Virus record (IMG/VR): IMGVR_UViG_3300028802_000029
Span: 1-44,821 of that record
Direction: 5' to 3' (one strand)
Length of the DNA stretch: 44,821 nucleotides
From: a virus
Shown here one piece after another: positions 1-44,821 of the stretch (positions are counted from its first letter, which is position 1; each line of letters starts with the position of its first letter). Under the pieces are notes generated by a model that worked only from the letters and a program-made list of their open reading frames with translations, had not been told where the DNA came from and searched no databases. Made by a program: the position numbers and the translations under genes.

Positions 1-148
1 GCAAAACACCACACCCATCCACCGCAGCGAATGCCGCAAAGCGTTCTTCCTGGGCGCGCAACATCTCTTCGCCAGTATCATGGGCGTACTTGAGCCTGAC
101 GCTGAGCCCACGGAGAAGGACCTGGAGCGTATGGATAAGATAGACGCG
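1..148. repeat. Terminal direct repeat, left copy (circular closure)
   Basis: These bases match 44674-44821. Positions 23-148 are identical and only positions 10, 11 and 22 differ. The open reading frame is kept across the joint (offset 44673 is divisible by three). This is what an assembler leaves when a circular or circularly permuted molecule is reported as a linear contig. The three mismatches change two codons (Thr/Ser and His/Gln) and may be strain variants or edge errors. Confidence 0.9.
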
Positions 149-210
149 GAATTGAAGAAGTTCCTGGAGGAGATCAAACAGCCACCACCACCCCCACCGG
201 CGCGGAATTG
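1..210 (+). CDS. Junction-spanning hypothetical protein, C-terminal part
   Basis: This is the 3' part of the gene that begins at 44567; joined across the circle it encodes about 105 residues. The frame here starts at base 2 and ends at TGA 208-210. The visible part has a helical middle (ECRKAFFLGAQHLFASIMG), then a charged helix rich in Glu, Lys and Asp, and ends in a run of six prolines followed by ARN. It is the penultimate gene of the rightward unit; the zinc-ribbon gene follows six bases later. Function is not recognised. Confidence 0.85.
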
Positions 211-215
211 ACCCT

Positions 216-437
216 GTGAGTGATTACCCCGACACGTTCAAGATCTCAGAGGACGGCCGCAGCATCACCTGCCTGCACTGCCACCGCACCAGCTACCACC
301 TGAAGGACGTGGAGCATCTCTACTGCGGCCACTGCCACGTGTTCCACGATGACATTTTCCCACCCGCGCGCGCCTCATGGATCACTTCGCCGCCCCCTGC
401 GTCTGCCCCTGGAGAAACTTCTGATATTGCGCCGTGA
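216..437 (+). CDS. Small zinc-ribbon protein
   Basis: A 73-residue protein starting at GTG. Residues about 19-45 carry two Cys-x2-Cys pairs (CLHCH and CGHCHVFHDD) spaced as in a four-cysteine zinc ribbon, preceded by an ISEDGRSITC strand. Small proteins with this CxxC...YCGxCHVFHDD pattern are common in phage and bacterial genomes and have no assigned role. The tail is Pro/Ser-rich. It is the last gene of the rightward unit and its final 56 bases overlap the 3' end of the giant leftward gene tail to tail. Confidence 0.8.
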   Translation: MSDYPDTFKISEDGRSITCLHCHRTSYHLKDVEHLYCGHCHVFHDDIFPPARASWITSPPPASAPGETSDIAP

Positions 438-3400
438 GCTCCGCCAGGTGCCGGCGATAGCTCGCGGCGGCGGCGGTCCTCCCAGCCTCCTCGGCCGTGA
501 TGGCCGCCTCGTGCGTGGGGCGGAACACGGAGTTATACCACGTATTCGCCGCCTGGTAGGCTTTCTCCTGCTCGGGCGTGCGCCGGTCCTTGAGCCCGCG
601 CAGCGCCCAATATTCATTGTAAAAGCTGCGCACCTGGTCTGGTAGTGCCAGGATGTCTTGCGCGCGCGCCTTCTGCTCCAGGGCCAGGCCCTCGCGTTGC
701 GCCTCGCGATAGCCGTAGTCACTCACGCGCACCACGCGGTTGAGCCCGGGCGTGGCGCTCACGGCCATTTCCATCATGGTCTCAGCCTTGGGGTCCCAGC
801 GGATGAAGTTTTGCACACCCGTTTCCTTGAGCGTCCAGAGCGCCATGGGCTTCATGGAGTCCAGGCCACCGGCGCGCCACTCCAGATCCGGCACTATCGG
901 CCGGCCCAGGAACGGGTCTATGGGCTGGTGGCCCGTGGCGTAGTCGATCCACTTGGCCGGCACGGTGAGCATGGGGTTTATGCCCGGGGTCTGTTGCGCG
1001 CCGAAGTCAAACAGGCCCGTGAGCTCTGGCGCTTTGCCTTCCGCAAATGCTTTGGTGAGCTTGTAGGTGACCCCGGCCAGGAACCGGCTGGATTCATCCC
1101 GGGGCAGCGTGATGAACCGCACGCGCTTGCCGTAATCGCCCCCAGTCTCGTAGCCTATAGGGATCACGTTGTAATTGGTCTTCACGTACTCGGAGATGCC
1201 TCCGAATAATTCCTTGAGCGCCTCGCCCAGGGCGCCGGCCGCCGCCAGGCCCATCAGGAGCGACCAGGCCCCGTCTTTATTCGCCCAGCGCCACCACCAG
1301 CCGGATCTGGTCTTGGGATCACTGGCCCGTTCCCAATCCGAGCGCAAACCCTGCACCCACACATTGTAAAACGGCATGATGGCCCGGGGCACCGAGACTT
1401 TCTTGCCGTGCTTGGCGATGTTTGGCACACCTACGTAATTACGCACCAGCGCGGCCGCCTGCTTGGGCATCATGTGCAGGTGTTCGCGGCCGATCTGGTA
1501 GGCAGCCAGTTTGGGCAGCACGTTGAGGACCTGGCCGTAGAACTCGATCCAGTCAAAGGGCGCGCGCGCCCAGCCCACCATTTTGGCGTAAATCCCCTTG
1601 GCCTCCGAGTCACCCAGGAAATGGTAGCGGCGCAGCAGCTCCGCGAAACTGTCTTGCTGATCGCGGTGCATCACGGGCATGGCATCCCACGGCGTGCCGA
1701 TGGCGAAATTTGCCAGCATCTCGTTCACGAGCGGGTCCGGCAGGCTCTTCATGTAGCGCCGCGCGGCCATGAAATTCTGCATGTAACCCACCGCCAGGCG
1801 AAACCGGCCGAAGTTCACCGGGAGATTCTGCCGCGTGCGCGCGAAGTCCCGCAGCGGCGAAAACAGCAGCATGAAAGACGGGTTGTAAGTGATGAACAGC
1901 GGGTAAAACAATTTGCGGAACCCGTAGTCCAGCGTGCGCACGATGAGGTTTTGGCGTTCGAGACTTTCCTGCTCGAACGTGCGCGCGATGAGCCGATCCA
2001 CGTAATACCACTTGGGCTTACCATCTTCCCACACCTTGAGCAGCCCGCGATCCGGCCGCTCTACCGGCGTCAGGTGCGGCGGTATCCCTTTCATCTTGGC
2101 CGGCTCGATCTCACCCGGGAAATGTGCCTGGAGCAAGTTACGCGTGGCCACCACATCGCGCTGGTGCGCGATCATATTGTTTAGCGCGATGGTCTTGGCC
2201 AGCGTGGCCAGGAACGGGTTGCGGATCTCTTTGAATGTGCCCACCTGTTTGATGATCCAGGGCGAGGCATACGCCTCCAGGTGATCCAGCACGGCAAACG
2301 TGGCGTAGTAATCCCGGTTGGGCAGGAGCGTGCTTTTAAACGTGGCACGGCTGAACAGCTCCACCTTCACCGCTTCCTGCATGGTCTTAAACACCAGGTT
2401 GTGGAAGTAGCGGTTTGCGGATTGCAGGATGGTCATTTTATCCATGCCCAGGTCCCGCCGCATCTTCCTGAGCGCATCACGCGCGGTCTCGGGCGTGTGC
2501 CCCTCCGGGTTGGCCACAGTGGAGCGGTCACCATAGGCGATGCGTTCCAGCATCATGAGCTGGGCGAGCTGGTCCAACGTCATGTCGGCACCTTCCACCA
2601 CCTTCACCACCTTCTCGTGCGTGAGCTGCATCAGGCGGTAGTTTGTGTTATCGCGGAGGAAACCTTGCTCCATGATATTGCGCGGGTCACGGCGCGGGTC
2701 AAACTTGGCGCCGGCTTTCTCAGCCTCTTTGGTCTTCCACCAGATAGGCTCGCCCACGTTGGCCAGGTCCTGGAGCAGCTCGATGGTTTCAGTCTTCCAC
2801 CCCTGCCAATCCATCCGGCGCGCGCGCGCTTCCTCTATCTTCTGCCGCCAGATCTCCTCGCCCTTCTTAAACATGGCCAGGATGTCGTCCTCGCGCTGTT
2901 GCTGCACGGTGAGCACCCCGCGATTTAGGAAGCTCTGCATGTTAAAGAGCGCGGCCTTCACCTCGGGCTTGAGATCCAGCAGATCCCAAAACTCGCGGTA
3001 AAACTTGGGCGCGCGGCTGGCCAGGTCACCAGGGGAATTCATCAGCACACCGATGGCATCCGCGTAGAGCTCTATGGCGCTGCGCCGGTAAGCATCGTAT
3101 GAGGGCGAGACGGTGGCCGGGTTCCACGGCTTCCACCACTGGGAGAGGGCCAGCAGTTCCTCGCGCAGTTCCTTATCCTTCACCACGGAGCCGCCCAGGG
3201 TGTTCTTTAGGTAATTGCGCAGGGTATGGAGCCGGCCGAGCAGGTTGCCGCGTTGTAGGTAATGGTCCGGCAGATAATCCACCAGGTGGCCGAACTCGTG
3301 TTGTAGAGTTTTCGCGGCGTCGTATTCATCCACAAAATTGCGCGGGTCCAGCGTGATGCGGCCAGGGCCTGCGCCGTGGAACATGCCACGCGCGGAGCGC

Positions 3401-6400
3401 ATCTTCTTCAGCTTGGGCAGATCACCCATGAGCGCCTTCACCAGCTTGAGCATTTCCGGCATCTGCACCACGCGCACCAGGTGCATGCCGCCCAGCATAG
3501 TGGGGATCTTCGTGCTGTGTTTGCCACGGTTCACCTTGGCGTAGGGCGAGCCGCCTGCGGGCGCACCGGCTGCCGCCGCCTTGGGTTCTTCCCAGGTGAG
3601 CGCCTGGCTTTTCAGTGTGGGCGGGTTCTTCGCATTGTATTCCTCGCGGCCTTCCTGCACGCGCCACACCTTTTCATCTTTGTGCGGAACACCCATCCAA
3701 GTGTTATTCGGGCTGGCCGGCTCACCCAGCGTGGTGTAGAGCGAGAATATCTGGCCGGCATCGGGCAGAGGGGCAATCACATCCTGCACCACTCCCTCCT
3801 GCACCAGTTGGGCGAGCACATGCGCGTTGATCTTGCCCAGCTCCTCGTAATAGATGAAAGCCATGTCCGCACCCAAAGCGCGGGCGGTCTTGCGCAACCA
3901 AGCTGTGACGGCTGCTTTGTTGTTGAAATCCGCCAGGGCGATGTCTGCAAAGCCGCGCGTGCGCGTGGCCGTGTCACGGAAGATGATGCTGGCCATCCCC
4001 TGGCCGGTCTTGAGTTGTTTACCCACCAGGGCCACGGCGGTTGGGTCTTGGACCTCGCGCCCGAGCAGGTTCGCGTTTTCGGTGCCTGGCGGCGGCGTCA
4101 GGAGCGGGTCCGTTTTGTTACCCAGTTGATAAGGCACAGACTCGAATACATCCGGGTCATGCTTGGATCGTGCGACGTGCACGAATTCGAAGCCATCCAC
4201 AACTATCATGCCGCGAAACCCAGGTATCCTGCTCGTCATATACCGGGCTGCCGCCTTGTCCACCGGGCTGCCGTAGGGCCTGCCACTGGGATGATTGTGC
4301 ACGTGATAAACCCCCACGGCGTTGTGCGCCTTCATCAGGTCAATGATGGCCTGAATGTCCGGCTCGTCACTGGGCATCAGTGTGGCGTAGTTCGGGTGTT
4401 CCGCGGTGCAGGCGTATTCAAACACCACTTTATCGTTCGCATCCACCCCGATGAAACGGCTGGTCTCAAAGCGCGGGTCGCGGAAGATTTGGAAGAGTGG
4501 CCCAGCGGCTTGGATGTTCGGAATGTACTGGCCCAGGACTGAGACCTTACCCTGGCTGATTAGCTGTTGCTGGAAGTTGACGGCGTAGAGATTCGGCTGG
4601 CCCGGTAAGGCACCCGTTCGCAATCGTCCACCACCGGGTTGCTGTTTGACTCCGGCGACTTGTCCTTGCTTAGGCCAGGCGACGGCGGCAACGGCAAAGT
4701 CGAATTCGAGCTGGGCTTTGCGTTGGGCTGGGGTGAGCTTCTTTTCTTCGAGCTGCTGCTGTTCATACTCCTTACTCTCGGTCTTTCCCGCGCGAAGTCG
4801 AGCCAGGATCTCGTTCAAACGTGCAATGGCCTGGTTATAGCCTTCCATGAATGCCTCGTCATGGCCCTGCACACCAGGCGCCGGCACCCAAGCCGGCGTC
4901 ACTTTGAAATTGCCGTGCACCACTTCCTTGACTGTCTTCTTACCCGAGACCAGGGCCAGGGCATCATCCGGCTTCACGCCTTCCATGCGTAGATCGTGCA
5001 TGGCCTGGGCCACTGCGGCCGCGCGTGAGCGTGTGGCTGGTGAGACCTGGTATGGCGCCCGCCGCTCCGCGATGTTGCGCGGGTCGATGTTCTCAATGTC
5101 ACCTTTCACCGCCGCCTTGAGCGCGCGCAGTTTGGTGAGGATTATCGAGAGGTTCCACACGTCTATCTTGTGCCCGCTGTAGAGCAGCATCATTTGCGCG
5201 CGGCTCTGTGTGGTGAGCCGGTTCACGCGGCCGGCTACTTGCACAGTCTCCAGGGCGCTGAACGGTACGCTCATCATGATGACCGTGCGCGGTGCATCCC
5301 CGTAAATATCATCCAGGTTGATCCCAGTGCCACCACTGGCCGGTGTTGCCACCAGAATGCGCAGGTGCGTGTCGTTGAACTCGCGCACGATCTTCTCACG
5401 GTAGCGCCGCTCCGCCTCCGTGGTGCCTCCACCGTAGAGCCGGCCCACGGTGCCTGGCCCGTAAATTTGCTCCAGCCGATCCGCGATGGCATCCAGGTGA
5501 TCGCCCTTGGCCCACATGCCATCCTCCGCACGATAACCATAAAGGACCACCTGGCGGCCCTGGGCGATGTGTTCCTGGGCCAGCTTTATCGCTTCATCCG
5601 CCTTAGCCGCTTCCAGGGCCTGGCGCCCCACCATGAGCTTGAGCGCCTTCACCATGGAGGGCGGCACACCCCGCGCGCGGTAGAAAACCTCCGCCTTAGC
5701 CATGAGATCTTCCATGGCTTTGATCTTGGCCGGTTCCACGGGCACCACCCGGGCAAACACGTCCAGGTTATCCAGGGGCACCTCGCGTTTGATCGCTTTG
5801 CCGTCCCGGTACATGTCGTCAAAGATGCCTTCCAGGGCGTTGGCCATGGTCTCAATGGGCATGTTCGGGTCCGTGGTGAAGTACACCTCAGTTTGCCCGT
5901 TGCGCGTGCGGTAATTGGTCATTATCCCCACGCGCATGAGAGCGGTCTCAGGCCCCACGTTGAGCAGGCTGCGCATATACCAGAGTTGCTCGGGCTGATC
6001 CAGCGGTGTGGCCGTGGCGAAGAGGGCCTGGCGCGCACTCTGCGCCAGGTGATTGCCGATGTGCGCCTTTACCGAGAGGCCCTGGCCGCGCAGGTTATGC
6101 GCCTCGTCGAAGATGATGGTTTCGAAGAGGTCCAGCGGTATGTGGCCGCGTTGGACGTCGAAGTAAGTTGCGATGAGGATTTTCTGGTCCGGCTCGATAG
6201 GCCCACGCTTCCATTGGTGGAGCGGTATGCGGAGGGTCTCCGCTTCCTTGGCAAACGCATCGTCTATGATGCCCTGGCGCTCCGTGATGATGAGCACGGG
6301 TTTGTTAAACCACGTCTGCCACACGTGCGCCACCGCCAGTTCCTCGCGCGTCTTACCCGCGCCGGTCCCGTCAAACAGGCCAAAATCTTCGTGTTGCAAC

Positions 6401-9400
6401 CACGCCGCTAAGATTCGGTTGACTCCATCCCGCTGGTGAGGGGCGAGCTTGGAGCGGACCCATTTGAAGGGTTCGAGGTGGTTGGGGATTTTGAAGAACG
6501 AAGGGAGTAGATCTTCACGGGTGGTTTGGATCTCACGCCGAGCAGAGCTGCCGCTAGGGGGCTGTTTTCGAGGTTTGGATTCGAAAAGCCCACCAAGCTG
6601 AAGCTGGTGACCTCTTCTTCGACTCCGAGCGACTGGCCCTTCGACTGGGATGTTGATTCTTGGTTCATTATCTGTGATCGGGTTTAACGGGTGCCCGAAG
6701 CCCGGGAAATACTGGTTCCGCTCCTCAAGTAACGTCATTTGGCCAGGCTCGTCAAACAGTCCCTGCTGCGTGGTGAGCGGGCCGGCCACCAGTTTCTTCT
6801 TAGCCAGGGCCTCGATCTCCAGCCGTTGGCGTTCCTTGTCGATCCGGGCCTGGTTCTCTTTCTCCAGGGTCTCGAAGCCGTCAATGAATTGCTGGCCCAG
6901 GGCCATCTCGATCTGCGTAAGCTCTTTTTCCTCAGATGCGCTTAATTTGCGCGTGGCCTTTTCTTTGGTCAGTTTCTTGTAGCGTTTGACCAGCTCCACG
7001 TGCGCGTCATCGCCCCGGTGGTATTCCACCTGGTCTTCAGCCAGGGAATACATCCCCTCGAAGATTTGGCTGGGCACCATGCGCACCAGCTCAGGGCTGC
7101 CCGCCACGGAGAGGCGCATGAGCCCCTCGCGCGCTTCCGGTGTGGCCTGGGTGAGCAGGTCGCGGAATTCACCGAGGCGGCCGGCCAGCTCATTGCGCGC
7201 ATTCACCATGTCCGGGTGTGTGGATGGCGTGTTGCGCACAAACTCGAGCACCTCCAGGATGCGCGCTTGTTCAGCTTTGGCCTGGGCCAGGGCAAACTTG
7301 GCGTGTGGCGGGTATTTGATCCCGGAGCGGTCCACCTCCGCGAAGTACGCGGCTATGGCTTCCAGCCTGCGGAATTCATTAGCCCAAACCTGCTCGATCT
7401 GGCCTGGGGTCATGGCGCGCCAGTCCAACATCCCGTTGGCGCGGCGCGGCAGTGTGGGTATTAACTGGCCTTGCGCTTCGGCGGCGGCGGCGGCGCGTGA
7501 TAAGGCGCTGGCTGCGGCTCCAACACCAGCGCCCTGGCCTGCCTGCTCTCTTGTAAGAGCCAGGTGTTGCTGGAGAGTTTTGTCAGGCTGCTCCCGTCCT
7601 TGAATGTCTGCTTGCGTTTCACCGGGCTCCACACTGGGGATGAACTCCTCAAAAATCAACTCTTCACCGCCGTACCGTACTCGAGTGCCTGGGAGGAGCT
7701 GGCGCGGGTCGCGGTTCTTCCAATACCGGCCGTGTTCATCCACGGTCACCGCGCTGTAAGGCACGCGATCTTCCGCCAGCAAGTTGCCCAGGTCCTCGCC
7801 CCGGGTCTGTTTGAGGCGCGCCACGAGCATTTCACGGATGACATCAAACTCCGTCCGGTCATTGAAGAGGCCCTCGGCATGGTCGAGCTCGCGCACTGAG
7901 CGGGCCATGTTCGCAAAGAGCTTCTCGTAATTCTCGATGGACCCGTCTGAATCAATCTTAATCGCGCCGGTGGTCTGGTTCACCGTGGTCTGTGTGTCTT
8001 GCTCCAGCACCAGGGCGAGCGCGCGGGTGAGTTTGCCCACCGCGTCTTCATTCACGGTGGGCTCCTCACCCACGTATTTGAACACACGATCCAGCTTACG
8101 ATCCGGGTACTGTTTGTGATGGGCCAGCACGCGGCCCAGCATCTCGCCAAAGGCATCTGCCACCCCGCCTTTGTTGCCGCGTTTGCGCAGCGTGAGCACG
8201 AAAGGCACGCCGGCATCTATCAGGCCGCGCAGGGTGGCCAGTTCCTTGGGGTTATTACGCGCTTCCACCAGGCTGGGTTGCTGGTAAGCGGCCTGTACCA
8301 GGAGGCGTTGCACGTAATCTACTACACTGGCAGGGCTGGAGAGGATGCCGATGCGGGTATTCCGGTCAATGACATTGGCACCGATGAGCTCACGCATCCA
8401 GCGGGCCATGGCCTCCGCGCTGGAGGTCATTTTGATGGCTAAGAGATGGTCGTGACTGACTTTGGCCGCGTCATTTACGGCCATCGCCTGGTAGGCTTCT
8501 CCTTGTCCGGGTGACGGATTAAGAAGATCCACAAGGAGATTGGCATTAGCCACGCCCTCCGGTGTCGCCAGATCTGTCGGGGGGAGTACCCGTACGATAA
8601 TGTGGTCTGGTGTAGGACGCGGAGGAAGGCCAAATACAGGTGCCTCCGCCTCCATAACTTTGCCAAGTTCTTCACGTTGTGCCGGTGATAACCGCGCCAG
8701 GACCTGGAACCGGCCGTTGCCACCCAGCACGCGGATGATTCCATCAGACCCTTGGGAGACCATGATAGGGCCGTTAGCGGCGCTCACATCATTCGAGGTG
8801 ACCAACTGCGGGATGAACTCCCGCACGTTCTTCATCACCTTCTCCGCCTCGAAAGGGTTCTTGCTGTAGTCTCGCGTATTGCGCAGGGGCGCGTAAAGGG
8901 GATTCGGGTCGAATTGATCCCCGGTATGGCTGCTCTGGATGATTGACATGGGCATCCAGGCGTAGTGCGCGTCTGAGCGGAAAGTTTTACCTTCCCCAGC
9001 TTGGCCCACCACGAAGGTGGGTTTGCCCAACACCACGTCTTGCGGCATGGGCACCGGCGCCGGTGGCGCGGGCGCTGGCGGCTCTGGCGCTTTCGGTGGT
9101 TCGGGCGCTTTGGCAGGTTTGGGCGGGTCCTGCATCAGCTTAAGGATCTCCGCCAAACTACCGCGCGCCACTTCCGCCTTGGTTTCAGGATGCTGGAGCA
9201 CCCACTGGTCACCTTGCTTGAAGTATTCCCAGCCATTGTACTTCTGCACCCCAGGCTCAGGCTCAGGCGGCGTGGGCGCAGGTGGTGCCGGCGCAGGCGG
9301 TGCAGGTTCTACCGGCCCCGGCGCGGCCGGCGCGGGCGCGGCTGGGCCTGGCCCGCCGCCGCCAGGCGGCTGCGGCGCTGCTGGCTGAACGCTATCGCCA

Positions 9401-10803
9401 GGGCTTGCTTCGCCGGTTTGCCCGCCTCCAGTTCCGCGTGCAGGTTCTGGCGAAATGTTGATTGGCTGTATCCCTGTTTGAGTGGTGGCATCTGTTCCTC
9501 CTGTTGGTTCTGTGGTGCCTGGCTTACCTGGTTCAGCCAGTTTTGCGGGCACCGTCTTACCGCGTTTCTTGAGTTCCTCGGCCAGCTTATTCAGGTCTAT
9601 GGCTACGCGTGTGCTCGGCTCACCGCGCAGTTCTGGCGCGCCCAGGAGCATCAGGCCCACGTTGCTTATCATGGCATCTTCCAGCGCGGCTTTCGGATTA
9701 TCACTGGAGAGGATGCCAGGCACTTGTATGGCTGTGAGGAAGGCCAGGTTTGCGAGCTGGCCACCGCCCACTTCCAGGGCCTTTTGCACCTGGGGCTTGA
9801 GCAGGGCGGGATAACGCGTGACCACTTTGGCGATGAATTGGCCCGGGGCATCCTTGATCTCTTGCAGGAGCACACGGGAATTTTCCGTGAGCTGTTTCAC
9901 CACAAAATTCGAGGCGAGCTGCCGGCCGAACCTATCCGCAAAAGGTAAACCCGCGCCGGCCACGATGCCCGTGGGATCAATCTCGCCCTCAGGCGTGAAT
10001 GCCAGCGGCAGGATCGCCGCCGTGGTGGGCGGCACACCTATCATGCCCAGGCCAGCGGTGGCGCCGATGATCGGCAGCACACCCGCCATGGAAAGGCCCA
10101 CCCGGCCAGGCACACCCGCCAGGCCCGCTTCACGCAGCCGCGTTTCCGTGGGGAGCGGTTCAGTGGGGCGCTCCGCGTAACTGCGCAAGTTTTCAAAAGG
10201 CTGGGTGTAACCCTCCAAGGCAGCCGGTATGCCGGCCACGTCTGACACAGCGGCCTCAGTCACGCGCTCACCGCCGTGCATGGCGCTCCCGATGAATTTG
10301 CCGGCCATCTCAGCGGGATTGGTGGGCACGGTGAGCACATGCGAGCCGCGCGCTTCCACCTCCTGTTTGTAGATGGCCTCCAGCTCGGCGCGTTTCTGCG
10401 CGGCATCGGGCTGGTCGCCTATGAGCTCCAGGCTGGCATCGCGCCACTGGGAAAGGTTCGCCAGCTCAGTTTGCCAGCGTTGGAAAGTGGCCTGGCGCTC
10501 GCGTTCACCGGGCACAGGGCCAAGCTGCGGGGAGAATGGCACCACCTTGGTGGAGGCGGCCGTCTCGCCCAGGCGTTCCTGGTCCGGCTCCACTGGCTTG
10601 GCTGGTGGCGGCGGGAGCTCGCGCGCATCGAGCACCGGCCGCATGCTGGCGCTGGGCGTGGCCACCTTGCCGTAGGCCACGGCAAAATCATGATCGCTGA
10701 GGAACTCCGGGTGTTGATCGCCCAGGTAACGGGTGAGCTCGTCATCCGGCACATCCTTCAGCTTCGGATCTACCTCGCGGACATATTCGAGGACGCCAGG
10801 CAT
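382..10803 (-). CDS. Giant polyvalent virion protein (ParB-like, Sno-type helicase, JAB, zincin, LPD38)
   Basis: About 3,473 residues. Seen in order: a hydrophobic Gly/Ala-rich stretch (about 235-280), a Pro/Ala linker (about 440-590), a ParB/DdrB-like region (about 590-780, with VLGGNGRFQVL), a superfamily 2 helicase resembling Strawberry-notch enzymes (Walker A GTGAGKT near 1479, FDEAH near 1567, ATATPL, and a GRVNR motif near 1859), a JAB/JAMM site (HVHNHPSG with downstream D, near 2167), a zincin site HEFGH near 2500, and a C-terminal LPD38-like region (about 2985-3400). This order is typical of caudoviral polyvalent proteins, thought to be packaged and ejected with DNA to protect or establish the genome. 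ATG 10803 overlaps the upstream TAA (TAATG); an in-frame GTG at 10827 is possible. Virion location is inferred from its place after the tail genes. Confidence 0.85.
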   Translation of the reverse strand: MPGVLEYVREVDPKLKDVPDDELTRYLGDQHPEFLSDHDFAVAYGKVATPSASMRPVLDARELPPPPAKPVEPDQERLGETAASTKVVPFSPQLGPVPGERERQATFQRWQTELANLSQWRDASLELIGDQPDAAQKRAELEAIYKQEVEARGSHVLTVPTNPAEMAGKFIGSAMHGGERVTEAAVSDVAGIPAALEGYTQPFENLRSYAERPTEPLPTETRLREAGLAGVPGRVGLSMAGVLPIIGATAGLGMIGVPPTTAAILPLAFTPEGEIDPTGIVAGAGLPFADRFGRQLASNFVVKQLTENSRVLLQEIKDAPGQFIAKVVTRYPALLKPQVQKALEVGGGQLANLAFLTAIQVPGILSSDNPKAALEDAMISNVGLMLLGAPELRGEPSTRVAIDLNKLAEELKKRGKTVPAKLAEPGKPGTTEPTGGTDATTQTGIQPINISPEPARGTGGGQTGEASPGDSVQPAAPQPPGGGGPGPAAPAPAAPGPVEPAPPAPAPPAPTPPEPEPGVQKYNGWEYFKQGDQWVLQHPETKAEVARGSLAEILKLMQDPPKPAKAPEPPKAPEPPAPAPPAPVPMPQDVVLGKPTFVVGQAGEGKTFRSDAHYAWMPMSIIQSSHTGDQFDPNPLYAPLRNTRDYSKNPFEAEKVMKNVREFIPQLVTSNDVSAANGPIMVSQGSDGIIRVLGGNGRFQVLARLSPAQREELGKVMEAEAPVFGLPPRPTPDHIIVRVLPPTDLATPEGVANANLLVDLLNPSPGQGEAYQAMAVNDAAKVSHDHLLAIKMTSSAEAMARWMRELIGANVIDRNTRIGILSSPASVVDYVQRLLVQAAYQQPSLVEARNNPKELATLRGLIDAGVPFVLTLRKRGNKGGVADAFGEMLGRVLAHHKQYPDRKLDRVFKYVGEEPTVNEDAVGKLTRALALVLEQDTQTTVNQTTGAIKIDSDGSIENYEKLFANMARSVRELDHAEGLFNDRTEFDVIREMLVARLKQTRGEDLGNLLAEDRVPYSAVTVDEHGRYWKNRDPRQLLPGTRVRYGGEELIFEEFIPSVEPGETQADIQGREQPDKTLQQHLALTREQAGQGAGVGAAASALSRAAAAAEAQGQLIPTLPRRANGMLDWRAMTPGQIEQVWANEFRRLEAIAAYFAEVDRSGIKYPPHAKFALAQAKAEQARILEVLEFVRNTPSTHPDMVNARNELAGRLGEFRDLLTQATPEAREGLMRLSVAGSPELVRMVPSQIFEGMYSLAEDQVEYHRGDDAHVELVKRYKKLTKEKATRKLSASEEKELTQIEMALGQQFIDGFETLEKENQARIDKERQRLEIEALAKKKLVAGPLTTQQGLFDEPGQMTLLEERNQYFPGFGHPLNPITDNEPRINIPVEGPVARSRRRGHQLQLGGLFESKPRKQPPSGSSARREIQTTREDLLPSFFKIPNHLEPFKWVRSKLAPHQRDGVNRILAAWLQHEDFGLFDGTGAGKTREELAVAHVWQTWFNKPVLIITERQGIIDDAFAKEAETLRIPLHQWKRGPIEPDQKILIATYFDVQRGHIPLDLFETIIFDEAHNLRGQGLSVKAHIGNHLAQSARQALFATATPLDQPEQLWYMRSLLNVGPETALMRVGIMTNYRTRNGQTEVYFTTDPNMPIETMANALEGIFDDMYRDGKAIKREVPLDNLDVFARVVPVEPAKIKAMEDLMAKAEVFYRARGVPPSMVKALKLMVGRQALEAAKADEAIKLAQEHIAQGRQVVLYGYRAEDGMWAKGDHLDAIADRLEQIYGPGTVGRLYGGGTTEAERRYREKIVREFNDTHLRILVATPASGGTGINLDDIYGDAPRTVIMMSVPFSALETVQVAGRVNRLTTQSRAQMMLLYSGHKIDVWNLSIILTKLRALKAAVKGDIENIDPRNIAERRAPYQVSPATRSRAAAVAQAMHDLRMEGVKPDDALALVSGKKTVKEVVHGNFKVTPAWVPAPGVQGHDEAFMEGYNQAIARLNEILARLRAGKTESKEYEQQQLEEKKLTPAQRKAQLEFDFAVAAVAWPKQGQVAGVKQQPGGGRLRTGALPGQPNLYAVNFQQQLISQGKVSVLGQYIPNIQAAGPLFQIFRDPRFETSRFIGVDANDKVVFEYACTAEHPNYATLMPSDEPDIQAIIDLMKAHNAVGVYHVHNHPSGRPYGSPVDKAAARYMTSRIPGFRGMIVVDGFEFVHVARSKHDPDVFESVPYQLGNKTDPLLTPPPGTENANLLGREVQDPTAVALVGKQLKTGQGMASIIFRDTATRTRGFADIALADFNNKAAVTAWLRKTARALGADMAFIYYEELGKINAHVLAQLVQEGVVQDVIAPLPDAGQIFSLYTTLGEPASPNNTWMGVPHKDEKVWRVQEGREEYNAKNPPTLKSQALTWEEPKAAAAGAPAGGSPYAKVNRGKHSTKIPTMLGGMHLVRVVQMPEMLKLVKALMGDLPKLKKMRSARGMFHGAGPGRITLDPRNFVDEYDAAKTLQHEFGHLVDYLPDHYLQRGNLLGRLHTLRNYLKNTLGGSVVKDKELREELLALSQWWKPWNPATVSPSYDAYRRSAIELYADAIGVLMNSPGDLASRAPKFYREFWDLLDLKPEVKAALFNMQSFLNRGVLTVQQQREDDILAMFKKGEEIWRQKIEEARARRMDWQGWKTETIELLQDLANVGEPIWWKTKEAEKAGAKFDPRRDPRNIMEQGFLRDNTNYRLMQLTHEKVVKVVEGADMTLDQLAQLMMLERIAYGDRSTVANPEGHTPETARDALRKMRRDLGMDKMTILQSANRYFHNLVFKTMQEAVKVELFSRATFKSTLLPNRDYYATFAVLDHLEAYASPWIIKQVGTFKEIRNPFLATLAKTIALNNMIAHQRDVVATRNLLQAHFPGEIEPAKMKGIPPHLTPVERPDRGLLKVWEDGKPKWYYVDRLIARTFEQESLERQNLIVRTLDYGFRKLFYPLFITYNPSFMLLFSPLRDFARTRQNLPVNFGRFRLAVGYMQNFMAARRYMKSLPDPLVNEMLANFAIGTPWDAMPVMHRDQQDSFAELLRRYHFLGDSEAKGIYAKMVGWARAPFDWIEFYGQVLNVLPKLAAYQIGREHLHMMPKQAAALVRNYVGVPNIAKHGKKVSVPRAIMPFYNVWVQGLRSDWERASDPKTRSGWWWRWANKDGAWSLLMGLAAAGALGEALKELFGGISEYVKTNYNVIPIGYETGGDYGKRVRFITLPRDESSRFLAGVTYKLTKAFAEGKAPELTGLFDFGAQQTPGINPMLTVPAKWIDYATGHQPIDPFLGRPIVPDLEWRAGGLDSMKPMALWTLKETGVQNFIRWDPKAETMMEMAVSATPGLNRVVRVSDYGYREAQREGLALEQKARAQDILALPDQVRSFYNEYWALRGLKDRRTPEQEKAYQAANTWYNSVFRPTHEAAITAEEAGRTAAAASYRRHLAELTAQYQKFLQGQTQGAAK

Positions 10804-11924
10804 TACTTCTTTTGCCGTTTCTGCCACTCCTCAAAGTCCGAGTAGCCGACTGTGTTGGTGCCCCCAGGCGCGGTGGCGGCCGCTGCCGCTGCCGGCGCCG
10901 CGTTCGTCGCGGGGCTGGTGGGTGTGCCTTGCGCACGTTGCTGGAGTGAGCGCAACCGTGTGGCTGCCTCACCTTTCTTGCGGAGCAAATCATTAAACTG
11001 TTCCTGGAGGGTCCACTGCTCACCTGCGCCCCAGCCAAAAACACCTGTTGGAATACGCTGGCCTTTGTCGTTGAGTTTGGGCACCAGGCCGGCCGCGCCT
11101 TTCTCCGTCATCGCGGCTTGAGTCTGCATGATTTGCCGATCCAGCTCGGCGGATTCGATGCGCGCCATGTCCAGCTCAGATTTACCCAGCGGACCATAGC
11201 CCAAGTCGCCACTGCGATTGATGAAATGCACTTTGCCCGCTTCATCGGTCCCGATGAATATATCAGGGATACCGGACTGCTCCACCGTGGGTTTGTTGCC
11301 CGTGGTTTTCACCTGCACCGGCACGCCGCTGTTCTCGGTCTCAAACACAAATTTGTGTGTGTTCACTCCCGGCAGGTCCACCACAGTGCCAGGCGCGTTG
11401 TAACGCTTCGCGGCCTTAGCCATCTCGGGGATCATGCTGGCAGTATCCACACCGGCGCTCCCAGCCATGCCGTAGATCTCCTCCGGTGTAATCGGCTGCC
11501 TGGGCGCCGGCGCGGTGGCCCCTGGCAATGGCGGCATGGGGGCGGTGCGGCCGGCCATCATCATGTTGAATTTGCTCTGTGCGGCGTCCTGCCGTTTCTT
11601 CTCCTGCAAATTATACTTCACCGCATTGAGCTGCTCGGCGGTGAGCTCGCCGGCCTGTTTAGCCCGCCTCAATTCATCCGCCATGAGGATGCCTTTGACC
11701 TGGCCGATGAGTTTATCAGTGCTCTGGTGATTGAGCGCCTCGCGCTGTAGGTCAGTGAGCTGGCCGCTATCCTTGAGTGCATCCGCGATGCCCAGGTAAT
11801 TCTTCCGCTCTTTATGTGCCTTGCTCAGGGTCTCGGTCATCTGTTGGATGCCCTGCGCCATCGCTTGGGCACCTTGCAGAATGTACTGGCCGCTCACGTC
11901 TTGGACTCCTGGGGCGTATGGCAT
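10803..11924 (-). CDS. Putative internal virion (ejection) protein
   Basis: A 373-residue protein. The N-terminal 140 residues are Gln-, Ala- and Lys-rich and helical (QYILQGAQAMAQGIQQM); a Pro-rich hinge (MPPLPGATAPAPRQP) follows; the middle has strands, and the C-terminal third is again coiled-coil-like, ending in an Ala/Thr tail. No catalytic motif is seen. It sits between tail genes and the giant polyvalent gene, with its stop overlapping that gene's ATG, the position taken by internal core proteins such as gp15 in T7-like phages. That role is an inference from position and composition only. Confidence 0.75.
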   Translation of the reverse strand: MPYAPGVQDVSGQYILQGAQAMAQGIQQMTETLSKAHKERKNYLGIADALKDSGQLTDLQREALNHQSTDKLIGQVKGILMADELRRAKQAGELTAEQLNAVKYNLQEKKRQDAAQSKFNMMMAGRTAPMPPLPGATAPAPRQPITPEEIYGMAGSAGVDTASMIPEMAKAAKRYNAPGTVVDLPGVNTHKFVFETENSGVPVQVKTTGNKPTVEQSGIPDIFIGTDEAGKVHFINRSGDLGYGPLGKSELDMARIESAELDRQIMQTQAAMTEKGAAGLVPKLNDKGQRIPTGVFGWGAGEQWTLQEQFNDLLRKKGEAATRLRSLQQRAQGTPTSPATNAAPAAAAAATAPGGTNTVGYSDFEEWQKRQKK

Positions 11925-11935
11925 AGGTCAAAGGG

Positions 11936-12184
11936 TTAATCGCGGTGCGGGAAGGCTTCACCCACCGCCGCCACGTCTGTTTCCAATACTGCACCACTCA
12001 CCAAGTCAAGCTGGCGCCTGGCCAAGCCCACGGTGGAGTGCACCAGGCCAAGGCGCGCGGCGGCCACGCGCGGTGTCTCCAGGTGTTTGAGCCCGTAATC
12101 GTACAGGAGCCGCGAGGCCAGGCTCAGCGTGGTGGCTATCTCCAAGAGATCACTGGTTTGCTCAGGTGTCAGGTCTGCTTTCAT
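11936..12184 (-). CDS. Hypothetical small helical protein
   Basis: 82 residues from the ATG at 12184, which overlaps the TGA of the preceding gene as ATGA; a GTG two codons upstream (12190) is a less likely start. The sequence is largely alpha-helical and Leu/Ala-rich (LLEIATTLSLASRLLYDYG) with no cysteine or membrane span. It lies between the CWVARE-type protein and the putative internal virion protein, so a minor virion component is plausible. No family is recognised. Confidence 0.65.
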   Translation of the reverse strand: MKADLTPEQTSDLLEIATTLSLASRLLYDYGLKHLETPRVAAARLGLVHSTVGLARRQLDLVSGAVLETDVAAVGEAFPHRD

Positions 12185-13101
12185 TTGCACAAAGTCATTT
12201 GGAACCGCTCGATGCGCCGCCAGATCCGGTTAATCATCCACCAACGCACCGCAGGCTTTAGGCCGGGATGTTTGTGGAGCCAAGCGGCCGCCCGCTCGCC
12301 ATAACGCAGGTAAAGAAAGCGGAACCACATGGGCGCATCCTCCATGAGCCACCGCTCGAACATGCGCCAGAGCGTGCTCTCGGTCCCGAACACTTCACGC
12401 GCCACCCAGCAGGCCGCTGCGGCGCCACCAGCGCCCACCAACGCCGCGTCAAACGCCATCCCACTGGCGAGCATGGCCGCGTTGTAATTTCGCGTGTTCA
12501 GTTTATCCGCCCAAGCCGCGTTGTAATTGGTGTTGTAAACATCCGAGGCGTAAGGGTCGAACACGTTGAACGCAGGCCGTTGCGGTGCCTGCTTGCGGAT
12601 CTCTTCCAAGGCAAACTGGTCGCCCGTCTGGTCGAAGCCATAGACGGATTCTGCGAACGCGCGCCGGCGCGCTTTGAGTTCTTCACCGGCGCTGCCCAGT
12701 GTCATCACTTCACTGGTGAGGTCACTGGGTCCATAACCGAAACCGCGCGCGGCCTGGCCAGAGCGTGTGTACTGCTCCAACTCCCGGCGCATACTCGGCG
12801 TGAGGCCAGAGCCCGCGTGCAGGTCCTCCATGGCCTGGGTGTTGAGCTCACCATAGAGTGCCGCGCTTTCTGGTGATTTCGCGCGGCTCACGGCTTCCGC
12901 CATGCGCGGGCCGTAATCCTCCAGCAGACCGGCCTGGGCACCCACGTACCCTTTACCGGCCTGCTCCTCCAAAGCGAGTTGACGCGGGAAAAGTTGTTCA
13001 TACGCGCCGAGGGTTTGGCTGCCTTCACCGAGCACGGAACGCGCGGGCGGCGCGGCTGGCTCTTTCTTCTTCAGACCGTAATTTGCAACAAGTATTCCCA
13101 T
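12181..13101 (-). CDS. Virion-associated protein with C-terminal Cys-Trp box
   Basis: 306 residues starting at MGILVANYG. The frame stays open to 13158, but the extra codons there are encoded by a hairpin repeat, so ATG 13101 is preferred. The N-terminal two thirds are helical and Gln/Glu-rich. After a Gly/Ala-rich hydrophobic segment (GAGGAAAA) comes a compact C-terminal region beginning CWVAREVFG and continuing with many Trp and Arg residues (WFRFLYLRYGERAAAWL). Similar CxxA..VFG...WFR..Y boxes end many phage virion proteins and resemble CFI-box-type C-terminal domains. Position suggests an internal virion or tail-associated protein; function is unknown. Confidence 0.7.
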   Translation of the reverse strand: MGILVANYGLKKKEPAAPPARSVLGEGSQTLGAYEQLFPRQLALEEQAGKGYVGAQAGLLEDYGPRMAEAVSRAKSPESAALYGELNTQAMEDLHAGSGLTPSMRRELEQYTRSGQAARGFGYGPSDLTSEVMTLGSAGEELKARRRAFAESVYGFDQTGDQFALEEIRKQAPQRPAFNVFDPYASDVYNTNYNAAWADKLNTRNYNAAMLASGMAFDAALVGAGGAAAACWVAREVFGTESTLWRMFERWLMEDAPMWFRFLYLRYGERAAAWLHKHPGLKPAVRWWMINRIWRRIERFQMTLCK

Positions 13102-13113
13102 GGTCTCTTTCCG

Positions 13114-13172
13114 AAGGTAAGAGGTAAGAGGTGGTGAGGTTCTCACCTCATACCTCATACCTGTTACCTCTC
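13114..13172. repeat. Heptad hairpin repeat H1
   Basis: Left arm on the + strand repeats AGGTAAG-type 7-bp units; the right arm repeats ACCTCAT-type units, so the two arms pair with a mismatch recurring about every seventh base. It fills the junction between the GNAT-like gene (ends 13174) and the start at 13101. Confidence 0.85.
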
Positions 13173-13173
13173 T

Positions 13174-13545
13174 TCACAGTGGTTTTATGTGCATGCCCAC
13201 TTCCGAAAGTTTCTTGTATCCGAACCGGCTTATGACACCGCAGAATGGGCTCGTGTTGGGTAGGAGTAACACGAGTTGATCCCAGCCGATGCGCCCCCGC
13301 GCGATGTTCTCCACCTGGTTAAAGATGAGCACACTTTCACGCGGGCCGATGAGCTTGGTGTGAAACCAGCCCTGGAAATACGGCAGAGAATTCAGGCCGA
13401 TGTAGCCGGCGATCTCCCCGCCTTTCTCGATCACAAAGTTTGGGGCCAGTGCCACGTGGTTATCCGCCGCAGCCGCTTTCATGATCGCTTCCAGGTCGCT
13501 CTCGCGCACCGGGCGCAACAAAGGAAGATTGCCAGTGAGATCCAT
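13174..13545 (-). CDS. GNAT-fold protein resembling T7 gp13
   Basis: 123 residues from ATG 13545; a TTG two codons upstream (13551) is possible. The start LRPVRESDLEAIMK, then IEKGGEIAGYIGL and a C-terminal block NTSPFCGVISRFGYKKL follow the layout of GNAT acetyltransferase folds. The NTS...GY/GA ending is like that of T7-type gp13, a small virion-morphogenesis protein with a degenerate GNAT fold. The upstream gene's TGA lies three bases from this ATG. Located in the tail/internal virion block, it may aid assembly of the ejection machinery. An active acetyltransferase is less likely because no clear acetyl-CoA loop is seen. Confidence 0.65.
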   Translation of the reverse strand: MDLTGNLPLLRPVRESDLEAIMKAAAADNHVALAPNFVIEKGGEIAGYIGLNSLPYFQGWFHTKLIGPRESVLIFNQVENIARGRIGWDQLVLLLPNTSPFCGVISRFGYKKLSEVGMHIKPL

Positions 13546-13547
13546 TT

Positions 13548-14147
13548 TCAAAATTCGATTCGCACCAGCCCATCCGCGCCCGCGATGCCTTGGATGCCCG
13601 TGCCAAACCCACCGGCGCCGCCGCCGCCCGAGCCGGTGGGCGTGCCTGGGCCAGAGCTGCCTTCTCCACCCTCGGCCACGCTGCTATCGCCACCATCACC
13701 AGCCGGACCCGTCAGACCACTTTGCCCAGTGGTACCGTCCCACGTCCTATCTCCCACACCCGTGCCGCCCACTCCCCCAGGGCCGTTTATGTTGCCATGG
13801 CCACCCGGCTGGCCAGCGCGGCCTATGACCACGCTTGTGTCGAATGTGCTATTCGTGCCCGCCGTGGCGGCCGCGCCACCTGCGCCCACCACGATTGTAT
13901 AAGTTTTGCCTGGCACCACTTGCAGCACGCTCATGGCCGTGCCGCCGCCACCGCCGCCGCCGCCGCTATTCGCGCCAAACCCTTCACCGCCACCGCCACC
14001 GCCACCGATGCACGTCACGCGCGCCTCGAAGATGCCAGTGGGACATTGCCAGGTAAATGTACCTGCCACAGCGCGTTCCCAGCGCAGGTTAAACCGGCTG
14101 GCTGGGTGCGGCCCGTTCGGGTAATAGAGTGTGCCGGGGTTGTTCAT
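13548..14147 (-). CDS. Glycine-rich fibre/adhesin-type protein
   Basis: 199 residues. After about 45 residues (WERAVAGTFTWQCPTG, a typical lead-in of glycine-rich fibre domains) come two Gly runs, a short beta segment (SVLQVVPGKTYTIVVGAGG) and a long stretch of GG-x repeats, ending in ADGLVRIEF. This is the pattern of glycine-rich C-terminal adhesin domains, in which polyglycine-II-like helices carry host-recognition loops. Its ATG overlaps the previous TGA (TGATG). Role in receptor binding is inferred from family resemblance. Confidence 0.75.
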   Translation of the reverse strand: MNNPGTLYYPNGPHPASRFNLRWERAVAGTFTWQCPTGIFEARVTCIGGGGGGGEGFGANSGGGGGGGGTAMSVLQVVPGKTYTIVVGAGGAAATAGTNSTFDTSVVIGRAGQPGGHGNINGPGGVGGTGVGDRTWDGTTGQSGLTGPAGDGGDSSVAEGGEGSSGPGTPTGSGGGGAGGFGTGIQGIAGADGLVRIEF

Positions 14148-14563
14148 CAGTAGTCAGCCGCGTGCGCGATGAAGTTCATTTTGTCCGGTGCGCCCGCGTA
14201 GGTGTGTATCGTGGCGCGCAAACTGTAGCCAGCGGGCAAAATCAGCCCGTTTGGAAAATTCACTGCGGACGTGAACCCTTTCACACTCGCGGTGGGCGTG
14301 GTGCTTGGCACCTCCACCTCCACAAGCAGGCGCACGCTGGCTCCGTCGTAGATCCAGAGGCGCGCCACGTTTGCGCTGGGCGCCCCACCACCCACCAGGG
14401 CGGCGCTGATAATATCCACTCGATCAACCCGCGTGCCGTTGGCGCCTGCGGTCAGCACCAGATCGCCGCCTGCCACGGCAAAGGTGTCCCGGGCAGTTTG
14501 CGCTGCGGCTGTTTGGTTCAGCCCAATTTTGGGCGTGGATGCAAATGTGGGTGTGGTAGCCAT
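14147..14563 (-). CDS. Putative tail-fibre-associated structural protein
   Basis: 138 residues beginning MATTPTFASTPKIGL. The sequence is beta-rich with small residues (GANGTRVDRVDII, VARLWIYDG, GLILPAGYSLRATIH) and has no membrane or catalytic motif. Proteins of this size and start are often found next to fibre genes in phages and prophages. It lies between the short fibre-like gene and the glycine-rich protein and is coupled to the latter by a one-base stop/start overlap. Likely a virion surface component. Confidence 0.7.
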   Translation of the reverse strand: MATTPTFASTPKIGLNQTAAAQTARDTFAVAGGDLVLTAGANGTRVDRVDIISAALVGGGAPSANVARLWIYDGASVRLLVEVEVPSTTPTASVKGFTSAVNFPNGLILPAGYSLRATIHTYAGAPDKMNFIAHAADY

Positions 14564-14569
14564 AAGATT

Positions 14570-14971
14570 TTAGACGTAGTTAAAGTACAGAAACAAATTA
14601 TTGCCCGCTGCGCCCGTGATGGAAGGCGTAGCCCATTGCCCATCACCCCTGAGGAAATCCGCCACATTCGCCTTGAGCGGCGTGGGCACCGCCCCACCCA
14701 CTCCATCATTGCTGGTGCTCGCCCCAGTCATCAACCCCAGGTCAATCCCGCGCACCTTGATGGTCCCACTCGGTTCCCACGCGCCGGCTGTCTGGTTCCA
14801 CACGAGGGCCTGGCCAGTCACCGTGGCGGCCGTGGCGCTCACATCGTCCAGGTCAGCCAGGCCGCCCGTGAGCGAGACAGTGGGGCTCGCCGCCGCGCGC
14901 AATTCATCCAGGCCGATGGGGACACCTGGCGGAAAGTCGTACCCCGGTGTGATGGTGATTACAAAGGCCAT
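14570..14971 (-). CDS. Short tail-fibre-like protein
   Basis: 133 residues. It holds the segment ANVADFLRGDGQWATP, matching the LRGDGxW motif that recurs in phage tail fibres and collar fibres, with a preceding TAATVTGQALVWNQTAGAW of the same type. Upstream of its ATG lies heptad hairpin H2 and no Shine-Dalgarno sequence. Probably a fibre subunit or module; it is much shorter than usual full-length fibres. Confidence 0.75.
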   Translation of the reverse strand: MAFVITITPGYDFPPGVPIGLDELRAAASPTVSLTGGLADLDDVSATAATVTGQALVWNQTAGAWEPSGTIKVRGIDLGLMTGASTSNDGVGGAVPTPLKANVADFLRGDGQWATPSITGAAGNNLFLYFNYV

Positions 14972-14980
14972 GTGGTGGGG

Positions 14981-15041
14981 AAGGTAGGAGGTAGGAGGTA
15001 GGAGGTGAGAGATCTTACCTCATACCTCATACCTCTTACCT
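14981..15041. repeat. Heptad hairpin repeat H2
   Basis: Four AGGTAGG/AGGTGAG-type units, a short loop, then ACCTCAT/ACCTCTT units. It occupies nearly the whole gap between the nozzle-like gene and the short fibre gene, ending ten bases upstream of the latter's ATG. Confidence 0.85.
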
Positions 15042-15053
15042 GGTTAGCGGTTC

Positions 15054-17300
15054 TCATGCGTGTGCTCCAAATCGTTTACTGGCCACCACGGCTTCAGTGT
15101 TCACGCTGAACACCGTGAGCATACCCACACTGCCCGTGATCCGTAGCTGGCAGTATTTGCCACGGCCAGTGAGCCAGAGCTTCTCTTCGATCTCCTGGAA
15201 GGTGTCCGGTAGTATCTTTGTGTCCAAGTAAGTCGCGTCTGGATCTTCGCCCATCACCCAGGCGTAATCCTCGCGATACGGCCGCATGAAATCCCCGTTC
15301 ACATTCGAGGGGTCCCAATCCGGTTGATCGTGCGGCCGGTAATACTTGAGCCGGTTCTTAGTCCGGTTACTCACCAGGGTCACACTCTCGCGCACCCCTT
15401 CCGTGAGCAGCTCTATGGTGTAAGTGGGGTTGAGCCCCGCCATGGCCAGGAGCCCTCGCAACGCGCTCTTAGGCTCCAGGGTCTCGAAGAGGTAGCCCCG
15501 TGTGGTGAGGCTGGTCTCCACGTTCTCGTACACGATAGGGGCCAGGGCTTCCTCATAAATGTTCTCATCGAGCGCGCCTTCCTCGTACAGGTTCATGGTG
15601 CCATCCGCGCTGAAGAACACCAGGCGTTGCTTGCCTTTCACCGTGGTGAGAGACCAATCCCGCACCATGATTACCGCGCTTTCATCGTGCCCGCTCCATT
15701 TGCCGGCCTGAAAATCATAGACGAGCACCGCGTTGTTCACCCCCTGGAAAAGCGGTTGCAACGTAGCGGTGACCGGCTCGCCAGGTGTGCCCACCAGTTT
15801 CAACAGCACAAAGGTGGTGGTTGTGAAATCTCCGCCGCTCTCGCGAAACACTTCGCCCATGTCTTCACTGAGGAACCCGCCCGGTGTCCCCACAAAGGTG
15901 ACACTGGTGCCTGCGGCCGTGAAGATCTGCGGGCCATCCACCGCGAGCAATGTATCCACCCCGTTAATCAAGCTCGTCGAGGTGCCAGGATTCCACAGGT
16001 AGCGCGCCCCGGGCACATAGCCAGTGGGCGCCTGGGCTGGCCCAAACACATCTGTGTAATGGCCAGCACCGTCATAAGTGGCGTTTAAGCCCTGGCCGTT
16101 GGCCACCGCCACATCATTCGCGCCCATGGTCCAGCGGTAACGGTTACCCACGCGCACCGGATACACCTCATACACCCCATCCGCATCATACTCTGCGCCA
16201 CTGGGGATGATGTTAGGTTTGACCACCTCCGCATTGTCTATGGGCACAGCCATGTAAAGCCGGTTCTGCCAGTACTTGGCCACCGCGTTCTCGGCATAGC
16301 GCCAGTTGATCCGGTCAATGGTGTCCTGTATGTCCTGGCTCACCGGCACGTCCACACCTTGGATCTTGTTTTGTTCCGTGAGCGTGATGGAGCACACGCC
16401 GCGTTTATCCGCCAGGAACCACAGGTCCTTGCCCACCGCCACCACGCTGCGCGGCGCTTTGCACCCATACTCACTGGTGATCTCGTAGAGAAACGCCGCG
16501 GTGAGATCGCCGGTGAGGTTGCCCATGGCGTAGATGCTTTGCTCCTTAAACGCGATGAGCGTGGTCTCGTTAAACCGGCCCAGGGTCACCAGGGCATCAT
16601 TCGAGCCTTGGTTAATGCGGGCCACACTGCGCGTGGGTGAGTAACGCGTGTAATTCAGGTAATCACTCACCCCCACCAGATCCCGGTTGTACGGTATCCA
16701 CACCCGGTTCTGGAAGAATAAGCCGCGCTCCGCAGGTGGAATATCCTCGTTGCCGTCATCGGGATTCTCCGTGCCGGTGCCCGTGATCTCGTTGGGCAAC
16801 CTCACGATGGCTTTGAAACCTTCCTCGATGTTGTCCAGCACCAGCTCATCCAGGTCCTCCCCGCGAAACATGAGCAGCACATTGAAACACTGTGTGAAGG
16901 TCACCGTGCTGGTGATGGTCACCCCAAAGGGTAACGGCACACTGGTGGCCGGGAATTGTTGTTCACGCGCGAAGTACACGGCGCCATCCGCCGCCACCAC
17001 ATCCCATTCAAATCCATTCGGGTCATTGTATTTGCCCACACCGTAGATAATCGCGAAAGGTTGCAGCTTGCGCCGGTAATCTCCAGACACCACCTGGCGG
17101 TTCAACCAGTTCAATTTGCGGATGCCCTTGCGCGCTTCCGCCACGCCTTTAGTGAAACGCCGGTTGATGGCTTCGGCCACCACACCGGCCGGGAGTTGTT
17201 CGGGCGCCAGGCGATTGTTCACCCCGAGAAAGCCTATGTCACCCGCCTGCATCGGCGGTTCCAAGACTTGCCCCGGACCTGTTTGGACGTAGCGGCCCAT
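15054..17300 (-). CDS. Tail nozzle / tail tubular protein B-like
   Basis: 748 residues, close to the size of T7 gp12 (about 790). It is beta-rich throughout, with repeated blocks expected of a beta-propeller-like nozzle (for example GLFFQNRVWIPYNRD, ALVTLGRFNETTLIAFKEQ and DLWFLADKRGVCSI). The N-terminus MGRYVQTGPGQVLEPPMQ and VNNRLAPEQLPAG are typical of phage proteins mapping the set of attachment points. It follows portal and fibre genes, as expected for the distal tube of a short tail. No signal peptide or enzyme motif. An alternative is a P22 gp10-like stabilisation protein; both occupy the same place in the tail. Confidence 0.75.
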   Translation of the reverse strand: MGRYVQTGPGQVLEPPMQAGDIGFLGVNNRLAPEQLPAGVVAEAINRRFTKGVAEARKGIRKLNWLNRQVVSGDYRRKLQPFAIIYGVGKYNDPNGFEWDVVAADGAVYFAREQQFPATSVPLPFGVTITSTVTFTQCFNVLLMFRGEDLDELVLDNIEEGFKAIVRLPNEITGTGTENPDDGNEDIPPAERGLFFQNRVWIPYNRDLVGVSDYLNYTRYSPTRSVARINQGSNDALVTLGRFNETTLIAFKEQSIYAMGNLTGDLTAAFLYEITSEYGCKAPRSVVAVGKDLWFLADKRGVCSITLTEQNKIQGVDVPVSQDIQDTIDRINWRYAENAVAKYWQNRLYMAVPIDNAEVVKPNIIPSGAEYDADGVYEVYPVRVGNRYRWTMGANDVAVANGQGLNATYDGAGHYTDVFGPAQAPTGYVPGARYLWNPGTSTSLINGVDTLLAVDGPQIFTAAGTSVTFVGTPGGFLSEDMGEVFRESGGDFTTTTFVLLKLVGTPGEPVTATLQPLFQGVNNAVLVYDFQAGKWSGHDESAVIMVRDWSLTTVKGKQRLVFFSADGTMNLYEEGALDENIYEEALAPIVYENVETSLTTRGYLFETLEPKSALRGLLAMAGLNPTYTIELLTEGVRESVTLVSNRTKNRLKYYRPHDQPDWDPSNVNGDFMRPYREDYAWVMGEDPDATYLDTKILPDTFQEIEEKLWLTGRGKYCQLRITGSVGMLTVFSVNTEAVVASKRFGAHA

Positions 17301-17307
17301 GGCTCAG

Positions 17308-17363
17308 AAGGTAGGAGGTAAGAGGTAAGAGGTGAGGCAGCTTACCTCATACCTCATACCTCG
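17308..17363. repeat. Heptad hairpin repeat H3
   Basis: AGGTAGG and AGGTAAG units followed by TACCTCA units, between the 73-residue gene and the nozzle gene. It lies seven bases upstream of the nozzle ATG. Confidence 0.85.
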
Positions 17364-17377
17364 TATTTTTGGCTTGT

Positions 17378-17599
17378 TCATTTCGGCGGGCAATTTGAGC
17401 GGCGCATATACTTCACCCGTTCCCGGGCCAGCTCCAGGTTACGGAAGGCGTGGGCCACACCGCCGTGCCACACCACCACCGGGTCTTCCACCTGGCCGCC
17501 GTTAGCCGGTTCATTGTGTTCATTGGCCACAATCAAAAAATCGTGATAATGCGCTTTCAAAATCGCGTAGGCTTTATCTAGCGGCGTTTCATGGCTCAT
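17378..17599 (-). CDS. Hypothetical small protein
   Basis: 73 residues, soluble and mixed helix/strand (LDKAYAILKAHYHDFLIVANEH), with a C-terminal basic stretch RERVKYMRRSNCPPK. The start overlaps the stop of the lipoprotein gene (ATGA), so the two are translationally coupled. No family is recognised; proximity to a lipoprotein leaves a lysis-related role possible but unsupported. Confidence 0.65.
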   Translation of the reverse strand: MSHETPLDKAYAILKAHYHDFLIVANEHNEPANGGQVEDPVVVWHGGVAHAFRNLELARERVKYMRRSNCPPK

Positions 17600-18069
17600 G
17601 GGTCCTTGCCGAAATCCCGGCCCACCCGCGCTGTCTTGAACCGGCGCACCTCGCGGTTGAGCCGTTTCTCCATGCCCGTCTGTTCGGCCACACGCCGGAT
17701 CGTCGTTTTCACGTCTTCATTGTGCGGCGTAGCTTCCACCGCCGCGATGAGCGTAGGCACAATCGCAGCGCGATCCGATTTGATCTTAGCCACCCAACCC
17801 AGCACACCGATGGTCAAAGCCATGGCGGATTGGGCCAGCGTGCTCCACGGCGTGGGTATCGCCTCCGTTATATCGCGGAAGTGCGCGGCGGCATTTGTGA
17901 GCCCGGGATTGAGCGTGTAAGACACCTGCCCCAGCTCATTCGTATGCGCCACGTAGAGCGGGCGCTTGCCATTCGGTAGCGTCTCACAGCCAAGCAAGAG
18001 GAGCGCGCACGCCAGCAACAGCGCGGCGGCGATCCCCGCCCCGATTAAGAATTGGCAAAAGCGTTTCAT
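17596..18069 (-). CDS. Putative phage lipoprotein, lysis candidate
   Basis: 157 residues. The N-terminus is a signal sequence (MKRFCQFLIG, then a Leu/Ala core) ending in the lipobox-like LLGC at about residues 25-28, predicting lipidation. A second hydrophobic segment (LAQSAMALTIGVLGWVAKI) lies near residues 80-97, followed by a basic helical tail (KRLNREVRRFKTARVG). Lipidation plus a second span would fit a spanin-like or superinfection-exclusion protein. It overlaps both neighbours by four bases (ATGA) within the tail-gene block. No endolysin adjoins it, so the lysis role is a guess. Confidence 0.7.
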   Translation of the reverse strand: MKRFCQFLIGAGIAAALLLACALLLLGCETLPNGKRPLYVAHTNELGQVSYTLNPGLTNAAAHFRDITEAIPTPWSTLAQSAMALTIGVLGWVAKIKSDRAAIVPTLIAAVEATPHNEDVKTTIRRVAEQTGMEKRLNREVRRFKTARVGRDFGKDP

Positions 18070-18983
18070 ACCTGTCGGCTCAGCGCCGTCTGGAGAGTTT
18101 GCACCCGCGTGCGCAGGTTGGCCGCTTGCGTGGCGTCCAATCCCTTACCGATCCAGTAAAAGCAAATACTCTGCGAAGTCGGCGCCCAGGCTGAATTTGA
18201 AAGGTTGCCGTCATGCACCGCAAAGCTGAACCCGTTCACGGCCCCACCAGGGCTGGTGGACGTAGAGCCAATCTGCGAACCGTTCTTGTAGAGCTTCAGG
18301 GCATTTGACGCCGTGCGGCTCAGCAAATAAAACCCTACCCCTGAAGCATCCGCCACAGAGACACCCGCCGTGATGTCCCACATTTCAGCGTTCACAGTCG
18401 AGGCGTCGTGACTCAGGTAACAACCACTTGCCGCGTTCCCCGCTTGTTGCGTCCCCATTTGAACCGCCCCGGCTGCGGTGGCCGTCCGTGTATAAAGCCC
18501 GATGCTGAAGCTGTTAATGTTCAACAACGGATTCGGCGTCGAGTACACTGGTGGCAGCCACCAATTAAAACCCGTCAAAATGCGTTTGCCCGCGCCACCC
18601 ACAAGCCCAGTTGAGGTGTAATCCCCAGCCACAAACCCCGTCAACGTATCCGTGGCCACATCAGCCGCAGAAATCAACAACGGCGCCTCTAACGCGGCAA
18701 GCGCATCCCCGGCATACACGCCGATGCGCCAAGCCATGTCCCACAGCAAATCCGTCTTGAGCCCGATAATTAAATTCCCCACCGCAGTCTGCACACCCGT
18801 GCCCGTCACATTGCTGCCCCGTCCTTGCACGCGGGCCACCCACGCGCTCAACTCCGGTTCCGCGCTGAAACCACCACCGCCTCCACCCGCGCCCACGAGC
18901 GCGCTGAGCGAGGGATGATTCCAGCCGCCCGCCCTGTTAGGTGTGGACAATATCCGTGACTGCAATGGCGGTTGGTCGAGCAT
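18066..18983 (-). CDS. Receptor-binding / fibre-type protein
   Basis: 305 residues. A short glycine-rich hinge (GAGGGGGGFS) precedes AWVARVQGRGSNVTGTGV, after which the protein is beta-rich with segments typical of LamG/concanavalin-like jelly rolls (GFYLLSRTASNALKLYKNGSQ, GFSFAVHDGN) and ends in a helical ATQAANLRTRVQTLQTAL. Such proteins are found among phage tail and fibre genes. Sugar or receptor binding is inferred from the fold-like pattern. Its start overlaps the previous stop by one base. Confidence 0.7.
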   Translation of the reverse strand: MLDQPPLQSRILSTPNRAGGWNHPSLSALVGAGGGGGGFSAEPELSAWVARVQGRGSNVTGTGVQTAVGNLIIGLKTDLLWDMAWRIGVYAGDALAALEAPLLISAADVATDTLTGFVAGDYTSTGLVGGAGKRILTGFNWWLPPVYSTPNPLLNINSFSIGLYTRTATAAGAVQMGTQQAGNAASGCYLSHDASTVNAEMWDITAGVSVADASGVGFYLLSRTASNALKLYKNGSQIGSTSTSPGGAVNGFSFAVHDGNLSNSAWAPTSQSICFYWIGKGLDATQAANLRTRVQTLQTALSRQV

Positions 18984-19303
18984 CAGTACGCTTGCTCCAT
19001 CTCGATCACCACGGCGCGCGGCGCACCCGTGGCGGCTTTGATACTCACGATCCCTTTGTAACTCGCGTCGAAGAAACTGCCACCCGTCCCGTCATCCGCC
19101 GCCGTGCCCGCCTTGAGCGGCACGTCGAAGTCCGAGGTGGAAGCGGCCGCGCCCATCTTGACCAGGCACACTGCGTCATCACAGTTAATGACACCCCACC
19201 AGGCCCGGCGCGCATTTGCGGCCAGCACAGTGCCGTCTGCCGTTTTGATTCCGCTCGTCGCTGCCCGAGCGGCTTCCTGTTGAATTGAGACTGCGTTGCC
19301 CAT
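18983..19303 (-). CDS. Small virion-type protein between portal and fibre genes
   Basis: 106 residues, beginning MGNAVSIQQEAARAATSGIK, then beta-rich with VLAANARRAWWGVINCDDAVCLVKMG and a C-terminal ISIKA...PRAVVIEMEQAY, a pattern common in small phage head- or tail-decorating proteins. It lies directly after portal in the leftward unit, with hairpin H4 upstream of its ATG and no Shine-Dalgarno sequence. Exact role unknown. Confidence 0.65.
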   Translation of the reverse strand: MGNAVSIQQEAARAATSGIKTADGTVLAANARRAWWGVINCDDAVCLVKMGAAASTSDFDVPLKAGTAADDGTGGSFFDASYKGIVSIKAATGAPRAVVIEMEQAY

Positions 19304-19312
19304 AGGTTTTTC

Positions 19313-19377
19313 AAGGTAAGAGGTAGGAGGTTTAGAGGTAGGAGGTTCTCACCTCATACCTCATACCTCATACCTTC
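19313..19377. repeat. Heptad hairpin repeat H4
   Basis: AGGTAAG/AGGTAGG units interrupted by a TTTAG triplet-like insertion, then four ACCTCAT units. It sits between the portal stop and the 106-residue gene. Confidence 0.85.
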
Positions 19378-19389
19378 AGTTGTTCATGT

Positions 19390-21471
19390 TCATGCACCGA
19401 GCCGTCCAATAGTGGGGTTCACCATTTTCTGTTGGATCTGGAAATTCAGTTGTTTGAGCCGTTTATCCACCACCTCTTTGATTCGTTCGTTGCCGTTGTA
19501 CGCCTGTTGCGCGAGTGGATTGGTCTTGAGCAAACCCTGGAGCACGTCCATGCGCAGTTTGTAAGCCTGGCCATCGGGCTTCACGTTCTCCTCCTGGCCG
19601 GTCATCATGCGGGCAAACACGGTCTTTTCGTCCTCGATCTCGCGCAGGCTGGCCGCTTCCTGCGGTTGGAGCAGGCGCTCGCCCAGGTTCGGGTCCAGGT
19701 ATTCAAAGATCACCGTCATGAGTTCCGTGCGGTCCACCACGGCGTTCACGTCAGCCGCCAGTAGTTTGAGGAGTAAATCCAGTTTGGCCTGGAGCAGCTC
19801 CGGGTCCTGGTTCAGCACGTTCCAGGTCATGTGCAGGTCAAACTTGCCCTGGATCTCTGAGCGGTTGGCGTGCAGCGGTTGCGCCTTGGCAGAGCCCACC
19901 ACACGGAACCAGATGTCCTCTGGCCCGTACTGTTGCTCCAGTTGAAAGCACATTTGCGTCACTTCAGACCAGCCCTTGAGCCAGCGGGTGACCATGCGTT
20001 GTTTGCGTGCCCGTGTGTAATCCGGGTCGCGGTCCTTCACCGCGCGGCCGAAATACCAATCCGCCATGTGCCGCACACTCTCTTCCACCATGGCGTTGCC
20101 CGGGTCGTATTTGGGCATATCCGCAAACCGGAATTCATCGGCACGCAAGTAAGGCACGCGCACCGCAGGCCCCCAGCGCGATGGCGCGCGGCCGGCCGGG
20201 TGCAGCAGAGGCGGTATGGTGGCAATACTCTCGCGATCACTGCGGCTATCCCACACCGTCTTCACCTGGGTCTGCATCGTGTACCCCACCTCGCCGTAAC
20301 CGCGCGAGGAGTCCAGGCGGCGATTCACGCGCTCACGCGGGAACGCCACGAAGGGGTAACGGCCGTGCGTGTACTCGAGCAAGTCACGGCGCGCGGCGAA
20401 ATCCTCCACGCCATCCATGCTTTGCACGTGCATATTAAACACGGCGTAATAGATCCCCGGGGTGCGCTGTGGCCCGGTGCGTTTCTCGAAGCAATGCACG
20501 ATCTCGTAAAGCTCCGTGGTATCCAGCCCGGTCACAGTCTGCCGCTCACGCGAGTCCACCACTTTGGGCGTGCTATAGGTGAGGGCCTGGGCTTTGCCTT
20601 TGGCCACCGCCGCGATGCGGTCCACCCATTTGCCATCCCACTTGTAGCTCCGCTCCGCGTCCCTGAGCTGGGCCTCGGTCATGAACTCCCGGTAAAAGAG
20701 CATGCGCGCGTTTTGCAGATCCGTCACATCACGCGGGATGAAGAAATCTTCACCCGGGCAGAGCGCCAGCACGGTGGGCCTGTTCTCGCACGCGTAAGGT
20801 TGCAGGTACTCGGCGGTGCCGGTCTCGCGCAAGCTCACCACGGCCTTGCGCACTTCCGCCTTGGTCATGGTCAGGTCCTCGTCCTTATCCTGCGCGGCCT
20901 CATTGATCGTGTTGTGGACCAGCTCCACCGCGTCATCCTCCCGCGTGGGGTCCGCGATCACCTGGGCGATCTCAGGCAGGAGCTCCTCGATCTTCACGGT
21001 CTTCTCGGTGAGCTGCATTTCCTTGCGCCAGAAAACGCCCAGCACACCCAACCCGCGTTCCAGCGTGTAATTGGCCAGGAGCTCCGCCTCGCGTTCCAGC
21101 TCGGGCATCTGCGTGTAAAACATCCAACGCACGAAATTGGTCACCGTGTTGGCCTTGCCCATGTCCCCGCTCTCGGTGGGTGCGGCCATGAGGCGCGCGC
21201 TGTAAAGCGAGTTGAGCAGCGTATCCACATCCTCGTTTATGTAGCCGTCAATGAGCGGCACGCGCGCATCGCTCGCTTCATCCCAGGGGAACGGTTCTTT
21301 ACCCAGGCGCGCCTTGAGCTTGCGCCCGCTCCAATCTTGGCCCGCCCAAATGTTATACCGGCTTTTCCAGTTTATATCCTGGCGATCCGCCCACAGGTTC
21401 GGCCGCGTGAGACAATCAGAAAACTCCTTGGCGAGATCACCAATGGCTGTTGGTTTATCGGTCTTGCTCAT
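19390..21471 (-). CDS. Portal protein
   Basis: 693 residues, the size of podovirus portals. Seen features: an N-terminal WADRQDINWKSRYNIWAGQDW, PFPWDEASDARVPLIDGYI (a motif found in portals of this class), a long helical stem region, the GYGEVGYTMQTQVKTVWDSR segment, and a C-terminal Gln-rich helical domain. It would form the dodecameric DNA gate at one capsid vertex and bind terminase. ATG overlaps the adaptor gene's TGA (ATGA). It is unusual that portal lies downstream of capsid and neck genes rather than next to terminase. Confidence 0.85.
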   Translation of the reverse strand: MSKTDKPTAIGDLAKEFSDCLTRPNLWADRQDINWKSRYNIWAGQDWSGRKLKARLGKEPFPWDEASDARVPLIDGYINEDVDTLLNSLYSARLMAAPTESGDMGKANTVTNFVRWMFYTQMPELEREAELLANYTLERGLGVLGVFWRKEMQLTEKTVKIEELLPEIAQVIADPTREDDAVELVHNTINEAAQDKDEDLTMTKAEVRKAVVSLRETGTAEYLQPYACENRPTVLALCPGEDFFIPRDVTDLQNARMLFYREFMTEAQLRDAERSYKWDGKWVDRIAAVAKGKAQALTYSTPKVVDSRERQTVTGLDTTELYEIVHCFEKRTGPQRTPGIYYAVFNMHVQSMDGVEDFAARRDLLEYTHGRYPFVAFPRERVNRRLDSSRGYGEVGYTMQTQVKTVWDSRSDRESIATIPPLLHPAGRAPSRWGPAVRVPYLRADEFRFADMPKYDPGNAMVEESVRHMADWYFGRAVKDRDPDYTRARKQRMVTRWLKGWSEVTQMCFQLEQQYGPEDIWFRVVGSAKAQPLHANRSEIQGKFDLHMTWNVLNQDPELLQAKLDLLLKLLAADVNAVVDRTELMTVIFEYLDPNLGERLLQPQEAASLREIEDEKTVFARMMTGQEENVKPDGQAYKLRMDVLQGLLKTNPLAQQAYNGNERIKEVVDKRLKQLNFQIQQKMVNPTIGRLGA

Positions 21472-22544
21472 GTGCGCGCGGGAGTGGTGCCCCAGGAGTA
21501 AAGACTGCTGTCACGTTGCTTGACGCGCAGAGGGGGCTCTTGTCCTTTCTGCCGTTCCTGCTTGTCGAGCTCGTGCAGTTTCATGGTCATGGCCAGGGCC
21601 ATCTCGTCCTTAGCCCAGTCGTCCTTGCCGTCTTTGCTGAGCATATCCGCCGCGCTGGCGTGGATGAGCCATTCACCGAAGATGAAGGGGATCTCCACCT
21701 TGACCCATTTATCCGTGCTCGGCAGGTCACCCACATTAGTGGCTGTGATGCACTCGTAAAAATCCGCGGTGACGATGCCACTGGCGCTGGTCACTTGGTA
21801 GTAAACCTGGTCACCCACGGCGTAGGCCACCGTGGCGCTGAAGGCTGTGCCCTTGAGAAAGGGGAGGAACTTGCGCCACCTGGGCCAGCAGGTGGGCACA
21901 GGGTCAAACACGTGTATGCCCAGGTTACCCTCGCGCCAGGTGAGCGGCAGTGCGCCCTCGAAAATCTCCGGGTCCCGATCATACACCTCCAACACATCAC
22001 CCAGCTTGGTTTGGCCGGTCTGCTCGAAAGCTATGTATCGGTTAAACGGCGTGAGGATTCCCCAGCGCGCCGTGTTCGTAGGCACAAAACCCCCGGCACT
22101 CGCGGTGTGCGCCTGGTAATAACGGCCCGTGGCGGGGTAAAGCACCTTGGCGCCCACGGCGTAGCTGGCGGCGCTATCGTACTCCTGGCCGCTGTAGCTG
22201 GTGGCGCATTCAGCCCACCAGGCGGAATTCTCCACCAAGGGCGTGCCAGTGGCCGGCGCGTTGTTCGTGTTCGCCGCGCGCAAGCTCTGGTAATACTTCT
22301 TGGCTGGCAGGTAATAGACCTCAGCGCCGGCCGCGTAGGTGGTGGCCCCACTCCAGTCAGCGCGGAATTTGCGCTCCTCACTCAGCATCAGGTCCGGCCA
22401 GTTCCACGCTTCCCACATTTCTTTGAGGCGCGTGTTGACGTAGCCTTTAAACAGGCCCGCTTCCTGCACGGAAAGGTCCGTGAAGATCCGGCCGGTGGCT
22501 TCGGCGGCTTTCTGCAAAACATCGTAATAGGAGATGGATCTCAC
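21468..22544 (-). CDS. Head-to-tail adaptor with three carbohydrate-binding-like inserts
   Basis: 358 residues from GTG 22544. The ends look like a neck protein: an N-terminal helical block (YYDVLQKAAEATGR, VNTRLKEMWEAWNWPDLM) and a C-terminal helical block (FGEWLIHASAADML...EMALAMTMKLHEL). Between them lie three repeats (about residues 65-115, 120-165 and 235-290) of the form A-x-YxxGxxVYY...YYQ...N.P...W, resembling chitin-binding (CBM5/12-like) modules. These would decorate the neck and bind surface glycans; this is inference. The gene precedes and overlaps portal. Confidence 0.75.
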   Translation of the reverse strand: MRSISYYDVLQKAAEATGRIFTDLSVQEAGLFKGYVNTRLKEMWEAWNWPDLMLSEERKFRADWSGATTYAAGAEVYYLPAKKYYQSLRAANTNNAPATGTPLVENSAWWAECATSYSGQEYDSAASYAVGAKVLYPATGRYYQAHTASAGGFVPTNTARWGILTPFNRYIAFEQTGQTKLGDVLEVYDRDPEIFEGALPLTWREGNLGIHVFDPVPTCWPRWRKFLPFLKGTAFSATVAYAVGDQVYYQVTSASGIVTADFYECITATNVGDLPSTDKWVKVEIPFIFGEWLIHASAADMLSKDGKDDWAKDEMALAMTMKLHELDKQERQKGQEPPLRVKQRDSSLYSWGTTPART

Positions 22545-22552
22545 TGTTGGGC

Positions 22553-22614
22553 AAGGTAGGAGGTAACAGGTAGGAGGTTGGCAATCTTACCTCTCACCTC
22601 ATACCTCATATCTT
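22553..22614. repeat. Heptad hairpin repeat H5
   Basis: AGGTAGG/AGGTAAC units, loop, then ACCTCTC/ACCTCAT units. It fills the gap between the 113-residue gene and the adaptor's GTG start. Confidence 0.85.
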
Positions 22615-22617
22615 CGG

Positions 22618-22959
22618 TTAGGTTTTCCACGGCGCCACGATGGGGTTATCCGCCACAAATTTCTTCACGTTCTTTTTGTCATGCCAAAAGAAAGGGTCAG
22701 TTTGTTGCCAGCGTATGTAAGTGGCCATGTCCACCACCGCGCGGAGATCGAGCTCAGACCCAGGTTTGCGCACATAATTCTTATGCGGCAGCGCGGCGCC
22801 GGCCAGCCGTTCATCGGTGCGGCCGCGTTCGCGCTCCAGTTTCTTCATGAGCATACCGCCTTCACGCAGCTCCCGCTCGAAGCTCACGGGAATGTTCTTC
22901 CATTTCGGCACCAGTATGCGCGGTGCGTTACCCGCCAGCTTTTGCAGTATGTCACTCAT
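22618..22959 (-). CDS. Hypothetical protein upstream of neck gene
   Basis: 113 residues starting MSDILQKLAG. A frame extension upstream runs through a terminator hairpin and is not used. The middle is a charged helix (ELREGGMLMKKLERERGR) and the end is FFWHDKKNVKKFVADNP. A GGAG lies 13 bases before the ATG, within the terminator's distal arm, so the hairpin may also influence translation. Position between decoration proteins and adaptor suggests a head-completion or assembly role. No family is recognised. Confidence 0.7.
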   Translation of the reverse strand: MSDILQKLAGNAPRILVPKWKNIPVSFERELREGGMLMKKLERERGRTDERLAGAALPHKNYVRKPGSELDLRAVVDMATYIRWQQTDPFFWHDKKNVKKFVADNPIVAPWKT

Positions 22960-22964
22960 CGTTT

Positions 22965-23005
22965 CAAAAACTCCGCGCCGGGGGCGTTCAAGTCCCGGCG
23001 CGGAG
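22965..23005 (-). terminator. Rho-independent terminator after capsid/decoration genes
   Basis: On the minus strand CTCCGCGCCGGG pairs perfectly with CCCGGCGCGGAG (12 bp, 11-nt loop), followed at once by TTTTTG. It would end or thin transcripts carrying scaffold, capsid and decoration genes before the neck and portal genes. Confidence 0.85.
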
Positions 23006-23051
23006 CACTGACTCGCTCTCTCGCCTCTGCCTCTGCCTCCGCAGATTGTTA

Positions 23052-23101
23052 GGGGTGGCATCGCGCCACAGACCAAACCAGTGGTATGCGCGTGCCACTC
23101 C
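23052..23101. other. Imperfect hairpin in capsid/neck junction
   Basis: Arms around GGTGGCA (23054-23060) and TGCCACT (23093-23099) pair, with a second inner stem (CCAC with GTGG). It lies between the decoration gene and the strong terminator and could act as a processing or pause site. No T-run follows on either strand. Confidence 0.5.
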
Positions 23102-23111
23102 CTGGAAATTG

Positions 23112-23570
23112 TTAAACCTGTATCGCACGATCCGCCTTGCGTTTGATGGATACCCAAAGCCAAAACTCGCCCGCTGAAATCAGGTTCACAGCTTGTTCCA
23201 CGCCCAGGCCGGAATTCGGTGTGATGGTGAAAACCAGGTTCGCCGCCGCCGTGATTGGCAGCGCCGCCACTGAAGCGGCCGGCACGTAGTACTCACCACC
23301 TGCCGCGAGGAGATTTGACGCCCCTAAGATCGTCCCGCCTGTGGAAGGCCCAGCGGACCCATCCGCCTGGGTTAAACCCGCCGCGTTCGTGCGTACTTCC
23401 AGCAGTGTGCCAGTCCCCAGGACATCCCCCACCGCCAGCGAGGTCAGCACGAGATCCGCCGACACACCCGCCGCCGCCGTGGACGAGGTGAAATCCGTGT
23501 AAAGGATCTTGAAGAGGTCCGTGAACCCGAGCCCGCGCGCTTCCTCGTGTTTGAGCCGGTAATGTTTCAT
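23112..23570 (-). CDS. Probable capsid decoration protein, copy 2
   Basis: 152 residues and clearly paralogous to the gene at 23626-24069: both begin with an RLK.E start, then G.TDLF and DFT, share EVRTNA, LAAGGEYY and AGEFW.W..I.RKA.R..QV in the same order. The fold appears beta-rich with small residues. Placed just after the capsid gene, it is likely a surface protein of the shell. A hairpin (arms 23581-23588 and 23605-23612) lies in the spacer between the two copies. Function is inferred from place and duplication. Confidence 0.75.
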   Translation of the reverse strand: MKHYRLKHEEARGLGFTDLFKILYTDFTSSTAAAGVSADLVLTSLAVGDVLGTGTLLEVRTNAAGLTQADGSAGPSTGGTILGASNLLAAGGEYYVPAASVAALPITAAANLVFTITPNSGLGVEQAVNLISAGEFWLWVSIKRKADRAIQV

Positions 23571-23625
23571 GTAAAAGGTGTGACGCGCCCGCCATCGCGA
23601 ACGAGCGCGCCACGTTTGGTTGGGA

Positions 23626-24069
23626 CTAAACCTGAAGGTTGCGCTCAGCCTTCCGGCTGATCGTGGCCCAGATCCAGAATTCGCCAGCGGTCATTTCATC
23701 CACGTTATCCGCCGCGCCCGGGTCAGCGGTGAATAGCAGGTTGACCGCCGCAATCGCCGCATACGCGCCGATGCCTGAGCCACTCGCGTAATACTCACCA
23801 CCTGCGGCCAGCAGGTCCGAGGCTGCGAGCAGGGCGGCCACGCTGCCCGTGACGCCTACTGAGCCAGTCACAGCGGCCACCACATTTGCGTTGGTGCGCA
23901 CTTCGAGCAGCACGTTGTTGTTCACCACGTCGCCTATGGCCAGCGGGCAAAGCGTGATGCTCTGCGCCACGTCATCCGTCACGGTGGTGAAGTCCGCGTG
24001 GGTCACGATGAACAGGTCCGTCCACCCGATGCCACCGCGTTCCTCCAATTTGAGTCTATAAGCTCTCAT
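23626..24069 (-). CDS. Probable capsid decoration protein, copy 1
   Basis: 147 residues, paralogue of the gene at 23112-23570 (shared TDLF, EVRTNA, LAAGGEYY and C-terminal AGEFWIW). No membrane span or enzyme motif is seen. It is the first gene after the major capsid gene and its ATG follows hairpin H6 and a C/A-rich leader lacking a Shine-Dalgarno sequence. Two related but diverged decoration proteins could occupy different lattice positions or allow alternative surfaces. Confidence 0.75.
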   Translation of the reverse strand: MRAYRLKLEERGGIGWTDLFIVTHADFTTVTDDVAQSITLCPLAIGDVVNNNVLLEVRTNANVVAAVTGSVGVTGSVAALLAASDLLAAGGEYYASGSGIGAYAAIAAVNLLFTADPGAADNVDEMTAGEFWIWATISRKAERNLQV

Positions 24070-24077
24070 TATTTTTT

Positions 24078-24144
24078 GTTGGTTGGTGGTTGTGGGTTGC
24101 GGGTTGGCCGGCTAACAACCAGCCACCTGCCACCCACCACCCGC
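24078..24144. repeat. Heptad hairpin repeat H6 (variant family)
   Basis: The 7-bp period is the same as in H1-H5 but the unit differs: GGTTGTG/GGTTGCG units on the left and CCACCTG/CCACCCA-type units on the right. It lies between the major capsid stop and the first decoration gene. Confidence 0.75.
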
Positions 24145-24148
24145 AGAG

Positions 24149-25138
24149 TTAGGCCGTGTTCTTCCCGAGGCCGCGCGGGTTCTTCACACCGAGTGAAAAC
24201 ACCGTCTTGCAGTAGCCGCGAGGGCCGCCGCCGTAGTCAGGGAGATCCACCGAGTGCAATGCCTCAGCCATCTGAAGCTCCAGGAGCTCCATGTTGAGAA
24301 ACAGGGCGGCGTTCACGTCACCCACACCAGCCGCGTCGATCTTCAGGAATTGGCTGGGCATCAAATGCGCCATGCCAAAGCTGCTGTCGAAGATCCGCAC
24401 GCTGAGGCTGATCTGGTGCCGCACCGCGTCTTCCGTCACCTGGTAGCGGATATTTGTGGCGGATGAATTAACGCGCGTGAAGTTGTCCACCGTCTCGATG
24501 AACTCCACACCACCCACCACCTGGTAAGTTTTCTTCTCGCCATAGACCAGGTACATGGCCTGGAGCAGGCCGTTGAATTGCGCTTCGGTAATCGCGGCAC
24601 TGTAGGTGCCGATGTTGGCGGCCGGCGTGAGGAAGTCCGCAGGCACCGGCTGTGTGGCTTGCGCGGTGGCTTGTATCCACTTAAACAAACCGCGCGTGAC
24701 CCAGCCCGTGGAGCCTGAGCCCTGCACCATTTCCTGGTCGCCGCAGATGACGCTTTCCAGGTCGCGTTTGAGCTCGCGCACGCACTTGGCTTTAGCCTCA
24801 CCGTAGAGATCACTGGTGCCGGCCACGGCCACCATCATTTCCACGTCCGTGACGGCGAAGCTGTCTTCCAGGATGTGGATGTAATTGCCGAACCGGGAGC
24901 GTTTGCTCGCCTTGTTCGAGAATGAATTAACGTCGAGACCTTCAGGCACACCCGTAGTGCGTGGGGCACGGAGTGTGTCTGCGAGTACTTCCACCAGCGT
25001 GGCCTTAGGCGCGGGGCCTTTGGAGATCATGCTGGTGACCGGAGTACCTTCCGGTTCGAGAATCGTGAGAATATCTCTCAGATCCTCGCGGTTACCGCCC
25101 GTTGTGGACGGGCTGGCATACGAATTTGCACTTGGCAT
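24149..25138 (-). CDS. Major capsid protein (SU10/DUF5309-like)
   Basis: 329 residues. The start NREDLRDILTILEPEGTPVTSMISKG followed by KATLVEVLADTLRAPR is the characteristic N-terminal block of DUF5309/SU10-type major capsid proteins (HK97 fold). Also seen are a helical spine (KCVRELKRDLESVICGDQEM) and a C-terminal block MLPSQFLKIDAAG-like (HLMPSQFLKIDAAG). It forms the shell. It lies three bases after the scaffold gene; AAAGG eight bases before the ATG is one of the better ribosome-binding candidates in the head block, fitting high expression. Confidence 0.85.
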   Translation of the reverse strand: MPSANSYASPSTTGGNREDLRDILTILEPEGTPVTSMISKGPAPKATLVEVLADTLRAPRTTGVPEGLDVNSFSNKASKRSRFGNYIHILEDSFAVTDVEMMVAVAGTSDLYGEAKAKCVRELKRDLESVICGDQEMVQGSGSTGWVTRGLFKWIQATAQATQPVPADFLTPAANIGTYSAAITEAQFNGLLQAMYLVYGEKKTYQVVGGVEFIETVDNFTRVNSSATNIRYQVTEDAVRHQISLSVRIFDSSFGMAHLMPSQFLKIDAAGVGDVNAALFLNMELLELQMAEALHSVDLPDYGGGPRGYCKTVFSLGVKNPRGLGKNTA

Positions 25139-25140
25139 CG

Positions 25141-26160
25141 TTAAACCTTTCGCTCTGCTGCGAAGCGCCGTGCTAAGTCTTGTGCCCGACCAGTCTCTTG
25201 GAATGTTTGCTGAGCCGCTTTGACATCGGCACTGGGTTCACCCTCCGCCGCGCGCGCCGGGGCACTGCCTCCGGTGGGGGCGCGTAAGGGTGGTTTGGTA
25301 GTGGTATTGGGGGCGGTGCCGCCGCCAGGCGCGGGTGCGCGTTTAAGGCGCGCGGCGCGGCCGGCGAGCATATCAGCCAGGCTGATACGCGCATCGGGCA
25401 CTTCCCGCAGCCAGGGCAACTTATCGAGCATCGTTTGGATGTTCCGAGCCGTCTCGCTGCTTTCGTCCTTGAGCGCGGGATACGCCTTCACGGCTTCCGA
25501 GTCCCAATACTCATGCAGGTTGCGCATCTCGGTTTGGTGCTCGCGCAGTTGCCCGCGCAGATCGCCTATGTCCTCCTGCGCGCTGAGTTTCAGAGAGCGC
25601 ACTTGTTCGGGGCTGTAGCTCACCTCGTTACCTTTGTCGTCGGTAAGCTGCGCGCCGTCCGCGTTCTCCTCCGCCCAGCGCACCAGCTCGCGTTTATGGG
25701 CGAGTTGTTGCTGGAGCTCTTGCTCGCGGAAGTTCCAGACCTTGGTTTTGCCGTTGACCTGGGCGCGTGTCTTGTCCAGTTCACCGGCTGCGTCCTCGGC
25801 CCGTTTCTCCGCTGCCGCCAGGCGCTCCTCAAGGGCGCGTTGTTTGGCGGTGATCTTGGCGATCCGCTTTTGATACCACTCAGGTGCGCCGGTATCTGTC
25901 TCACCTCCCTCCCCGGTTGCACCTGGTTCACCTGTTCCCGTCTCCGCATTCTCTCCAAAAAGTTCCTGCCCGGTCCCAGGCGTTTCACCGGCTGGCGCTT
26001 CTTCCGCTGGTGTTGCTCCTGGGGCCAACGTGGTGCCGGCAGTGTGAGTGCCCGCGCCCGCGTCAGGCGGCGCCTTCTTCGTCAGTTGCGCCGCTAACTG
26101 CGCCACGGTTATTCCCGCTCCCGTTTCCGTGGCTGTTCCGGTTTGGTTTTCGTCTGCCAT
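25141..26160 (-). CDS. Scaffolding protein
   Basis: 339 residues with the usual scaffold composition: a disordered acidic Gly/Thr/Glu N-terminus (about 1-95), a long charged coiled coil (ALEERLAAAEKRAEDAAGEL onward to about residue 220), and a Pro/Ala-rich linker before a short basic C-terminal helix (QDLARRFAAERKV) that would contact the capsid. It is directly upstream of the capsid gene. Expected to guide procapsid assembly and leave before or during packaging. No protease domain is seen. Confidence 0.8.
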   Translation of the reverse strand: MADENQTGTATETGAGITVAQLAAQLTKKAPPDAGAGTHTAGTTLAPGATPAEEAPAGETPGTGQELFGENAETGTGEPGATGEGGETDTGAPEWYQKRIAKITAKQRALEERLAAAEKRAEDAAGELDKTRAQVNGKTKVWNFREQELQQQLAHKRELVRWAEENADGAQLTDDKGNEVSYSPEQVRSLKLSAQEDIGDLRGQLREHQTEMRNLHEYWDSEAVKAYPALKDESSETARNIQTMLDKLPWLREVPDARISLADMLAGRAARLKRAPAPGGGTAPNTTTKPPLRAPTGGSAPARAAEGEPSADVKAAQQTFQETGRAQDLARRFAAERKV

Positions 26161-26322
26161 GCGCTTTTGGTCATCCCCCGCAAGTGGGGAAACAGCTTTG
26201 ATGGGCTCAAAGTCAGAAAGCCGGTTTACTTTCGTCAGGCGCTTATCCCCGCCAGAGGGAGTCAGAGCTCTGTGAAAAGCTCAGGATGCGCTTCTAAACC
26301 TGGAGAGAGAGAAGGGGAAGAG

Positions 26323-26346
26323 ACTGGTGTACGAGTTGACACCAGT
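26323..26346. other. Inverted repeat upstream of scaffold
   Basis: ACTGGTGT and ACACCAGT form a perfect 8-bp inverted repeat around an 8-nt loop. On the minus strand it is followed by a pyrimidine-rich run (CTCTTCCCCTTCTCTCTCTC). It is in the 200-bp gap before scaffold, where a promoter, terminator or processing site for the head genes could lie. No confident promoter was found. Confidence 0.55.
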
Positions 26347-26361
26347 TAGCACTACTTGGCG

Positions 26362-26622
26362 CTAGTTTGTCGGGGCAGGAGGGAGGAATTTTTGAAGGTG
26401 GAAGCCGATTTCACCCGGCTTTAGACATGCCAGCGCCAGGTCTGTGATCTCCCATTTACAGTCGATACAAAACCAGCCTTGCCAGTGCTCGTGGTCCACG
26501 CGCCGCAGTGTGCCGTAGATGCACCTGGGGCAATCCTTTTCATAACGCAGCGTGCCTGGGGCGAAAAACGGCATGCCGGCCGGTGAGTAACAGTTTTTGA
26601 TCGTGCCGCTGCTCAGGTTCAC
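26362..26622 (-). CDS. Small zinc-ribbon protein
   Basis: 86 residues from GTG 26622, which overlaps the previous TGA (GTGA). Two cysteine pairs, CPRC and CIDC, about 22 residues apart, form a likely zinc ribbon around RRVDHEHWQGWF. The C-terminus is KPGEIGFHLQKFLPPAPTN. A longer frame upstream is only overlap with the neighbour. Part of the coupled chain of small genes between terminase and scaffold; role unknown. Confidence 0.65.
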   Translation of the reverse strand: MNLSSGTIKNCYSPAGMPFFAPGTLRYEKDCPRCIYGTLRRVDHEHWQGWFCIDCKWEITDLALACLKPGEIGFHLQKFLPPAPTN

Positions 26623-26939
26623 GGGATCTTGCCTTGCGCATCGTCCTCGCGGATCTTCACGGCGCGCGCGTGGATGGCATCGTAAACAGCCTTCCGCTCC
26701 GGGTAACTCTCCCGTGCCCACGTTTCGCTGACTAGCACGGCCTCATGCTCGGCAACGTAGATGACAGGCGCGCCATCATAACTGGCGCACAGCGCGGCCT
26801 CCGCATCAGCCAAGCCTGTGGCACCAGCGTAGAAAAATAGCTCATCACCTCGCCAACAAATCACACCCATGGCCGGCCGCCAACGATTCGCCTCCTCCGG
26901 CGAGAGCTGGGGTGTTATGCAGTAAGTTTGCTCTTTCAT
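26619..26939 (-). CDS. Hypothetical protein
   Basis: 106 residues beginning MKEQTYCITPQLSPEEANRW. Mixed alpha/beta, with an acidic middle (GLADAEAALCASYDGAPVIYVAEHEAV) and a charged C-terminus. Start and stop overlap both neighbours by four bases, so it belongs to a translationally coupled cassette. No family recognised. Confidence 0.65.
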   Translation of the reverse strand: MKEQTYCITPQLSPEEANRWRPAMGVICWRGDELFFYAGATGLADAEAALCASYDGAPVIYVAEHEAVLVSETWARESYPERKAVYDAIHARAVKIREDDAQGKIP

Positions 26940-27079
26940 TTTTCCAATTTCCGCTTTTCCAATTCCTCCAGTCTCCGTTTCAGCTTGCGTTGTGTGCGTT
27001 CAAACCAGCCGAGTTTATCAATGGCCCAACCTAGCAGTTGGTCCAGGAGTATCAGAGCCCCGAGCAGGATTTCGTTCAT
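26936..27079 (-). CDS. 47-residue membrane-anchored coiled-coil peptide
   Basis: Short gene with ATGA overlaps at both ends, which supports it. The sequence starts MNEILLGALILLDQLLGWAI, one hydrophobic helix, then KLGWFERTQRKLKRRLEELE, a strongly basic coiled coil ending KRKLEK. A membrane-tethered cytoplasmic helix of this kind could be a holin, antiholin or regulator of lysis timing, but nothing proves it. Confidence 0.65.
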   Translation of the reverse strand: MNEILLGALILLDQLLGWAIDKLGWFERTQRKLKRRLEELEKRKLEK

Positions 27080-27345
27080 TTCTCCTCCGCTGGCGGTTCG
27101 ATCAGGGTTTGGATGCGGGCTTTGATTTCATCCACGGCATCCACACTGCCCATGGCGTGGGCGAGCACGCCGTGGTTGTTAGACTCCGCCGCGCCGCAGC
27201 CCTGGGCCAGGCGTGTCTTGCGCACGTCATCCAGGAGGGCCACCACGGCGGGAAAGCGCGGGTCACTGGCCAGCGCCCAAATATCCCGCGCCACATGCTC
27301 ACCCGGGAGCTGGTCCGCCGCCATCTGTAGATCTTTGAAGTTCAT
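27076..27345 (-). CDS. Hypothetical protein
   Basis: 89 residues from MNFKDLQMAADQLPGEH; earlier in-frame codons belong to the upstream overlap. Helical, with RDIWALASDPRFPAVVALLDDVR and a conserved-looking GAAESNNHGVLAHAMGSVDAV. Its size, helical content and location near head genes resemble small phage head-assembly proteins. No assignment is made. Confidence 0.65.
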   Translation of the reverse strand: MNFKDLQMAADQLPGEHVARDIWALASDPRFPAVVALLDDVRKTRLAQGCGAAESNNHGVLAHAMGSVDAVDEIKARIQTLIEPPAEEK

Positions 27346-27476
27346 TTTGGTTCGTGTTTCAGTTCCGTTTCCCACCTGGCGGCAGATGCCTTTCCCCGCT
27401 TAATGCGGAGCGCAGCTTTCCTGCGGTTCGCGTTGCGGCTCCAGTCTTTTCGTGATTTGCGCCGATGAAAACTCAT
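27342..27476 (-). CDS. 44-residue basic peptide
   Basis: MSFHRRKSRKDWSRNANRRK and onward; about one third Arg/Lys. Its TGA overlaps the next ATG (ATGA), which is the rule in this cassette. It may bind DNA or RNA. A 52-codon frame starting at a GTG overlaps it in another phase and is considered less likely. Confidence 0.55.
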   Translation of the reverse strand: MSFHRRKSRKDWSRNANRRKAALRIKRGKASAARWETELKHEPK

Positions 27477-27523
27477 CCCGTGCTAGGCGTCGTTTTTGAT
27501 GCTCAATCCAGTGTTCGGCACGA

Positions 27524-27703
27524 TCACTGTTTCGCGTTTCTCGCCGACTCACACATGACACACCCGCAGCCCACCTTTGGAGCTTCTATCATCGTGTGTT
27601 TTCGCGTGATTAGAAATCGGACATCCAGCCAGATTTGCCGAACCATGCGCTGCACCGAACCGCCAATTGCGCTTGGTGATTTGCCTTGGGGTTTCTCTTT
27701 CAT
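27524..27703 (-). CDS. 59-residue peptide with CxCxxC motif
   Basis: Starts MKEKPQGKSPSAIGG and ends with GCGCVMCESARNAKQ. The three closely spaced cysteines (C-x-C-x2-C) may bind zinc. Middle part VRQIWLDVRFLITRKHTM is amphipathic. It fills the otherwise empty stretch between the 216-residue gene and the basic peptide gene. Role unknown. Confidence 0.6.
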   Translation of the reverse strand: MKEKPQGKSPSAIGGSVQRMVRQIWLDVRFLITRKHTMIEAPKVGCGCVMCESARNAKQ

Positions 27704-27736
27704 ACGTCAGTTCGTGGCGGTTGGTGAGCTTATTCG

Positions 27737-28387
27737 TTATGCCTCGCGGTCCCACCATCTCGGCGGCAACGCCATGAAGACGCTTTTGGTTTTGTGTTCG
27801 CCGATGATGTTCTCCGTCACCGTCCGCGATTCCACACGGATTCGGCCAGTCGCTAGCACTCGCAGACGGTCCCGCCATGAGAGTTCCGATGTCACGCGGC
27901 ACACGAGCACGTCTTTGTGTGTCGGCGGTGCTTCCGGCAGGTCGCAGTGTTGCGGTGGCCAGAGTTTGCATCGGAGTTTGTCCCGCCACGTCCACGGGCG
28001 CGAAAGGCATAACGAGGCGCTGGAGCGCAACGCCGGGAAAGCGTTTGCGGTTGTGCCTTGAGGGTTCGGTGACTTGAGTTTTGCGATGCGCTCCACGATC
28101 CACTGCATGGCCTCAGTATCGTCATTGGCTACTTGCTTTTCACCCGTCGCCACTTGCCGGATTTCCTCGATGGCGTCTCGCGCATCAGTCAGAGCACCGA
28201 GCGCACACTGATGACACAGATTCATCGCGGGATCATCATGCCACTCGCAGCCTTCGAGCAGGAACATCGCAGCGCCACAGCAGGCGCAGGCTGGGTTTTC
28301 AGCGTCCCATTCATAATTCACCGAACACGTCGCTCCAGGCGGCGGCGGGGAGCCGGTTGAGTCGGGCCTTGGGTCAGTGCCTTTCAT
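27737..28387 (-). CDS. Hypothetical protein with N-terminal zinc motif
   Basis: 216 residues. N-terminal half has CACCGA and CHQC about 27 residues apart (a zinc ribbon), then an acidic helix (DARDAIEEIRQVATGEKQ). The C-terminal third, LSWRDRLRVLATGRIRVESR, is a recurrent small-phage-protein ending. Start overlaps the HTH gene stop (ATGA). Possibly two fused modules. Function unknown. Confidence 0.65.
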   Translation of the reverse strand: MKGTDPRPDSTGSPPPPGATCSVNYEWDAENPACACCGAAMFLLEGCEWHDDPAMNLCHQCALGALTDARDAIEEIRQVATGEKQVANDDTEAMQWIVERIAKLKSPNPQGTTANAFPALRSSASLCLSRPWTWRDKLRCKLWPPQHCDLPEAPPTHKDVLVCRVTSELSWRDRLRVLATGRIRVESRTVTENIIGEHKTKSVFMALPPRWWDREA

Positions 28388-28587
28388 TTGCCATTTCCAT
28401 TTCCTTTCAACCCTGCCATCTCGCGCACACTCTCGCGATAGTATTTGAACTCACTGCCGAAACGCCGGCCGCGCAGCACACCATCTTCCACCAGCACTTT
28501 GAGCTTGCGGCTGGACATTCCGGTGAGATCCATCACGAGTTGCCTGCGCAAGAGCACGGGCAAACAGTTGAATTGTTCCACAGTCAT
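28384..28587 (-). CDS. Small winged-helix DNA-binding protein
   Basis: 67 residues starting MTVEQFNCLPVLLRRQLVMD. The segment LTGMSSRKLKVLVEDGVLRG followed by RRFGSEFKYYRESVREM matches the MerR/excisionase-like helix-turn-helix with wing (a turn at about residue 24, wing at about 42). Such proteins act as recombination directionality or transcription factors. Both ends overlap neighbours by four bases. Confidence 0.65.
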   Translation of the reverse strand: MTVEQFNCLPVLLRRQLVMDLTGMSSRKLKVLVEDGVLRGRRFGSEFKYYRESVREMAGLKGNGNGK

Positions 28588-28703
28588 TTGAGTCCATGCA
28601 GCGCGATGCGCCAGTAAGCCAGCAGCTCGCCTACAGCCTGCGCCAGCGCGAGCAGCAGGAGAACCACGATGAACGCATCCCACAGGTTTGGTTTGTTTTT
28701 CAT
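28584..28703 (-). CDS. 39-residue single-span membrane peptide
   Basis: Sequence MKNKPNLWDAFIVVLLLLAL followed by AQAVGELLAYWRIALHGLK: positively charged N-terminus, one hydrophobic helix and a short tail. ATGA overlaps at both ends support it. Candidate holin-like or membrane regulator; no direct evidence. Confidence 0.65.
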   Translation of the reverse strand: MKNKPNLWDAFIVVLLLLALAQAVGELLAYWRIALHGLK

Positions 28704-28921
28704 TCAGTCACCGTTTGCTCAGCGGCCAGCAAGCGCATTTTCTGGTGCCATTTACGGCCGCAACACGGGCACTGGACGGATACGGTGGTGTCCTCAGGTA
28801 ACGCGGGTGCATCCTCGTCCCGCTGTTTGTGGTAACCCAGGTTCAAGCCCAAGTGCGCGGGCAATTCCCAGCCGCAATCACATTCTTTGGCTCGCTGCTC
28901 TTTCGTAGCTGTCAAGTTCAT
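28700..28921 (-). CDS. Small zinc-ribbon protein
   Basis: 73 residues. CDCG near residue 14 and CPCCGRKWHQKM near residue 51 provide four to five cysteines for a zinc ribbon. Directly downstream of the terminase gene (12-base gap). Role unknown; such proteins are frequent in phage genomes. Confidence 0.65.
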   Translation of the reverse strand: MNLTATKEQRAKECDCGWELPAHLGLNLGYHKQRDEDAPALPEDTTVSVQCPCCGRKWHQKMRLLAAEQTVTE

Positions 28922-28933
28922 GGTTTCCTTCCT

Positions 28934-30673
28934 TCACCCATAGGCCCCTCCTCCGGTGCATTCGAGCGCGCCGGCATCTGCAAAGAGCAAATTGCCAGCG
29001 GCCATGAGCCCCAGGCAATCCACCGGGTCTTTGCACGCGCCTTTTTGCCCATCGCGCCCCGTCCAATTTTGGAGCGCCCAAATCGTGTTGCGGCAATTCC
29101 GGCTCACATAGAGCCGGGGCTCATTCATCAGCGGTTCCAGTGGCCGGTCTGTGTCCCAAGCCAGAAGATCGTTTATGGCGCTCACCTTCTCCTCGATCTC
29201 GATACCGCTCCCCGGCACAAAGGGCATGGCTGGGCCTATGAGTTTATCCTCACGATCAAATTGTTGTTCGTTCATCCGGTCCAAGAGACACGTGCCGCCT
29301 TTGTCCGCCGCCACCTGGGCCTTAGCCGCGCGCGGGTCCATGATGCGTTCGAGGATCGCTTCACCAGGTATGAGGTCAGAGGTATGAGGTTCGAGTCCTA
29401 CCTCATCCCTCTTACCTCTTACCTTCCTCCCCATCTCTTCCGAGAGAAGTAACTTTTTGTAGTCCACAATGCCGTAACCCAGCGAACGCTGGGCGGGTCC
29501 TGGCGCGCCGTCCAGGTGCGTGTTGCTTTCGCTGGCCACGGCCCACTCACCGTAACGGTCCACATCAGGCCATTCCCGGTAAATGTAATGACGGCCGAAA
29601 GGGTCCACACGCACCCAAAGCAGAAACCAATTACGGGCGCCGGCCGGGTCCGCGATGCAGTAGTTTGTCCCATCCACGGGTATGCGCGCCTCATCCACGA
29701 TGTTGTGCGCGCCGAACAGCGGGAACACATCGCCAAAAGTTTTCTCAGTGTAACCATAAGCTCGCACCATCACAAAGCTGCGGTCTTTCCCGGCGCATTC
29801 CTTCACCAGCTCCGGGTAATTGCCGAACGGGTTCATGTCCGAGTGAAAGAAGATCACCCGCCAGTTTGGGCTCACCGGCTCCATCACATAAGGCATGTGG
29901 CCAGGCGGGCCTTGCGGCACGTTCACCGTGTCCGGCAGCAGCTCGGACTTGCGCCACTGGGTCACACGCGCGCCGTCCTGGATCTGTTTTACCGTCATGC
30001 TGTAGCCTTGCACCGGCGTAAAGGTCACTATCATTTGGCCGGCGCGCGTCACCAGGCGGAAGCCGAGGGTCTCCACCCACGCCCAGGGCACAAGCTCATC
30101 ACACCACACCAGGTCAAGCTCCCAGCCTTCGAGCACGCCTATGTCCTGCGCGTAATTGTAGAACCAGCATTGCGAGCCGTTGGGTGCCACGAAGGTGTTT
30201 TCAGTGAAGCCGCCTTTGCGCGAGTATTTGAGGTTCGCCACTGAGCCCTTGGGTGCCGCGAGCCATTCCGGTGGCAGGAACTCGTGCACGTAAGGTTGTT
30301 GGAGCGCCACACTGTTTGGCCCGGTGGCTTGCAAACACATCACGCGCCGGTCTGGTTTGCTGGCCATCATGGTCACGATGCGCCTGGCCGCGTATTTGGA
30401 TTTGGCGCTGCGGTTGCCACCTAACACGAGCAAACGCGGCGCCGCCTCCAAAAGCGCGTCCGCATCTTTCCAATGCGGGAGATACACGCCGAAGTGGTAA
30501 GGGTCGTTCTTCTCGTTTTGAATCATCTCCTCGCGCGAGTGGAGCCAGTCGCAAAATGCGTCCGGCCCACCCATGCGCGTGATGGCGGCGCGCGCCTCCT
30601 CCACGGTGCCCGGGAGTTTGAGCACCGGATGCGCGGAGGGCTTGAACCCCGCCAGTTTTTCAAGCGTGTCCAT
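28934..30673 (-). CDS. terL: Terminase large subunit
   Basis: 579 residues. Walker A LGGNRSAKS (about 84-92) and Walker B LDLVWCDE (about 186-193) mark the packaging ATPase; the RNase H-like nuclease begins near IADPAGARNW (about 337). The enzyme pumps DNA into the procapsid through portal and cuts concatemers. Start ATG overlaps the previous TGA (TGATG). Odd: residues about 416-436 (GRKVRGKRDEVGLEPHTSDL) are encoded by a heptad hairpin repeat, an in-frame insert in the nuclease half. Headful packaging is compatible with the terminal redundancy. Confidence 0.9.
   Translation of the reverse strand: MDTLEKLAGFKPSAHPVLKLPGTVEEARAAITRMGGPDAFCDWLHSREEMIQNEKNDPYHFGVYLPHWKDADALLEAAPRLLVLGGNRSAKSKYAARRIVTMMASKPDRRVMCLQATGPNSVALQQPYVHEFLPPEWLAAPKGSVANLKYSRKGGFTENTFVAPNGSQCWFYNYAQDIGVLEGWELDLVWCDELVPWAWVETLGFRLVTRAGQMIVTFTPVQGYSMTVKQIQDGARVTQWRKSELLPDTVNVPQGPPGHMPYVMEPVSPNWRVIFFHSDMNPFGNYPELVKECAGKDRSFVMVRAYGYTEKTFGDVFPLFGAHNIVDEARIPVDGTNYCIADPAGARNWFLLWVRVDPFGRHYIYREWPDVDRYGEWAVASESNTHLDGAPGPAQRSLGYGIVDYKKLLLSEEMGRKVRGKRDEVGLEPHTSDLIPGEAILERIMDPRAAKAQVAADKGGTCLLDRMNEQQFDREDKLIGPAMPFVPGSGIEIEEKVSAINDLLAWDTDRPLEPLMNEPRLYVSRNCRNTIWALQNWTGRDGQKGACKDPVDCLGLMAAGNLLFADAGALECTGGGAYG
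29366..29428. repeat. Heptad hairpin repeat H7 inside terL
   Basis: Left arm AGGTATG/AGGTCAG/AGGTATG, right arm CTACCTC/ATCCCTC/TTACCTC/TTACCTTCC. 63 bp, an exact multiple of three, adding about 21 codons. Orientation is reversed relative to H1-H5: here AGGTATG-type units lie on the left. Confidence 0.85.
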
Positions 30674-31017
30674 CAGAGCTTGCGATAAACGCGGCCGCGC
30701 CGCGCGTTAGAGCTTTGCACGCGCATCTTGCGCGTGAGATCGGTTACCTGGACCAGGCCGGTCCTGCGTATCTGCGGCCAGATCGTGCCCCACGTGTTGT
30801 TATGCCCAGGCGGGTCCGGCACGCCAGCGGCCAGCGCCTCCACACGAAAATCCTCGCCAATAAACGTGTAATCATCAGGCTTGGCCGCCAGCCATGCCTT
30901 GAAATAATTCACCACCCGCAACACCCACGCACTTTTCTGGCGCACTGCGCAGCCCTCACGCCGGCGCGTCCGTTTCGGCCGTTTGTCCTCGGGGAAAAGT
31001 GTGAGCTGGTCGATCAC
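30673..31017 (-). CDS. Winged-helix-like protein, paralogue 2
   Basis: 114 residues from GTG 31017, which overlaps the previous TGA (GTGA); another GTG at 31029 is possible. The segment YTFIGEDFRVEALAAGVPDP followed by NNTWGTIWPQIRRTGLVQVT resembles the small phage winged-helix family with a P-x-N-x-WG core. The upstream gene has the same layout, so the pair are tandem paralogues. Immediately before terminase; a role as small terminase or packaging/regulatory DNA-binding protein is possible. Confidence 0.6.
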   Translation of the reverse strand: MIDQLTLFPEDKRPKRTRRREGCAVRQKSAWVLRVVNYFKAWLAAKPDDYTFIGEDFRVEALAAGVPDPPGHNNTWGTIWPQIRRTGLVQVTDLTRKMRVQSSNARRGRVYRKL

Positions 31018-31325
31018 AACACTTGCCACACAAAGCCGTCACACTTGTGCGCCTTCTTATCCTTGCGCTGGCGTATGCGCCCGGTGTTAAACGCCAGCTT
31101 TTGTTTGGCGAACAGGGTGCTAATAGCGCCCCAGGCGTTCTTATGCGGCTCAGGCATGCCAGCGGCTTGCGCATCATGGCGGAATTCTTCAAACAGGAAT
31201 TCGTAGCCCGCACCTTTGGCCGGTGCCCACTTCTCCCGGAAATAATCCATGATGAGCGCCACCGCCTGCTCGTTGTTCACCAGCACCCGCTCGATGCCCT
31301 GGTCCCTCGCCGCTTCGCCGTTCAT
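31014..31325 (-). CDS. Winged-helix-like protein, paralogue 1
   Basis: 103 residues. ALIMDYFREKWAPAKGAGYE, FEEFRHDAQAAGMPEPHKNA and WGAISTLFAKQKLAFNTGRI reproduce the next gene's plan (YF.EKW / EEFR..A.AAGMP.P / N.WG.I). The C-terminus KDKKAHKCDGFVWQVL is basic. The two genes overlap and probably arose by tandem duplication. Predicted DNA-binding, not demonstrated. Confidence 0.6.
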   Translation of the reverse strand: MNGEAARDQGIERVLVNNEQAVALIMDYFREKWAPAKGAGYEFLFEEFRHDAQAAGMPEPHKNAWGAISTLFAKQKLAFNTGRIRQRKDKKAHKCDGFVWQVL

Positions 31326-31531
31326 ACGCCGAGCCTCGCGTTTCTCCGCCGCCGGTACGCCAGCTCCCGGTAAACGCGTTTGCGGCGTTGCTCGCGCCAG
31401 CCGGCGCGCGGCCTGCGGAATTCACGCACAGGCGCCCGCGTCGGCATGACGAGCAAAGACGTGGTGACTGGCTCCGGGCCACGCGGCGCCAGGAGCGCCA
31501 CCATGGCCGCCATGAAGTTGGTTTTGTTCAT
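31322..31531 (-). CDS. Small basic protein
   Basis: 69 residues from MNKTNFMAAMVALLAPRG. The C-terminal half is Arg-rich (REFRRPRAGWREQRRKRVYR), typical of nucleic-acid-binding peptides. Its stop overlaps the next ATG (ATGA). No family recognised; could be a nucleoid or replication accessory protein. Confidence 0.55.
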   Translation of the reverse strand: MNKTNFMAAMVALLAPRGPEPVTTSLLVMPTRAPVREFRRPRAGWREQRRKRVYRELAYRRRRNARLGV

Positions 31532-31538
31532 GCCCTTT

Positions 31539-32348
31539 TCACCCCAGCCCACCGCCACACAGTGGCGCCAGTTTCGTCTGTTTGAGCACCTCAGCACGCA
31601 GCGCCTCGATTTCAGCCTGTTGAAAAATGTGCGGCCGCACCAGGGTCGAGCAAAAGCTCAAGGTCCCTTCTTTGATCTTGTAACGGAGGCGCGCTTCCAG
31701 CGGCCGCTTGGGACACCCCTCCCACAAGGCCATACTCAGCGTGAATGACGAAGGCACTTCGAGTTGGCCTTTATGTCCCGCCTTGGTCTCCATCGCCTCC
31801 TCGTATTGGATCTGCTCGGTGCCGTTCTCCAGGCGTATGCCCTTTTTGAAGTTCACACTGATTTTGGCGGTCAGGTTTCGCGACATATCGAGCATCTCAC
31901 CCGCTGGCGGCGTGGTGACGTCCGCGGCGTTCTCATCCAGAAACAGCGCGAAGGCTTCTTGATTCATCCATTGACCATTTACGACGCGCCAGCGAGTCCA
32001 CTCCTCGGTTTGCAGCGGCTCGAAATTTGCCCGGTGATGGCCCCAGCTCGGTTTCCCTGGCTGGTGATAATCCAGCACGGCTGTGAGCTTGCCCATTTTC
32101 ATGTCCATGAAAATCTTGGTGCCCGCCCCTTTGAATTCATTCACGTAACCGCAAAAGGATTCCAGCCGGTCAAAGTCCAAGGCTTGGCGGATGCGCCGGG
32201 GCGCCTCCAGGAACTTCTCCAAGTCGTACACTGTAGCCCGGGCGGGTATCACCAGATACTCCGTGCCGTCTTTGGTCGTGTTCGGTTTGATGCCTGTCTG
32301 GAGCAGCTCCAGGGCTGTGTCCACCAGGTTAGGGTCTGCATCGTTCAT
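31539..32348 (-). CDS. DUF2303 (YfdQ-like) protein
   Basis: 269 residues from MNDADPNLVDTALELLQ. Signature stretches DGTEYLVIPARATVYDLEKF, FCGYVNEFKGAGTKIFMDM, LTAVLDYHQPGKPSWGHHR and GLEQ-like ENGTEQIQYEEAMETKAG fit the DUF2303 family found in phages and prophages (E. coli YfdQ). Its biochemical role is unknown; neighbours point to DNA metabolism or early development. The preceding 116-residue gene is a frequent companion. Confidence 0.75.
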   Translation of the reverse strand: MNDADPNLVDTALELLQTGIKPNTTKDGTEYLVIPARATVYDLEKFLEAPRRIRQALDFDRLESFCGYVNEFKGAGTKIFMDMKMGKLTAVLDYHQPGKPSWGHHRANFEPLQTEEWTRWRVVNGQWMNQEAFALFLDENAADVTTPPAGEMLDMSRNLTAKISVNFKKGIRLENGTEQIQYEEAMETKAGHKGQLEVPSSFTLSMALWEGCPKRPLEARLRYKIKEGTLSFCSTLVRPHIFQQAEIEALRAEVLKQTKLAPLCGGGLG

Positions 32349-32352
32349 AATT

Positions 32353-32703
32353 TTATGCGTTAGCGGTCTGTGGGGTTGCGGGGGTGGTTTGAGCGCCAGG
32401 CACCACGTCAAACATATCGCGTTGGCGCGGGTTATTACGCACGAGTGCGTTGGTGTCCGTGGTGAAGAACGTCGTGCTGTCCTTCTCCGGCCGGGGCTCT
32501 TTCACCGCCCAATCAGTGGTCACCAGCACGGTCTCGCCGCCGCTGGACGGGGTGAATTGGAATTTGATTGATAGCGCACCCTTGCGCCCCGTATCGCGCA
32601 CGGTCTGGATCAAGTGCGTGAGGTCATCGGACAGTTCAGAAGCGGTGAGCCCCTTGCGGAGTTCACCGAGCATGGTTAGGAACGCATTGTTGGTTATTTC
32701 CAT
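32353..32703 (-). CDS. Conserved companion of DUF2303
   Basis: 116 residues, beginning MEITNNAFLTMLGELRKG. LTHLIQTVRDTGRKGALSIK and the beta strands around GGETVLVTTDW are typical of the small protein that precedes DUF2303 in phages. C-terminus is Pro/Thr-rich. The two genes are separated by four bases and probably share expression. Function unknown. Confidence 0.65.
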   Translation of the reverse strand: MEITNNAFLTMLGELRKGLTASELSDDLTHLIQTVRDTGRKGALSIKFQFTPSSGGETVLVTTDWAVKEPRPEKDSTTFFTTDTNALVRNNPRQRDMFDVVPGAQTTPATPQTANA

Positions 32704-32724
32704 AGTTGGACCTTTCTTTTTTGT

Positions 32725-34200
32725 TTACAAAATCTCCTCGTGGACTCCCTCGCCTTTATCCTTCGGCTCGGGCTCTGGCTCCGGTCCCATCTCCTCGAAG
32801 CGCATGCTGGCTTTTTGGAAAAGGAACCTGCAATCCCCGGTGGGGCCGTTGCGTTGTTTGGCAATTATCAGGTTGATACGCCGCCAGTTTTTACTCCAAT
32901 CCTTCTTGGCGCCGTTCCGTTTTTCGAGCTCCTCCACTTCTTCAGGTTTGAGCTTCGGCCGGTAGAGCATGCCCACCACATCCGCGTCCTGCTCGATGGA
33001 GCCACTCTCGCGCAGGTCAGCCAGTTGCGGTTTTGAGCCCGGGCGTTTCTCCAGCTCGCGGTTGAGCTGGGCGAGCACAAGCACCGGGATTTTTAGTTCC
33101 TTCGCCAGGGCCTTGAGCCCGCCAGAGATCTCCGCCACTTCCTGCTCGCGATTGTGAAAGTAATGCGTGGGCCGCATGAGCTGGAGGTAATCCACCAGCA
33201 GAAAGCGGATGCCATGCTGGCGGTGCCAACGCCGCGCGCGCGCGCGGAGTTGCAGCACGTTTATGCCGCTGGTCTCGTCAAACCAGATCGGCGCCAGGCT
33301 CATCTTCAAGTTTGTGTCGATGAGTTTGGGCAGGTCCACATTCTCCAGGTTGCCACTGCGGAAGCGTTGGAAGTCCGCGCGCGCCCTGGAGAACAGGCCG
33401 CGCGCGGCGAGCTGCACGGCGGTCATTTCCAGGGTGAACACGCCGCAGGGTATTTTTTTCTCACACGCCAGGTGCTCCACGATCTGCATACCCAGGCTGG
33501 TCTTACCCATGCCAGGCCGCGCGGCCATCACGATCATTTCAGAGGGCACGAGGCCCAGCAGCATTTTGTCCAGGTACTGGAACCCGGTGGAGAGGCCCAT
33601 AAGCTGCGCGCTGCCGCGTTTGTATTCTTCGATGCGCTCCACCACCTCAGCCAGCGGCTCGCGTATGTGCATCTCGTGCGCGGCCACCCGCGTTTCGTTC
33701 ACCGCCAACACCTCGCGCTCGATGCGGTCAAAGAACTCATCCACGGAGTGGGTGCCGGTGTAGATGTCGGCCGCCACACCGGAGCACACCTGAAGCATGC
33801 GGCGCAGCAGATATTTTTCGCGCACCACCTCCAGGTATTGGCCCACGTTGGCCACGCTGGGCGCTTCATCAGGCAGCGTGCTCAAGTACTCGAGCCCGCC
33901 TATCTCATCAAGCGTGCCCCGGTCCTTGAGCCAGCGGTGCACGGTCACCAGGTCGATGGCTTTCTCCTTCACGTCCATGGCCAGGAGCTCGGTGTAGAGC
34001 GTGCGGTTGCGCAGGTCATAGAACGCCTCCGGGTCACGGAGTTTTTCCACACACTCGGTAAGCACGTGGGCATCCTGCAAGCAACAGCCCAGCACACTGC
34101 GCTCCATCTCCGGTGCGTGCGGTGGGAGTTTCTCCACGTCACTCACCCAGGGCACGGTTCGGCGTTTCACGGTCTTATTTTGCGGCATTGTTTCGCTCAT
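32725..34200 (-). CDS. dnaB: Replicative DNA helicase, DnaB family
   Basis: 491 residues. The N-terminal domain begins PHAPEMERSVLGCCL; the RecA-like core has Walker A ARPGMGKTS (about 228-236), a FTLEMTA motif, LLVDYLQLM (about 332-341), the RELEKR and DADVVGMLYRP motifs of DnaB. The hexamer unwinds DNA 5'-3' at the fork. It overlaps the DUF1376 replisome organizer by four bases (ATGA), suggesting that partner loads it. C-terminal acidic tail is extra. Confidence 0.9.
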   Translation of the reverse strand: MSETMPQNKTVKRRTVPWVSDVEKLPPHAPEMERSVLGCCLQDAHVLTECVEKLRDPEAFYDLRNRTLYTELLAMDVKEKAIDLVTVHRWLKDRGTLDEIGGLEYLSTLPDEAPSVANVGQYLEVVREKYLLRRMLQVCSGVAADIYTGTHSVDEFFDRIEREVLAVNETRVAAHEMHIREPLAEVVERIEEYKRGSAQLMGLSTGFQYLDKMLLGLVPSEMIVMAARPGMGKTSLGMQIVEHLACEKKIPCGVFTLEMTAVQLAARGLFSRARADFQRFRSGNLENVDLPKLIDTNLKMSLAPIWFDETSGINVLQLRARARRWHRQHGIRFLLVDYLQLMRPTHYFHNREQEVAEISGGLKALAKELKIPVLVLAQLNRELEKRPGSKPQLADLRESGSIEQDADVVGMLYRPKLKPEEVEELEKRNGAKKDWSKNWRRINLIIAKQRNGPTGDCRFLFQKASMRFEEMGPEPEPEPKDKGEGVHEEIL

Positions 34201-35105
34201 GGTTTTTTCTCCGGTTCAGGCCCCAGGGCGATCTGCCTCTGGAGCAGTTTCATTTCTTCGGTGATTTTTCGGAACTCGTAGAGCTGCGCGCTGCTGGCCG
34301 GCGCATCAAACGCGGCTTTGGGATGGCCCGGGTGTTCCTCCATCAGTTTGCTGAGCTGATCCAGCCGTGTTTTTTTCTCCCAAAGCGCGGAGGCGCTGCT
34401 CCTGGACCCGGGAGCGCGCGGCACACGGCGGGCTTTTTCTGCAAATCCCTTGAGCCACCCGCGCGGGTTGGTGATGCGCGTGCCCCTATACATCCAGCCC
34501 AGGCCATCGTGATGGGTGAAGAAATTTTTGCAGACGTCCTCAGGCACACCGTCCATTTTTCCCCACTCGATCACCTCCGCAAGTGTCGGCACGATCACTT
34601 CGCAACTTTGAAAATCACCCCGCGCGGGAGTGTGTTTATCAGTATCTGGAGATGGAGATGGAGGTTCGTTCCCAGTTCGTTCCCCAGTTCGTTCCTCAGT
34701 TCGTTGGCAGTTCGTTCGCCTCATGGAGACCAGCCGCCTACCAAACTCACTGTCTCCCTTGCGCTTGGCTCCCGAGGCTTTTCCACCTTTCCGCCTGGCC
34801 TCGATGAACTCGATGTGTTCCTCCCTCATTCTTTGCAAAATGATTGCAGTGATGTAGGTGGGTCGGCTACGAACTGGAACGAACAGCGGGCGGATCTTCT
34901 GAGCGCCACCGTTGAACCAGTCAGAGCCCAGCCTGGAGAACTCGGAAAGGAGCTGGTCATCGTCGGGCAGGCCATCGTTGAGCCAGTCCATGTTGAGCAG
35001 GCGGATGTAGCCACCCTCCTCCGCTGCGGTCATCTTGAGAATGTCCATTGAGGCCAGCCAATCTTTGGGCCACATGTGAAACCAAGGCAGGTTCAGTGCG
35101 TTCAT
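34197..35105 (-). CDS. DUF1376-type replisome organizer
   Basis: 302 residues. WFHMWPKDWLASMDILKMTA, EEGGYIRLLNMDWLNDGLPD and DDDQLLSEFSRLGSDWF match the DUF1376 domain, which in phages initiates replication and recruits helicase. The middle is hydrophilic and encoded by a 12-bp repeat array (Arg-Thr-Gly/Asn-Glu repeats). The C-terminal half has MYRGTRITNPRGWLKGF typical of loader proteins and a coiled-coil tail. Next to dnaB; its start overlaps the upstream 61-residue gene. Confidence 0.8.
   Translation of the reverse strand: MNALNLPWFHMWPKDWLASMDILKMTAAEEGGYIRLLNMDWLNDGLPDDDQLLSEFSRLGSDWFNGGAQKIRPLFVPVRSRPTYITAIILQRMREEHIEFIEARRKGGKASGAKRKGDSEFGRRLVSMRRTNCQRTEERTGERTGNEPPSPSPDTDKHTPARGDFQSCEVIVPTLAEVIEWGKMDGVPEDVCKNFFTHHDGLGWMYRGTRITNPRGWLKGFAEKARRVPRAPGSRSSASALWEKKTRLDQLSKLMEEHPGHPKAAFDAPASSAQLYEFRKITEEMKLLQRQIALGPEPEKKP
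34665..34716. repeat. Iteron-like array inside the replisome organizer gene
   Basis: Five TTCGTT cores start at 34665, 34676, 34688, 34700 and 34711, i.e. every 11-12 bp, mostly as CAGTTCGTT. An inverted copy, GAACTGGAACGAAC, lies at 34871-34884. Regular spacing of about one helical turn suggests initiator binding and a replication origin. Confidence 0.75.
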
Positions 35106-35287
35106 TTTCGTTCGCTTTCATCCACGCGGCGCAGCCAGGCGCCACGGTGCAGTTTGAACTCCCAAACCACACCGCGCGGGCTCACCAGCACAAGCCGCTC
35201 ACGCCGGCGCAACGGCAGGGATGACCACATCCAGCCGCGCGAGAGCAGAGCGGGCAATTTTTTCAACCGGACTCGTACCCAGGGCAT
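35102..35287 (-). CDS. Small basic hypothetical protein
   Basis: 61 residues; Arg- and Leu-rich (VRVRLKKLPALLSRGW, PLRRRERLVLVSPRGVVW). The 5' end overlaps the alpha-CTD-like gene by 25 bases and the stop overlaps the replisome organizer start (ATGA), supporting expression. Function unknown; could be a DNA- or RNA-binding accessory. Confidence 0.55.
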   Translation of the reverse strand: MPWVRVRLKKLPALLSRGWMWSSLPLRRRERLVLVSPRGVVWEFKLHRGAWLRRVDESERK

Positions 35288-35463
35288 TTTGCTTTGCGGA
35301 GGAGCAAAGCACGGGCGAGTTCCACGCGGGCCTGGCGTTTGATGCGTATGGCCCGCAATTCGGTCACGGTCAGAGTCTCGATCTGGTCCAGATGCACCAA
35401 GTCCAACCTCACGAGCTGCTCAGTGAGGCGCTTGCTTAAAGGCAGGCTGCAAATCGTGGGCAT
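35263..35463 (-). CDS. RNA polymerase alpha-CTD-like mini-protein
   Basis: 66 residues. The stretch LSKRLTEQLVRLDLVHLDQI followed by ETLTVTELRAIRIKRQARVE and LARALL aligns with the helix order of the bacterial RNA polymerase alpha C-terminal domain (LS.R..N.L...GI..I.DL...T..ELL.I...G...L.EI). The alpha-CTD folds as a helix-hairpin-helix that contacts UP elements and regulators. A free-standing phage copy could bind DNA or compete for host factors. ATG overlaps the preceding TGA (TGATG). Confidence 0.6.
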   Translation of the reverse strand: MPTICSLPLSKRLTEQLVRLDLVHLDQIETLTVTELRAIRIKRQARVELARALLLRKAKCPGYESG

Positions 35464-36086
35464 CAGTATTTGCCTCGGTAACGCGGGTAAGGCCCCACAA
35501 ACTCGAACACATTGTGGAGCTTGCCGTAGGGCACCGCAGTGACGCGCATACCAGGCAGGAAATTGGAGGAGTCACGCACGCGCACCACCACCACGGCTTT
35601 GTCATCGTCCAGGCATTCCAGCACGTGGGCATTGTGCGATTTTTTGCGGACAGTGAACTCGTAAAGGGCTTGAGAATCGGCCTGCGGTTCTTCCAGGACA
35701 CTCGTTGGCAGCCATTTTTCCAGCTCATCGGCGGGGAGGACGAGCTTGGCCAGTTTTTGCGCGCCAGAAGGCGAATAGAGAAGGCGGCGGCCGTTTTTGA
35801 CGAAATCAGAATTTTCCGTGAGGTGCTTTTGACGCAGGCGAATAATTTCACGGCGATCAATGCCCAAACGATTCGCCAGATGCGATTCCCAGTGCAGAAA
35901 TTCATCCTTTGCAGAGAAATTCCGCGCGTCTGAATGACTCGGCACCAGGCGGGCGGCGCGCGCGCGCGACCCCCCCCCCCCCCCCTGCTCGCCCGTGCGC
36001 TCGCCTGCGCTCGCGGCCGCGTCCCCGGGCTCCCGCGCGGGCTCACCTGCGGCCGGCACACGTAGCTTGTCTCGTAGTTCAGCCAT
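35463..36086 (-). CDS. Putative DNA-binding protein with polyG slippage tract
   Basis: 207 residues as read. N-terminus is disordered (GEPAREPGDAAASAGERTGE) and includes a five-glycine run encoded by 16 consecutive Gs. The body has ANRLGIDRREIIRLRQKHLT and NGRRLLYSPSGAQKL, typical of phage antirepressor or plasmid-style HTH proteins, and a beta-rich C-terminus (VVVVRVRDSSNFLPGMRVTA). A one-base slip in the G tract would change frame. Eight bases overlap the upstream gene. Confidence 0.65.
   Translation of the reverse strand: MAELRDKLRVPAAGEPAREPGDAAASAGERTGEQGGGGGSRARAARLVPSHSDARNFSAKDEFLHWESHLANRLGIDRREIIRLRQKHLTENSDFVKNGRRLLYSPSGAQKLAKLVLPADELEKWLPTSVLEEPQADSQALYEFTVRKKSHNAHVLECLDDDKAVVVVRVRDSSNFLPGMRVTAVPYGKLHNVFEFVGPYPRYRGKY
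35970..35985. repeat. Homopolymer tract C16 (G16 in the coding strand)
   Basis: Sixteen Cs next to an alternating GC run, inside the N-terminal region of a DNA-binding gene. It is a mutational hotspot and also a sequencing-error hotspot. Confidence 0.95.
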
Positions 36087-36705
36087 TTCCAGACTCCTTT
36101 AGTGGTTCCGGTGCAGCCCCTTGGCCATCTGCCGCCTCTGATACGCCATCAGCGGCACCGTTCGAGAGCTCCAGGACGTCCACCTGGGCTGCCGGCCTGG
36201 GGTTCGCTGATGGCAGCGACTCCAGCCAGGCGTTGAGCTCCTCATGCGAGATCCGCCTGGCCGTGACGTGCTCAATCCGCGCCGTTGGCAGGCCATCCAG
36301 GGCCGCCTTTTTGTCCAGAAGCACCGCCGTGGCAATCGGTAGCTGGCCGGCCGCGATCAGATTCTTTGCCGTGGCATCCTCCAGGTTTTCGAGCGAGTAG
36401 ATCACGCAGCGGTCCAGCCGGCGCGCGATCTCTTTTCTGAGTGGCTCCAGGTCGCCGCGTGCTTCCATCACCTCGCGTATCGCGTTCACAGAGTTGCGCG
36501 AGATGCCGTGCCTGGCCGCGATTGCTCGCCGGCTCAGCCCCGTGAGCAGGTCCGTGCACACTGACCGGCACAGCTCCTCGTCCCGCGAAACAAACGCGCC
36601 GCTGTGCACGTAGGCCTTCCTCCGCGCGAGGTCCACCAGGTGTTGGTCGATCTCTTCCAACACCGGAAAAACGAGCTGGTCAGGCTGCGCTGGCATTGTT
36701 GGCAT
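36079..36705 (-). CDS. HTH DNA-binding protein, small-terminase-like candidate
   Basis: 208 residues if started at MPTMPAQPDQ (a start three codons later or at GTG 36726 is possible). RRAIAARHGISRNSVNAIRE is a helix-turn-helix; a long helix follows (LRKEIARRLDRCVIYSLENL EDATAK split here), then a Pro/Ala/Asp-rich tail. Layout resembles phage small terminase or Mor-type regulators. It overlaps the excisionase-like gene and the next gene. Terminase partner lies far downstream, so the terminase role is uncertain. Confidence 0.6.
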   Translation of the reverse strand: MPTMPAQPDQLVFPVLEEIDQHLVDLARRKAYVHSGAFVSRDEELCRSVCTDLLTGLSRRAIAARHGISRNSVNAIREVMEARGDLEPLRKEIARRLDRCVIYSLENLEDATAKNLIAAGQLPIATAVLLDKKAALDGLPTARIEHVTARRISHEELNAWLESLPSANPRPAAQVDVLELSNGAADGVSEAADGQGAAPEPLKESGNG

Positions 36706-36937
36706 CAGTGACGGCCGGCTCATCACCCGGCACTTCGCCCACGCCAGGCATGGCCCGGGAGGCGAGAAACTTGTTTATGGATTGCCCGCTCACCAGGACG
36801 TTGCCGCAGGCGAACGCGTCCAGGTCCCGGGCTTTGATACGCTCCCGCACCCAGCGCGTGCTCATCGAGAAAAACGCGGCCGTGTCGCGCACCGTGTAAA
36901 GGCGTGATTCCGCCAGTCTGACTTTCAACCTGGGCAT
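36680..36937 (-). CDS. Excisionase-like helix-turn-helix protein
   Basis: 85 residues. LYTVRDTAAFFSMSTRWVRE and RIKARDLDAFACGNVLVSGQ match the HTH_17/excisionase fold (a turn at SMSTRWVRERI and a wing after GNVLV). Near the tyrosine recombinase it may direct excision; other small HTH proteins of this kind act as transcription factors. Tail is acidic. Confidence 0.7.
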   Translation of the reverse strand: MPRLKVRLAESRLYTVRDTAAFFSMSTRWVRERIKARDLDAFACGNVLVSGQSINKFLASRAMPGVGEVPGDEPAVTDANNASAA

Positions 36938-36950
36938 TCCGCAGGACGGG

Positions 36951-37172
36951 TTAGGCAGCGCGCCGGCCTGGAGGCCGTAGCTGCGTGATTATCCGCTCAA
37001 TCAGTCGGTGTTTTCTATCGTGCCGCGCGAGCATCGCGAAATAGCTGCTCCGATTCATCGGCACACTCAGGCTTGCGGCCAGGTCGGCCACACGCTGATC
37101 CACCAGGTCCGCCTCGTCGTTCGACATCGACACCCCGAAGGTCTTGGATTGGGTCCTGGTGGTTGCTGTCAT
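36951..37172 (-). CDS. Ribbon-helix-helix regulator 1
   Basis: 73 residues from MTATTRTQSKTFGVSMSNDE. A beta strand (SKTFGVSMS) followed by helices ADLVDQRVADLAASL and NRSSYFAMLARHDRKH fits the ribbon-helix-helix DNA-binding fold; the phrase RSSYFAMLARHD parallels RSAYLVALARQD of the rightward regulator at 40941. A terminator lies upstream, so it has its own promoter or reads through from the recombinase. Confidence 0.65.
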   Translation of the reverse strand: MTATTRTQSKTFGVSMSNDEADLVDQRVADLAASLSVPMNRSSYFAMLARHDRKHRLIERIITQLRPPGRRAA

Positions 37173-37207
37173 CTGTTCGTCACATTCTGCCACACCGTAG
37201 CAATCTG

Positions 37208-37242
37208 CAACAAAAAAGAACAGGGCGGCCACCTGGCCGCCC
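37208..37242 (-). terminator. Rho-independent terminator after recombinase gene
   Basis: On the minus strand GGGCGGCC pairs with GGCCGCCC across an AGGT loop (8 bp, plus an A-T pair), followed by TGTTCTTTTTTG. It lies between the recombinase stop and the RHH gene. Confidence 0.85.
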
Positions 37243-37264
37243 TACGTTGCTATGTCTCAGGGGT

Positions 37265-38629
37265 TTATCCTTCAGCCGCCTTAGGTAGAGGCACCACCTG
37301 GCCAGGCGCCGGCGCCTGATAGCTCACCACAACGTCATCACCATTGAGGATTCCAGTGTAGAAGTTTTGAGTTGTCGCAATGCGTGCGTGTCGCAATTTG
37401 CGCTGCGCAACGGCGATGCCATGCTGCACCGCGACCCGATAACCAAAGTACTTTCTGAGAGCGTGGTGGGTCTTACTCCCGGTCCAGCCAAGTAAACGCA
37501 TCCACCGGCTCACACAAGCCACCGTCACACTGCCGCTAATCAGTCGCGCATTCGGCCCCAGCTTCCGCGCCGCCAGGTAGGCTTTGATGAATTGCTCGAA
37601 TTCAGCCGGCAGCCGTTCGTTGCTGCCGTTCTTATTCTTCGTGGCGTTGCCTGGCAGCGTCACACACCAGTGCCCATTGACTTCACCGAACCAGGCCGCA
37701 CGCGCCGCCAAAACTTCACCCCTGCGCAAGCCTGCGCCAAGCTCCAGAGCGATCATGACAGCCATCTCGGAGCGGCGCGCCGCAAAGTCCGGCCCGCGAT
37801 CCCGGCCGTTGCCATCCACCCACACACCGAAACCGGAGCGCATCGCGCGGTCCATCATCCGCCTGTGCCCCTCCAGTGTGCGGCGGATTAGTGTGTCACC
37901 TGGTTGGACGTACATCGCGGTCTTCACACCCAAAATTTTAGGGGCTGCCACGAAGTCCGTTTCAAAGGCCACAGGAAACACCAGCCCAGCGTCCCGGTAT
38001 TGCGCCATGAGTGCCGGCAGAAACAACGCGCGTGCCTGGGTCCAGGAAGAATTCGCGGAGTATTGCGCGCGGTTGAGCGCCGCGCGGTACTCGGCCGTGT
38101 TGAGGTTCTGCGCGCGGACAGACTTGACGGCACAAGCCTGAAAATCGCGCACCACTTTACCTGTGAGCGTGTCCACCGTCAGCGCCAGCACATTGACCGC
38201 CTCACCGAAAACTTTCCGCAGAAGGCAGCACAGGCTCCTGATTCCATCACGCGGCCGCACGACCTTGGCGAGCTGCTCATAGAGCGCGCACACCTGGGCC
38301 ACCGTCGCGTACTTGAGCGGATCACGCAGCCGCGAGGCATCCAGGGCCGCCTGGTCACCGTTGAAAATAATGTCCAGAAAACCCGGCGCCTTCGTGCGTG
38401 CGGCGTCCGCGTCGTTGGTTTCCATGCAGCGCCAAATATCGGTGCCCTTGCGAGTCACGCGCAGATACCAGTGCGCCTCCGTGGTCTGCTCTTTCTTCCA
38501 GAGCTTGTACGTGCGGCCGTTAAAAATTAGCGGCACCTCGAAGCGCCCGTTTACCGGATTGATGTCGCCTTTGTATCGTTTCAGTTTCATGATTTGAGAG
38601 AGCGCCGGCCACCTTGCGGCGGCCGGCAT
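37265..38629 (-). CDS. int: Tyrosine recombinase (integrase)
   Basis: 454 residues from ATG 38629, whose position fits the leader seen before the other early genes; ATG 38590 (MKLKRYKGDI) gives 441. Catalytic residues: Arg in GAGLRRGE (about 298), Lys in ATKNKNGS, HxxR in HALRKYFGYR (about 388), then LRHARIATTQNFYTG with the nucleophilic Tyr (about 423). The N-terminal half carries arm-binding and core-binding domains (VAQVCALYEQLAKVV). It would integrate and excise the genome. No attachment core could be identified. Confidence 0.85.
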   Translation of the reverse strand: MPAAARWPALSQIMKLKRYKGDINPVNGRFEVPLIFNGRTYKLWKKEQTTEAHWYLRVTRKGTDIWRCMETNDADAARTKAPGFLDIIFNGDQAALDASRLRDPLKYATVAQVCALYEQLAKVVRPRDGIRSLCCLLRKVFGEAVNVLALTVDTLTGKVVRDFQACAVKSVRAQNLNTAEYRAALNRAQYSANSSWTQARALFLPALMAQYRDAGLVFPVAFETDFVAAPKILGVKTAMYVQPGDTLIRRTLEGHRRMMDRAMRSGFGVWVDGNGRDRGPDFAARRSEMAVMIALELGAGLRRGEVLAARAAWFGEVNGHWCVTLPGNATKNKNGSNERLPAEFEQFIKAYLAARKLGPNARLISGSVTVACVSRWMRLLGWTGSKTHHALRKYFGYRVAVQHGIAVAQRKLRHARIATTQNFYTGILNGDDVVVSYQAPAPGQVVPLPKAAEG

Positions 38630-38642
38630 TGGTTGAGGTTTA
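38630..38642 (-). promoter_or_regulatory. Early leader repeat, copy 1 (before int)
   Basis: On the coding strand TAAACCTCAACCA is followed directly by ATG. Compared with the other copies it lacks the internal AAAACCA piece. The TAA is the stop of the preceding gene. Confidence 0.65.
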
Positions 38643-39020
38643 CAGGCCAGGGTCCGCGTCAGAGGGACCGTCGCCCAGGTCCTCACAATTCCATTCACGG
38701 ACTACGCGCGCCGTGGTGGCCACGCTGGCGTGTTTCAGCGCGCGCCGCGCCGTCTCCACCGTGTAAGCAGCCGGCGCCGGCTGCCAGCTTGCCGCGCGCT
38801 CGAACGAGCCCACGGGAAAGGACACATCGCGCACGTAATCGCCGCCCGCCTTGATGCAGGTTTCGAGGTGCGCCACGTCTTGAGCGGCGCAGGTGAACCG
38901 GCACCCGCCGCAACGCACGAGCACCTGGCAGAGGCGATCTATCGCCACGAGCTTTAGGAGTTCTTTGTCAGTGATGAAGCCGTAGGGCTGTGATTTGATG
39001 AATGTTTGCAGTGTGTTCAT
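38640..39020 (-). CDS. Early hypothetical protein with cysteine cluster
   Basis: 126 residues from MNTLQTFIKSQPYGFITDKE. CGGCRFTC near residue 33 and a later Cys (ETCIKAGG) may bind metal. The rest includes VETARRALKHASVATTARVV, a helical segment. It follows a conserved C/A-rich leader without a Shine-Dalgarno sequence. Probably an early regulator; no family recognised. Confidence 0.6.
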   Translation of the reverse strand: MNTLQTFIKSQPYGFITDKELLKLVAIDRLCQVLVRCGGCRFTCAAQDVAHLETCIKAGGDYVRDVSFPVGSFERAASWQPAPAAYTVETARRALKHASVATTARVVREWNCEDLGDGPSDADPGL

Positions 39021-39042
39021 TTGGTTTTGTTGGTTGAGTTTA
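39021..39042 (-). promoter_or_regulatory. Early leader repeat, copy 2
   Basis: Coding strand TAAACTCAACCAACAAAACC then AAATG; the TAA is the stop of the upstream gene. Confidence 0.65.
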
Positions 39043-39318
39043 CAGTGGGGGGTTTTCGTGATCGGTGTTGCCTGGCTGCTCATCCGCGCGCGCCTGGATT
39101 TTGTCATCCTCGCGCCGGCAGTCACGGCAAAGTCCATCGCCGCAGTTGTCCAGGAGTTCAGTGCAACCACAGCCTGGGCACCGTCCGGTCACCGTGAACG
39201 CCGCGAGGTCCTTGATGTTACTGGCCACAAGCGCGCGCTGCGCAGAAGCCGCGGCGCGTGCCGCTGGAGTGTCGAATAGTGCACCAGGAAAAAGGTCCTG
39301 CGTTGTTGGTTTCTTCAT
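39040..39318 (-). CDS. Early zinc-finger protein
   Basis: 92 residues from MKKPTTQDLFPGALFDTPAA. CPGCGC and CRDC spaced by about 19 residues form a zinc-ribbon, preceded by a helix (ARAAASAQRALVASNIKDLA). Ends acidic (DDKIQARADEQPGNTDHENP). Preceded by the repeated leader. Role unknown; DNA-metabolism or host-takeover roles are typical for early phage zinc proteins. Confidence 0.65.
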   Translation of the reverse strand: MKKPTTQDLFPGALFDTPAARAAASAQRALVASNIKDLAAFTVTGRCPGCGCTELLDNCGDGLCRDCRREDDKIQARADEQPGNTDHENPPL

Positions 39319-39342
39319 TGGTTTTATTGGTTGAGGTTTAGA
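39319..39342 (-). promoter_or_regulatory. Early leader repeat, copy 3
   Basis: Coding strand TAAACCTCAACCAATAAAACCA before ATG. Here the leader also encodes the last residues (LNLNQ) and stop of the upstream gene. Confidence 0.65.
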
Positions 39343-39572
39343 GCTCTTTTCTCCTGGGCGAGCAGGGCGGCATGCAGCCACACCCCACGCCGTACCAGTG
39401 CATCATGCGCGGCGATATAGTTACACTCCTTCACACTCTGTGCGGCCCACGCGGTTTCTCGTGCAGCGTGCTCTAGGTAGCAGTGCGCCCAGTGCTCCGA
39501 ACCACGCGCTGCACGCAACGGCTCCACCGTTGACGTTCCGCGCTTATCTTGCTTTCGATGTTTTGTCTTCAT
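39324..39572 (-). CDS. Early hypothetical protein
   Basis: 82 residues from MKTKHRKQDKRGTSTVE. Basic N-terminus, then helical Ala-rich part (HAARETAWAAQSVKECNYIA, ALVRRGVWLHAALLAQEKRA) ending LNLNQ, which is contributed by the next leader. No motif. Part of the early leftward run. Confidence 0.6.
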   Translation of the reverse strand: MKTKHRKQDKRGTSTVEPLRAARGSEHWAHCYLEHAARETAWAAQSVKECNYIAAHDALVRRGVWLHAALLAQEKRALNLNQ

Positions 39573-39594
39573 TTGGTTTTGTTGGTTGAGGTTA
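39573..39594 (-). promoter_or_regulatory. Early leader repeat, copy 4
   Basis: Coding strand TTAACCTCAACCAACAAAAC then CAAATG; the TAA within TTTAACC ends the upstream gene. Confidence 0.65.
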
Positions 39595-39879
39595 AACGAT
39601 CATCGCGCCGGCTTTGGCCGCAGCGGCGTAAATCTCCGTGCAGACTTCGCGCACAATCGGGCGCATCATTTCGTTGAGTTCTTCATCCGTCAGCTTGACG
39701 GCCGGCGCCGCCAGCGCCGTCAGTTTCGCCCTCAGTTGCGACTCGAAACAATCAATCGCCCACTTCGGGATCATACCCACGGAGACGATGGCCGCCTCGC
39801 CCCGTGCGCAGATTATCTTGTAAAGCCCAGCACCGAGTGCCGCGCTATCCACCGTCAGACCTTCGATTTTGCTTTTCAT
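39592..39879 (-). CDS. First leftward early gene, hypothetical
   Basis: 95 residues from MKSKIEGLTVDSAALGAG. Predicted alpha/beta with GEAAIVSVGMIPKWAI, then helical LTDEELNEMMRPIVREVCTE and IYAAAAKAGAMIV. It is the first gene after the control region on the leftward strand and follows a leader copy. No family recognised. Confidence 0.6.
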   Translation of the reverse strand: MKSKIEGLTVDSAALGAGLYKIICARGEAAIVSVGMIPKWAIDCFESQLRAKLTALAAPAVKLTDEELNEMMRPIVREVCTEIYAAAAKAGAMIV

Positions 39880-39898
39880 TTTGTACCTTGGTTGAGGT
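39880..39898 (-). promoter_or_regulatory. Early leader repeat, copy 5
   Basis: Coding strand ACCTCAACCAAGGTACAAA then ATG. It is the most diverged copy and precedes the first leftward gene. Confidence 0.55.
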
Positions 39899-39967
39899 TT
39901 CGTTTTGCTGTTTACCAGCTACGAGTCAGGCTACGAGATGGCCCTGGATTTTGCAACACAATTCTCC

Positions 39968-39987
39968 ACAATCTGCAACAATCTGCA
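39968..39987. repeat. Tandem 10-bp repeat
   Basis: ACAATCTGCA occurs twice in tandem. Thirteen bases of it (CAATCTGCAACAA) recur exactly at 37201-37213 beside the recombinase terminator. Confidence 0.8.
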
Positions 39988-40032
39988 CAGCTAAAGCGGC
40001 ATGTGTTATGCGTTAAGTTGCTCCAACAATAG

Positions 40033-40045
40033 GCACTTACAGTGC
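40033..40045. promoter_or_regulatory. Small palindrome in control region
   Basis: GCACT-TAC-AGTGC, a perfect 5-bp inverted repeat with 3-bp spacer, candidate operator half-sites. Confidence 0.5.
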
Positions 40046-40076
40046 AAACACCTTGCCAGCAAAATACTTGTAGAAA

Positions 40077-40093
40077 TTGCTGTTTCTCAGCAA
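40077..40093. promoter_or_regulatory. Inverted repeat in control region
   Basis: TTGCTG-TTTCT-CAGCAA, perfect 6-bp arms; a dimer binding site is plausible. Confidence 0.5.
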
Positions 40094-40225
40094 ATGCCAC
40101 AAAAACACTGATGAATTATCAATTTTGACCTCTGAAACAGACCCGCAACACCAACGACTTACAACGTGCGGACAAACCAACTACGTCCTAGACTACGTGC
40201 CTGGAGCCATGGCGCGGCCGCGCGA

Positions 40226-40258
40226 TCCTCGCGGTATCCTCGCGGTATCCTCGCGGTA
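40226..40258. repeat. Three tandem 11-bp repeats
   Basis: TCCTCGCGGTA repeated three times without gaps, followed by a partial fourth (TCC). The 11-bp period places all copies on one face of the DNA. Confidence 0.9.
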
Positions 40259-40362
40259 TCCGCGCGCCGTCCATCCGGCCAGGACGACCCGGACGGATGG
40301 CGGCGCCATGAGCCCGAGGGTCAAAAAGAGGGGCAAAAGGGTCATCCTGCCGTTGTCAGTTT

Positions 40363-40437
40363 CCTTAACACTTTTGGACTCAAAAATGCCGCTGTGCATA
40401 GAGTCCGGCCGGTTCCCCTTAACAAGTCTCCGACTCA
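40363..40437. repeat. Paired composite direct repeats
   Basis: CCTTAACA-N6-GACTCA (40363-40382) and CCTTAACA-N7-GACTCA (40417-40437) recur 54 bp apart, upstream of the rightward promoter. Confidence 0.7.
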
Positions 40438-40457
40438 GGGGGACACCGCGCAGTGTG

Positions 40458-40480
40458 CGTGTGTCGCTGGTTGACACACG
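40458..40480. promoter_or_regulatory. Operator overlapping rightward promoter
   Basis: CGTGTGTC and GACACACG form a perfect 8-bp inverted repeat with a 7-bp spacer. The right arm overlaps the -35 element at 40471-40476, so a bound dimer would block transcription. Confidence 0.7.
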
Positions 40481-40498
40481 TTGACGGCGGCGTATTGT
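40471..40498 (+). promoter_or_regulatory. Rightward promoter
   Basis: TTGACA (40471-40476), 16-bp spacer, TATTGT (40493-40498). Expected start about 40505, only about six bases before ATG 40511, so the message would be nearly leaderless. Confidence 0.65.
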
Positions 40499-40510
40499 GT
40501 GCGCACTCCT

Positions 40511-40729
40511 ATGAAAAAGTTTCTCTGGATCTTCATGGCCGGCGTGGCCTTCGGCTCCCTGGTCAGTTCCCTGGTCGCGCTGCGTATCCTGCCGCGTTAC
40601 CAGTTCACGAGTGCGCAGTGCTCGGACGCGAGCGGGACCGTGACGGTGCTTTATCGCACGGACCTCTGGACCGGCGCCACCACGCGCACCTTCGGCGCGA
40701 GCACCTGGCACCCGGTGCGCGAACGCTAA
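40511..40729 (+). CDS. Small membrane protein, first rightward gene
   Basis: 72 residues. MKKFLWIFMAGVAFGSLVSS plus LVALRIL is a signal/anchor helix; the remaining 45 residues (YQFTSAQCSDASGTVTVLYR) are polar and would lie outside the cytoplasm. First gene after the rightward promoter. Such proteins often exclude superinfecting phages or act at the envelope; no direct evidence. Confidence 0.65.
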   Translation: MKKFLWIFMAGVAFGSLVSSLVALRILPRYQFTSAQCSDASGTVTVLYRTDLWTGATTRTFGASTWHPVRER

Positions 40730-40758
40730 AGCCCCGGCACGCATCCGCCGCCCACCTT

Positions 40759-40881
40759 ATGACACCCGGCGAAGAGGACGAAGTGCGGGATGGCTGCGGG
40801 CTCCTGGTCCTGGTCATCGCGGCCGTGCTTGTGGGCACGGTGTTGGGGGTCATCCTGTATCAATTCATTAAAACCCCGTGA
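40759..40881 (+). CDS. 40-residue single-span membrane peptide
   Basis: MTPGEEDEVRDGCG followed by a hydrophobic helix (LLVLVIAAVLVGTVLGVILY) and QFIKTP. Acidic N-terminus and single span. Start is not coupled to the upstream gene (29-base gap). Possible small holin or envelope modulator. Confidence 0.55.
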   Translation: MTPGEEDEVRDGCGLLVLVIAAVLVGTVLGVILYQFIKTP

Positions 40882-40902
40882 GACCCGGCACGTATCCGCC
40901 CC

Positions 40903-40932
40903 TTGACAACACACTGTGCCACAGTGTAACAA
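40903..40932 (+). promoter_or_regulatory. Promoter for RHH regulator 2
   Basis: TTGACA at 40903-40908, 18-bp spacer, TAACAA at 40927-40932. Predicted transcript start lies at or within two bases of ATG 40941, suggesting a leaderless message, although AAGGGGT immediately before the ATG could serve as ribosome site in longer transcripts. Confidence 0.65.
40911..40927. promoter_or_regulatory. Perfect 17-bp palindromic operator
   Basis: ACACTGTG-C-CACAGTGT, exactly between the -35 and -10 elements. It is the expected site for a dimeric repressor; the adjacent RHH protein is the obvious candidate. Confidence 0.8.
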
Positions 40933-40940
40933 TAAGGGGT

Positions 40941-41219
40941 ATGGCACAAACAAAAGGGCGCACCGTTAAGAGTACGCAGGCACAGGCTTCGCGCCCTGGC
41001 AGCATCACGTTCTCGATCTCGTGCCAGATCCAGGATAAGGACCGTATGGACAGCCGCGCGCGGGCTTTGGGCATGGATCGCTCCGCGTATCTCGTGGCAC
41101 TCGCGCGCCAGGACATGGTGCGGGACGGCGAATTTGTCATGGTGCCCGAGAAAGATCTAAGGCAGGCGGAAAAGGTTTTGGCAGGTGACGAAGCGGCGCC
41201 AGTGGAAGCGGGCGCCTGA
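40941..41219 (+). CDS. Ribbon-helix-helix regulator 2
   Basis: 92 residues from ATG 40941; the frame is open further upstream but the promoter lies there. SITFSISC is the beta strand, then QIQDKDRMDSRARALGMDRS and AYLVALARQDMVR form the two helices of a ribbon-helix-helix domain, like MetJ/Arc-type repressors. The C-terminus is helical and Ala/Glu-rich. Its promoter holds a perfect palindrome, implying autoregulation. Related to the protein at 36951. Confidence 0.75.
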   Translation: MAQTKGRTVKSTQAQASRPGSITFSISCQIQDKDRMDSRARALGMDRSAYLVALARQDMVRDGEFVMVPEKDLRQAEKVLAGDEAAPVEAGA

Positions 41220-41230
41220 GAGGCGGTTTT

Positions 41231-41316
41231 GCCGGCCGGTAATTCAGTGAAGCTCTGCGGCGGGCGTTCACTGGGTTGAGAGAGCACCACCTTGGTTGAG
41301 AGTGCCACCGGCCGGC
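41231..41316. other. Nested inverted repeats with tandem motif
   Basis: Outer arms GCCGGCCGG (41231-41239) and CCGGCCGGC (41308-41316) are perfectly complementary; inner arms CAGTGAA (41245) and TTCACTG (41267) also pair. Between them GGTTGAGAG-x-GC-ACCAC recurs twice (41274 and 41294). It may be a regulatory RNA structure or terminator between the regulator and the next gene. Confidence 0.65.
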
Positions 41317-41338
41317 TCCAATTTACGAAAAAAGCTAT

Positions 41339-41743
41339 ATGCTCACACTACCACCGGACCCGGCAGACCCCAGGTTACTGCTGGCCATGGCGCAGATTAA
41401 AACCGTCCTGCGCGAGCACGACATTGCCGGCATCGTCCTGCTCCAATCCGAGACGCACGGCGAATGGTGTTATCGGATCAACCCGAGTTGGAGCGCGGCG
41501 CGCGTCCTGAAGGACGTACAGGGGCACGAGCGCATCCATTTCGATGCGACCACCAAACAGAAGCGGTTGCTGGACCTCACCACGGGCATGGTTATCACCT
41601 TCCGCGATTCGGCAGACCGCATCTCCGCGCACATGGAGCTCATGCTGGTGGAGCTGGCCAAGCACCTGGAGATACAGCACGTGAGCCGAGACACCTGCGG
41701 CATGCCAGCGCCTTCACCTTCACCCAGCGCAGCGGCCACGTGA
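41339..41743 (+). CDS. Hypothetical protein
   Basis: 134 residues. Mixed alpha/beta: IVLLQSETHGEWCYRINPSW, then ITFRDSADRISAHMELMLVE and a Pro/Ser tail. Preceded by ACGAAAAAAGCTAT with no Shine-Dalgarno sequence. No family recognised. Confidence 0.6.
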   Translation: MLTLPPDPADPRLLLAMAQIKTVLREHDIAGIVLLQSETHGEWCYRINPSWSAARVLKDVQGHERIHFDATTKQKRLLDLTTGMVITFRDSADRISAHMELMLVELAKHLEIQHVSRDTCGMPAPSPSPSAAAT

Positions 41744-42099
41744 AACTTCTGTTCAATGATCCCGAGGAGTTCCTCGTGGAAGTGGAGGCCAGGCCGCCAA
41801 ACCTGGAGCCCATCGTGCGGGTGACCATACAGCACACCACCAGCACGGTGAGCCCAAACATCCGGCATGTATCCGTGCACGCCACCTACCTGCGCAAGAT
41901 CGGCGCGCCCAGGCTGCTACTTGTGGAATTGACCCGGTATTGTGGCGAGTATTGGGGTCCCCATTTCCCGGCCGACAGTTTGAACACAGCAAACGCCCTG
42001 GTGAATCACATCACCGGCCGGCTCAAGGCACTGAGCTTATCCCCCTGCCCGGGCTCCTATCAGGACCTGGAGCCCCAGCCCGATCCACCCCGCGAATGA
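41740..42099 (+). CDS. Hypothetical protein
   Basis: 119 residues from GTG, overlapping the preceding TGA (GTGA). KLLFNDPEEFLVEVEARPPN and VRVTIQHTTSTVSPNIRHVS suggest a beta-rich domain followed by helix (LNTANALVNHITGRLKAL). Function unknown. Confidence 0.6.
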   Translation: MKLLFNDPEEFLVEVEARPPNLEPIVRVTIQHTTSTVSPNIRHVSVHATYLRKIGAPRLLLVELTRYCGEYWGPHFPADSLNTANALVNHITGRLKALSLSPCPGSYQDLEPQPDPPRE

Positions 42100-42314
42100 A
42101 TGCCACCACACCCACACCCACACCCATCGTCAAGCGGCCGTCACTACTGAACCGCACGCACGTGCGCCGCTTCGCCCTGGAGGTGAGCGTGACCACCGGC
42201 CGGCCGTTTAACCGTGTGTCCGGCGAATTCTTGGATGACCTGGAGGAATCACTCCGTATCATGATCGCCACGCGCGTGCACCGGGCGCGCTCGCGCGTGA
42301 CACTCAAGCCGTGA
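42096..42314 (+). CDS. Small basic helical protein
   Basis: 72 residues. After a Thr/Pro leader, LLNRTHVRRFALEVSVTTGR and GEFLDDLEESLRIMIATRV form helices with basic ends, similar in plan to small histone-fold-like phage proteins. DNA binding is possible but not proven. ATGA overlap with the upstream gene. Confidence 0.6.
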   Translation: MNATTPTPTPIVKRPSLLNRTHVRRFALEVSVTTGRPFNRVSGEFLDDLEESLRIMIATRVHRARSRVTLKP

Positions 42315-42583
42315 AGACAATTCCCGTGACGGTGCACATTTCCGAGGTCGAGCAGCGGTTGCTCACCGCGCTCACGGATGCGCACGGCTGCGACTCCGTG
42401 GAGGACGTGATCCTGAAGCTGATAGACCACGCGCAACAAGGCGTTTATCGGCCAGGTGCCTGGGAACGCATGTGGCTCATCCAAGCCTTTGGAGATGACT
42501 TTGTGGACAAGCTCCAGCCAGGCGATCCTTACGGCCGGTCAGGCGGCGAGAGTATCTTTCAGAAACCAAAAACCAACCCATGA
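42311..42583 (+). CDS. Hypothetical protein
   Basis: 90 residues from GTG. VTVHISEVEQRLLTALTDAH, then VILKLIDHAQQGVYRPGAW resembles a ribbon-helix-helix-like start, but the second half (MWLIQAFGDDFVDKLQPGDP) is unlike known regulators. GTGA overlap with the upstream gene. Confidence 0.55.
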   Translation: MKTIPVTVHISEVEQRLLTALTDAHGCDSVEDVILKLIDHAQQGVYRPGAWERMWLIQAFGDDFVDKLQPGDPYGRSGGESIFQKPKTNP

Positions 42584-42840
42584 TAATAGCACGCTCCACC
42601 ACCGGCGCCGGCGATCACTTCATCCTGCTCGGCTTATCACGCGCAAACATTGAACGGCTCCAGAAGTTCGAGCCCATTGAGATCACCACCGCCACGCACG
42701 GTTCCGGTGTGCCGGCTGGCTGGGTGATCGCGATTATGTTTGGTGAGACTGAGCTGGACATGAAACGCCAGCTCGAAGCGGCCAAGCTGTTCGACAAGGA
42801 CACAATGATGACCATTGACCCACGGCTGGAGCAACAATGA
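42580..42840 (+). CDS. Hypothetical protein
   Basis: 86 residues. MIIARSTTGAGDHFILLGLS, RANIERLQKFEPIEI and PAGWVIAIMFGETELDMKRQ indicate a small alpha/beta fold. No motif recognised. Coupled to neighbours by ATGA overlaps. Confidence 0.6.
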   Translation: MIIARSTTGAGDHFILLGLSRANIERLQKFEPIEITTATHGSGVPAGWVIAIMFGETELDMKRQLEAAKLFDKDTMMTIDPRLEQQ

Positions 42841-43079
42841 GCACGCCTTCCAACCCGGCACAAAACCCCCACCGCAATAATTTCAAACGCCAGATTGCCC
42901 CTGGCATTTGGGAGGACACAGCCGGGGGCATCCATTACAACGTGCCTGAGCTCCTGGCGCTGTTTGATCTGCCGGACACACCGGAGGACCGCGCGCGCGC
43001 CATGGCGAGCATCAAGGACACACTCAGTAAACAGGTGCCGTGGACCAAGATCATCGAGCGGCACAGCCCGGAGGATTGA
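42837..43079 (+). CDS. Hypothetical protein
   Basis: 80 residues. APGIWEDTAGGIHYNVPELL followed by ALFDLPDTPEDRARA recalls a recurrent small phage protein with a WxDxxGxxHxxxPELL phrase. No known function. Confidence 0.6.
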   Translation: MSTPSNPAQNPHRNNFKRQIAPGIWEDTAGGIHYNVPELLALFDLPDTPEDRARAMASIKDTLSKQVPWTKIIERHSPED

Positions 43080-43082
43080 ATT

Positions 43083-43376
43083 ATGGCCCGCGTGCACCTC
43101 ATCCAACACCTGTGCCCCGCGCGGCACTGCATCATGGCGGTGGCTTACCAGCCGGACGAGCACACACACGAGCAAGCCCTGGAGCGGTTACGCGGCATGG
43201 AGGCCAGTCTCAAGGTAAACCCCTGGTGCGGCATCTGCGGGTCCACAGAGCTGCGTTTCGAGGATAGTGAGACGATTTACACCACCCTGGCGGAGGCCAC
43301 ACCCGCGCTGGCCCAGGCGCAGCTCGCAAACCTGGAGGCCATGCGTTACTTCGCGGATCGGCCCAAGACCAACTAA
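43083..43376 (+). CDS. Small metal-binding-type protein
   Basis: 97 residues. LCPARHCIMAVAYQP and WCGICGSTELRFEDSE hold four cysteines in two clusters, suggesting zinc binding, with the spacer a helix (EQALERLRGMEASLK). Start near the previous stop. Role unknown. Confidence 0.6.
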   Translation: MARVHLIQHLCPARHCIMAVAYQPDEHTHEQALERLRGMEASLKVNPWCGICGSTELRFEDSETIYTTLAEATPALAQAQLANLEAMRYFADRPKTN

Positions 43377-43381
43377 CACCC

Positions 43382-43552
43382 ATGCGCCTGATCGCAGCCC
43401 TTATCGCAGGTTTTGCCTGCGGCTATTTCTTCGGCCTATGGTCAGGGGCTTGGTTGGCCAAACGCTGGCTCGCAGAGCAGCTCCGCTTAGCCAAAGAGGC
43501 CGCACTTTCCCCCCACCCAACAACACAACCCACAAAACAAACAACCAAATGA
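43382..43552 (+). CDS. 56-residue membrane peptide
   Basis: MRLIAALIAGFACGYFFGLW then SGAWLAKRWLAEQLRLAKEA and a Thr/Gln/Pro tail: one membrane span, a basic juxtamembrane helix and a polar C-terminus. The tail codons form the C/A-rich leader of the next gene and the TGA overlaps its ATG. Holin or envelope modulator possible. Confidence 0.6.
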   Translation: MRLIAALIAGFACGYFFGLWSGAWLAKRWLAEQLRLAKEAALSPHPTTQPTKQTTK

Positions 43553-43995
43553 AGACATCGCCCGCCGCAACCAAACCCAAAGAAATGCAGTGGACAGCTT
43601 ATTGGCGTTCCCACGCGGATCTACTGCATGAGATACAGAAAGAATACCCCAGCGCACGCGGCCACAGCGCCGGCTTCGAGCGCGCGTTTCGCGAGCGTCC
43701 TGAGTGGAAGGCGCTCCTGCTACCAGGCGGCGGTAAGGCCGGCTCACTCATCACCTGGGCGCGCAACAGGTTTTTCACCAGGCCCACGGCTCAGAAGACG
43801 CGCAAGCCTTACACACGCCGCGCGCCGGCCGGCGCCCAGGTGAACGGCGCTGCGGCCACCCCGGAGATCCTCACCTGCCCGTGTTGCCACGCTGAGTTTG
43901 TCATCCTGCGCCGTGGCCAAAGCGCGGCCGCGCGCAACACACTGGAGAGCGCCCTGGCAGCCGCCAACCGCATCAACCAATTTGCCGGCCTATGA
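43549..43995 (+). CDS. Zinc-motif DNA-associated protein
   Basis: 148 residues. WTAYWRSHADLLHEIQKEYP is helical, then HSAGFERAFRERPEWKALLL and PGGGKAGSLITWARNRFF. CPCCHAEF near residue 110 is a zinc knuckle with ILRRGQSAAARNTLESALAA after it. A basic Arg/Lys linker (RKPYTRRAPAG) divides the two parts. Probably nucleic-acid-binding. Confidence 0.6.
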   Translation: MKTSPAATKPKEMQWTAYWRSHADLLHEIQKEYPSARGHSAGFERAFRERPEWKALLLPGGGKAGSLITWARNRFFTRPTAQKTRKPYTRRAPAGAQVNGAAATPEILTCPCCHAEFVILRRGQSAAARNTLESALAAANRINQFAGL

Positions 43996-44309
43996 ACCGC
44001 GCGTATCGCATTCTCTCACGGCCACGTTCCAAGCTCTGGACGGTGGATGATTTCGAGGCCGTCATCCTGGCGGAGGTCGGCTTCAGCGTGGCCACCATAG
44101 CCGCCAAGAAACGGCTGAGCAAAGCCCAGGTCACTTACCGGATGAAACTGGCCGGCGTGAAGCTGCGCGATTATCGGGATGGCAAGTCACGCGTGGCCAT
44201 CATGGTGCTATCCGCCTCGCGCAAGTACGCCACAGACCAGTTTGTGCACCAGGTGGAGGACCACACCAAAAAGCATTTGCAACAACTCGGTTGGACCAAT
44301 GGCAAATGA
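43992..44309 (+). CDS. HTH-like hypothetical protein
   Basis: 105 residues. WTVDDFEAVILAEVGFSVAT, IAAKKRLSKAQVTYRMKLAG reads as a Myb/MerR-like helix-turn-helix (turn around LSKAQVTYRM), followed by VKLRDYRDGKSR. C-terminus helical. Predicted DNA-binding. Confidence 0.6.
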   Translation: MNRAYRILSRPRSKLWTVDDFEAVILAEVGFSVATIAAKKRLSKAQVTYRMKLAGVKLRDYRDGKSRVAIMVLSASRKYATDQFVHQVEDHTKKHLQQLGWTNGK

Positions 44310-44562
44310 AACACAACCCACCTGGTCCGTGCAGGTGATCTATTTCTTTGCCTCTGGCGAGTTCTACGGCCGCACGGTATTCCGTGGCACGGAAGCGGAG
44401 TGTGACGCGCACGGCGCGGCGCTCCTGGCGGAGTGCACAGGAGCGCACATGGTGAATTACCCCAAGTTCACCGAGGCACCGCTTACCCATTGGGAGATCA
44501 ACGTGCATCACTCACTCAAACCACACAGCATTTGGAAAGTGGCCCCAGTAGGCCGAGGCTGA
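44299..44562 (+). CDS. Hypothetical protein
   Basis: 87 residues. Beta-rich: TWSVQVIYFFASGEFYGRTV, then FRGTEAECDAHGAALLAECT and HMVNYPKFTEAPLTHWEINV. Start codon lies within the end of the upstream gene (11-base overlap). No family recognised. Confidence 0.6.
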   Translation: MANETQPTWSVQVIYFFASGEFYGRTVFRGTEAECDAHGAALLAECTGAHMVNYPKFTEAPLTHWEINVHHSLKPHSIWKVAPVGRG

Positions 44563-44566
44563 ATCT

Positions 44567-44821
44567 ATGAACCCGCAACAAACCAAAGAAATCGTGGACG
44601 CCGTGGTGAAGGAATTCTCAGACCAGGGCATGCTCATCGAGGGCGGCTGGAAAGCCTACGAGCTGCTCAGCCTGCAAAACACATCACCCATCCAACGCAG
44701 CGAATGCCGCAAAGCGTTCTTCCTGGGCGCGCAACATCTCTTCGCCAGTATCATGGGCGTACTTGAGCCTGACGCTGAGCCCACGGAGAAGGACCTGGAG
44801 CGTATGGATAAGATAGACGCG
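44567..44821 (+). CDS. Junction-spanning hypothetical protein, N-terminal part
   Basis: MNPQQTKEIVDAVVKEFSDQ starts at 44567 and reads to the window end, continuing at the other end (149-210) because of the terminal overlap. GMLIEGGWKAYELLSLQN precedes the helical block described for the left copy. Joined length about 105 residues. Confidence 0.85.
   Translation, partial: MNPQQTKEIVDAVVKEFSDQGMLIEGGWKAYELLSLQNTSPIQRSECRKAFFLGAQHLFASIMGVLEPDAEPTEKDLERMDKIDA
44674..44821. repeat. Terminal direct repeat, right copy
   Basis: Matches 1-148; identical over 126 bp and three mismatches at the outer end. Confidence 0.9.

Follow-up and report, generated by a model that had tools for sequence, protein, structure and literature searches.

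Hairpin elements of seven-nucleotide units in a virion gene cluster and their turnover at shared sites in phages and bacteria

Small palindromes lying both between genes and in frame within protein genes are known from Rickettsiales as Rickettsia palindromic elements (RPE), the families of which retain their family sequence. Paired heptads are known from the P6b stem of cyanobacterial tRNA-Leu introns, where two complementary kinds of degenerate heptanucleotide repeats occupy a single intron position. Short extragenic hairpins in many copies are described as REP and REPIN elements (PMC3733652, PMC3116915). Heptameric repeats as such have been published as the cyanobacterial STRR sequences, the Xanthomonas GGGANTN and Nostoc GGGGA(T/C)T repeats (PMC4692102), the Beggiatoaceae heptamer TAACTGA (PMC4679880), and the heptanucleotide elements of Geobacter metallireducens, copies of which also lie inside genes (PMC2700814); an inverted heptamer pair is mentioned for Xanthomonas (PMC4692102). 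In many bacteria, no long repeat is commoner than the heptamer, for which slippage has been proposed as the origin (PMC4679880, PMC4692102).

The window, a 44.8-kb viral contig analyzed over its full length of 44,821 nucleotides, contains seven heptad hairpins, six in gene junctions (H1-H6) and one inside a gene (H7). The initial annotation had listed the six junction hairpins, all of which are real and located in virion gene junctions as described, and had missed H7. H1 to H5 are hairpins of approximately 60 nt composed of GAGGTNN heptads, a unit shared by H7. H1 (13114-13171) lies between genes 13174-13551 and 12181-13101 in a junction of 72 nt, H2 (14981-15041) between genes 15054-17300 and 14570-14971 (82 nt), H3 (17308-17363) between genes 17378-17599 and 15054-17300 (77 nt), H4 (19313-19377) between the portal gene 19390-21471 and gene 18983-19303 (86 nt), and H5 (22553-22613) between genes 22618-22974 and 21468-22544 (73 nt). 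H6 (24078-24145) is found between the gene for the major head protein (24149-25138) and gene 23626-24069, in a junction of 79 nt. Its unit had been given as GGTTGNG, which stands for the left arm as GGTTGNN; the right arm with which it pairs is built of a second heptad, CCACCNN. The six hairpins thus occupy junctions of 72-86 nt in a minus-strand virion gene cluster and terminate near the start codon of the gene that follows, while cluster junctions lacking a hairpin are mostly -4 to +12 nt, with neighboring genes overlapping or abutting. The cluster also includes gaps of 55 nt and 137 nt that contain no heptad hairpin. A few of the longer cluster gaps may contain uncalled small genes.

On the plus strand, the left arms of H1-H4 consist mostly of AGGTA[A/G]G and the right arms mostly of ACCTCAT (ATGAGGT reversed). 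Because these units differ, one unit position is constantly mispaired in most units and the arms are not mirror copies, as first noticed in the initial annotation. In all six GAGGT copies (H1-H5 and H7), AAGGTA[A/G] forms the outer end of the A/G arm. The common unit family together with this shared outer end suggests, at the level of sequence, that the six are copies of a single element that has one defined end, one copy being flipped. Folding of the minus (transcribed) strand of H1-H6 gave -26 to -37 kcal/mol, with z-scores from -3.2 to -7.5 (H1, -4.3; H2, -7.1; H3, -5.6; H4, -7.5; H5, -5.3; H6, -3.2), and none of 200 shuffles matched the real sequence. Scanning the whole window for ungapped inverted repeats returned H1, H2, H3, H4, and H7 exclusively, and the same type of scan on three block-shuffled windows returned nothing; H5 and H6 fall below its cut, as their pairing requires gaps or wobble pairs. 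Nine lag-7 arrays were present in the window, compared to seven at period 6 and 0-3 at the other periods tested. A terminator scan found no T-run intrinsic terminator at H1-H7 and no more sites in the window than in shuffles, and the Rfam covariance models gave no match in the window at the gathering threshold.

H7 (about 29366-29425) comprises 20 in-frame codons within the open-reading frame of the terminase large subunit (28934-30673, minus strand; PHROG 2, E 5e-11), and translation stays open through it. Orientation relative to the gene is constant in H1-H5, as had been reported for these five, and opposite in H7. Five of six is not significant, and constant orientation was dropped as a sign of RNA function because H7 is flipped. 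The terminase linker measures 57 amino acids in the window, 35-37 in relatives L131, L132, and L135-L137, and 72 in a sister phage, L127, which holds a different, purine-rich hairpin at the linker occupied by H7; the linkers of other relatives are longer and unrelated. Since linker length varies in this way among relatives, the H7 site is length-tolerant.

This sister phage (L127, also G001), found by a terminase search of viral contigs, has a terminase 75% identical to that of the window and virion genes mostly in the same order, the portal gene being an exception. Protein identity between the window and this nearest sister is 40-82%, a distance at which gain and loss are indistinguishable at single sites. 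GAGGT heptads and hairpins are missing in the sister and in eleven further phages with related terminases, an absence that the initial annotation had itself named as grounds for refutation and that argues against its proposal of RNA processing, pausing, or insulating elements under selection. The sister junctions corresponding to H1, H3, and H5 are closed, at 8, 6, and 3 nt without an insert; for H3, the 6 nt separate the flanking genes common to both phages, the intervening small gene having no match in the sister. At the H2 site (38 nt) and the H6 site (36 nt), the sister carries about two AAGGCTG heptads, in the GAAGGCT register in the former, which form short arrays and not complete hairpins. 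The gene downstream of H4 is preceded in the sister by 4.4 AAGGCTG heptads and has a different upstream neighbor. An additional AAGGCTG array, with no counterpart in the window, stands ahead of the homologue of gene 10803-11924, and a further hairpin of the sister overlaps the beginning of its homologue of gene 17596-18069.

AAGGCTG arrays were found in 72 stretches of viral contigs. Among these contigs, the homologous junctions of related phages hold different repeat units, and AAGGCTG arrays at homologous junctions vary by whole units, an observation that concerns AAGGCTG and not H1-H7. A strand bias of AAGGCTG was set aside, as within open-reading frames it follows from the TGA stop contained in the unit and at junctions it depends on crude ORF calls. 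Phage GenBank records yielded no DNA match to positions 14900-17400 and four distant portal relatives at the protein level, and no relative was confirmed by searching viral contigs with the portal. Nine of 289 Verrucomicrobiota genomes had terminase matches, which at 30-41% identity were too distant for a host to be named; two of the 289 contain GAGGTA heptads, and neither contains the two-unit GAGGT hairpin pattern.

The GAGGT-heptad hairpin pattern with three units per side occurred in 117 stretches among 84,980 prokaryote species genomes, under record names that include Acidobacteria, Bacteroidota, Chloroflexi, Gemmatimonadetes, Planctomycetota, Pseudomonadota, and others, and also in two viral contigs. 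A looser two-unit pattern gave 1-66 matches in each of eighteen hairpin-bearing genomes and zero with a reversed-pattern control. As these loci were selected by the GAGGT pattern, the frequency of other heptads is not readable from them. By a crude ORF call, 78 of the 117 hairpins lie outside open-reading frames, compared to 398 of 2340 random points (17%), and 39, about a third, lie inside. Translation of fourteen of the latter showed reading frames open through the hairpin; by eye, proteins similar to valyl-tRNA synthetase, TrpE, PriA, and MutL are among them, and a number of these fourteen ORFs may be spurious. The cellular hairpins occur within reading frames as well as in tandem, convergent, and divergent junctions, an arrangement that also weighs against RNA elements maintained by selection.

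A preference for period seven was evident in two acidobacterial samples. In a 200-kb sample, G013, there were 40 lag-7 arrays, while each of the remaining periods between 4 and 13 gave 0-7, and lag-14 arrays numbered 29, 14 being a multiple of seven; 35 of the 40 lag-7 arrays lie outside ORFs, while ORFs cover 88% of the sequence. The second sample, G017, had 23 lag-7 arrays, a Prevotella sample (G442) three, and a Verrucomicrobiota sample (G168) none. Many different heptads are present as hairpins in both G013 and G017. Those of G013 are distributed over tandem (11), convergent (4), and divergent (3) junctions, approximately in line with a junction supply of 88, 31, and 26, and those of G017 over six tandem, two convergent, and no divergent junctions. 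Mismatches of the G.T type made up 80 of 416 arm mismatches, a raw count uncorrected for base composition that is near the preference-free expectation of 2/12, indicating no enrichment. Y1_Tnp (PF01797) was found in nine of 14 genomes and was not detected in the heptad-bearing drafts G020, G028, and G032, and neither Y1 transposase nor reverse transcriptase content tracked with heptads in these draft genomes.

Turnover at a fixed site was followed at one acidobacterial gene junction traced through the G017 family, for which twelve relatives were counted, a thirteenth (G497) being left out because it has an unrelated stretch of 666 nt there. Nine of the twelve have either a heptad hairpin or a palindrome whose arms resemble heptads, with clear heptads in G013, G512, G035, G498, G510, G577, and G572 and looser ones in G509 and G511. 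The sequences differ from one another except for likenesses between G511 and G512, G035 and G510, and G013 and G577. In G565, the junction is 55 nt without a clear array, and G579 and G027 lack an insert altogether (-4 and 2 nt). A comparable replacement was observed in the coding linker of Prevotella PriA, which holds an in-frame CGAGGTA hairpin in G032, a GTGTAGA hairpin in G446, single heptad arrays in G033, G422, and G350, and a GC-rich palindrome or insert in G426, G386, G440, and G023, with several others lacking a heptad. A coding linker is unable to fulfil the function suggested for hairpins at junctions, and such recurrence is therefore more simply ascribed to tolerance of the site.

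We consider it probable that H1-H7 are DNA-level, RPE-like heptad palindromic elements at permissive sites and not conserved regulators of virion genes. Hairpins of about 60 bp with arms of tandem 7-nt units would insert, or arise, where an extra hairpin harms little, that is, between a stop codon and the start region of the next gene or in frame in variable protein linkers, and would be replaced over time by others. We infer spread at the level of DNA and persistence through the tolerance of these sites, which agrees with the other suggestion of the initial annotation, small mobile palindromes, given the in-frame coding copy, the three sites closed in the sister, and the like hairpins dispersed in cellular genomes. 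No transposition event was observed. An alternative is that they are functional RNA elements of a polycistronic virion mRNA, in which a stem before the start codon limits re-initiation or marks processing and so sets protein ratios, with shape alone selected. The position of six of the seven hairpins just ahead of a virion gene start, the strong fold of the transcribed strand, the repeats at shared sister junctions, and the palindrome in nine of twelve acidobacterial relatives are as this alternative would have them, and recurrence at the same junctions could reflect selection for a hairpin there; a shape-only RNA role may apply at some junctions. As a general account it is nevertheless unlikely, given the three closed sister sites, the short arrays in place of full hairpins at the sister H2 and H6 sites, the two acidobacterial relatives without an insert, the copies inside ORFs (H7 included), the use of divergent junctions, the unenriched G.T mismatches, and the lack of an Rfam match and of a T-run terminator at H1-H7.

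Plain slippage, by which heptad microsatellites would expand in place in non-coding gaps and template switching would make the inverted arm, with no movement, accords with the standing of heptamers as common long repeats and their proposed origin (PMC4679880, PMC4692102), with the many different heptads within one genome, and with the variation in unit number between related phages. It leaves unexplained six copies in one phage with a common unit family, asymmetry, and end, as well as full hairpins of about 60 bp facing closed sister sites of 3-8 nt, and is rather improbable. Least credible, and very improbable, is that they are of a kind already described, whether intrinsic terminators, REP/REPIN elements mobilized by Y1 (RAYT) transposases, or MITEs driven by a transposase: the hairpins are short, palindromic, dispersed, and mostly outside ORFs, as such elements would be, but the terminator and Rfam scans were negative, Y1_Tnp was not detected in three heptad-bearing drafts, and no target duplication was recognized at the sites compared, the flanks of which are not near-identical. 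For the reading as palindromic elements at permissive sites, the strong period-7 bias suggests a process that advances by 7 nt at a time; their maker might, for example, combine polymerase slippage that expands units with fold-back copying that gives the second arm. Only tentatively do we suggest the bolder possibility that a dedicated process of this kind, so far undescribed, places hairpins of nearly any heptad sequence in the DNA of bacteria and phages, rewriting homologous permissive sites repeatedly with new sequence in the same architecture.

Joining heptameric repeats and in-gene palindromic elements would make one class spanning many bacterial phyla and their phages. Its sites retain a hairpin while the sequence is replaced, where selection on structure usually leaves compensatory drift and transposons usually retain their sequence. 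The strong period-7 bias makes the bacterial preference for seven-base repeats a testable question, and peptides of predicted proteins, RSEVRGQRSEV for example, may stem from hairpin inserts, which is a caution for annotation.

The elements share with REP/REPIN their nature as short, multi-copy extragenic hairpins, but their arms are of heptads and no Y1 transposase is consistently present; a fixed GTAG/CGTC tag was neither noticed nor sought. The P6b stem of tRNA-Leu introns is likewise formed from complementary degenerate heptads, but is bound to one intron position, while the hairpins here are dispersed over the genome. Like RPE, they are small dispersed palindromes that also occur in frame (H7 in the terminase and the fourteen bacterial ORFs); unlike RPE, they are heptad-built, differ in sequence from one species to another, and are found in phages and across many phyla. 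H1-H5 and H7 are alike, but the homologous sites of relatives hold other heptads, so a conserved family sequence is not seen. Closest are the heptameric simple sequence repeats, and the initial annotation was right to name STRR-like heptads as nearest relatives: both have tandem 7-nt units, mostly intergenic, in several copies per genome with degenerate positions. An excess of the 7-nt unit over other lengths was found in the window and in the two acidobacterial samples, and whole-unit length change between relatives in the phage AAGGCTG arrays. Unlike those repeats, the arrays here are mostly paired into hairpins, lie in phage virion junctions and in frame within genes, and give way to different heptads where homologous sites are compared. 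In the open-licence literature, we found no description of matched heptad hairpins in phages and no account of heptad-for-heptad replacement at homologous sites, and searching it by the heptad sequences themselves returned unrelated work only; earlier accounts of either may exist elsewhere. Heptameric repeats, an inverted pair, and in-gene copies were thus already known, and what is new relative to the literature found is the heptad hairpins of phages and the turnover at fixed sites.

In comparison with the sister phage, the window genes at 23112-23570 and 23626-24069 both have their matches in one set of two neighbouring segments (L145:9388-10436), and for this reason the two genes look like a tandem duplicated pair that has been retained in both phages. 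The portal gene of the window (19390-21471) lies downstream of the capsid gene, while that of the sister phage (L127:9566-11602) adjoins the terminase gene, a difference in position that, judged by gene order, is apparently a module rearrangement.

The junction at 22974-23112 in the window is 137 nt long and does not contain heptads. At its end, on the transcribed strand, a G+C-rich perfect hairpin of 12 bp is followed by TTTTT, and this is likely an ordinary terminator before the gene at 22618-22974.

Many arrays directly 5′ of start codons were observed in a group of phages represented by the viral contigs L199, L208, L214, L216, and L240, among others. The repeat units of these arrays differ (TTCAGCC, TTCATTC, AACAATT, and others) and the arrays show turnover among relatives, making this group good material for the study of array gain and loss.

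In two Prevotella relatives (L263 and L264), the same PriA linker is filled by another palindrome, CCCACCCCC...GGGGGTGGG. The GAGGT-heptad hairpins of rumen Prevotella (loci L047, L050, L059, L062, L067, L109, L120, and L122) have a similar loop core across species, in contrast to the phage copies.
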